Assembly (NCBI GenBank): GCA_012516855.1
Contig: JAAYWB010000015.1
Location: 1 to 36,013, forward strand
Direction of reading: 5' to 3'
Length of the DNA: 36,013 bases
Source: Candidatus Cloacimonadota bacterium
Lineage (GTDB): Bacteria > Cloacimonadota > Cloacimonadia > Cloacimonadales > Cloacimonadaceae
A program made the translations under genes and the position numbers. Of this stretch, positions 1 through 36,013 are shown in pieces. The notes beneath the pieces were generated by a model, which was not told where the DNA came from, ran no database searches, and was given only the letters and a program-made list of their open reading frames with translations. Position 1 is the first letter of the stretch, and each line of letters starts with the position of its first letter.

Positions 1-123
1 AATACTGCCTACGCGTCACTTGATGATGTTCAAAAAGCTCTTATTGATAGTTTCTCATACTTGGATAGCAACAGAGACATGGTCTCAAAATTGACCTATT
101 TCAAATGGCTTAAATTAGATTAA
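1..123 (+). CDS. C-terminal end of an unidentified protein (truncated by window edge)
   Basis: Frame 1 is open from the first base to a TAA at 121-123 and encodes 40 residues ending KWLKLD. The start lies outside the window. The peptide is polar, and the DNA is clearly more AT-rich than the genes further right. No family is recognisable from so short a tail. It could be a real gene end or an open frame by chance. Confidence 0.4.
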   Translation, partial: NTAYASLDDVQKALIDSFSYLDSNRDMVSKLTYFKWLKLD

Positions 124-319
124 TGAAAGCGATTTGGTATTACTTCAAGGCGATTTCTTCCACCTCGGATTCACCGCAAACAGCGAAATCCCCATAGGAA
201 AGGTAAAGCTGGTTCCGGGCTTCGGCATCGATTTTGGGGTACACTCGGAATTGTTTTCAGGCGATACTAGATGCTTGTTTTGGCCCAGTGTAAGCATGGG
301 AGTGAAATTCGGACACTGA
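119..319 (+). pseudogene. Possible remnant of an outer-membrane beta-barrel protein
   Basis: The frame is open from 119 to a TGA at 317-319. The peptide alternates short hydrophobic strands with turns (LVPGFGIDFGVHSEL, then PSVSMGVKFGH), like the last strands of a porin-type barrel. There is no convincing start: only a TTG at 134 without a Shine-Dalgarno sequence, and the frame overlaps the preceding partial gene. I read it as the C-terminal remnant of a barrel gene displaced by a frameshift or deletion, but a chance open frame is possible. Confidence 0.3.
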
Positions 320-355
320 TTCCTGAGGAAAACAAACACCCGGCGCTCAGGCTGA

Positions 356-1348
356 TCAGCTCCCCTCCATCTGCTGGCGCACCTGTTCTGCCTGGTAGCG
401 TTCATCCCGGCAAATTCTGACGGCTCGGCTGTAGCGGCTGTTTCCTGGCACGAGTTCCAGCGCCCTGATGAGGTTGGTGAGGGCGTTTTCATAATCTCCG
501 GAGTAGGTCTGAATGAGGCCGAGGTTATAATAGGCTTTGGCACGTGATTTGGCCGGGATATCAGGCTTGAGGGCAGCGGCCCGGAGAATCTCGAGGGCTC
601 GCCCGGTTTCGCCCCCAACCACCATCTGATGGGCGGTTTGCAGCTCAGGCAGGTATTTCTTGTCAAGCTCGTAAGTAACGGAAATGTTCACGTAATAGGG
701 CGCGACGGTGCGGACGAACTGGTGGGAAAGGTCATCCACGCAAACGCCATAGAGGTGGCTTTGGTCGATTCTTGGCGGCTTGCGGTCTTCGGCGGACCTG
801 GAATCCGAGAAGCTGGTATCGAAGCGTTTGTTGGCGAGCACAGCGGAGGTCTGCACGTCCAGGATCTGGATGTTCACACTCAGATAGTGAGTGCCGGTGC
901 GGGTGTGTTTCAACACCTCGTACTCCACATCATTCTTGTCCTTTTTGGTAATTATTTCCGTGTTCATGTCCTCTTTGTACTCGTCGCGGGTGACCCGGCC
1001 CACCACCAACGCGGCGGCGCCGATGAATTTACCCAATTGAGGAGCGGATTCCTCGTTCACGAAGCCGCTCCAGGAGAGATAGTGTTCCTGAAGTATGGAC
1101 TGAAGGTACTGGCGGTCGAGCACGGTTTCGAAATACTCGCTTTCCAGGAGTCGGGCGGTGAAGGCGTCGCGGATGTCCTGGGCGCGGAACCACTGATGGG
1201 GCGGGCCCCAGATGTCGCCCATGGCGATGGTGTTGTAGTCGTAAAGGTTCACCTCGGCCGGACGCATGATGGCCATGTTCACGCTCTGGGTGGCGCATCC
1301 GGCCAGGAGCAACGCCAGCAGAATCGCTAAGATCAGCTTTGTTTTCAT
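356..1348 (-). CDS. CsgG-like lipoprotein with C-terminal TPR region
   Basis: This encodes a 330-residue predicted lipoprotein. The chosen ATG at 1348 is preceded by AGGAAA and begins MKTKLILAILLALLLAGC, a clear lipobox; a start 14 codons upstream would spoil the signal peptide. Residues of about 35-220 resemble the CsgG/curli-assembly fold: a TIAMGDIWG strand, then FETVLDRQYLQSILQEHYL, then LGKFIGAAALVVGRV, which matches the CsgG pattern of a variable factor that names its target and a 'gate' strand. The last 90 residues look like one to two TPRs (AKAYYNLGLIQTYSGDYENALTNLIRAL). It probably acts in the periplasm on the outer membrane's inner face, in assembly or secretion. No curlin or csg partner is visible nearby, so the role is unassigned. 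Confidence 0.8.
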   Translation of the reverse strand: MKTKLILAILLALLLAGCATQSVNMAIMRPAEVNLYDYNTIAMGDIWGPPHQWFRAQDIRDAFTARLLESEYFETVLDRQYLQSILQEHYLSWSGFVNEESAPQLGKFIGAAALVVGRVTRDEYKEDMNTEIITKKDKNDVEYEVLKHTRTGTHYLSVNIQILDVQTSAVLANKRFDTSFSDSRSAEDRKPPRIDQSHLYGVCVDDLSHQFVRTVAPYYVNISVTYELDKKYLPELQTAHQMVVGGETGRALEILRAAALKPDIPAKSRAKAYYNLGLIQTYSGDYENALTNLIRALELVPGNSRYSRAVRICRDERYQAEQVRQQMEGS

Positions 1349-1596
1349 CGTCGTTTTCCTTTTTTCGATATCTTGTTCGCAATTTATCAAACCCTGCCCA
1401 GGATGTCCACATAATTATTACCCGACAGAACGGGATTCCCTCTCAGAAAAAATCAGTGTTAGGTATTGATCCAGCAGAGAAAAGCACAGAAAGAGTCGCT
1501 AACTCTACAGAAAGACAATCAGTTCGAACCGTGAATCCTTATGAAATCCGAATACCTGAACGAAGAAAGGGAGAAAGAAAAACGAGGGCAAAAAAA

Positions 1597-1684
1597 TGGT
1601 GCTGAAGGGGGGACTCGAACCCCCATGAGCTCACCGCTCACTAGTCCCTGAAACTAGCGTGTATACCAATTTCACCACTTCAGC
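1597..1684 (-). tRNA. tRNA-Leu (anticodon CAG)
   Basis: Read on the minus strand, acceptor arms GCTGAAG and CTTCAGC pair perfectly and are followed by A and an encoded CCA (1597-1599). The anticodon stem CTAGT/ACTAG holds the loop TTCAGGG, giving anticodon CAG. A long variable arm (GAGCGGTGAGCTC) and the GGTTCGAGTCCCCC T-arm are typical of class II tRNA-Leu. A T7 run directly follows the CCA and could end transcription. Confidence 0.96.
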
Positions 1685-1700
1685 ACTTGCTTGTGGGAGC

Positions 1701-1729
1701 CATTTCCCGGAAAGGGGGCTTGCTGTCAA
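1701..1729 (-). promoter_or_regulatory. Candidate promoter of tRNA-Leu
   Basis: An exact TTGACA lies at 1729-1724 on the minus strand, about 40 bases before the tRNA. With a 17-base spacer the -10 would be GAAATG, a poor match. The position is right for a tRNA promoter; the -10 is uncertain. Confidence 0.4.
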
Positions 1730-1763
1730 GGTTTTATTTGGCGGGAAGCCTAAAAGCCGGATA

Positions 1764-2546
1764 TCAGCGGCTGAAAAGGTCCCAGACGATGCGGCCCAGC
1801 AACAGAGCCAAAGCAAGGATGAAAATCGGTTTGATAAGGCGGTTGCCGTTGCGGACCACCAGTTTGGAGCCAATCATGTTTCCGGCAATGCCAAAAACCG
1901 CGGCGGGAACAGCGATGGGGAAATACACCTTCCCGGCAATCAGAAAGGCGGTAAGCGCTGCAAGGTTCGAGGCTAGATTTACAACTTTGGTATTGCCATT
2001 GGCCACCACGAAATCGTAACGCAGCAGCAGCGCGTACACCAGAATAAGGAAGGTACCGGTCCCCGGTCCAAAAAAACCGTCCCAGAAGCCTATCAGGAGG
2101 CCGGCCAGTCCGCCCAGGAACAGCCGAAGGCCGAGTTTGAACTGGCTGGAATTGTCCTGGTGGCCGAAGTTCTTGCGGATGAGGGTGAACACTGCGATTA
2201 TGGGAATCACCACCAGCAATAGCCAGCGCAGGAAATCGCCGGAAAGCAGAAGCACCGCGCGGGTGCCCAGATAGGAGCCAAACAGCGCCAGAACCGCGCT
2301 AACCAGAGCCACAGGGAGGTCGATCATCTTGGCTTGGAGGTAGCGCGCTGTGCTGAATATGGTGCCGCAGGCGGAGGAAAACTTGTTCGTGGCTAAGGCC
2401 GCGTGCATCGGCAAACCGGCCGCGACGTAGGCCGGAAGCGAGATCAGGCCTCCTCCGCCGGCGATGGAATCGATGAGCCCAGCCAGAAAGATGAAAGGCA
2501 ATACGAGTATGTAATCAACTGGGGTGAGAGCGATTATTTCAGTCAC
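1764..2546 (-). CDS. TSUP family (TauE/SafE, DUF81) membrane permease
   Basis: This 260-residue, almost entirely hydrophobic protein has about seven to eight membrane segments. It carries the TSUP signature near the N-terminus (GLIDSIAGGGGLISLPAYVAAGLP, then ATNKFSSACGT) and a second related half with GFWDGFFGPGTGTFLILVYALLL. The length is typical of the family. TSUP proteins move small anions such as sulfite, sulfoacetate or related sulfur compounds across the inner membrane; the substrate cannot be told here. It starts 15 bases after the large outer-membrane protein gene ends and is probably the last gene of the umuD-like/outer-membrane/permease transcript. Family confidence is high, substrate unknown. 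Confidence 0.9.
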   Translation of the reverse strand: MTEIIALTPVDYILVLPFIFLAGLIDSIAGGGGLISLPAYVAAGLPMHAALATNKFSSACGTIFSTARYLQAKMIDLPVALVSAVLALFGSYLGTRAVLLLSGDFLRWLLLVVIPIIAVFTLIRKNFGHQDNSSQFKLGLRLFLGGLAGLLIGFWDGFFGPGTGTFLILVYALLLRYDFVVANGNTKVVNLASNLAALTAFLIAGKVYFPIAVPAAVFGIAGNMIGSKLVVRNGNRLIKPIFILALALLLGRIVWDLFSR

Positions 2547-2561
2547 AAACAGGTTCCCGGC

Positions 2562-5500
2562 TCAGAGTTCTGCCTTGAATTCCAGTTTGAGAGAATGCTT
2601 CACGTCCTGCTCCGGATAGGCTGTGCCGCTGTATTCCAGGGTCGCGGAGCTGAAGCTGTTGAGGCGGTAAACCGCGGAGGCAGACCAGTTGAGCAGCAAT
2701 CCACCCCGCTTCTCGGGCAGGAAAGCTAGAAACTCGCTGCCCTCGCGGAAATTGTAGCGGAGCCCGAAAGAGCCGTTCACGCGGGCTTTTTTGCCCCACA
2801 CACCGCGGTAGCCGGGTTCCAGGCCCAGCCCGCGCAGGCGGTAGCCCTCCCCGCTTTGCTGATGTATTCCGTCTTCCAGCCTGCCGCTGAGGTTCAGGGT
2901 GCCAATGTTGTTTGAAGTAAAGTTGCGTTGCACGAGCATTCTGAGCTCGTTCTGGGTAATGTCGGATAGATAGCGGGAGTCGGTTTCGTTGCTATGGTGA
3001 TAGCGGATGTTATAGTTGTTGCCGGCTAAGTTTTTCAGGTCAAACTCCGCTGAGTAGAGTGCTTCGGAAGCTCGGGACTGGCTCTGGTAGCGGTTGTCGA
3101 GGCTGCGATTGAACTGGGCGCCAAGGCTGCCGATCACGCGGTTGGGAACCAGGTCCAGCCAGAGGGTTTGGGAGAGGCGCTGATTGCTGAAAATGGTGGA
3201 AGGCCCGCTCAACGCGGTTTCCGGGAATATGAGGTAGCTACGCCAATCCGCCATCAGCGAATCCTGCAGGGTGCCCTGGAGGATGAGGTCGCCACGCAGC
3301 CAGTTCCATTTCGGGAACTGATTGCCGGGCTTGAGGTAAAGGCTTACCTGACCGTTCACCTCCGAACTCAGTGTCCCGCGTCCACTGGTGATGTAAACGT
3401 AGTCCCAATCGCCATCCGGGGTGTAAACTCCAGTGCTGTCATAGAGGCCGAGTCCGGAGCCGATGTATTCCAATTCGCGGATGCGGGGGAAGAACTCGGT
3501 TTGGTTGAGTTGGTAATTGCCCAGCAGCATCACAGCCTGTTGCAGGAAGTAGTGGGAATTGCGGAAGGAAACGAGGTTGTAGCTGGTTTTGGGACCTTCC
3601 TTTTGGATCTGGCGATGGGTGAATTCCAGGTTCAGATTGTGGTTGAGGGTAGTGGTGCTGTGTTTGAGGGCGTAGGTTTGCGAGCTGGCGGAGCTGACCC
3701 AATCTGTGTCTTTGCGGAAGTTGTTGTCCTGGATAAAACCAAGCTGTGAAAGACTGGTTTTGGCGACGCCAAGGGTGATTTGAGGATTCACACGGTAGTA
3801 GCGGCTGTCTGCTTCGGAAGCTGTGATATGGGAGTGCTCGAGGCTGTTGTAGTTGGCCAGCAGTTTGGCTTTGAACCAGTTGAAATCCCAGCTTCCGGCT
3901 AAATCGTGATACTGCATCAGACTGGAACCCCCGTCCGATACAAGGTCTTGCCAGGAAAGGGTAGAACGAAGGTCCAGCGCGGGAAACACGCCTTTGCCGG
4001 CGCTTTTTGAGAGCAGGCGCAACGCTTTCTGGCTGTAAAGGCCCGGAATATCCCGGTAACGCAAGGTCAGTTGTGGCTTCCAGGCCTCCCAGGCGCCCGA
4101 ACCCAAAGTGAGGTCAAGCCGCCACTGGGCCAGCGAATCGGCCGGTGCCAGCAGCGAGAGGTCATATTCTTCAGCATAACCGGATTGCTGGCTGAAGAGA
4201 AAGCTCTTCTCCCAGCGCCGCTCAAAATCAAGACCTACCCAGCTTGAGCGGGCATCTTCCCCACTTCTGAGCCTCCCCCAGGCGGTCAACAAGCCGCTGC
4301 GGTTGTCCTCATCATCCAAGGCGGAAAAGGTGTTTTTGTCATTGGTGGTATAGATGCCTTCCACGCCAAGCTCGAGGCCCTTGTAGCCATAGTTCAGGGC
4401 CAGGTCCGCGTTGTTGCGCAGCACAGCGGGAACCAAACGTTTCTGAGGCAGCCAGGAGCCCATTCCGGGACCCACGTAGCGGTATTTTCCGCTGGAATAT
4501 TCCTCGTAATCGCCATTGCCCAGGCCCACGAAGCTGAAAGTGAGGTTGTAAACGGCGGTGGTGTCCCCAGCGGCGTATTCATAGTAGGGAATTCCCTCCT
4601 CCGTGTAACACAGAATGTAGCTTCCCAAGCCGGGCTCCACAAGCGTGATGCCGTTTCCCCAAGCCACGCGGTCGCCTGCGGCACTCAGGGAATCGAGGTC
4701 AGCCGGGCTGAACTGATAGAGCAGAGGGGAATCTTTGGCATCGGCCTGGCGGATGAAATGATGCGAAATGGTGAGGCCCGGCAGAACCTGAATTTTGGAG
4801 GAATTGAAGAGAGTGGATTGCTTGTAATACTCATCCGCGTATTGGAACCAAGCGTTGATCTGGTCACTGGAGACCACCAGGTTGCGAAACATCACCGAGC
4901 CTTCGGAATAGTCGATATAATAGTCCGTTCCTCGTTCAAGCAGAATTCCGTTGCGGTAGATCTGCTCGCTGCCAGCGGTAATCAGATACGAGCTCTGCCA
5001 GCCGGTGGGATTGAGGTAATAGGGCCCCTGTTTGCCATCGATTATAGTGATAGCCTGACTGGCTGGTTTCCCCGCGGCGGCGGTGAAGCCGGCCTGGGCG
5101 AAATGGCGGTCCCGGTACCAGGCATTCAGGCCTTCAATGCTGGTACGGTAGTTGATGTAGCGGGTATCGGTGAATTCCCAGTCCAGGTCACCCATAGCAA
5201 TTTCATACTGTTTGCCGAACACCCGGATGAAGACCTTGTCTAGGCTGCTGAGTTCCTTGGAATCACCTTCCGGAGTGAGTTTGGACTGGCTGTCTGAAAG
5301 CTGGGCGGCGATATTCACATTGCGGGAAAGCTCGCCGTTCAGGTTCACGAACAGCGATTGCTTCAGGTCGAAGGCTTCCTCGTCCGAAAAGGTGATGGCA
5401 AAGGTCTTGGCGCCGGAGATGAGCAGTTTGCCGTCGTCCGGAAGCCAGCTTCGGGGACGGGGCGCAACGCTCTGGAACAGGCTGTCGGATGGGTCCAGTT

Positions 5501-5813
5501 CGTGGTAAAGCTGGCGCGGGCTGGCCAGGTCGGGAGGCACCAGCAGACAACTAACGCGCAGGTATTCAGCTTCGGGAAAGCGCTGCAGGATAAGGGCTCC
5601 GGCGCGGTGGTCGAGCCGGTAATCGAGGCCCGGAACCAAGAGCAGGGTGTCAGCGAAAACGGATTCTGACCCAGAAACGATAGGCCCCTGAGCAAGTTGG
5701 TAGGAAAGCTGGTCGGGCAACAGGGGCAAGCTGATATCCAGCACCAAGCCCTGCGCAGCCAGCGGCGCAAACGAGCTCAGGATCAGAACCGCGGCCAGGA
5801 TAAAGGGTCGCAC
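2562..5813 (-). CDS. Large outer-membrane protein with SprA-like repeat
   Basis: This 1083-residue secreted protein starts at GTG 5813, four bases after the umuD-like stop, with a signal peptide (MRPFILAAVLILSSFAPLAAQ). Residues of about 110-330 contain a block seen in SprA-type and related FCB outer-membrane proteins: ISGAKTFAITFSDEEAFDLKQSLFVNLNGELS, then QLSDSQSKLTPEGDSKELSSLDKVFIRVFG, then the YRNGILLERGTDYYIDYSEGSVMF element. The remaining 700 residues are rich in alternating aromatic and polar beta-strands (for example AVYRLNSFSSATLEYSGT), consistent with a big barrel. Real SprA is over 2000 residues, so this is a shorter relative and not the T9SS pore. It may act in surface translocation or as a structural barrel; the function is unknown. 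Confidence 0.75.
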   Translation of the reverse strand: MRPFILAAVLILSSFAPLAAQGLVLDISLPLLPDQLSYQLAQGPIVSGSESVFADTLLLVPGLDYRLDHRAGALILQRFPEAEYLRVSCLLVPPDLASPRQLYHELDPSDSLFQSVAPRPRSWLPDDGKLLISGAKTFAITFSDEEAFDLKQSLFVNLNGELSRNVNIAAQLSDSQSKLTPEGDSKELSSLDKVFIRVFGKQYEIAMGDLDWEFTDTRYINYRTSIEGLNAWYRDRHFAQAGFTAAAGKPASQAITIIDGKQGPYYLNPTGWQSSYLITAGSEQIYRNGILLERGTDYYIDYSEGSVMFRNLVVSSDQINAWFQYADEYYKQSTLFNSSKIQVLPGLTISHHFIRQADAKDSPLLYQFSPADLDSLSAAGDRVAWGNGITLVEPGLGSYILCYTEEGIPYYEYAAGDTTAVYNLTFSFVGLGNGDYEEYSSGKYRYVGPGMGSWLPQKRLVPAVLRNNADLALNYGYKGLELGVEGIYTTNDKNTFSALDDEDNRSGLLTAWGRLRSGEDARSSWVGLDFERRWEKSFLFSQQSGYAEEYDLSLLAPADSLAQWRLDLTLGSGAWEAWKPQLTLRYRDIPGLYSQKALRLLSKSAGKGVFPALDLRSTLSWQDLVSDGGSSLMQYHDLAGSWDFNWFKAKLLANYNSLEHSHITASEADSRYYRVNPQITLGVAKTSLSQLGFIQDNNFRKDTDWVSSASSQTYALKHSTTTLNHNLNLEFTHRQIQKEGPKTSYNLVSFRNSHYFLQQAVMLLGNYQLNQTEFFPRIRELEYIGSGLGLYDSTGVYTPDGDWDYVYITSGRGTLSSEVNGQVSLYLKPGNQFPKWNWLRGDLILQGTLQDSLMADWRSYLIFPETALSGPSTIFSNQRLSQTLWLDLVPNRVIGSLGAQFNRSLDNRYQSQSRASEALYSAEFDLKNLAGNNYNIRYHHSNETDSRYLSDITQNELRMLVQRNFTSNNIGTLNLSGRLEDGIHQQSGEGYRLRGLGLEPGYRGVWGKKARVNGSFGLRYNFREGSEFLAFLPEKRGGLLLNWSASAVYRLNSFSSATLEYSGTAYPEQDVKHSLKLEFKAEL

Positions 5814-5816
5814 ACG

Positions 5817-6266
5817 CTACACTTTGTGAATGACGGTTGTGACAACGCCCCAGATCACGAACTCAAGTTCCTCGTTGATTTTGATGGGCGGATAGGACTC
5901 GTTTTCTGAAACCAGAAAAAGTTCGCCCTTTTCGATGCGCAGCTTCTTGATCGTGAATTCCCCGTCATAGCGGGCCAGCACCACCGAGCTGTTGCCGGCT
6001 TCCAAAGACCTGTCCACGATCACGATATCGCCGGGAAAGATGCCGCAGCCAATCATCGAATCGCCTTCCACCCGGGCGAAGAAGGTGGCGGCTTTGTTCT
6101 TGATCAGGTATTCGTTGAGGTCTAGCAAGCCTTCAAGGTAATCGGCAGCGGGAGAAGGAAATCCGGCCGGGAACTTGTTGCCGATCAAAGGCCTTTTGAT
6201 CTTGGTTTCGGTGCTGACCCCGTAGAGCGCTTTCACCGATCCGTCTGACTTGATCTTTTTAGGCAT
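5817..6266 (-). CDS. umuD: UmuD-like S24 self-cleaving peptidase
   Basis: The product is 149 residues from the ATG at 6266, which has GAGGT seven bases upstream; an ATG seven codons earlier lacks this. The match to UmuD runs the whole length: GFPSPAADY after an Ala-Gly cleavage site (A34-G35), GDSMIGCGIFPGDIVIVD with nucleophile Ser70, and GEFTIKKL with general base Lys107. The 37-residue Ser-Lys distance equals that of E. coli UmuD (S60, K97). LexA is excluded because there is no N-terminal helix-turn-helix. In the family, RecA-DNA filaments trigger self-cleavage and the product supports the error-prone polymerase UmuC. No umuC is present here; the next gene, four bases on, is an outer-membrane protein. 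Confidence 0.85.
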   Translation of the reverse strand: MPKKIKSDGSVKALYGVSTETKIKRPLIGNKFPAGFPSPAADYLEGLLDLNEYLIKNKAATFFARVEGDSMIGCGIFPGDIVIVDRSLEAGNSSVVLARYDGEFTIKKLRIEKGELFLVSENESYPPIKINEELEFVIWGVVTTVIHKV

Positions 6267-6280
6267 CGCGGAGACCTCAG

Positions 6281-6317
6281 AAAACAACAGTCAACCGTGA
6301 TCGCGCACGGTTGACTG
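6281..6317 (-). terminator. Rho-independent terminator of the TPR lipoprotein gene
   Basis: A perfect 12-base stem (6288-6299 with 6306-6317, arm CAGTCAACCGTG) and a six-base loop lie just after the lipoprotein stop and run into TTGTTTT on the minus strand. It ends about 15 bases before the umuD start codon, so it could also act as an attenuator or operator for that gene. Confidence 0.75.
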
Positions 6318-6332
6318 CCGAATATGGATTGC

Positions 6333-7514
6333 TTATTTGATCTTCTTGAGAATGGCGGACGCGCTGGAGCCATAGTTCGGATCGTTTTGGATCCTTTGCA
6401 GGTCAGCTTTGGCGGCGTCGTTTTTCTTTTGCATGAAGTAGGCGTTGCCACGCAGGAGATAGGCCGCGGCCCTGGAAGAATCGATGTTTATCACTTTGGT
6501 GGCATAGGTTATCACCTTCGCCCAGTTCTTCTGCTTGTTCCAGTGATTGGCGAGGGCCAGAGCCACATCGGCGTTGGGTTCCAGGTTCAGGGATTTGTCA
6601 TAGTATTCGATCTTCTTGGCGGTATTGTTCAGCTTGTCATAGTTGTCAGCCATGATGCGGTAGGCAAGGGCGTTGGAAGCGTTGTCTGTGGTGGCTTCGA
6701 TCAGCTTGAGCAGCACCTCGTTGGATTTCTTGTAGTTCTTGATCCCGCGGTAGAAATCTGCCACGGTGGAATACACCATCGTGTTTTGGCCGATTTCCAT
6801 CGCCTTGTCGTAATAGATGGCCGCGGTGTTGTTGTCACCCTCGTCGCGGTAGGCGGAGGCCAGCACCAGATAGGCGTTCACGTCATTGGAGGCCTCGGCG
6901 TAATCTTTCAGAACCTGATAGGCGCGAACCGGGTCGCCAATGTCGTTTTTAAGGATGCTGTACTTGGACATCAGCACGTCTTCGTTGCCGGGCTCGATTT
7001 GGAGCACGTTGTCATAATAACCCAGGGCGCGTTCGTATTGCCCGGCTTTCTGGGCGGTGACGGCCATGTTGCGGTAGAGGCCTGCCACCATGACGTCACG
7101 CTCGGCGGCGGTCATGGTTAGCGGAACCAGGCTTTTGTAGATATTGGCAGCGCTTTCAAACTCCATGATGGCGTCATCATATTGGTGGAGCTGGTCGCTT
7201 TCATGGGCCAGATTCTGATAGGTGAAGGCGATATTGGACTGGATCCGTTCAATGTTCACGTCCACCGAATCCACAGGCGTGGCTTCTGGCTGGGCAAGCA
7301 GGTAAAATTCCTTGGACTGGTTGAAATAATCCAGCGCCAGGGCGAAATTCTCCTCTTCCAAACAGATGGCGGCAGTATCCGCCGCGGCTTTGGCCAGTTC
7401 CAGCGGTGTGGGCGGCGGCCCCACCGGTTCTTGGATCTTTTTGTTTCCGCTGCAAGCTGACAGCACCAGAAGAGCTGTTAGCAGAATCGCAAGCAGGTAT
7501 GAATACCTTTTCAT
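6333..7514 (-). CDS. TPR-repeat lipoprotein
   Basis: This 393-residue protein has a lipoprotein signal peptide (MKRYSYLLAILLTALLVLSAC) and a strong GGAGG site before the ATG. The body is a nearly continuous TPR solenoid of about eight repeats, with typical units such as ALGYYDNVLQIEPGNEDVLMSKYSILK, AAIYYDKAMEIGQNTMVYSTVADFYRG and KIEYYDKSLNLEPNADVALALANHW. It should be anchored in the periplasm and hold protein partners together, perhaps at outer-membrane assembly or cell-wall sites. It is transcribed away from HU and is closed by a strong terminator, so it is probably a single-gene unit. TPRs do not reveal the partner. Confidence 0.88.
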   Translation of the reverse strand: MKRYSYLLAILLTALLVLSACSGNKKIQEPVGPPPTPLELAKAAADTAAICLEEENFALALDYFNQSKEFYLLAQPEATPVDSVDVNIERIQSNIAFTYQNLAHESDQLHQYDDAIMEFESAANIYKSLVPLTMTAAERDVMVAGLYRNMAVTAQKAGQYERALGYYDNVLQIEPGNEDVLMSKYSILKNDIGDPVRAYQVLKDYAEASNDVNAYLVLASAYRDEGDNNTAAIYYDKAMEIGQNTMVYSTVADFYRGIKNYKKSNEVLLKLIEATTDNASNALAYRIMADNYDKLNNTAKKIEYYDKSLNLEPNADVALALANHWNKQKNWAKVITYATKVINIDSSRAAAYLLRGNAYFMQKKNDAAKADLQRIQNDPNYGSSASAILKKIK

Positions 7515-7543
7515 TATTCCTCCAGTGAATTACTGTTTAAACG

Positions 7544-7572
7544 ACAGTGAGAGGAGTGGCGTTTTTTGTCAA
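7544..7572 (-). promoter_or_regulatory. Candidate promoter of the TPR lipoprotein gene
   Basis: An exact TTGACA lies at 7572-7567 on the minus strand, 53 bases before the start codon. The 17-spaced -10 (CACTGT) is a poor match. It shares the 296-base divergent spacer with the HU promoter; nothing else is clear in that spacer beyond AT-rich tracts. Confidence 0.4.
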
Positions 7573-7732
7573 TGTAAAAAGCTAATAGGCAGGAAGTAGG
7601 GCATTATTTTCAGAATTTTTTATCCCTTGTGGAAAAAACGCTTCTCGTTGAATGACAATAAGTTGGTAAATCGCGATAACGTATTTGCGTTACCCCAATC
7701 CCTTAAAGTGCTGAAAAAACAGCATTTTTTTG

Positions 7733-7762
7733 TTGACAGATTTTCCAGACCCAGTTTTTAAT
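7733..7762 (+). promoter_or_regulatory. Candidate promoter of the HU gene
   Basis: TTGACA at 7733-7738 is followed 17-18 bases later by TTTTAA or TTTAAT (7756-7762), about 50 bases before the HU start. An AT-rich tract lies upstream, as expected for a highly expressed gene. Confidence 0.5.
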
Positions 7763-7810
7763 CGCTTTGTATTATCTCTTACTCTTTAAATACAAACCCA
7801 AGGAGGTAAC

Positions 7811-8098
7811 ATGAGCAGAGATGATTTAATCAAAAAGATCGCAGGGACCGCCGGAATTTCGCAGAAAACAGCCGGCATCGCACTCAACGCAATGTTAGAG
7901 GGTGTTACTCAAGCTCTCAAGAAAGAGGAGAAAGTCTCCCTTGTAGGCTTTGGTTCCTTCAGTGTTGCCCATCGCAAAGCCCGCAATGGCGTCAACCCCA
8001 AGACCAAGAAACCCCTCAAGATCCCAGCCCGTAAAGTTCCTGTCTTTAAAGCAGGCAAGAGGCTCAAAGAAGCTGTCAAGGGTGGGAAAAAGAAATAA
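7811..8098 (+). CDS. HU/IHF family DNA-binding protein
   Basis: This encodes a 95-residue basic protein with the complete HU fold. The N-terminal helices (MSRDDLIKKIAGTAGISQKTAGIALNAMLEGVTQALKK) are followed by the GFGSF turn and the DNA-embracing arm with HRKARNGVNPKTKKPLKIPARKVPVFKAGKRLKEAV. The conserved Pro at the arm tip is in NPKT. A perfect AAGGAGG lies before the ATG. It bends and packages chromosomal DNA as a dimer. It stands alone between its own promoter and a strong terminator. HU and IHF subunits cannot be separated from one sequence; the lysine-rich tail (GGKKK) favours HU. Confidence 0.95.
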   Translation: MSRDDLIKKIAGTAGISQKTAGIALNAMLEGVTQALKKEEKVSLVGFGSFSVAHRKARNGVNPKTKKPLKIPARKVPVFKAGKRLKEAVKGGKKK

Positions 8099-8114
8099 AC
8101 CAGAATTGACATCC

Positions 8115-8147
8115 TAAAAAAGGCGGAAATCAATTTCCGCCTTTTTT
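8115..8147 (+). terminator. Rho-independent terminator of the HU gene
   Basis: Nine-base stem GGCGGAAAT/ATTTCCGCC with a two-base CA loop, flanked by A6 upstream and T6 downstream. The flanking A and T runs could extend the stem and let it work in both directions. Confidence 0.93.
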
Positions 8148-8179
8148 CGTCCCAGCAGAATTGCCTTCCCGCTCCTGGC

Positions 8180-8321
8180 CTATGCCCTGTCTGCCACGCC
8201 CTGAGCGGTCGAGTCCATCGCCCTCCCACGCCTCCCGTACTATACTCGCACCGAATTCGGGCATTATGCGGGAGGCGTTTACGGGAAACAGGAAAGGGCC
8301 TTAACGGCCAGACAGCATCGC
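8180..8321. repeat. Dispersed hairpin repeat, family B copy 1
   Basis: This fills most of the 360-base gap between HU and hydE. A GCCTCCCG arm at 8230-8237 pairs with CGGGAGGC at 8269-8276; inside it lies the palindrome CCGAATTCGG, and after it GGCC-TTAAC-GGCC at 8297-8309. The same blocks with identical spacing recur at 25312-25402. The similarity fades upstream of about 8180. Non-coding by appearance. Confidence 0.75.
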
Positions 8322-8361
8322 ATCAATCTACTGAATATGAGCCTGATGTAATGGAGCCGGA

Positions 8362-8390
8362 TTGGTTTTCCCACTCTTATCGCTTATATT
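8362..8390 (+). promoter_or_regulatory. Candidate promoter of the hydE-pqqD operon
   Basis: TTGGTT at 8362-8367 and TATATT at 8385-8390 are separated by exactly 17 bases, about 70 bases before the preferred hydE start. The -10 matches the consensus at five of six bases. Confidence 0.45.
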
Positions 8391-8462
8391 GTTATATTTG
8401 GCGGCAAAAACCAATCCAAGCCCCGGATGGCTGCCCCGATTGAATGGAAAAGGATTTACCCT

Positions 8463-9518
8463 ATGCGACCCAATCGTGATGAACTGATAAATATGCTCAC
8501 TCTGTCCGATCCGGCGGAGCTGGAAGCGCTGTATAAACGCGCCTACGAGGTGAAAAGAGAATATGTGGGCACCAAAGTCTATTTCCGGGGACTGATTGAA
8601 TTAAGCAACATCTGCACTAAAAACTGCATTTACTGTGGCATCCGCAGCGGCAACCCCAACGTGAAGCGCTACCAGATCAGCCGGGAGGAAGTCCTTGCCG
8701 AGGCACGCTGGTGCTGGGAACAGCGCTACGGCTCGCTGGTGATACAGGCCGGTGAGCGCGAAGACAAGGCCTGGACGGACTTTATCACCGATCTGGTGGC
8801 GGACATCAAAAAACTCAGCCAGGGCGAACTAGGTATCACACTTTCCCTGGGTGAGCAAACGGAGGAAGTTTACCGCCAGTGGTTTGAGGCGGGTGCCCAT
8901 AGATACCTTTTGAGGATAGAGGAATCCAACCCCGAATTATACAAGGCACTGCATCCTGCCGGACATTCCTTTCAAAAACGCCTGGAATGCCTGCGGAGCC
9001 TGATGAAAGTGGGTTACCAAACCGGCACGGGAGTGATGATCGGGCTGCCGGGCCAGACGGCGGAACACCTGGCTGATGACATCCTTTTCTTTTATGATGA
9101 GGATATCGACATGATCGGCATGGGACCCTTCATCCCGCATCACGAGACGCCTTTGGCGCACCTGATCCCTTCTTACGACCCCGAAAAAGCACTGGAGGCG
9201 GGCTTGAAGATGATCGCCGCCACCAGAATTGCCCTTAGGGACGTCAACATCGCCTCCACAACAGCGCTGCAGGCCCTGATGTCCAGCGGCAGGGAACTTG
9301 GCCTGCTGGCCGGCGCGAACATCATCATGCCCAATATCACGGACACAAGTTTCCGGGATGGTTATCAACTCTATGAGGGAAAACCCGGTTTGGATGAAAA
9401 TGCCCAGAGTTCGCGCAGCGCGCTGGAAAAGAGCATCCTCTCCATCGGCGAAAGCATCGGCTATGCAGAATGGGGCGATTCGCGACATTTTAAGTCCAGA
9501 AATTGGAACGATTCTTGA
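8463..9518 (+). CDS. hydE: HydE-type radical SAM enzyme ([FeFe]-hydrogenase maturase family)
   Basis: The product is 351 residues from ATG 8463, chosen because AAGGA sits eight bases upstream and the family N-terminal helix begins here; an ATG at 8427 has no ribosome site. The radical SAM motif is C51-TKN-C55-IY-C58, followed by G. Other HydE hallmarks are TLSLGEQ, AHRYLLRIEESNPELY, VMIGLPGQT, MIGMGPFIPHHETPL and NIIMPNITDTSFRDGYQLYEG. HydE makes part of the diiron dithiolate site of [FeFe] hydrogenases from a HydG-derived iron-cyanide-carbonyl precursor. The optional second cluster cysteines near the C-terminus are absent. PylB and BioB are related but fit less well. No hydrogenase, hydF or hydG is in the window; the gene instead precedes a PqqD-like gene by 96 bases. 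Confidence 0.85.
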   Translation: MRPNRDELINMLTLSDPAELEALYKRAYEVKREYVGTKVYFRGLIELSNICTKNCIYCGIRSGNPNVKRYQISREEVLAEARWCWEQRYGSLVIQAGEREDKAWTDFITDLVADIKKLSQGELGITLSLGEQTEEVYRQWFEAGAHRYLLRIEESNPELYKALHPAGHSFQKRLECLRSLMKVGYQTGTGVMIGLPGQTAEHLADDILFFYDEDIDMIGMGPFIPHHETPLAHLIPSYDPEKALEAGLKMIAATRIALRDVNIASTTALQALMSSGRELGLLAGANIIMPNITDTSFRDGYQLYEGKPGLDENAQSSRSALEKSILSIGESIGYAEWGDSRHFKSRNWNDS

Positions 9519-9614
9519 TTGCAAAAGCAAACTTCGCAGTAATAATACCATTGCCGGGTATCAACCTTATTCCCGGTCGAAAAATATTCAAAAATCTGAA
9601 CAGAGGAGTTCATT

Positions 9615-9863
9615 ATGAACGTGGAAAACCTCAAACAGCTGGCGCTGAACGATAACGGCTTCGTCTTCGATCCCAGTAGCGGCTATAGCTATACAGCCAA
9701 CGAAACAGGCCTGGCCATCCTGAAAATGCTGGCAGCCGGCCAAACCAAAGACGAGATCAGAACCGCCATCCTGCAGGATTATGAGGTGAGCGCTGACAAT
9801 TTTGACAGCGATTTCGACCACTACACCCTGATGCTGGAAGCCTTCAACCTGGTGGAGCTCTGA
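9615..9863 (+). CDS. PqqD-like peptide-binding (RRE-fold) protein
   Basis: An 82-residue protein with GAGGAG before its ATG. The pattern fits PqqD: a beta-hairpin (GFVFDPSSGYSYTANET), a helix (GLAILKMLAAGQTKDEIRTAIL), then a C-terminal helix ending LMLEAFNLVEL. In the family, PqqD-type domains bind the leader peptide of a ribosomally made precursor and present it to a modifying enzyme; some function in other kinase or ligase systems. It overlaps the ATP-grasp start by one base (TGATG), so the two are translationally coupled and likely physical partners. A carrier protein is an alternative, but no phosphopantetheine DSL motif is present. No separate precursor peptide gene is visible. Confidence 0.8.
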   Translation: MNVENLKQLALNDNGFVFDPSSGYSYTANETGLAILKMLAAGQTKDEIRTAILQDYEVSADNFDSDFDHYTLMLEAFNLVEL

Positions 9864-10942
9864 TGGCGCGCAATCCAGATTTGAGCGCTCTGGACCTCAG
9901 CATCGCCGTGAGCGGCCTGAAAACCGGCGACAATCCCCAGCCTGGGGTACCGGTGATCCGCAGCATCAAAAACGCCGGCTTCCGGGGCAAGATGATCGGT
10001 CTGGTTTATGACGCTCTGGAATCCGGAATCTATCTGCCTGAGCTGGCGGATGAGATCTATCAGATGCCCTATCCCTCATCCGGCGCTGACGCCTTTCTGG
10101 GCCGCATCGACCAAATCCTGTCCCGAACCCGAATCGACGTGATCATACCTACCCTGGACGCGGAAATGATCCTCTACATCCGGCTGGAAAAAGAGCTTGC
10201 CAAACGCGGCATCCACACTTTTCTGCCCGATGAACGCTGCTTCTTACTTCGAGACAAGACTTCCCTGGCCAACTTCTTCCCGCCCCGGGGCATCGAAGTG
10301 CCTGAAACCGTGATGGTGAGCGACCCTGGCCAAATTGCCAAACACTGCGAAAAACTGGGCTATCCGCTGATGGTGAAGGGCAAGTATTATGAAGCATACA
10401 AGGTCTGGGACCTCGACGAGGCGCTGCAGCGCTTCCACGAAATCGCCGAAAGCTGGGGACTGCCGCTACTGCTGCAGAAAGTGGTTCCGGGTGACGAGTT
10501 CAACGTGGTGATCGTTGGTGACGGCGAAGGCGGCATGCTGGGAATGGTTCCTCAGAAAAAGCTGGTGATCACGGACAAAGGCAAAGGCTTCGGCGGCGTG
10601 GTGATCCAAAACCCCGGCCTGGACGCCTTTGCGGAGAAAGTGATCTCCCTGCTGAACTGGCGGGGCTCTTGCGAACTGGAAGTTATCAAGGGAAACGACA
10701 ACAAATACTATCTGATCGAGATAAATCCGCGCTTTCCAGCCTGGGTGCGCCTGGCTGAAGGAGCCGGGCAAAACCTGCCCGCGGTGACCGTTATGAAGGC
10801 CCTGGGGCAAGACTGTGAGCCGCTTCCTCCCTACCGGCCGGGAACCCTTTTCATCCGTCACGCGGAAGACATCATCTCCGAGATCGGGGTGATGGGCCAG
10901 ATTTCCGCCCAAAGCGAACTAATCCGAGGTAAAGAACAATGA
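9863..10942 (+). CDS. ATP-grasp ligase, CarB/PylC-like
   Basis: This 359-residue enzyme has an N-terminal Rossmann-like pre-ATP-grasp domain (about 1-125, with LDLSIAVSGLKTGDNP and IDVIIPTLDAEM) and an ATP-grasp fold. The nucleotide-binding lysine strand is YPLMVKGKYYEAYKV (about 168-181), and the metal-binding motif is LIEINPRFPAWV (E287, N289). Such enzymes activate a carboxylate as an acyl-phosphate and join it to an amine or thiol. The domain order resembles carbamoyl-phosphate-synthase halves and PylC, but there is no family-specific match that names the substrate. It lies between the PqqD-like gene and the PLP decarboxylase with one-base and four-base overlaps. It probably ligates an amino acid in the pathway built by these neighbours. 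Confidence 0.85.
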   Translation: MARNPDLSALDLSIAVSGLKTGDNPQPGVPVIRSIKNAGFRGKMIGLVYDALESGIYLPELADEIYQMPYPSSGADAFLGRIDQILSRTRIDVIIPTLDAEMILYIRLEKELAKRGIHTFLPDERCFLLRDKTSLANFFPPRGIEVPETVMVSDPGQIAKHCEKLGYPLMVKGKYYEAYKVWDLDEALQRFHEIAESWGLPLLLQKVVPGDEFNVVIVGDGEGGMLGMVPQKKLVITDKGKGFGGVVIQNPGLDAFAEKVISLLNWRGSCELEVIKGNDNKYYLIEINPRFPAWVRLAEGAGQNLPAVTVMKALGQDCEPLPPYRPGTLFIRHAEDIISEIGVMGQISAQSELIRGKEQ

Positions 10943-12288
10943 AAAAAACATACACTGCTCCCCACATCGAGCGCAACTATTCCGGGACCATGAACAAATA
11001 CGGCACCAAGAGCGTGGTGCGGCATCAGGACAGCATTGACGGCATACCGGTGAAGAAACTGGTGGAGAGTTACGGCTCGCCGCTGCTGGTTCTCTCCGAA
11101 AGCCAGATTCGCCGCCGCTATCAACACCTCACCGAAGTGATGAAGATGCACTATCCCAGGCTGGAGATGGCGTGGTCCTATAAAACCAACTACCTGGGCG
11201 CGGTTTGCAGCATCTACCACCAGGAAGGTGCCAAAGCCGAGGTTGTTTCCGGCATGGAATACAAGATGGCAAGGCGTTTGGGCGTGCCTGGCAAGGATAT
11301 CATTTTTAACGGCCCCGGCAAGAGGAAAGAAGATCTGGAGCTTGCCATCCGTGAAGGCGCGCGCATCCAGATCGACCATTTGGACGAACTCTACCTGATC
11401 GAAAAGACCGCCACGGAACTGGATACCATTCCTGACGTGGCCATCAGGGTGAATATGGACACGGGCGTTTACCCGCTCTGGACGCGTTTTGGTTTCAACT
11501 ACGAAAACGGAGAAGCCTTCCGGGCTATCCAGCGCCTGCTGAGCGGCAAGATGATGAACATCGTAGGCCTGCACACTCACATCGGCACCTTCATGCTGGA
11601 CGCGAACGCCTATTACCTGGCGGCCAAAGCATTGCTGAACCTGGCACAGAAGGTGCAGGATGAACTGGGTGTGGTGGTGAAATACATCGACCTCGGCGGC
11701 GGCTTTGCCTCGCAAAACACTCTTCACGAGCAGTACACACCGGGAGAGCTTTCCTCCCCCACTTTCGACCATTACGCTTCCGCTATCGGAGCCGCCTTCA
11801 ACGAATCGCGCTTTGTGAGCGAAAACCTGCCCACCCTGGTTCTGGAGACCGGACGCGCCCTAATCGACGAAGCGGGCTATCTGATCAGCTCCGTGATCGG
11901 CAAAAAGAACCTGCCCACAGGAGAACGCGCCATCATCCTAGACGCTGGCGTAAACACCGTGATCACCGCCTGGTGGTATAAACTGAAGGTTCTGCCCACC
12001 CGTCCCTTCCCAGGAACGTATCAGAACACCATTTTCTACGGCCCGCTGTGCATGAACATAGACATGATCCGCCAGGCCGTGCCTTTCCCTGACCTCTATA
12101 CCGGAGAGCAGGTGCTGGTGCATCCCGTTGGCGCTTATAACAACACCCAGTGGATGCAGTTCATCGAATACCGGCCCAAAATTGTGCTGATCAGCGAAAC
12201 GGGCAAACCGGAGCTAATCCGCGACAAAGAGGAACTAAGCGACATCATCGAGCGTGAATATATCCCCGAACACCTGAAACAGATATGA
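10939..12288 (+). CDS. Fold-type III PLP decarboxylase (diaminopimelate/ornithine decarboxylase family)
   Basis: This 449-residue enzyme shows the alanine-racemase-like barrel and C-terminal beta domain. The PLP lysine is K82 in WSYKTNYL. Further landmarks are HTHIGTF (211-217), DLGGGF (250-255, phosphate binding), ETGRAL (302-307), GPLCMNIDMI with C370 and D374, and GAYN (397-400). These are the landmarks of LysA and related decarboxylases; the substrate residues are not diagnostic, so lysine biosynthesis is not implied. The ATG at 10939 overlaps the ATP-grasp stop (ATGA) and has GAGGT eight bases upstream. About 28 extra N-terminal residues (MKKTYTAPHIERNYSG...) precede the catalytic domain and carry a YxxPxI motif. 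An internal ATG at 10990 has a weaker ribosome site. Confidence 0.88.
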   Translation: MKKTYTAPHIERNYSGTMNKYGTKSVVRHQDSIDGIPVKKLVESYGSPLLVLSESQIRRRYQHLTEVMKMHYPRLEMAWSYKTNYLGAVCSIYHQEGAKAEVVSGMEYKMARRLGVPGKDIIFNGPGKRKEDLELAIREGARIQIDHLDELYLIEKTATELDTIPDVAIRVNMDTGVYPLWTRFGFNYENGEAFRAIQRLLSGKMMNIVGLHTHIGTFMLDANAYYLAAKALLNLAQKVQDELGVVVKYIDLGGGFASQNTLHEQYTPGELSSPTFDHYASAIGAAFNESRFVSENLPTLVLETGRALIDEAGYLISSVIGKKNLPTGERAIILDAGVNTVITAWWYKLKVLPTRPFPGTYQNTIFYGPLCMNIDMIRQAVPFPDLYTGEQVLVHPVGAYNNTQWMQFIEYRPKIVLISETGKPELIRDKEELSDIIEREYIPEHLKQI

Positions 12289-14492
12289 GCAAGATCGCCG
12301 CGGCTGCCCTGCCCTTTCTGAAAGCGATACCACACAGCTATGCCACAGTCATGTTTTCGGACAATCTGTGGCTGGGGCTGGCGTTGCTGGCCCTTACCCT
12401 GGCGTCACCGATCGTGGGTATGGCCGGTTTGCTGGGGCTACTGGTGGCGCTGGCGGCAACGCGGCTGACGGGTTTTGAGGACTGGCACAGCGGCAGTGGG
12501 GTTCTGGCCTTCAACAGCCTGCTGATCTCACTAACCATCGGCTACTATTATCCGTTGAGCGGGGTTCGGGAGCAGCCTCTGCCCTTCGTCTGCCTGATCG
12601 TGATCGCTTCGCTGGCCACACTACTGCTCTATGTGGTGCTTAATTACGCAACCATGAACGCGTTTAAGCTGCCCTCAATGAGCCTTGCTTTTTCCATCAT
12701 GGGCACCCTGATCTGGTACTATCTGGTGCGCAGCGGCAATTTCAACGGCGAAGGCTTCCTAAAGCCGTTGCTCTTCAACCTGAAGCTTGATCTGCCGTGG
12801 TTTTGGAAGAATTACTTCCTCTCGATGGGCAGCATCATGTTCGTGCCGGATATCGCCGTGGGGATCGGCGTTGCGCTGATCCTGCTGATGATCACCAGGA
12901 TCGGCTTTCTGCTTTCGCTTCTGGGCTGGGCTATCTGCTGGTGGTTGCTGGGTTTCGCCACTATCGGCACCACTTACGGGATGTTCTTTCCCGGCTTCAA
13001 CCTCATCCTGATCAGCATCAGCGTGGGCTCTGTCTATCTTATCCCGGGAAAATCCTCCTATCTGATGGCGGCGCTGGCCACCATTTTCGGGTTCGGGATC
13101 GCTTTCGCGCTGTCCGGGAAGTATTTCTACGCCGACTATATGCCCGGGCGCGGAGCCTATCTGATGGTGCCGATGTTCGCCTTTCCCTTCAACCTCGTGG
13201 TGCTCACCACCATCTTCGCTCTGCGGCAGAGGTTGGCACACCGTTCCCCCGTGCTCAACGAGGTGGGTATCCTGCATCCGGAAAAGGCACTGGACGCCTA
13301 TATGAGCCGCTACAAGCGCTTTTCCAGCACCGGCATCCCGCAGCTTCTCTTGCCTGTGACAGGTGAATGGACAATAACCCAAGGCCACAACGGCGCTCAC
13401 ACCCACCAAAAGGAATGGGCTAACGCCTGGGACTTTGAGATCGAGGATGTGAACGGAAAAATATATTCAGAAGATCCCACCAGCCTCAAAGACCATTACG
13501 CCTTCGGAAAACCAGTCCATGCTGCCGCGGCTGGCTATGTGGCCAAGGTTGTGAACGGCATCGCGGACAACCCAATCGGCATCACCAACACCCAGGACAA
13601 CTGGGGAAACTACGTAAGCATCTACCACATGGCTGGTTACTATACGCTTTACGCCCATCTGAAAGAAGGCTCGATCAAGTTCAGCGAAGGCGACTACGTG
13701 AAGCAAGGCGAAAAGATTGGCCAGGTGGGAAATTCCGGCCGCTCACCTGTGCCCCATCTGCATTTTCAGGCCCAATCCGGCGCTGAAGCCGGCACCAAAA
13801 GCATTTACTGCCATCTTCTAAACTACAAGGTCCACGGAGCGGACGGTACCCAAAGATTCATAGGCAGCGGCATCCCCAAAGAAAGGGAGAGGATTTCCCC
13901 CCTGATCCCGGAAAAGGAACTGGCGAACCTTCTCCAGCTCGGATACCATCAAAAACAGAGCTTCCTGGTGCAAAACGGCGGAACGGAACACACCGAAAAC
14001 TGGGAGGTTGAGCTCGACCTGCTGGGTATCCACCGTCTTAATTCCGACAGCGGCTGCAGCCTGGAGTTTTCCATCTACAATGGCATCTACAATTCCCTCA
14101 ACCTTTCCAGCCGCCGCCTCTGCGCGCTAAGTGCCTTTGCCCTTGGGGCTTCACGCATTCCCTGGGCGGAAAACGCAGAACTGGCCTGGGAGGACGAACC
14201 CAGCCTCTCCGTAGTGATGAATTCCTTCTGGAAAAACCTCACCCTCTTTCTGATACCCTTTTTCCAACCGATCCGAGCGCGAACGGTTTCCAAACTGGCA
14301 CCAGCGGACAAAGACCTTGTCCAGACCAGCGAAACCACCCTGAAAGTACTGGGGATCACGGTCCGAAGCCACCAATCGCGGATCATCCTCTCCCGCCGGG
14401 ACGGCCTCAAATCAATCGAACTGGCGCATAACGGCAAAACCCTGTTGACCGCCACCAAAATCAAAACCCAGGAGGAAAACGACCTTGCTTAA
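12285..14492 (+). CDS. Urea-transporter-family channel fused to M23 metallopeptidase
   Basis: This is a 735-residue fusion. Residues of about 10-315 form roughly ten membrane segments like the UT urea-channel family, including MFSDNLWLGLALLALTLASP and a gap then GSGVLAFNSLLISLTIGYYYP. Residues of about 345-510 are a LytM/M23 domain: THQKEWANAWDFEI supplies the first His and Asp ligands (about 371 and 382), VPHLHFQ (about 490-492) the HxH ligands. A further 200-residue C-terminal region is unidentified and contains a hydrophobic stretch (FWKNLTLFLIPFF). The peptidase would face the periplasm and cut peptidoglycan crosslinks. It starts inside the decarboxylase stop codon region (ATGA), which ties it to the same pathway. 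Whether it passes urea or another small molecule is unknown. Confidence 0.82.
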   Translation: MSKIAAAALPFLKAIPHSYATVMFSDNLWLGLALLALTLASPIVGMAGLLGLLVALAATRLTGFEDWHSGSGVLAFNSLLISLTIGYYYPLSGVREQPLPFVCLIVIASLATLLLYVVLNYATMNAFKLPSMSLAFSIMGTLIWYYLVRSGNFNGEGFLKPLLFNLKLDLPWFWKNYFLSMGSIMFVPDIAVGIGVALILLMITRIGFLLSLLGWAICWWLLGFATIGTTYGMFFPGFNLILISISVGSVYLIPGKSSYLMAALATIFGFGIAFALSGKYFYADYMPGRGAYLMVPMFAFPFNLVVLTTIFALRQRLAHRSPVLNEVGILHPEKALDAYMSRYKRFSSTGIPQLLLPVTGEWTITQGHNGAHTHQKEWANAWDFEIEDVNGKIYSEDPTSLKDHYAFGKPVHAAAAGYVAKVVNGIADNPIGITNTQDNWGNYVSIYHMAGYYTLYAHLKEGSIKFSEGDYVKQGEKIGQVGNSGRSPVPHLHFQAQSGAEAGTKSIYCHLLNYKVHGADGTQRFIGSGIPKERERISPLIPEKELANLLQLGYHQKQSFLVQNGGTEHTENWEVELDLLGIHRLNSDSGCSLEFSIYNGIYNSLNLSSRRLCALSAFALGASRIPWAENAELAWEDEPSLSVVMNSFWKNLTLFLIPFFQPIRARTVSKLAPADKDLVQTSETTLKVLGITVRSHQSRIILSRRDGLKSIELAHNGKTLLTATKIKTQEENDLA

Positions 14493-15087
14493 AACCATCC
14501 TCATCATCCTTGCCCTGCTGGTTGCGGCCTTGCCACTTACAGCCTTGCGGAGCATCACGGATTCTTACCAGGCCGAGGCGCGCGGCGATTATAACGGTGC
14601 CCTGGCCATCGCGCGCGAACTGCTGGCTACGGCCCCAAACGACGCTTTCTATCAGGTGCGCGTTGCCTGGCTGCTATATCTGCAGGGAAACTACGGTGAT
14701 GCCGCCAGCGCCTATCAAGCATCCATCCGCCTGCAGGACAGCCTAGACGCCCAACTAGGCCGGCTGAATTCCCTGCTGGCCTTGGGCCGCTACACCGAAG
14801 CCCTTCAACACAGCCGCGCTCAAATCGTTCTGCATCCGGAAAACACCGTTTTGCTGGGAAAAGGTGCTTACGCGGCTTACATGCTAAAGGATTACCGCAC
14901 CGCGGCTGAATTCTTCGGCCGCATCGCTGTGCTCTATCCTTGGGATATGGAAAACAGGGAATACTTGATGAACAACCTCTACCTCAGCGAACAGGAAGAC
15001 GCTGCCCGCGAGCATTATCTATTCCTGAAGAAGTATTATCCTCAGGCGTCGCTTCTGCCAAACTACGAGAGGATTTTCGAGCCCTGA
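14485..15087 (+). CDS. Periplasmic TPR protein
   Basis: A 200-residue protein from a TTG start at 14485, eight bases inside the preceding gene, with AGGAGG just upstream. It begins with a signal sequence (MLKTILIILALLVAALPLTALRS) without lipobox. The rest is TPR-like: ARGDYNGALAIARELLATAPNDAFYQVRVAWLLYLQGNYGDAASAYQ, then three more units. It probably assembles envelope proteins of this operon. The next gene starts five bases on and is also TPR-bearing, so the two may act as a pair. No catalytic motif is present. Confidence 0.75.
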   Translation: MLKTILIILALLVAALPLTALRSITDSYQAEARGDYNGALAIARELLATAPNDAFYQVRVAWLLYLQGNYGDAASAYQASIRLQDSLDAQLGRLNSLLALGRYTEALQHSRAQIVLHPENTVLLGKGAYAAYMLKDYRTAAEFFGRIAVLYPWDMENREYLMNNLYLSEQEDAAREHYLFLKKYYPQASLLPNYERIFEP

Positions 15088-15091
15088 GCAG

Positions 15092-16354
15092 ATGAAGAAA
15101 GCGCTCTTGCTGCTGCTTCTGGCGGTGGTTGCCGCCGTCGCGCAAACCCAGGATTATCCAAACCTTATCCGCAAGACGCGGCAGTATCTGAGCGTGTTTC
15201 CCGAAAACAATTCCGAGCGGCTGGCGCTGGCCTGGTATTTCATGCAAAACGCACAGCCAGACAGCGCCCTGGCCCGTTATCAGGAAGCATTCCTATTCGA
15301 CCCAGCCAGCGCTGACGCGGCTTCCGGAAGCCTTTGGGCGCTGAATTCGCTTAACCGCTATTCTAAATCGGTAAGCAGGTCAAAAACCCTGATCCACGCT
15401 TTCCCGGAAAATCCGGATATCTTCAATCACCGGGGCCTGGCCTTGCTGCAAACCTACGAGCCGCTGCAAGCCAGAGCCAGCTACCTTACCGCGCAAAAGT
15501 TGACCGCGCCAAACAGCGAAAGCCACACCATTGCTGCTGACGGCCTGGCCTGGAGTTATCTCAATTCTGGCGACTTAGCCAACGCGCAAAGCATCATTAA
15601 AAACAGCACAATGCCCTTAAGCGCGGCACCCTGGCTGGAAAAACCCCGCCCCGCTGTTTCAGCCGGATTCGGTTACAAACAAAATGGTGACACTTACTGG
15701 CTAGTCGGAGCTTCCCTGCGCCTGAGAACTTACTCCGCGGCTCTGGGTTTCGAGGAATACCGGCTCGCCAGACAGCACTTCCGAACCGCCTATTCTCTCG
15801 ATCTGGGCAAACAATTTACCCCCCTGGACCTCAAACTTGGAGCCAAAGCATTCAGCGGAGCCGATGCCGGCAGCTACCCAGCCTGGCAGGGAAGCGCATC
15901 CATCGCTGGCAAAGCCTACATTTTCAGCCTTCGTTTCAGTCCGCTCCTGTTGTTTCATTACACCTATGCTCCGGTTTTTTCAGCCGCCCAAGCCGATCTT
16001 GGCTTCAAAATCTCGACTGACCGGCTCAACCTTCTGCTCATGTATTCGGGGCTCTATCGGGACTATCTTTCCGTGGGCACAGACCAAACCGCCCGGGTTT
16101 TCAGCGGAATCGCGGACTTGCGCCTCTACCGCTTCCTACGCCTGAGTTTCAGCGCCAGCCATGGGGACATGGCCTGGTGGACCAATCCTTACGGGGTAAC
16201 CCTCGACACCATGTATCCCAATACCACCAATCTTGGCCTGGGCCTCAGCATTCCCCTGGGCAAAGGGTTTGGCCTCTCACTTTTCAGCCAGTTAGGACTG
16301 ATCGATGACACCAGCAACCATCTCCTCCAAGGCGTCCTCAGCTATGCGCCGTAA
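15092..16354 (+). CDS. YaiO-like TPR plus outer-membrane barrel protein
   Basis: A 420-residue exported protein with a signal peptide (MKKALLLLLLAVVAAVAQTQ). Residues of about 20-180 are TPR units (NSERLALAWYFMQNAQPDSALARYQEAFLFDPAS). From about 190 to the end the sequence switches to alternating aromatic beta-strands (SAGFGYKQNGDTYWLVGASLRL, LGLGLSIPLGKGFGLSLFSQLGL), a predicted membrane barrel. This TPR-then-barrel order is like YaiO-family outer-membrane proteins, although I cannot confirm homology. It presumably forms the outer-membrane end of the operon's pathway. It overlaps the following lipoprotein gene by 11 bases when the better start of that gene is used. Confidence 0.7.
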   Translation: MKKALLLLLLAVVAAVAQTQDYPNLIRKTRQYLSVFPENNSERLALAWYFMQNAQPDSALARYQEAFLFDPASADAASGSLWALNSLNRYSKSVSRSKTLIHAFPENPDIFNHRGLALLQTYEPLQARASYLTAQKLTAPNSESHTIAADGLAWSYLNSGDLANAQSIIKNSTMPLSAAPWLEKPRPAVSAGFGYKQNGDTYWLVGASLRLRTYSAALGFEEYRLARQHFRTAYSLDLGKQFTPLDLKLGAKAFSGADAGSYPAWQGSASIAGKAYIFSLRFSPLLLFHYTYAPVFSAAQADLGFKISTDRLNLLLMYSGLYRDYLSVGTDQTARVFSGIADLRLYRFLRLSFSASHGDMAWWTNPYGVTLDTMYPNTTNLGLGLSIPLGKGFGLSLFSQLGLIDDTSNHLLQGVLSYAP

Positions 16355-19073
16355 GCTCTGGGTAGCCCTGCTCCTGCTTTTTGCGCTGTTCGCGGCCTCT
16401 TGCAACCTGCGCGAGAACACCCTCCTGCCAGAACATCTGGACCCTCTCCAGTACGTAACCTCAAACACGATTAAGGTTTACAAGGACCATCTGATCGGCT
16501 CCGAGAACGACAAGTCCTATCTCTACATCCCCAAGGAAAGCATCCACGATAATAAACTCTGGTACAATGACGTGGTCCGCCTGCGCCGGGTGGACAGCCT
16601 TCTGGAACGGGATAGCCTGGCTTTCGCAGAAGGTGTGGAAGCCATCACCAACTGCTACAGGATTAGCATCGAGCGCAACGGCACCGAGATCATTCTGGAT
16701 TCCATCCCCGCCTTCGCTACCTTCTACACTGACCTCAAAGGCTCAAAAAACACTTCGGATGCCTGGGTGGTGCGCAGCCAGTACATGCTCTACGCGGATA
16801 AATTCCCACTTGAGACTTATGGCAAAAACCGCGTTTTCTTCGAAATCGACGGCAACGGCGACATGGAGGTGCAGAATCCCGGAAACGCTGGCGTGTTCAA
16901 CTTTCCAGCCGCCAACACCGATATGGAAGCACTTTACTATTCCGATACAGAGAAGCTGCAGATCTGGTTTCCCCAAGCCTACCTGACTTCGGCTGGACAG
17001 ACCCGGCTGGAGATCTTGCCCCAGCTTGGTGACGTTGATGTGAGCGCCGTCCAGGCTGTTTATCCCGGTTTCGCGCTGAACACCAAAGTACTGGATGTGA
17101 GGACCAAATCTGCACCTGATGCCTCCTCTCCCCCCATCCTGCATTGGACGCAGCCTCCAGCTCGCAAATTCGTGCAGGAATGGGTTCGGCTCCAGGGCGG
17201 GCGGGTGTTCGGCTGGACTCAGGGTCCGGAAACCTGGGTAGTGCGAAACAACGTTCTGATCAGCTTTTTAAAGGGCAGTGGCAAGTATTTCCTGCTCTCG
17301 CCGCTGGGTGAACAGGAGGTGCTTGAACTCCCTCTGGACGGCGGTTTCGACCAGCTTTACCTGCAGGACCTGTGGCTGGACCTGCGCGACACAGCCCTGC
17401 CAAATCATTCCCTGCGCCTGAATACCCGACCCAATCAGGCTTCAGTGGTCTCTGCCTATTTCAGCGGCGCGCCCTTTACGCTGGGTAGCGAACGCCAGGC
17501 TCTCCAACTGGATTTCCGCAGCGGAAACAACATCGTGGAAACCCTGCCAGGTAACAACTGGATAGAATTTGGCTTCCGCAACCAACTTGCAGACACCGCC
17601 AACGCCAGACTCTTCCGGGTTTTCCGCTCTTCCGGCAGCGACCACATCGACTTTAAAACCCGCGGTGATACCTATGATGCTCACCACTACAGCCTCAGCA
17701 GCGGTTTCGTTTACAGCGGCGTTAATTCCTCCGGCACCTATTTGCTGGGCCAGGTGGGTGAATCCAGCCAGCAGCAAAGCTTTCCCTTCCTCAAACCGGA
17801 AACCTCGATACAAACCAGCCGTGGCTATGTTTCCTGGAACGATCCCGGCACAGCTTGGGGTTCGCTGCTCCTAGAATACGGTGTGGCGATGCCTTCGCAT
17901 CCCTGGCTGAGCGGACAGCCCTACGTTTTTTCCGCACAGAACGCCCTGCTGCGGATCACAGCTTACACCCGGGGCAAAAAACGCTCAGCCAGCCTGCCCG
18001 CCAACACCTTCCTAGTTTACAAGTATGCCAATCCGCTGGAAAACCTGATCAATTTCAGCCCGGACGTCGACCATCCACGCTTCGTCTGGTACAAGGCCGC
18101 GGCCGAGTTTGCACACAACACCTTTATGTATCAGGATGGTGCTTTGCGCGTTTCACCAGCCTGGTCTGGCTACCTCTTCAACGGCGGTTCACTTGATCCC
18201 GGCTCCGCCAGCAGCCTGCGTCTCTATCCGCGCATGACCTTCGACAATTACGAATGGGAATATTTCGCTGACGCCAACAGCACTCCCTCCGGCACTCCGG
18301 TTCTACGAATCTCCCGTCTGAACGGTGTTCCCGACACACATGGCGTGCTGGCTGGCCAATATGACCTCAGCCCGTTGACACCGGCCTGGTCACTTTCCGT
18401 GAGCGGCTCCAGCGATTTTTATTCAACGCAGTTGCCCTGGCTCCGCTTCCGGCAAAACTCCCGGGCGCAGAACCTGCTTTTCTCCATCTACGAAGTCGAA
18501 TTTTACAGGATTTATCCCTATTCGCAATCAGCAAGCTCTGATCCCTGGCACTTCACCTTCGCCGATGGCCACGTGGGCTTCTATCTTTCCAGCGACGCGG
18601 TTTACGCTCCCATGATAGATGTAAATCCACATCTGAGCGTTTCCACGCAGGTCAATTCCAGCGCGGCAGACCACATCGTTTCCCTCTACCAGGCTCAGTT
18701 GAATCTGCCCGCAAGCCTGATTGGATCAGCTGTTCCCCTTAATTCACGGATCATTCTCCGCGAGGCGGTGGATTATTCTGTTCCCCACCTCAGCGCCTAT
18801 TTCCTGGATTTCCGCACCGCTGCCGGAACGCAGTATGATCCAGGCTTTTACTCCCTGCCTGGAGCCCCCAGCCTGCCCTACATCTACATTCCCATCCCGG
18901 ATTACGTTCCCAGCCAAAGCCACAGCCTCTTCTTCCGGAGCGTGGACGGAACCTTGACGGAATTCAGCCTGGTGGACAATTTTGGCGAAAATGGCCTCGG
19001 TGAGTATATCATGATCGGAAACTGCGCCGTTGCTTTGGTGGATGGCCCCGGCTGGTTCTATACCACAAACTGA
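16344..19073 (+). CDS. Large lipoprotein of unknown function
   Basis: The product is 909 residues from ATG 16344; this start gives a clean lipoprotein signal (MRRKLWVALLLLFALFAASC), while an earlier in-frame ATG would add 13 residues in front. The mature protein is almost all beta and rich in Ser, Tyr and Asp, with no repeat or catalytic motif that I can name. Phrases such as YADKFPLETYGKNRVFFEIDGNGDMEVQNPG hint at beta-sandwich domains. It is the last gene of the long plus-strand operon and would be anchored to the inner or outer membrane. It may be a surface or periplasmic partner of the barrel protein; this rests on position only. Confidence 0.7.
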   Translation: MRRKLWVALLLLFALFAASCNLRENTLLPEHLDPLQYVTSNTIKVYKDHLIGSENDKSYLYIPKESIHDNKLWYNDVVRLRRVDSLLERDSLAFAEGVEAITNCYRISIERNGTEIILDSIPAFATFYTDLKGSKNTSDAWVVRSQYMLYADKFPLETYGKNRVFFEIDGNGDMEVQNPGNAGVFNFPAANTDMEALYYSDTEKLQIWFPQAYLTSAGQTRLEILPQLGDVDVSAVQAVYPGFALNTKVLDVRTKSAPDASSPPILHWTQPPARKFVQEWVRLQGGRVFGWTQGPETWVVRNNVLISFLKGSGKYFLLSPLGEQEVLELPLDGGFDQLYLQDLWLDLRDTALPNHSLRLNTRPNQASVVSAYFSGAPFTLGSERQALQLDFRSGNNIVETLPGNNWIEFGFRNQLADTANARLFRVFRSSGSDHIDFKTRGDTYDAHHYSLSSGFVYSGVNSSGTYLLGQVGESSQQQSFPFLKPETSIQTSRGYVSWNDPGTAWGSLLLEYGVAMPSHPWLSGQPYVFSAQNALLRITAYTRGKKRSASLPANTFLVYKYANPLENLINFSPDVDHPRFVWYKAAAEFAHNTFMYQDGALRVSPAWSGYLFNGGSLDPGSASSLRLYPRMTFDNYEWEYFADANSTPSGTPVLRISRLNGVPDTHGVLAGQYDLSPLTPAWSLSVSGSSDFYSTQLPWLRFRQNSRAQNLLFSIYEVEFYRIYPYSQSASSDPWHFTFADGHVGFYLSSDAVYAPMIDVNPHLSVSTQVNSSAADHIVSLYQAQLNLPASLIGSAVPLNSRIILREAVDYSVPHLSAYFLDFRTAAGTQYDPGFYSLPGAPSLPYIYIPIPDYVPSQSHSLFFRSVDGTLTEFSLVDNFGENGLGEYIMIGNCAVALVDGPGWFYTTN

Positions 19074-19186
19074 GATAGCTTCGGCAGGATCAGCCACTAA
19101 ACGCTTGACTAAATTCAGCCCGCGGGGAATCGTGATTTTCGTAGTCTTTTTGGCCTTAATAAAGGACTAATGACAAAGGATCAGAT

Positions 19187-19498
19187 ATGCAAAACATGAA
19201 TCAACTGATGAAACAAGCCCAGAAGATGCAGCAGGAGATGCTGAAATCCCAGCAGGAGCTGGAATCCAGGGTCTTCGAGATCAGCAGCGGCGGCGGTGTG
19301 GTCAAGCTGGAAATGACCGGCAAATTCGAGGTTAAATCCCTCACCATCGATCCCGAAGCGGTAAGCTCGGACGATGTGGAAATGCTGCAGGACCTCATCC
19401 TGGCAGCGCTTAAGGAAGCTCACGGACAGGTGTCCGCGGCCGCAGAAGAGATCATGGGTAAAGTAGCCGGCGGAATGAGAATTCCCGGGCTGATGTAA
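19187..19498 (+). CDS. ybaB: YbaB/EbfC nucleoid-associated protein
   Basis: A 103-residue protein starting MQNMNQLMKQAQKMQQEMLKSQQELE, the coiled N-terminal helix of the YbaB/EbfC family, followed by the beta-sheet core (VFEISSGGGVVKLEMTGKFEVKSLTIDPEAV) and a helical C-terminus. AAGGA lies ahead of the start. It forms tweezer-like dimers that bind DNA. It ends exactly one codon before recR begins, the classic ybaB-recR arrangement seen across bacteria. Confidence 0.95.
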   Translation: MQNMNQLMKQAQKMQQEMLKSQQELESRVFEISSGGGVVKLEMTGKFEVKSLTIDPEAVSSDDVEMLQDLILAALKEAHGQVSAAAEEIMGKVAGGMRIPGLM

Positions 19499-20095
19499 AT
19501 GCTCGTTTCCCCCGCTCTGGAACGCCTCATCCAGACCCTGAACCGCTTTCCCGGCATCGGCCGCAAAACGTCGCAGCGCCTGGCTTGGTTTCTGGTGAGC
19601 CAAAACAAGGATTTCGCCCTGGAACTGGCGGAAACCATCACCAAAACGGTGGAAACCTTCACCAGTTGCGGCCTCTGCAATATGCTCTCCGAAAGCGATC
19701 CCTGCCCTTTCTGCGCTTCCGCTGAACGTTCCGACGCCCTCCTTTGCGTAGTGGAAAGCACGGCCGACATCCAAATCATCGAAAACATGAACTTTTACAC
19801 AGGCCGCTATTTCGTGCTGGGGCATTTGCTCTCCCCCATCGAAGGATTCGGCCCCGAGCAGATTCGCTCCGGCCATCTGCTGGCCAGGATCAAGGCTTTG
19901 CGCCCCGAGGAACTGGTTTTGGCCCTCAAACCATCTCCGGAAGGTGAGGCCACCATCCATTACCTCTCCGAATTGCTGAAAGACGAAGGCGTTCAGGTTA
20001 CCCGCCTCTCCACCGGCATCCCCTTCGGCGGCGACCTAGAATACAGCAGCCAGCTCACCCTCGCCAACGCCTGGAAGCGGCGTTACCCTGTCTGA
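19499..20095 (+). CDS. recR: Recombination mediator RecR
   Basis: A 198-residue protein, the usual RecR length. The N-terminal helix-hairpin-helix (LNRFPGIGRKTSQRLAWFLV) precedes the C4 zinc site C-GLC...CPFC (CGLCNMLSESDPCPFC), then the Toprim domain (LLCVVESTADIQIIENM) and a C-terminal FGGDLEYSSQLTLANAWKRR Walker-B-like tail. With RecF and RecO it loads RecA at gaps. The ATG directly follows the ybaB stop, so the two are co-transcribed. Confidence 0.97.
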   Translation: MLVSPALERLIQTLNRFPGIGRKTSQRLAWFLVSQNKDFALELAETITKTVETFTSCGLCNMLSESDPCPFCASAERSDALLCVVESTADIQIIENMNFYTGRYFVLGHLLSPIEGFGPEQIRSGHLLARIKALRPEELVLALKPSPEGEATIHYLSELLKDEGVQVTRLSTGIPFGGDLEYSSQLTLANAWKRRYPV

Positions 20096-20099
20096 GATC

Positions 20100-20726
20100 A
20101 TGTTCACAGGCATCATCCAGGCCACTGCCAAAATCCTCCGCGTGGTTCCCTACGGCGGAGTTAGGAAGGTTTCCATCCAGCGTCCCGCCGTGTTTTCGGA
20201 ACTCCGGGAGGGAGCTAGCATCGCCTGCGACGGCATCTGCCTCACCGTGACCGGCTTCAACCAAGCCAGCTTCGAGGTGGAGGTGATGGCAGAAACCCTA
20301 GCCAAAAGCACCGCAGGGGCTTGGAACACCAACACCTTGCTCAATCTGGAGCCTGCGCTAAAACTCGGCGAACGCCTGGACGGGCACTGGGTTCAGGGCC
20401 ATATCGATCGCGTCACCAAGCTTCTGGAAACCAGCACCAAAGCCGACACCACCAGGCTGCGTTTTTCTCTAGATTCCCGCGATCGCGAACTGCTTGTCCT
20501 GCAAGGCTCCATCGCCGTCAATGGCGTCAGCCTCACCGTTTCGGAACTTGGCCCCTCCTCATTCTGTGTGGCCCTGATTTCCCACACCCTTAAGCATACT
20601 AACCTCAGCCAGCTGGTGCCCGGAGCCGCCGTCAACCTTGAATACGACGTCTTAGGCAAATACATCCGCGCGTTGCACCAAAGCAGCTCACTAAGCCTGG
20701 AGAGCCTCCATGAAAAAGGTTTTTGA
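20100..20726 (+). CDS. ribE: Riboflavin synthase alpha chain
   Basis: This 208-residue enzyme begins MFTGIIQ, the family hallmark, and has two lumazine-binding repeats. The first contains GASIACDGICLTVT and MAETLAKSTAG, the second GSIAVNGVSLTVSEL and ISHTLKHTNLSQL; GERLDGHWVQGHID links them. It joins two 6,7-dimethyl-8-ribityllumazine molecules to give riboflavin. It starts five bases after the recR stop. No other riboflavin gene or FMN riboswitch is in the window. Confidence 0.96.
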   Translation: MFTGIIQATAKILRVVPYGGVRKVSIQRPAVFSELREGASIACDGICLTVTGFNQASFEVEVMAETLAKSTAGAWNTNTLLNLEPALKLGERLDGHWVQGHIDRVTKLLETSTKADTTRLRFSLDSRDRELLVLQGSIAVNGVSLTVSELGPSSFCVALISHTLKHTNLSQLVPGAAVNLEYDVLGKYIRALHQSSSLSLESLHEKGF

Positions 20727-21993
20727 GCTCGCCCTGCTGCTGGCGCTATTGCTGATCCTGGCTTCCTGCGGCAGCAAAAAAAGCCCCACCGGCGGTCCCG
20801 AAGACCTGGACCGTCCTGCCATCATCAGTTCCCTGCCCGCGCAGTTTGGCCAGATCGCCAACGGCAGGATCGAAATCAACTTTTCCAAGCCCCTGGATAA
20901 AAGCTCTGTCACCCAGGCGGTTTACATCTATCCCCCGGTGAGGAACAAGAAAATCAGCGTGGACAAAAGCACCCTGCTCATCCGCTTCAACGAAGGGCTT
21001 TTGCCGGACACGAACTACTATGTGACCGTGAGCAGCAGGCTGAAAGACGTCCGCGGAAACGCGCTGGCGGAAAACCAGACCCTCGTTTTTGCCAGCGGGC
21101 GGCTCAACCAACTCCAGCTTTCCGGCACAGTCAGTTTTGAAAAGGAAAAGGACGCGTCCCTGCCGGTGCAGCTAAGGCTGCTTTCCGCCGATTCGCTGAA
21201 CGTGATCAGCACCGTTTCGCGGGGTGCCTCCTACTCCCTGGAAACCCTCAATCCCGCGCCCTATCTGTTGCGCGCTTACATAGACAAAGACCGCAACAAC
21301 CGCCACGACCCGGATAGAGAGCCCTTTTTCTCCGCCAGTGTGAACCTGCGGCATTCCCAAAACCTGGATATCGCTCTGGCCTATTCAGACAGCACTCGAC
21401 CTGTGATGAAACTTGCCCAGGCCAGGCATCAGCGCGAGGTAGAAATACTTTTCTCCGAACCCTTAGCCGGCTACGACTCTGTTAATCTTCAGCGCCTGGA
21501 TACCGGTGGCGATCTTCCCATCTTGATCACCAGCCTTGCCGGGGACAAACTCACCCTGCTCACCGAGGTCCAGGAAGCTCAGGAATACCGTGTGGAGGTC
21601 CGCGGCGCTAGTGACGCCCGGGGCAACGTCACTCCGGTGGACAGGGCCGATTTCCGCTCCTCCAGAATCGTGGATACCACCGCGCCCACAGTTTTGTCCA
21701 GCTCGCCCCGCAGCGGCACTTCTGTGAATACCCTCGAGCCCACGCTGGTAATTTGTTTTTCCGAAACCATCCCCGCCTCGGCGCTAAAAGCCACGCTGAA
21801 AGCCGCGGAATCCAACGCTGAAATCGATTTTACCCTTGGCGGCACCAATACAGACACCTACACCTTCAAACCCACACGCCCCCTGCAAAACTACCGCTCC
21901 TACGTGCTTACAGTCACCGCCGCGGATATCAGCGGAAACAAACTCGCCGGGGAATACAAGCTGAATTTCCTGCCCCTGCTGAGAAACCGGTAG
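20710..21993 (+). CDS. Ig-like (Big_5) domain lipoprotein
   Basis: A 427-residue lipoprotein (MKKVFELALLLALLLILASCGSKKSPTGGPEDLDRPAI). The GG-P-DxxxP opening, followed by PAQFGQIANGRIEINFSKPLDKSSVTQAVYIYP, matches the Ig-like fold common in FCB lipoproteins; the pattern recurs near the C-terminus (SSPRSGTSVNTLEPTLVICFSETIPASALKATL). A carboxypeptidase-regulatory-like strand (SGTVSFEKEKDASLPVQLRL) and a DKDRNNRHDPDREP calcium-type loop are in the middle. It is likely surface or periplasmic. The start overlaps ribE by 17 bases; a GGAG lies 9 bases before it. Confidence 0.8.
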   Translation: MKKVFELALLLALLLILASCGSKKSPTGGPEDLDRPAIISSLPAQFGQIANGRIEINFSKPLDKSSVTQAVYIYPPVRNKKISVDKSTLLIRFNEGLLPDTNYYVTVSSRLKDVRGNALAENQTLVFASGRLNQLQLSGTVSFEKEKDASLPVQLRLLSADSLNVISTVSRGASYSLETLNPAPYLLRAYIDKDRNNRHDPDREPFFSASVNLRHSQNLDIALAYSDSTRPVMKLAQARHQREVEILFSEPLAGYDSVNLQRLDTGGDLPILITSLAGDKLTLLTEVQEAQEYRVEVRGASDARGNVTPVDRADFRSSRIVDTTAPTVLSSSPRSGTSVNTLEPTLVICFSETIPASALKATLKAAESNAEIDFTLGGTNTDTYTFKPTRPLQNYRSYVLTVTAADISGNKLAGEYKLNFLPLLRNR

Positions 21994-22093
21994 CTGCTCA
22001 TTCATAACACGGAAGCTTGAAATTGATTATCCGTTGAGCGGAAAACCGTCAAGGGACAATCCTCGCTACGCTTGCCTCCTGCTTTGACAGCCC

Positions 22094-22125
22094 AAAAATA
22101 AAAAACCCGGAACATGGGTCCCGGG
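22094..22125 (-). terminator. Rho-independent terminator of the subtilase gene
   Basis: On the minus strand CCCGGGAC and GTTCCGGG pair (one G-U) around a CCAT loop, followed by T6 and more T-rich sequence. It lies about 30 bases after the subtilase stop. On the plus strand no T run follows, so it probably serves only the minus-strand gene. Confidence 0.85.
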
Positions 22126-22155
22126 CTTCAGGAGTGTTTTATGAGAAGACTTGCC

Positions 22156-25002
22156 CTATTTGCAGAGCACCATTTTACGGAATTGGGAGAAAGTTCCTGC
22201 TCTCATGCGGTAGAGATAAACCCCGCTGGAGAGCGGCACTCCGCTATGGTCGCGGCCGTCAAAGCTGAAGCTGTAATGGCCGGGGGCACTGTGTTCCTTG
22301 GAATAAGAACGCACGATCTGGCCGCGCTGGTTGTAGATGTCGATCTCCACCTGCGAAGGTTCCGCCAGGCTGTATGACAGCGTGGTGCTGGGGTTAAAGG
22401 GGTTGGGGTAGGCCGGATTGAGCGCCGTGACCAAAGGAATGGAGGGAATCCCGCCACCCACGGTCGTGAAGGCAATTGAAATGGGGCCGTGGTAGTCCAC
22501 TGTTCCGTCCAGATCGGAGTTTTGCAGCCAGTACCAGTAAGTTCCATCCTCGCATAGTTCGTCGTCGGTAAAGAAATAGGTCTGCTGCTGTGAAGTGTTG
22601 GTGGCCTGGATAAGTTCACTTACAGTCGTGGCGGTGGCCAGTTCATCATTGCCTCCACGCAGAACGTAAAAGCCCTGCACGCCTGTTTCCGTCTGGGTCA
22701 CCCAGGTTAGATTCACATAGTTTTCCGCCGAGATGGCAGCGGTGAAGGAGGAGAGCTGAACAGGAAGGGATGCCTCTACCTGCAAAGTGACAGGTATGGA
22801 TATGGAAGGATTGCTGCTACTGTTGCTGGTGAGAGACAGGGACGTAGTGTAAGTTCCAGCGGCCAGCCCGGTTGAATTGAACCCGACCGCTATCACATCC
22901 GTATCTTTAGTCACACCGTTAACCGATCCGCTGACCGTGTCGCCGCCATTAAGAGTGAGCCAGGAAGGGGTGTAACTGTTGCTGCCGATTGAAACATCAT
23001 CAATGCAGACACCGTATCCGTAATCTGTGATGCCTTCAAAGGCGACGTAGTATGTTGCGCTGGGATTTGGCAGGTTGATAGTCCTTTGGGTCCAAGTGGT
23101 AATGCTTTCAGTGTAATGAGCGATTTGCGTCCAGGGTCCACCTGAAGAAGTTTTATAATACACTTTTAACTGATCCTGATCTCCAAACCAGCTCGCTTGG
23201 GTGTGCCAGAAACTTAACACAGGATTGGCATGAGCTGATAAATCCATGGAGGGGGTGACAAGTTTTGTGGTCCTGGGTGTTGTGCTGTTATTGTAGTAAA
23301 GCCTGGCATTATAGTCTCCGCTATGGGCCGAGGCTGGATTTGTGTTATTAATACCACCGGACGTAAAAGCCCAGTTCAGATTGTATGAGTCATACTCCTG
23401 GGTCCAACCTGTTGGTATTGAACCACCATTTTCAAAATCCTCGGTTAAAACCGGATTTGAGTCAACCTGTTTTGAAAGAGTATAGTTGAGCACTATCTCA
23501 CCGGTGTTGCCGATGGTCAGGTTTTGTGAAGCTGTGGCATCCGGAGTCAATTCCTGGTTGAATGAGGTGGGAGCCCAAGTGATGGCAGCCGGCTGCAGTA
23601 GCGCTCGGTGAGCATTGACCATTCCGTATCCGGTATAGCGGTCCCAACCTGCTCCACCGTCAATTGTCATGTCAGTGGCGGAGTTTTTCATGATATTCCA
23701 GACTTGCGCCGGGGTTAGGGTGGGTTTCAAAGATAGGATCAAAGCCGCCACACCAGCGGCATAGGGAGTGGCGCAGGAAGTGCCGTTGAACCACATATAG
23801 TAATCGCTGTCAGGATCATAGCCGTTATCTGTACCGGTTATATCCGTTGTCGGCAGAATCGTGGGAGCCATGATGTCCACTGATCCCTGATGATCCGGGA
23901 TATCGATACCATAGTTTGAACCCCACCAGTATTCTCCGTCTGAAGAGCTTGGACTCTTTCTCTGCCCCGTGGGACTTGAAGCACCCACACTGATAACTTT
24001 ATTGTGGTTTGAGGGGTAGGCAATCGCTGGGGCGTTACTGTTGGCCGTGGCGGCAAAAATCACCACACCTTTGGAGTAGGCATATTCCAACGCATTATCT
24101 GTTGAGGGGATATCGCCCTCTCCAGTACCACCTTCCGCTCCCAAGCTCAAGCTGATGACACGCGCACCGTTATCAGCGGCATGGGTGATGGCATTGGTGA
24201 TGGCAGTGAAGCCCAAATCACCATTGGAATTTGCTACCTTCAGCGGCATTACGCTACAGCCGCCGGCGATGCCCGCGACGCCTATTCCGTTGTTTGCTTT
24301 GGCTGCGGCTACACCCGCACAGGCGGTCCCGTGCCCTGGCTTACTAGAATCATCCATGGGATTGGGATCATTGTCACCGTAATCGTAGCCAGTCACCAAG
24401 CGCAGATCCGGGTGAGCGGTGTCAACACCGGTATCGATGATAGCAATTATTATTGAAGATGAGCCATAACCCTGAGCTTGGTCCCAGGCCAATTGCGCGT
24501 CGCTATCCCAGCCGCTACCGCCGCCCCCGGGGCCTTGGCCGGTGTTGTTGTGACCCCAATTGGTGGTATAAAGGGAATCGTTGGGCACGGCCTGGGTATA
24601 GGCAAAGTATTCCAGACCGGCGTCCTCGACCTCGGGGTCGGTGAGGAAGTCAGACAGAGCCGTATGCACATCCGTGCTGCCGTCCAGCATGATAATGAAC
24701 CAGCGGTCGAAACCTGTGTTTTGTTCCCAGACGATGTCATTCACCCGGCGGTGGGCGCGTTTAAGTCTGCTGCCGCTGTTGCGGGCCATTTTTTCATCCA
24801 GGCTGGCAATGCCAAAAGTGGTTTTTTCTGTTTGGAGGTCTTGAGGCAAGTCCGCTCTGCCCTTTGCTTCCGAAGTGAGTTTGATTATAATGCGGTCCGA
24901 GGCATAAGCAGGTCGATCACCCACTTCATGCAATTTTGCTGAAGCCGACAGAACCAAGCACATGCTGAAAAAAACCGAGAAAAGAAAAAGTATCTTACGC
25001 AT
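22156..25002 (-). CDS. Secreted subtilisin-like (S8) protease with C-terminal sorting domain
   Basis: A 948-residue secreted protease with a signal peptide (MRKILFLFSVFFSMCLVLSASA) and AGGAG before the start. A propeptide-like region precedes the S8 domain, whose triad is D190 (IIDTGVDTAHPDL), H224 (GHGTACAGVAAAKA) and Ser about 409 (GTSCATPYAAGVAAL). Next come a choice-of-anchor beta domain, a cleaved-adhesin/MAM-like domain (LTEDFENGGSIPTGW...VCIDDVSIG), and a C-terminal domain with YPNPFNPSTTLSYSL and YNQRGQIVRSY, ending SGVYLYRMRAG, the FlgD-like type IX-style sorting signal. It is probably exported and attached to or released from the cell surface. It is a single-gene unit. Confidence 0.93.
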   Translation of the reverse strand: MRKILFLFSVFFSMCLVLSASAKLHEVGDRPAYASDRIIIKLTSEAKGRADLPQDLQTEKTTFGIASLDEKMARNSGSRLKRAHRRVNDIVWEQNTGFDRWFIIMLDGSTDVHTALSDFLTDPEVEDAGLEYFAYTQAVPNDSLYTTNWGHNNTGQGPGGGGSGWDSDAQLAWDQAQGYGSSSIIIAIIDTGVDTAHPDLRLVTGYDYGDNDPNPMDDSSKPGHGTACAGVAAAKANNGIGVAGIAGGCSVMPLKVANSNGDLGFTAITNAITHAADNGARVISLSLGAEGGTGEGDIPSTDNALEYAYSKGVVIFAATANSNAPAIAYPSNHNKVISVGASSPTGQRKSPSSSDGEYWWGSNYGIDIPDHQGSVDIMAPTILPTTDITGTDNGYDPDSDYYMWFNGTSCATPYAAGVAALILSLKPTLTPAQVWNIMKNSATDMTIDGGAGWDRYTGYGMVNAHRALLQPAAITWAPTSFNQELTPDATASQNLTIGNTGEIVLNYTLSKQVDSNPVLTEDFENGGSIPTGWTQEYDSYNLNWAFTSGGINNTNPASAHSGDYNARLYYNNSTTPRTTKLVTPSMDLSAHANPVLSFWHTQASWFGDQDQLKVYYKTSSGGPWTQIAHYTESITTWTQRTINLPNPSATYYVAFEGITDYGYGVCIDDVSIGSNSYTPSWLTLNGGDTVSGSVNGVTKDTDVIAVGFNSTGLAAGTYTTSLSLTSNSSSNPSISIPVTLQVEASLPVQLSSFTAAISAENYVNLTWVTQTETGVQGFYVLRGGNDELATATTVSELIQATNTSQQQTYFFTDDELCEDGTYWYWLQNSDLDGTVDYHGPISIAFTTVGGGIPSIPLVTALNPAYPNPFNPSTTLSYSLAEPSQVEIDIYNQRGQIVRSYSKEHSAPGHYSFSFDGRDHSGVPLSSGVYLYRMRAGTFSQFRKMVLCK

Positions 25003-25031
25003 GGCGGTTCTCCTTGAATAATCCTGAGGGT

Positions 25032-25060
25032 AGTAAATCGTCGTGTTTGATATCTGTCAA
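25032..25060 (-). promoter_or_regulatory. Candidate promoter of the subtilase gene
   Basis: On the minus strand TTGACA (25060-25055) and TTTACT (25037-25032) are 17 bases apart and lie 30-58 bases upstream of the start codon. This is the best-fitting of the promoters found in the window. Confidence 0.6.
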
Positions 25061-25180
25061 GGAAAATGTTTCGCTTTTTACGGATCAGCTTGATTTTCTT
25101 AGGCCATGACTCGGTCAGATCGGCTTCATAAGGAGATTTGTTATGGCGGATAACCCTTCGGAAGGCTCACAAAAAACGAA

Positions 25181-25243
25181 GGCTCTATTTCAAACCGAGT
25201 GGGTAATCCGGTTAATCGAGCCCCCTTGATTAGAAAGAGAGCC
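25181..25243. repeat. Dispersed hairpin repeat, family A copy 1
   Basis: GGCTCTATTT (25181-25190) pairs with AAAGAGAGCC (25234-25243) except one A-G mismatch. The loop contains GGGTAATCCGGTT. A shorter-looped copy with a perfect stem is at 32157-32201. It is the first block of a 650-base non-coding stretch between the subtilase and the next lipoprotein gene. Confidence 0.7.
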
Positions 25244-25261
25244 ATAACTGCTTACCCGCCT

Positions 25262-25402
25262 CAGTATCCCGTCTGTTTCACCCTTAGCGCCCGTTTCCAT
25301 CCCTCTCCCCCGCCTCCCGTCAAATACTCGCATCAAATGCGGGCATAATGCGGGAGGCATATCCGAAACGCAGGACAGGGCCTTAACGGCCAGTCGGCAT
25401 CG
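25262..25402. repeat. Dispersed hairpin repeat, family B copy 2
   Basis: The GCCTCCCG arm (25312-25319) pairs with CGGGAGGC (25351-25358) and encloses GCAT-CAA-ATGC. GGCC-TTAAC-GGCC follows at 25379-25391. Spacing is identical to the copy at 8230-8309, and the C-rich upstream part is also recognisable. Not coding. Confidence 0.75.
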
Positions 25403-25419
25403 CTGCTCTCCTGACACAA

Positions 25420-25455
25420 GCTGGCGTCGAGCGAGGAACAAGCATCGACGCCAGC
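25420..25455. repeat. Hairpin repeat family C copy 1 (conserved 14-base loop)
   Basis: A perfect 11-base stem, GCTGGCGTCGA with TCGACGCCAGC, holds a loop GCGAGGAACAAGCA. The same loop (with one base change) and a related stem are at 29764-29799, and a variant in reverse orientation is at 32476-32509. Confidence 0.8.
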
Positions 25456-25628
25456 AATGAGCGATTCCCAAAATACATCCAGCCGTTCATTTCCGCAGTT
25501 TTTCCTGTCGTCCATGCTCATTGAGTTCGCTGTACGCCAGGCTTCCTTGGGGCTATACCAATCCGGTTTGAAGGAGAGCCTGTTTAAATTGCCATAATTC
25601 CTAACCCTCGGCTTTTACAACTTTTACC

Positions 25629-25657
25629 TTGACAATTTGGCCCTATACGGTTAATTT
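25629..25657 (+). promoter_or_regulatory. Candidate promoter of the 25724 lipoprotein gene
   Basis: TTGACA at 25629-25634, then TAATTT at 25652-25657 after 17 bases (or TTAATT after 16). It lies about 70-95 bases upstream of the start codon. Confidence 0.45.
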
Positions 25658-25723
25658 GTGTTAACAAAGGTCGCGAACACCCTAAGGTGGTACAAAAATG
25701 GCCTTGTAAAAGGAGTTTTGAAA

Positions 25724-26524
25724 ATGAAAAAGTTCTCAATCATACTGTTGCTAACGGTTCTGGGCCTGTCGGCATTGCTGATATCGTCCTGCTCCAAACC
25801 GACCGTTCCCAATTTTGAGGAATTAGGAGAAATAGGCGTCCCCGCCAGCGTTTGGGAATATGAGCACACGGTCTGGTTCGACATCAATTATGTGGATATG
25901 GACAAAGGCAGTGCCAACGTTAACATCTGGATGTCAGCCAAGGGCGAGAATCCCAACGCCACCCTCAAGATAGTAAACAAAAACATTGTCTTCGATACAG
26001 TTCTTTCCTACACCCATGGCAAAATCTATTACGGTGGTGACTACGAGCTTCTTAATATGGACCAGCCAGTGGCTTACGAGATTGTGAGTGGCGGCAAGAC
26101 CTACACCGGCAACATCACCCTGGATACCTGGCCCCAAATGGTGAATGTTCCCACCTGGCCTGAATTTCACCAGGATACGAACTACTCCCCCTCCTGGACC
26201 ATCTCAGCCGATCCCAAATTCCATATAATCGAAGCCGGCGCTTACGGCGCGGAAACGGTAATGACTGTCATCCGCCAGATTCCCGGCACGGAAAAGACCT
26301 TCACCCTGGATCAAACCCACTGGAGCAAGATCAAGCCCATCGAAGAGTTCTCTTTCGGCATCAATGCCGTCGGTTACGAGATGATGAACAAGAACAAGGT
26401 CCTCATCACCGGCATTTCCCACAACTACTATTATTGGAGCCAGTACGAGCTCAAGACCTCCCACCAGACCCAACGCAACCCTCTCCGCTTTATGGACCAG
26501 ATCCAGGCGGACATGGACAAATAA
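25724..26524 (+). CDS. Lipoprotein of unknown function
   Basis: A 266-residue lipoprotein from ATG 25724, chosen because AAAGGAG lies nine bases upstream and the protein then starts with MKKFSIILLLTVLGLSALLISSC, a clear lipobox; a longer frame from 25658 would bury it. The mature part is beta-rich with many aromatic residues (WTISADPKFHIIEAGAYG, GISHNYYYWSQYELKT) and shows no catalytic motif I know. It has its own promoter-like site and a strong terminator, so it stands alone. Confidence 0.82.
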   Translation: MKKFSIILLLTVLGLSALLISSCSKPTVPNFEELGEIGVPASVWEYEHTVWFDINYVDMDKGSANVNIWMSAKGENPNATLKIVNKNIVFDTVLSYTHGKIYYGGDYELLNMDQPVAYEIVSGGKTYTGNITLDTWPQMVNVPTWPEFHQDTNYSPSWTISADPKFHIIEAGAYGAETVMTVIRQIPGTEKTFTLDQTHWSKIKPIEEFSFGINAVGYEMMNKNKVLITGISHNYYYWSQYELKTSHQTQRNPLRFMDQIQADMDK

Positions 26525-26551
26525 TCTCGCTTTAGAGTCAAATAGTCCTAT

Positions 26552-26580
26552 GGGCCTGCTTTTGACGGCAGGCCCTTTTT
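26552..26580 (+). terminator. Rho-independent terminator of the 25724 lipoprotein gene
   Basis: An eight-base stem GGGCCTGC/GCAGGCCC with an eight-base loop is followed by T5, 28 bases after the stop codon. It also separates this gene from the PP-loop gene that begins just downstream. Confidence 0.9.
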
Positions 26581-26596
26581 GATGGAAAAGGATGCC

Positions 26597-27589
26597 ATGA
26601 GCAAAAAATCTGCCCTCGCCCTCTTCTCCGGAGGTCTGGACAGCATCCTGGCCGTTGCCTGGATGCAAAAACTGGGACACAAGGTGCATCCCGTCTGCTT
26701 CACCGCACCCTACATCACGGCAGACAGGGCAATCGAAAGCGCGCGGGCCAACGGCATGGAGATCACCGTTGTCGACATTTCCGCCTCCCATCTGAAGATG
26801 CTGGAGAACCCCATCCACGGCTTCGGCAAGAACCACAATCCCTGCATCGACTGCCACGGCCTGATGTTCGCGGAGGCGGCGAAACTGCTGCCCCGCTTTG
26901 GCGCGGATTTTCTCATCTCCGGTGAAGTGCTGGGCCAGAGGCCTATGTCCCAGCGCCGAAACGCCCTCCAGGCAGTGAACAAACTCAGCGGCCACGCTTC
27001 CCTGATTATCCGTCCCCTATCCCAGAAATTGCTGCCGGACACCCTTCCCATCACTGAAGGCTGGGTGGATAAGGACCAGTTGCTCGATATCAGCGGACGC
27101 GGACGCTCCCGCCAGATCGCTTTGGCAAAGGAACTCGGCCTCTCCTATCCCGGCCCCGGCGGCGGCTGCCTGCTCACCGACCGAAGTTATTCCCTCCGCC
27201 TGCGCGAACTCATAAAACACGGCCAGGACAGCGAAGCCAACATCCGCCTCCTCCGCTGGGGACGTCACTTCCGCCTCAATCCAAGCCTCAAATTCATCGT
27301 GGGACGTGACCGGGCTGATAACGCCAGCCTCGAAGCAGAGGATTATCCCGGGCTCTGGTTCCTTCTGCGCGATCTGGAAGGACCTCTGGGCCTGCTCACC
27401 GATCCGGAACCCTCCCCCGACCTCATATCCCTGGCCGCCTCGATTCTGCTCTATTACAGCAAAAAAGCTCCCTCTCCCGCCTGGGTGAAATATGGTATTG
27501 ACAGGAATCGTTGGCGTGAGATTTGTGTGGAAAAGTGTCCTGAATCTGTCTTCAGGCCGCTTCTGATCTCTCTCGACAAGGATTTGTGA
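26597..27589 (+). CDS. MnmA/ThiI-like PP-loop ATP pyrophosphatase (probable tRNA thiolation-type enzyme)
   Basis: The product is 330 residues from ATG 26597, six codons inside the longest frame. The PP-loop SGGLDS (11-16) binds ATP. Two cysteine sites match thiouridylases: NPCIDCH (C83, C86) and GGGCLLTD (C191), equivalent to the pair that carries the persulfide in MnmA. The middle GADFLISGEVLGQRPMSQ resembles the MnmA signature, but the tRNA-binding C-terminal domain is different, so it is a paralogue rather than MnmA. It likely adenylates an RNA base and delivers sulfur. It overlaps the hydrolase gene downstream (TGATG). Confidence 0.75.
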   Translation: MSKKSALALFSGGLDSILAVAWMQKLGHKVHPVCFTAPYITADRAIESARANGMEITVVDISASHLKMLENPIHGFGKNHNPCIDCHGLMFAEAAKLLPRFGADFLISGEVLGQRPMSQRRNALQAVNKLSGHASLIIRPLSQKLLPDTLPITEGWVDKDQLLDISGRGRSRQIALAKELGLSYPGPGGGCLLTDRSYSLRLRELIKHGQDSEANIRLLRWGRHFRLNPSLKFIVGRDRADNASLEAEDYPGLWFLLRDLEGPLGLLTDPEPSPDLISLAASILLYYSKKAPSPAWVKYGIDRNRWREICVEKCPESVFRPLLISLDKDL

Positions 27590-28218
27590 TGCTCAAGATT
27601 GAAGACCATTACCTGTTTGAAGAATTCGGCACCAACACCTGGCTGCTCTGGGACGAGGATTCCCGCGAGGCCTGGCTGATAGACCCCGCCGCCCCTTCGG
27701 AAGCTCTGCTGGCACGGATCAGGGAACTGGGCCTCAAGGTCACCCTTTTGGTGAACACCCACGGCCACGGCGACCATATCGGCGGAAACGCCTGGTTCAA
27801 AGAGGCCCTCGGCGCCCCGGTGCTCATCCATCCAGCCGACGCCCCCCTGCTCACTGACAACCGCCGCAACTTCAGCGAATATCTGGGAAATCCCCTGCGC
27901 CTGAGCCCGCCAGACCTCCTGGCTGAAGATGGCCAAATCCTGAAACTGGGCGATCACAGCATTCGGGTGATTCACACTCCCGGCCACACTCTTGGCGGGA
28001 TCTGCCTTTTGGCAAATGGATTCCTCCTCAGCGGCGACACTCTTTTCCAGCAAAGCATTGGCCGCACCGATCTACCCGGCGGAAACCACGCCCAGCTCAT
28101 AACCTCAATCCGCGAAAAGCTTTTCTCCCTGCCAGACGACACGGTGGTCTTTCCCGGTCACGGGCCCAGGACGTCCATCGGCCTGGAAAAGAAGTCCAAT
28201 CCCTTCGTGAGGCCCTGA
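27589..28218 (+). CDS. Metallo-beta-lactamase-fold hydrolase (glyoxalase II-like)
   Basis: A 209-residue protein with the zinc motif THGHGDHIGG (HxHxDH), a later zinc ligand in HTPGHTLGGICLL, the bridging Asp in LLSGDTLFQQSIGRTDLPGG and a last His in VVFPGHGPRT. This fits the short hydroxyacylglutathione-hydrolase-like branch that cleaves thioesters or detoxifies thiol adducts. ATG 27589 overlaps the PP-loop stop; GTG 27586 is also possible. It overlaps guaA by one base. The substrate is unknown; cytoplasmic. Confidence 0.9.
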   Translation: MLKIEDHYLFEEFGTNTWLLWDEDSREAWLIDPAAPSEALLARIRELGLKVTLLVNTHGHGDHIGGNAWFKEALGAPVLIHPADAPLLTDNRRNFSEYLGNPLRLSPPDLLAEDGQILKLGDHSIRVIHTPGHTLGGICLLANGFLLSGDTLFQQSIGRTDLPGGNHAQLITSIREKLFSLPDDTVVFPGHGPRTSIGLEKKSNPFVRP

Positions 28219-29759
28219 TGAGCCGCCACGACACCATCCTCATCCTCGATTTCGGTTCTCAGTACACTCAGCTAATCGCCCGCGCCCTGCGTTCCCTCAG
28301 TGTCTATTGCGAAATCCATCCCTATAATATAGCGCCGGAAAAGATTCGCGAACTCGTCCCCAAGGCCATCATTCTTTCCGGCAGCCCTTTCAGTTTGCTC
28401 GATCCCAACTCTCCCCAGCCCTCTGAAATGATCTGGTCGCTCGGTCTGCCTCTACTCGGCATCTGCTACGGGCAGCAATTGATAGCTGACCATTTTGGCG
28501 GCACTATCGAGCGCCACACAAACCGAGAATACGGCCGCGCCCTGCTGAAACCTTCCCTCCCCCATCCCCTGTTGGAAGGGATTCCCGCCGGCGCCGAGGT
28601 CTGGATGAGCCACGGAGATTCTATTTCCCGGCTTCCGGAGAATTTTCAGGCCCTCGCCTCAACCGCCGCCGTGCCCTATGCCGCCATCGGCCATCTCAGC
28701 CGGCCTGTTTACGCGCTCCAGTTTCATCCCGAGGTGGTCCACACGCCACAGGGGAAAACCCTTTTGGCCAATTTCGCCCTCAGGATCGCTGGCTGCGTTC
28801 CGGATTGGACGCCCGAAAACTTTATCTCTTCCAGCCAGGAGAAAATCCGCGCCACGGTTGGCGACGCGAAAGTGGTGCTCGGCCTTTCCGGCGGGGTGGA
28901 TTCCTCTGTGGCCGCCTTGCTTATCCACCGTGCCATCGGAGACCACCTCATACCCATTTTTGTGGATAACGGCTGTATGCGCTTTCAGGAAGCCCGGCGC
29001 GTGCAGGAGGCCTTTTCTGCCGTTCCAGACATCAACATCAGAAGCGTGGACGCCTCTGAACTCTTTCTGACGCGCCTCGCCGGGATCGAGGATCCCGAAA
29101 AGAAGCGCCGGATCATTGGCCACACCTTTATCGAGGTTTTCGAACGTGAAGCCGCCAAATACCCCGGTGTGGCTTTCCTGGCCCAGGGCACACTCTACCC
29201 TGATGTGATCGAAAGTGTCTCTTTCCGCGGGCCTTCCGCCACCATCAAAAGCCACCACAACGTCGGCGGATTACCGGATAAGATGGGCTTCAAACTGATT
29301 GAGCCTTTCCGCGAGCTTTTCAAAGATGAGGTTCGCGCCGTGGGCAGGGAGCTCGGTCTGCCGGAAACCCTCATCAGCCGCCATCCTTTCCCCGGTCCCG
29401 GCCTGGCTGTGAGAATCATCGGAGCTGTTGACGCTGCCAGAGTAAGCTGCCTCCAGGCCATCGACGAGATCTTCATCAGCGAATTGCGCTCCTGGAACCT
29501 CTATGACTGCACCTGGCAGGCCTTTGCAGTGCTCCTACCCATCCGCAGCGTTGGTGTGATGGGCGACGAACGCACCTACGAAAACGTCTGCGCCCTCCGA
29601 GCCGTCAATTCCGTGGATGGTATGACCGCTGACTGGACCGAATTTCCCCCCGCCTTTCTGAAACACGTCTCCAGCCGCATCATCAATGAAGTCCGCGGCG
29701 TCAACCGCGTGGTTTATGACATCAGCTCCAAACCCCCGGCCACCATCGAGTGGGAATGA
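28218..29759 (+). CDS. guaA: GMP synthase (glutamine-hydrolysing)
   Basis: A 513-residue two-domain enzyme that aminates XMP to GMP. The glutaminase domain has the nucleophile Cys83 in GICYGQQ and His170/Glu172 in QFHPEV. The synthetase domain has the PP-loop LGLSGGVDSSV at about 222-231, followed by RHPFPGPGLAVRI and the C-terminal dimer region. The early ILSGSPFSL has Ser where most have Gly. Length is normal. It is third in a unit with two genes that do not belong to purine synthesis. Confidence 0.97.
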   Translation: MSRHDTILILDFGSQYTQLIARALRSLSVYCEIHPYNIAPEKIRELVPKAIILSGSPFSLLDPNSPQPSEMIWSLGLPLLGICYGQQLIADHFGGTIERHTNREYGRALLKPSLPHPLLEGIPAGAEVWMSHGDSISRLPENFQALASTAAVPYAAIGHLSRPVYALQFHPEVVHTPQGKTLLANFALRIAGCVPDWTPENFISSSQEKIRATVGDAKVVLGLSGGVDSSVAALLIHRAIGDHLIPIFVDNGCMRFQEARRVQEAFSAVPDINIRSVDASELFLTRLAGIEDPEKKRRIIGHTFIEVFEREAAKYPGVAFLAQGTLYPDVIESVSFRGPSATIKSHHNVGGLPDKMGFKLIEPFRELFKDEVRAVGRELGLPETLISRHPFPGPGLAVRIIGAVDAARVSCLQAIDEIFISELRSWNLYDCTWQAFAVLLPIRSVGVMGDERTYENVCALRAVNSVDGMTADWTEFPPAFLKHVSSRIINEVRGVNRVVYDISSKPPATIEWE

Positions 29760-29763
29760 TGCC

Positions 29764-29799
29764 GCTGGAGTCGAGCGAGGAACGAGCATCGACTACAGC
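29764..29799. repeat. Hairpin repeat family C copy 2
   Basis: GCTGGAGTCGA and TCGACTACAGC pair apart from one mismatch around the loop GCGAGGAACGAGCA. Compared with copy 1, the C-G pair in the stem has become A-T, keeping the pairing. It sits five bases after the guaA stop and might end or protect that transcript; there is no T run. Confidence 0.8.
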
Positions 29800-29830
29800 A
29801 GGTCTGGACATTCGCATTTTCATACGGATT

Positions 29831-29944
29831 ATTCATCCGCGAAATCTGTGAAATCTGCGTGAGACACTTCTTCATCCACGTAACTCCTCGATTTTCCGAG
29901 TGATCTGCGTGAACCCTCTTTAATTTGTGTCAATTCGTGGACAG
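29831..29944. repeat. Degenerate ATCTGYG/ATTYGTG motif cluster
   Basis: Short near-repeats occur in tandem: ATCCGCGAAATCTGTG, AATCTGCGTGA, TGATCTGCGTGAA, AATTTGTGTCAATTCGTGG. This style of degenerate spacer repeat is non-coding. It lies between guaA and tRNA-Gly. Confidence 0.5.
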
Positions 29945-30011
29945 AATATCGGGGCTGTTCACCCTGCCACGCCACTAAAACGCAAAACGCCAAATCCCCC
30001 GCAGAATTGTA

Positions 30012-30040
30012 TTGACAAACACCCCCTGTTTTGATTTGTG
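30012..30040 (+). promoter_or_regulatory. Candidate promoter of tRNA-Gly
   Basis: TTGACA at 30012-30017 lies 34 bases before the tRNA. The 17-spaced -10 would be TTTGTG (30035-30040), a weak match. Confidence 0.45.
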
Positions 30041-30050
30041 TTCCCTGAGA

Positions 30051-30126
30051 GCGGGCATAGCTCAGTTGGTAGAGCAACAGCTTCCCAAGCTGTGGGTCGC
30101 GGGTCCGAGTCCCGTTGCCCGCTCCA
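30051..30126 (+). tRNA. tRNA-Gly (anticodon CCC)
   Basis: The acceptor arms GCGGGCA/TGCCCGC pair perfectly and a discriminator T precedes encoded CCA. The D-arm is AGCTCAGTTGGTAGAGC; the anticodon stem ACAGC/GCTGT encloses TTCCCAA, giving CCC; the T-arm has GGGTCCGAGTCCC. Confidence 0.97.
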
Positions 30127-30540
30127 TCTCCCGATCATCATTATTTGCTGCCAATCTCTGCCTATGATATTGACTGGGTTATAATTAAGGATATGGCTCA
30201 TGTTCAATTAGAGTGGATTGATGTGCCTCCGACCCAGCTTGTGATGTGTCAATGACACTAGGTTTTACCCACCATAATTGAGCTTAAGCCAAAAAGAACT
30301 TGACTTGATTCTCATAATGAAAACAATGCGATTAGCCGCTTGGCCTAACATAGAATGTGAATAACAAGGGATGTCAGATGCTCTCAAATAATCGGAGAAA
30401 CGAAGAGTTGGCTTTTACACCGACATTGGGAACAACATATTTTCTCCATCTGCCATATAATGATTCTGGTTATTTGCAAGGGTTGGGAGAACAGGCATGC
30501 CAAGTGAGAAATAAAACAAAAGATCCAGAGGATTGAAAAG
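30127..30540. other. Non-coding 414-base spacer
   Basis: No convincing reading frame is present in this AT-rich stretch. It contains a 13-base perfect dyad GTGTCAATGACAC at 30246-30258 and a Fur-box-like sequence at 30306-30320. GAGGATT lies before the gene at 30541. Nothing else is supported. Confidence 0.6.
30306..30320. promoter_or_regulatory. Fur-box-like site upstream of the 30541 gene
   Basis: TGATTCTCATAATGA shares TGATTCTCAT with the sites near fur and feoB. It is 220 bases from the next start codon, so regulation is only a possibility. Confidence 0.35.
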
Positions 30541-32061
30541 ATGAAGCGTTTGAGCTTATTGTGTTTTTTGGCTTTGGCCATAACGGGCATCTGGGCAGAG
30601 GTTTACACTATCGGAATTGGGACCGAAAGCCTTAACAGAGCCCCAGTCGATGGCAATAACGAATATAGCTGGAGTAGGATGATCTACACCGCTGCTGAGA
30701 TCAATTCCGCCGGTTTGGGAACTGCTTCACAAATCGCCGGGATCGGTTTTCAGCTTCACACTCCCTTAAGCAACTACAGTTTTACCAACCAACGGATATT
30801 TCTCCGCCACACGAATTCATCAGCCTATACCAGCAACGTAGGACCAGACAGCACCGGATTCAGCCTGGTCTATGCCGGGGAGGTCACTTTCCAAAATGGA
30901 GACTGGCAGCAGCTGGCCTTCACTGAGCCTTTTCAGTGGAATGGCAGCCAAAATATAGAGATCCTCTGGAAAAACCTTGGAGGAAACCGGCTTATTCCCG
31001 CACCTTTATTCAGGTTCACATCTACAGGCACAGAGTTGAAACTGGCCTACAATGGAGCGATCGGAGCTTTCCCCACTGGAAGTGTAGAAGCAAACCACCG
31101 ACGCCCCAATCTGCAATTGATAACGCCCATGTCCCCTGAACCAGCAGTGGCTGTTTATCCCGGCGATGGAGGCTATGCTCTTTCAGGTTCGCGGCTGATC
31201 TGGAAGAGCGGAGGCGGCTGCCCCACCTCTTATTCAGTACATTTTGGCACAGTTGATCCGCCACCCTTGATTATCACCGGACAGACATACCCCTGGTATC
31301 AGCCGGAGCTAGAAGCGGGCGAAACTTATTATTGGCAGATAGTTCCCTCCAATGCTTATGGCACTGTTTCACTTCCCCCTGTTTGGAGTTTCCGTGTTCC
31401 CGAGCTAGGCCAGCTTTGTGAGAGTTTTGAGAATGAGCTTCCCCCGGGATGGCTCAATCCGGGAAGCTGGGATTTCCCACCAGAGCAATACTATCCCTAT
31501 CACGGCACCAAATGTGCCCAGGTTAGAGCCGGAGCGGCGGGGAACCTGCTGGCCACACCCAAGCTGCAGTTGACTTCGGAATCAACATTGGAGTTCATGG
31601 CCTTGAGCAATGCTGCACCGGGCAGCGCAGGTTTTAGGGTCAAACGCTCATCTGACGGCACAAACTGGAACGAGGTGGCTATTTTACCCGCTATCAGCGC
31701 CGCCAATGTCTGGCAACGGTTTGAGTTGGACCTGGGTTCCCTGGCGGGGCAGAGCTATCATCTGGGCATTGAGGCTTATAATGCAGGAAGCGGAAGCAAC
31801 CCCCTGGTCTTTCTTGACCATGTTGTGGGGCCCCGTCCCGTGGGCGTGTATCCATCTCCGGAAGTGAGCATCAGCCGCCGGGATAACGGTTTTCGGCTGA
31901 GTTGGGAATCTCCGGGCGGGGTCACCGGCTACCGGGTCTTTGCTGCAGATGATGTGGATTCCTTTGGAGAGGAGGCGCTGGCTGAACTGAGCGCAACCCA
32001 TACATTTTTCGATGTGCCAACGGGTAACAGGAAGTTTTTCCGGGTGACGGCAATCTATTGA
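30541..32061 (+). CDS. Secreted beta-rich protein with fibronectin- and MAM-like domains
   Basis: A 506-residue exported protein (signal MKRLSLLCFLALAITGIWA). Residues of about 20-200 form a beta-sandwich with YSWSRMIYTAAEINSAGLG and FQNGDWQQLAF, as in FCB surface proteins. About 205-290 resemble a fibronectin III unit (YSVHFGTVDPPPLIITGQTYPWYQPELEAGETYYWQIVPSNAYG). About 298-440 look like a cleaved-adhesin domain (LCESFENELPPGWLNPGSWDF...VFLDHVVG), as in the subtilase. A last fibronectin-like unit ends FFRVTAIY without a sorting signal. Its likely role is at the surface or outside the cell; no enzyme motif is seen. Confidence 0.82.
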   Translation: MKRLSLLCFLALAITGIWAEVYTIGIGTESLNRAPVDGNNEYSWSRMIYTAAEINSAGLGTASQIAGIGFQLHTPLSNYSFTNQRIFLRHTNSSAYTSNVGPDSTGFSLVYAGEVTFQNGDWQQLAFTEPFQWNGSQNIEILWKNLGGNRLIPAPLFRFTSTGTELKLAYNGAIGAFPTGSVEANHRRPNLQLITPMSPEPAVAVYPGDGGYALSGSRLIWKSGGGCPTSYSVHFGTVDPPPLIITGQTYPWYQPELEAGETYYWQIVPSNAYGTVSLPPVWSFRVPELGQLCESFENELPPGWLNPGSWDFPPEQYYPYHGTKCAQVRAGAAGNLLATPKLQLTSESTLEFMALSNAAPGSAGFRVKRSSDGTNWNEVAILPAISAANVWQRFELDLGSLAGQSYHLGIEAYNAGSGSNPLVFLDHVVGPRPVGVYPSPEVSISRRDNGFRLSWESPGGVTGYRVFAADDVDSFGEEALAELSATHTFFDVPTGNRKFFRVTAIY

Positions 32062-32156
32062 TCCAACAGATTTGATGGCGGATGCTGCTTTAGCTGATTC
32101 TCCAGCGCCGGGAGCCTTGAGGTCTTGTTGTGTCTTTGAAACTGGCAATAATATAG

Positions 32157-32201
32157 GGCTCTCTTTCAGATCGAGCGGGTAATTCGGTTTGAAAGAGAGC
32201 C
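32157..32201. repeat. Dispersed hairpin repeat, family A copy 2
   Basis: A perfect 12-base stem GGCTCTCTTTCA/TGAAAGAGAGCC with a 21-base loop containing GGGTAATTCGGTT. It lies in the 530-base non-coding stretch between the secreted-protein gene and feoA; a related copy is at 25181-25243. Confidence 0.8.
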
Positions 32202-32292
32202 AAATAATATTCCCAAACCCCCATTTGCCTGATCTGCTCCTCCTTTTCCACCTTTGCCCCATCCCTTTCACATCCCATTCACTTCCCGCTGA

Positions 32293-32328
32293 GTTCCCGC
32301 CTTTCAAACGGGAACTAAACGGGAGGCG
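32293..32328. repeat. Possible diverged family B hairpin
   Basis: GTTCCCG pairs with CGGGAAC (32293-32299 with 32309-32315), followed by ACGGGAGGCG. It follows a C-rich tract like that of the two family B copies, downstream of a family A copy in the same order as at 25.2-25.4 kb. The GGCC-TTAAC-GGCC block is missing. Confidence 0.5.
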
Positions 32329-32475
32329 AGAGAGAGGCGAAAAAGATAGGGAAAAGGAAGAATCATCCAGCTGGATTTCAAGAGTAACGCATTGGGGATT
32401 ATGCGATTGGCTTATGTTCAGACAGGGAGGGAAAGACTGTAGTCATCCCAGTGCAGGCTGGATAGTGTCGTTCTG

Positions 32476-32509
32476 CTGTGGTCGAAGTTCCCGCATCGTT
32501 CGACTCCAG
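32476..32509. repeat. Hairpin repeat family C copy 3 (reverse orientation)
   Basis: CTGTGGTCGA and TCGACTCCAG flank a 14-base loop. Read in reverse complement the arms match copy 2 (CTGGAGTCGA) and the loop length is the same, but the loop sequence is diverged. Confidence 0.65.
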
Positions 32510-32596
32510 AAAAGCTTAGGCCCTTTTACGGTATTCCTCCGTTTTTCCTCTGTTTTTTCCTGCTTAGCTCTGTGAAAAAACTTGTGGATAAAAGCC

Positions 32597-32899
32597 TCAG
32601 ACCACTCTAACCCTGATCATCCTGGCCACCCGGCGGTCCAAAACATAGCGGGCGTCGCCAACAGCGACCACGAGGTTGGGCTCTCCGGACTCGTTGCGCT
32701 GGACCATCACCCTTTTACCGTGGTAGAGTCCCCTTTCAATGGTTTTGAGGTCGTTGTTGCATGTTATCAGGGCCTCCACGCCGGGTTCAAGGTCTGCCAG
32801 GCTGATGCAGTCGCCGCTATGGCAGCGGCAGGTTTTTGGCCGGCTTCCGAATCTACGGCCGAACTGGCGAAGGCGCACGCGGTCACGTTTAGATAGCAT
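32597..32899 (-). CDS. feoA: FeoA-like ferrous iron transport accessory protein
   Basis: The product is 100 residues from ATG 32899, which has GGAAG upstream and overlaps the feoB stop by 11 bases. Residues of about 32-100 fit the FeoA SH3-like fold: ISLADLEPGVEALITC, then LYHGKRVMVQRNESGEPNLVVAVGDARYVLDRRVARMIRV. The N-terminal 31 residues are basic with three cysteines (TCRCHSGDC, C24, C26, C31), which is unusual for FeoA. In the family it associates with FeoB and aids Fe2+ uptake. It is the last gene of the fur-feoB-feoA unit. Confidence 0.83.
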   Translation of the reverse strand: MLSKRDRVRLRQFGRRFGSRPKTCRCHSGDCISLADLEPGVEALITCNNDLKTIERGLYHGKRVMVQRNESGEPNLVVAVGDARYVLDRRVARMIRVRVV

Positions 32900-34988
32900 T
32901 TTTTCTTCCAATGAGTTTGAGGCTGGCTCCAAAGGCCACAACCAGCAGGGCGCAGAGCCCCAGCCAGAGCCAGGACAGCCGGTTAAAGGCCAGAATCTGA
33001 TAAGCGACGGTAGCCACGATCCAAGCCAGCAGGGTTAGATAGAAAAAGGAGAAGAGGCTCCAGCGCCAGCCATGTTCCTTGTTTAGGGCTGCCAGGGAAG
33101 CGGCGCAGGGCGAATAGAGCAGCACGAAAATCAGAAAGGCGATTCCGGAAGATGACCCGCCAAAAGCGCTTGGAATGACGGACGGATCGGGATAAAGGCT
33201 CTGCAGAGTTCCCACAATCGCCTCCTTGGCGAACAGCCCGGAAATCAGGGCAACCGTGGCTTGCCAGTTTTCCGCGACAATTCCCATCGGCTTCATCAGT
33301 GGAGTGAGCAGCTTGCCAGCCAGCTCCAGAACACTGGCCTGGCCTCCTTTGACTGGCAGGGTAAGCGCCTGCAGTATATTCACAGCCACAGTTACCAGAA
33401 GGATGGTCTTGCCGGCGCGCAGGATGAAATCCTTCAGGCGGTGCCAGGTGTGCATTCCGATGGCGTTTATAGTAGGCAGATGGTAAGGGGGCAGCTCCAT
33501 CACGAAGTTGCCGGGTTGTGTCTTGAACATCGTTTTTTTCAGCGCCAGCGCGAACAGCAGGCCCATAACCACCCCGAAAAAGTAGAGTCCGAAAACAGCC
33601 AGGTCAGCCCTTCCGGGAAAGAACAGCATACCGAGATATGTGTAAACCGGCAGTTTGGCGCCACAACTCATAAAAGGCGTAAGCAGCGAGGCGAAAACGC
33701 GGTCCCGGCGGCTTTCCAGGGTGCGGGTGGCCATGATAGCCGGAACTGTGCAGCCAAAACCGACTAAAAGCGGGATGAAGGCCTTTCCGGGCAGCCCCAC
33801 CCGACGCATAAACCTATCAGCGATAAAAGCGGCGCGGGCCATGTAGCCGCTGTCTTCAAGCAGGGACAAGCACAAAAAAATGAAGAAAATAGGTGGAATG
33901 AACGTGGCGATGGTAGCGATCCCGCCTCCGAGGGCGTCTGAAAGAAGGTGGCTGAGCCAGCCGGGGATGTTCCAGCTGCGCAGTAGCGCGCCCCATTGAT
34001 CCACCAGAAGCCAGTTTAGCCCGTTTTCGATCCATCCGATTAAGGGTTCGCTGGCTTGCACGGCCAACAGGAAAACCAGATACATCACCGCGAAAAAAAC
34101 CGGCAGGCCCCAAAGACTGCTCAGCGCCACACGGTCGAGTCTGTCCGAAAAAGTGGCGCCCGGCTTGGTTTTGTGGCGCACCACGTCTTTCACCAAACCG
34201 CGGATAAAGCCATAGCGGTCGTCAGCCAAGGCCGTGGCAGCAGCTTGGTTGCGGTGTTTTTCCAAGCCTCTAATCTCGCGGTCCACCGGATCGAACCAGG
34301 ATTGGGGCAATTCCGCGTGGAAATAGGGATCGCGCTCCAACAGCTTCAGGGCTACCCAGTCCAGAGGAAGTCTTCTCCAGGCCTCCGGCCAGGCAGGGTC
34401 ATCCCTTTGCTGCAGCAGGAAGTTGTCGAGGTTGTGAAGGTGCTTTTCCACCACCTCGTCGTAACGAGGGCTAATTGGGACTGGAGCTTTGGCCAGGCAG
34501 GTGTCGATATCCTGAAAAAGCTGGCTGGGATCGAAGCGGCGACAGAGAGTCAGTGACTGGATGGGGCAGTCCAGATGGCTTTTCAGGTGGTCAAAATCGA
34601 TCTCCACACCGTTCTGCTCCGCAATGTCAAGCATTGAGAACACGATAAGCAACGGCACTTTCAGTTCCATCAGCTGCAGCGTGAGATAAAGGTTGCGCTC
34701 CAGATTTGAGGCATCCACAATGTTGATCACCAAGTTCGGTTTCTTTTGCACTAGGTAATTTCGGGCCACCAGCTCATCCGGAGATCCAGCCGCCAGTGAA
34801 TAGATGCCGGGTAGGTCTATCACCTCATAACGCCGGCCATTACGTATGAAAAAACCTTCCTTGCGCTCAACCGTCACGCCAGGCCAGTTACCAACGGTCT
34901 GGTGCGAGCCGGTGAGGGCATTGAAAAGAGTGGTTTTGCCCACGTTGGGGTTTCCCGCAAGGGCGATGATGGGGTTATCTTGACTCAT
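32889..34988 (-). CDS. feoB: Ferrous iron transporter FeoB
   Basis: A 699-residue inner-membrane iron transporter. The G domain has GNPNVGKTT (G1, 12-20), NWPGVTVER (G2) and DLPG (G3, 58-61). The G4 position is SMLD (118-121) where Asn is normal, and no clear G5 SA motif follows (LTLCRRFD). The membrane part has the Gate motifs GCTVPAIMATRTL and PFMSCGAKLPVYTYLG and the LFAKEAIVGTL element. Length is slightly below typical (about 700-770). It lies three bases after fur, with feoA overlapping its end. A Fur-box-like sequence lies just before the start. Confidence 0.96.
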   Translation of the reverse strand: MSQDNPIIALAGNPNVGKTTLFNALTGSHQTVGNWPGVTVERKEGFFIRNGRRYEVIDLPGIYSLAAGSPDELVARNYLVQKKPNLVINIVDASNLERNLYLTLQLMELKVPLLIVFSMLDIAEQNGVEIDFDHLKSHLDCPIQSLTLCRRFDPSQLFQDIDTCLAKAPVPISPRYDEVVEKHLHNLDNFLLQQRDDPAWPEAWRRLPLDWVALKLLERDPYFHAELPQSWFDPVDREIRGLEKHRNQAAATALADDRYGFIRGLVKDVVRHKTKPGATFSDRLDRVALSSLWGLPVFFAVMYLVFLLAVQASEPLIGWIENGLNWLLVDQWGALLRSWNIPGWLSHLLSDALGGGIATIATFIPPIFFIFLCLSLLEDSGYMARAAFIADRFMRRVGLPGKAFIPLLVGFGCTVPAIMATRTLESRRDRVFASLLTPFMSCGAKLPVYTYLGMLFFPGRADLAVFGLYFFGVVMGLLFALALKKTMFKTQPGNFVMELPPYHLPTINAIGMHTWHRLKDFILRAGKTILLVTVAVNILQALTLPVKGGQASVLELAGKLLTPLMKPMGIVAENWQATVALISGLFAKEAIVGTLQSLYPDPSVIPSAFGGSSSGIAFLIFVLLYSPCAASLAALNKEHGWRWSLFSFFYLTLLAWIVATVAYQILAFNRLSWLWLGLCALLVVAFGASLKLIGRKNAI

Positions 34989-34991
34989 AGC

Positions 34992-35432
34992 TTATTGATT
35001 CTCATTCCCACAGCATTTCCAACAGAGGCCATTCACTTGGATGTTCACTTCGTCCAGACGGAATTTCAGGCTGGAGGCTTCTTTCAGCAGTGATCTTTTC
35101 AAGTCGTCCAGCGGCGTTTCCTGCACCCAGCCGCAACGGGAACAAATCCAGTGAACATGGCGGGGGTGGCCGTAGATGTGTTCAAACACGTCACGGGAAG
35201 AGGAACGCAGGGAATGCTGGATAAGGCCTGCCGCCTCCAGCAGAGGCAGAGTGCGGTAAACCGTGGCCAGGGAAATCCGGCGTTTCTGATCTTTCAGCAG
35301 GGCGTGCAACTGCTGGGCATCAAAATGCTCATGCAGGCTGAACACCGCGTCCAGTATCTCCCGACGGGGAGTTGTGAGCTTCAGACCTTTGCGGAACAGA
35401 AACTTCTCAAAAACAGTGACTTGGTTGTCCAT
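34992..35432 (-). CDS. fur: Fur-family ferric uptake regulator
   Basis: A 146-residue metal-responsive repressor. The N-terminal winged helix (LTTPRREILDAVFSLHEHFDAQQLHALLKD, then ISLATVYRTLPLLEAAGLI) is followed by the metal-binding HPRHVHWICSRCGW (first CxxC) and CWKC near the C-terminus (second CxxC, structural zinc). AAGGA lies before the ATG. Its location ahead of feoB supports Fur rather than Zur or PerR, but metal choice cannot be proved. A Fur-box-like site 13 bases upstream suggests autoregulation. Confidence 0.93.
   Translation of the reverse strand: MDNQVTVFEKFLFRKGLKLTTPRREILDAVFSLHEHFDAQQLHALLKDQKRRISLATVYRTLPLLEAAGLIQHSLRSSSRDVFEHIYGHPRHVHWICSRCGWVQETPLDDLKRSLLKEASSLKFRLDEVNIQVNGLCWKCCGNENQ
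34996..35006. promoter_or_regulatory. Fur-box-like site before feoB
   Basis: AATGAGAATCA on the minus strand, overlapping the last codons of fur and ending eight bases before the feoB start. It matches the conserved half of classical Fur boxes and repeats the site before fur. Confidence 0.5.
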
Positions 35433-35444
35433 GGCATATTCCTT

Positions 35445-35456
35445 TAATGAGAATCA
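35445..35456. promoter_or_regulatory. Fur-box-like site before fur
   Basis: TAATGAGAATCA lies 13-24 bases upstream of the fur start codon, near its ribosome site. The same 11-base core occurs before feoB. Nothing else is evident in the 296-base gap up to 35728, which is AT-rich and has no gene. Confidence 0.55.
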
Positions 35457-35728
35457 GTCGCATTGTTTAAAGCACTGAATTCCTGTCAAGGACTATTGCA
35501 AGTCTTTCCAAGTTGCTATTGTAAGTATAAATACGAAGTGCAAACCCTCACTGAAAACTTCAAATCGAATCACCAAAACTTCAAATGTCCAAGTCCAACA
35601 AAACAGTGTGTATGTTATATCTTGCTTGCCAGATATGATAGCAGCAATTATCAAAGTGAGAGAAATTTGAAATTGTCAGTTAGAGTTTACAGCGGACGCA
35701 GTCTAAACCGCGGGGAGCAATACCGGGC

Positions 35729-36013
35729 TCATTTTTCCTTGCCGGGATTCATGCTTACGATGTCGCAGAGGGAAAGCCGGTCCTTGCTGCCGGCAAAGGA
35801 ACTGAGGGCTTTGGAATACAGGGATTTCTTTTCCGAGGGATACCCGAAGGGGGCCATGGCCACGACGCGCCAGCTTTTGGGCAGATGCAGGTGGCTTTTG
35901 AGCTTCTTCTCGCTGAAGGCGGCTAGCCAGCAGCTTCCGATTCCGTGGCTCCAGGCGGTGAGGACCATCTGCTGGAAAGAGATGGCGGTATCCACGAGAT
36001 AGTAGTCCTGATG
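35729..36013 (-). CDS. Nitroreductase-family protein, C-terminal part (truncated by window edge)
   Basis: The minus-strand frame is open to the window end and encodes 94 residues starting HQDYYLVDTAISFQQMVLTAWSHGIGSCWLAAFSEKKLKSHLHLP and containing VVAMAPFGYPSEKK. The D-x-A-I-x-Q-x-M-V-L-x-A-x-x-x-G-I-G-S-C-W signature and the FGYP loop are typical of FMN-dependent nitroreductases. The N-terminal flavin-binding half is outside the window. Confidence 0.85.
   Translation of the reverse strand, partial: HQDYYLVDTAISFQQMVLTAWSHGIGSCWLAAFSEKKLKSHLHLPKSWRVVAMAPFGYPSEKKSLYSKALSSFAGSKDRLSLCDIVSMNPGKEK

Follow-up and report, generated by a model that had tools for sequence, protein, structure and literature searches.

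Among described enzymes, those most comparable to the central enzyme analysed here, a PLP decarboxylase, are FslC/FigC, SbnH, AcsE, MccE and BtrK, which have been grouped as decarboxylases of conjugated amino acids (PMC7857480). The first four have the same fold and conserved cysteine as our enzyme (protein D below), FslC also has its Cys-Met loop, and all four act on side-chain conjugates. In FslC/FigC-type pathways the conjugation is carried out by NIS synthetases or other enzymes, unlike the ATP-grasp ligase found beside D (protein C). To our knowledge, the systems that contain FslC, SbnH, AcsE or MccE have no ATP-grasp, PqqD, urea-transporter, M23 or barrel partners. In butirosin synthesis (BtrJ-BtrI-BtrK), likewise, an ATP-grasp ligase is paired with a decarboxylase of the DAPDC clade that acts after ligation. 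BtrI is an acyl carrier protein, whereas the small protein of the present locus (protein B) is PqqD-like, and we know of no channel or envelope proteins in butirosin synthesis.

The other parts of the locus also have described counterparts. Bacterial urea transporters (UT), such as dvUT (3k3f), share their fold with protein E, which differs from them in its filter residues and in its fusion to an M23 domain and a beta domain. M23/LytM endopeptidases such as DipM and LytM have the fold and the zinc and catalytic residues found in E, but the M23 domain of E hangs on the predicted cytosolic end of a membrane channel, unlike DipM and LytM. The spacing between the first histidine and the aspartate is 9 in E, longer than the spacing of 4 in LytM. 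Like the PqqD-type RiPP recognition elements, B exceeded the Pfam cut-off for PqqD (34.6 bits; cut-off 23.4), but it had no adjoining precursor peptide: across 105 loci, the 1.5 kb preceding B contained no recurrent small open reading frame. None of B, C, D and E scored over the cut-off of any NCBIfam equivalog, and the core proteins bear superfamily names only. The set of genes is undescribed in the open-access literature, in which no account of it was found; a description in a closed journal is possible.

The gene run and its distribution

The window (the whole stretch of Candidatus Cloacimonadota DNA that was analysed, 36,013 nucleotides) contains seven genes, B-C-D-E-F-G-H, at 9615-19073 on the + strand, all in one direction and with junctions of -11 to +4 bases:

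9615..9863, + strand: gene B, PqqD-like protein of 82 aa (Pfam PqqD), first in the run, with RBS GAGGAG
9863..10942, + strand: gene C, ATP-grasp ligase of 359 aa (Pfam ATPgrasp_Ter, ATP-grasp_3)
10939..12288, + strand: gene D, alanine-racemase-fold PLP decarboxylase of 449 aa (Pfam; nearest solved chain 7kh2)
12285..14492, + strand: gene E, urea-transporter channel joined to an M23 peptidase and a C-terminal beta domain (Pfam, profile match, AF2)
14485..15087, + strand: gene F, periplasmic TPR protein with an N-terminal signal and a TTG start (Pfam TPR)
15092..16354, + strand: gene G, signal, TPR region (Pfam TPR) and predicted outer-membrane barrel
16344..19073, + strand: gene H, large lipoprotein (lipobox ASCNLREN)

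Every open reading frame named in the first-pass annotation was found, and its description of seven closely packed, co-directional genes from a pqqD-like gene to a large lipoprotein was confirmed in both junctions and domains. B and C meet in TGATG, a 1-base overlap, and the C/D and D/E junctions are both ATGA, with 4-base overlaps. E and F overlap by 8 bases, F and G are separated by 4 bases, and G and H overlap by 11 bases if H starts at the ATG at 16344. Scans for promoters and terminators gave matches near chance level, the search for RNA elements returned only two tRNAs, and none of the seven module proteins matched in the PADLOC defence search.

Thirty-seven of the 125 genomes of the phylum, Cloacimonadota, contained the UT+M23 fusion (E), and 35 contained D. 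All 35 genomes with D also had the fusion (Fisher p about 5e-29, shared ancestry ignored), and in the two genomes with E and no D, E lies within 400 bases of a contig start. The order B-C-D-E-F-G-H recurred, with changing flanks, in 34 loci fetched from Cloacimonadota genomes, the exceptions being loci truncated at the end of a contig and remoter members with no recognisable G or H. Presence was patchy even within the genus of the window (3 of 13 genomes), so the module is accessory in this phylum.

When GTDB genomes were scanned with an alignment of D, at least 585 matches were obtained, and the best 80 of these were examined as the distant set. These loci represented more than 20 phyla, including Aquificota, Thermodesulfobacteriota, Campylobacterota, Pseudomonadota, Cyanobacteriota, Verrucomicrobiota and Gemmatimonadota. 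The core common to them comprised the PqqD-like protein, the ATP-grasp ligase, the PLP decarboxylase, the UT+M23 protein, an outer-membrane barrel and a periplasmic TPR protein. Among these best 80, D had C nearby in 75 loci; the figures for B, E and F were 74, 69 and 55, and many of the missing neighbours are accounted for by contig ends. Junctions in the distant loci clustered at -4 to +13 bases. In all seven genomes in which E did not adjoin D, it was encoded elsewhere, in one of them as a channel only, and C was present in all nine genomes checked. In Fibrobacterota and some other groups the gene order was shuffled and the gene set unchanged. Because the same order recurs across the phylum and in more than 20 others, the gene run is not a chance arrangement. 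The earlier interpretation is supported in part, namely in its suggestion of one coherent, undescribed, envelope-linked pathway. The possibility that homologues lie apart in related genomes had also been raised; instead, the fusion accompanied D in every D-bearing genome of the phylum, and the genes were adjacent in more than 20 phyla. The tree of D intermixes several phyla, which fits horizontal spread but does not prove it, and a plasmid search with D returned only distant lysA-like matches.

Two genes that had been placed in the set do not belong to its core. The HydE gene upstream (starting at 8427 or 8463 and ending at 9518) scored above its NCBIfam cut-off, but it adjoins the module only in the window and four fetched relatives, and 31 of 41 relatives had it, irrespective of the presence of the module. 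Since it is rarely adjacent and occurs independently, HydE is a mere neighbour, and its membership was rejected. The large lipoprotein H, which has no family match, is indeed last in the run in the window, and its lipobox is kept in relatives. It was found only in the window's family and order-level relatives and was absent from the distant loci, and is thus an accessory of close relatives.

Several further features were seen near distant copies of the module. In one locus (L103:188-3846) the module is preceded by a further, incomplete copy of the PqqD and ATP-grasp genes. A large family, seemingly of sensor kinases or other regulators and defined by single-linkage clustering, lies near the module in 22 distant loci (L160:2180-5518 and loci of the same cluster). 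In a Verrucomicrobia MAG, a radical SAM/SPASM-type gene lies directly 3' of the UT+M23 gene (L143:13738-14982).

The decarboxylase, the ligase and the PqqD-like protein

Protein D carries the Pfam domain of Orn/DAP/Arg decarboxylases, and its nearest solved chain, 7kh2, is the N-citrylornithine decarboxylase FslC. Its best phmmer scores were to FslC (177), Mj DAPDC (160), BtrK (120) and ODC (about 52), and in a tree the D family joins FslC at 97, at a point where long branches meet. D scored 208 bits against the lysA model TIGR01048 (cut-off 297.9) and 208.7 bits against the FslC/FigC model NF041039 (cut-off 500), below the cut-off in both cases. The PLP lysine motif SYKTN was present in 110 of 111 D sequences, and at least 105 of the 111 showed the catalytic cysteine, as GPLC or GSLC, the remainder being left unresolved by the pattern. 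The GPLCM loop, found in 103 of 111, has the Cys-Met of FslC, where DAPDC has Cys-Glu. After the DxGM/DAGM motif, D reads NTVITAWWY where 1twi reads NDMMRPAMY, and the substrate-binding arginine of LysA was not found there. It had been considered earlier that the PLP enzyme might simply be the only lysA of the genome. LysA was rejected as the identity of D on the basis of the score, the methionine in place of glutamate after the cysteine, and the lack of D in most relatives. As FslC, SbnH, AcsE, MccE and BtrK act on conjugates, D, by analogy, should act after ligation, with C as the adjoining ligase.

The matches of C to Pfam were weak, yet over the cut-offs of both families. The AF2 model of C (pLDDT 94) was nearest in fold to 2pn1, to biotin carboxylases and to the L-amino-acid ligases RizA and 3vot, a resemblance too general to single out a substrate.

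B heads the gene run in nearly all relatives and has the motif GF.FDP.TG.S..N.TG. No NCBIfam PqqD subfamily was over its cut-off for B, which has neither a conserved C-terminus nor a carrier serine. No acyl carrier protein with a phosphopantetheine serine was found, and Pfam gave no PP-binding match. The butirosin-like logic that the first-pass annotation had offered as an alternative is therefore apt in one respect, the ranking of FslC, then DAPDC and BtrK as the best scores of D, and fails in another, the lack of an acyl carrier protein. In two relatives (L172:5342-6139 and L174:8116-8886) the PqqD domain lies C-terminally in a longer protein that appears HTH/TetR-like by eye in its N-terminal half; Pfam reported only PqqD, and no HTH, in these two proteins.

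The channel-peptidase fusion and the envelope proteins

Protein E consists of a UT region (residues 13-312), an M23 domain (about 345-500) and a C-terminal beta domain (about 510-735). Residues 13-312 matched the profiles of 3k3f (dvUT), 3me1 and UT-B end to end, so that the UT fold extends over its full length, and Foldseek also recognised this fold in the AF2 model (pLDDT 88), with a TMt of about 0.8 against bacterial UT. The residues corresponding to Q24, E187, T130 and T294 of the dvUT filter are T, S, S and A in the E of the window, and E/A, A, S and T/A in the wider family. The zinc and catalytic residues of the M23 domain (H374, D383, H458, H491 and H493) were conserved in 96 of 96 E sequences, and its fold was nearest to LytM wall enzymes by Foldseek.

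The M23 domain of E is predicted to be cytosolic. Both ends of UT proteins are cytosolic, and E has no TM segment between the channel and the M23 domain and the same TM count as UT proteins; the topology reading leans on this general UT orientation. The net charges of E agree with it (+1.6 at the N-terminus, +1.6 in the C-tail and -0.5 in the loop between the halves). In addition, on one contig of a Planctomycetota MAG (L149:3165-6422), the E and TPR genes form a single in-frame fusion that retains the TPR signal helix internally, which would place the M23 domain inside if the TPR part is outside. All of the M23 enzymes known to us act outside the cytosol. It had been proposed that this domain acts on the cell wall; the homology to UT, the TM count, the charges and the fusion all point the other way, and the predicted location makes cutting of the wall unlikely. 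In Brasilonema (L164:11410-12838) there is a channel-only frame, lacking M23, followed by a small downstream frame.

Both F and G carry signals. G occupies the place where other phyla have a barrel of about 290 residues with no Pfam family, which was seen in 40 of the distant loci (among the best 80 of at least 585 matches). The barrel part of G has no family either, and its homology to the distant barrels is weak, with an hhalign probability of 13%. Cyanobacterial versions have OprB porins beside the module.

Possible function of the module

The reading that we favour, tentatively and at somewhat less than even chances, is trans-envelope synthesis and export, in which C would ligate, D decarboxylate and the M23 domain release a product that leaves through the UT channel and the TPR and barrel proteins. 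For this conserved module we infer a chemistry with a putative substrate and product. C may activate a carboxylate and attach it to an amino-acid side chain, or join the amino acid to a carrier, and B may present that carrier, or sense it or the product. D would then remove the carboxyl group at the alpha carbon of the conjugated amino acid, which is left free, in the manner of FslC, SbnH, MccE and BtrK. At the cytosolic face, the M23 domain of E would cut an amide or peptide link, freeing an amine product at the mouth of the UT channel, which, with its altered filter, would pass it to the periplasm. The TPR protein and the outer-membrane barrel would then carry the product out or hold it at the surface. 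The fully specified form, a phylum-spanning system in which diderm bacteria decarboxylate a carrier-bound or conjugated amino acid and release it by a membrane-bound cytosolic M23 amidase into a repurposed urea-type export channel, is more doubtful; if true, it would represent a novel type of secretion route for small molecules.

Maturation of a RiPP-type product is an unlikely explanation. B would bind the leader of a peptide encoded elsewhere, C would ligate or add a residue, D would decarboxylate it as MccE does in microcin C, the M23 domain would remove the leader and the channel would export the peptide. A PqqD domain close to enzymes and transporters is usually the sign of a RiPP cluster (PMC7470986), MccE probably falls in the clade of D (PMC7857480) and the M23 domain is predicted to be cytosolic, but the 105 loci have no conserved small open reading frame upstream of B, and a peptide would not fit through UT channels, whose solutes are of urea size. 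A cell-wall pathway, in which the amine made by C and D decorates peptidoglycan or is exported and a periplasmic M23 domain works on the wall, is slightly less probable again; it resembles the idea of the first-pass annotation. It agrees with the intact catalytic residues, the LytM-like fold and the periplasmic or outer-membrane TPR and barrel proteins; the four observations that place the M23 domain in the cytosol argue against it.

A metallophore or siderophore-like system is improbable; its product would be a chelator of the FslC type that leaves the cell and may be taken back up at the outer membrane. The nearest solved relative of D makes rhizoferrin and, judging by the record titles, iron or sulfur bacteria are numerous among the hosts, but none of the recurring neighbour families was recognised as an NIS synthetase, MFS exporter or TonB receptor, and the channel family carries small neutral solutes. 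Least probable of all is the reverse direction, in which barrel and channel import a small amide that the M23 domain and D degrade, with B as a sensor. UT and OprB-type channels could be used in either direction, and the two relatives with longer PqqD proteins would supply an HTH-like part, seen by eye and not confirmed by Pfam. The presence of an ATP-consuming ligase in the core of the run, in all of the genomes checked (9 of 9), counts against this reading.

The wide retention of the gene set (at least 585 matches, more than 20 phyla) and its tight coupling indicate that it should make something that many diderm bacteria use. If true, synthesis and export as favoured here would mean that the urea-transporter fold serves a further, new purpose, that M23 peptidases can act in the cytosol and that a new amine metabolite exists. 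Some hosts are available in culture, such as Thermodesulfatator autotrophicus and Thermodesulfobacterium hydrogeniphilum, which makes the proposal testable now.

Outside the module, three other genes of the window were noted: a subtilase with MAM, FlgD-like and type IX secretion tail domains (22156-25002), a secreted protein of 1083 residues with no Pfam family that is possibly located in the outer membrane (2562-5813), and a gene in which a ThiI-like domain is joined to an NFACT-R_2 domain (26579-27589).
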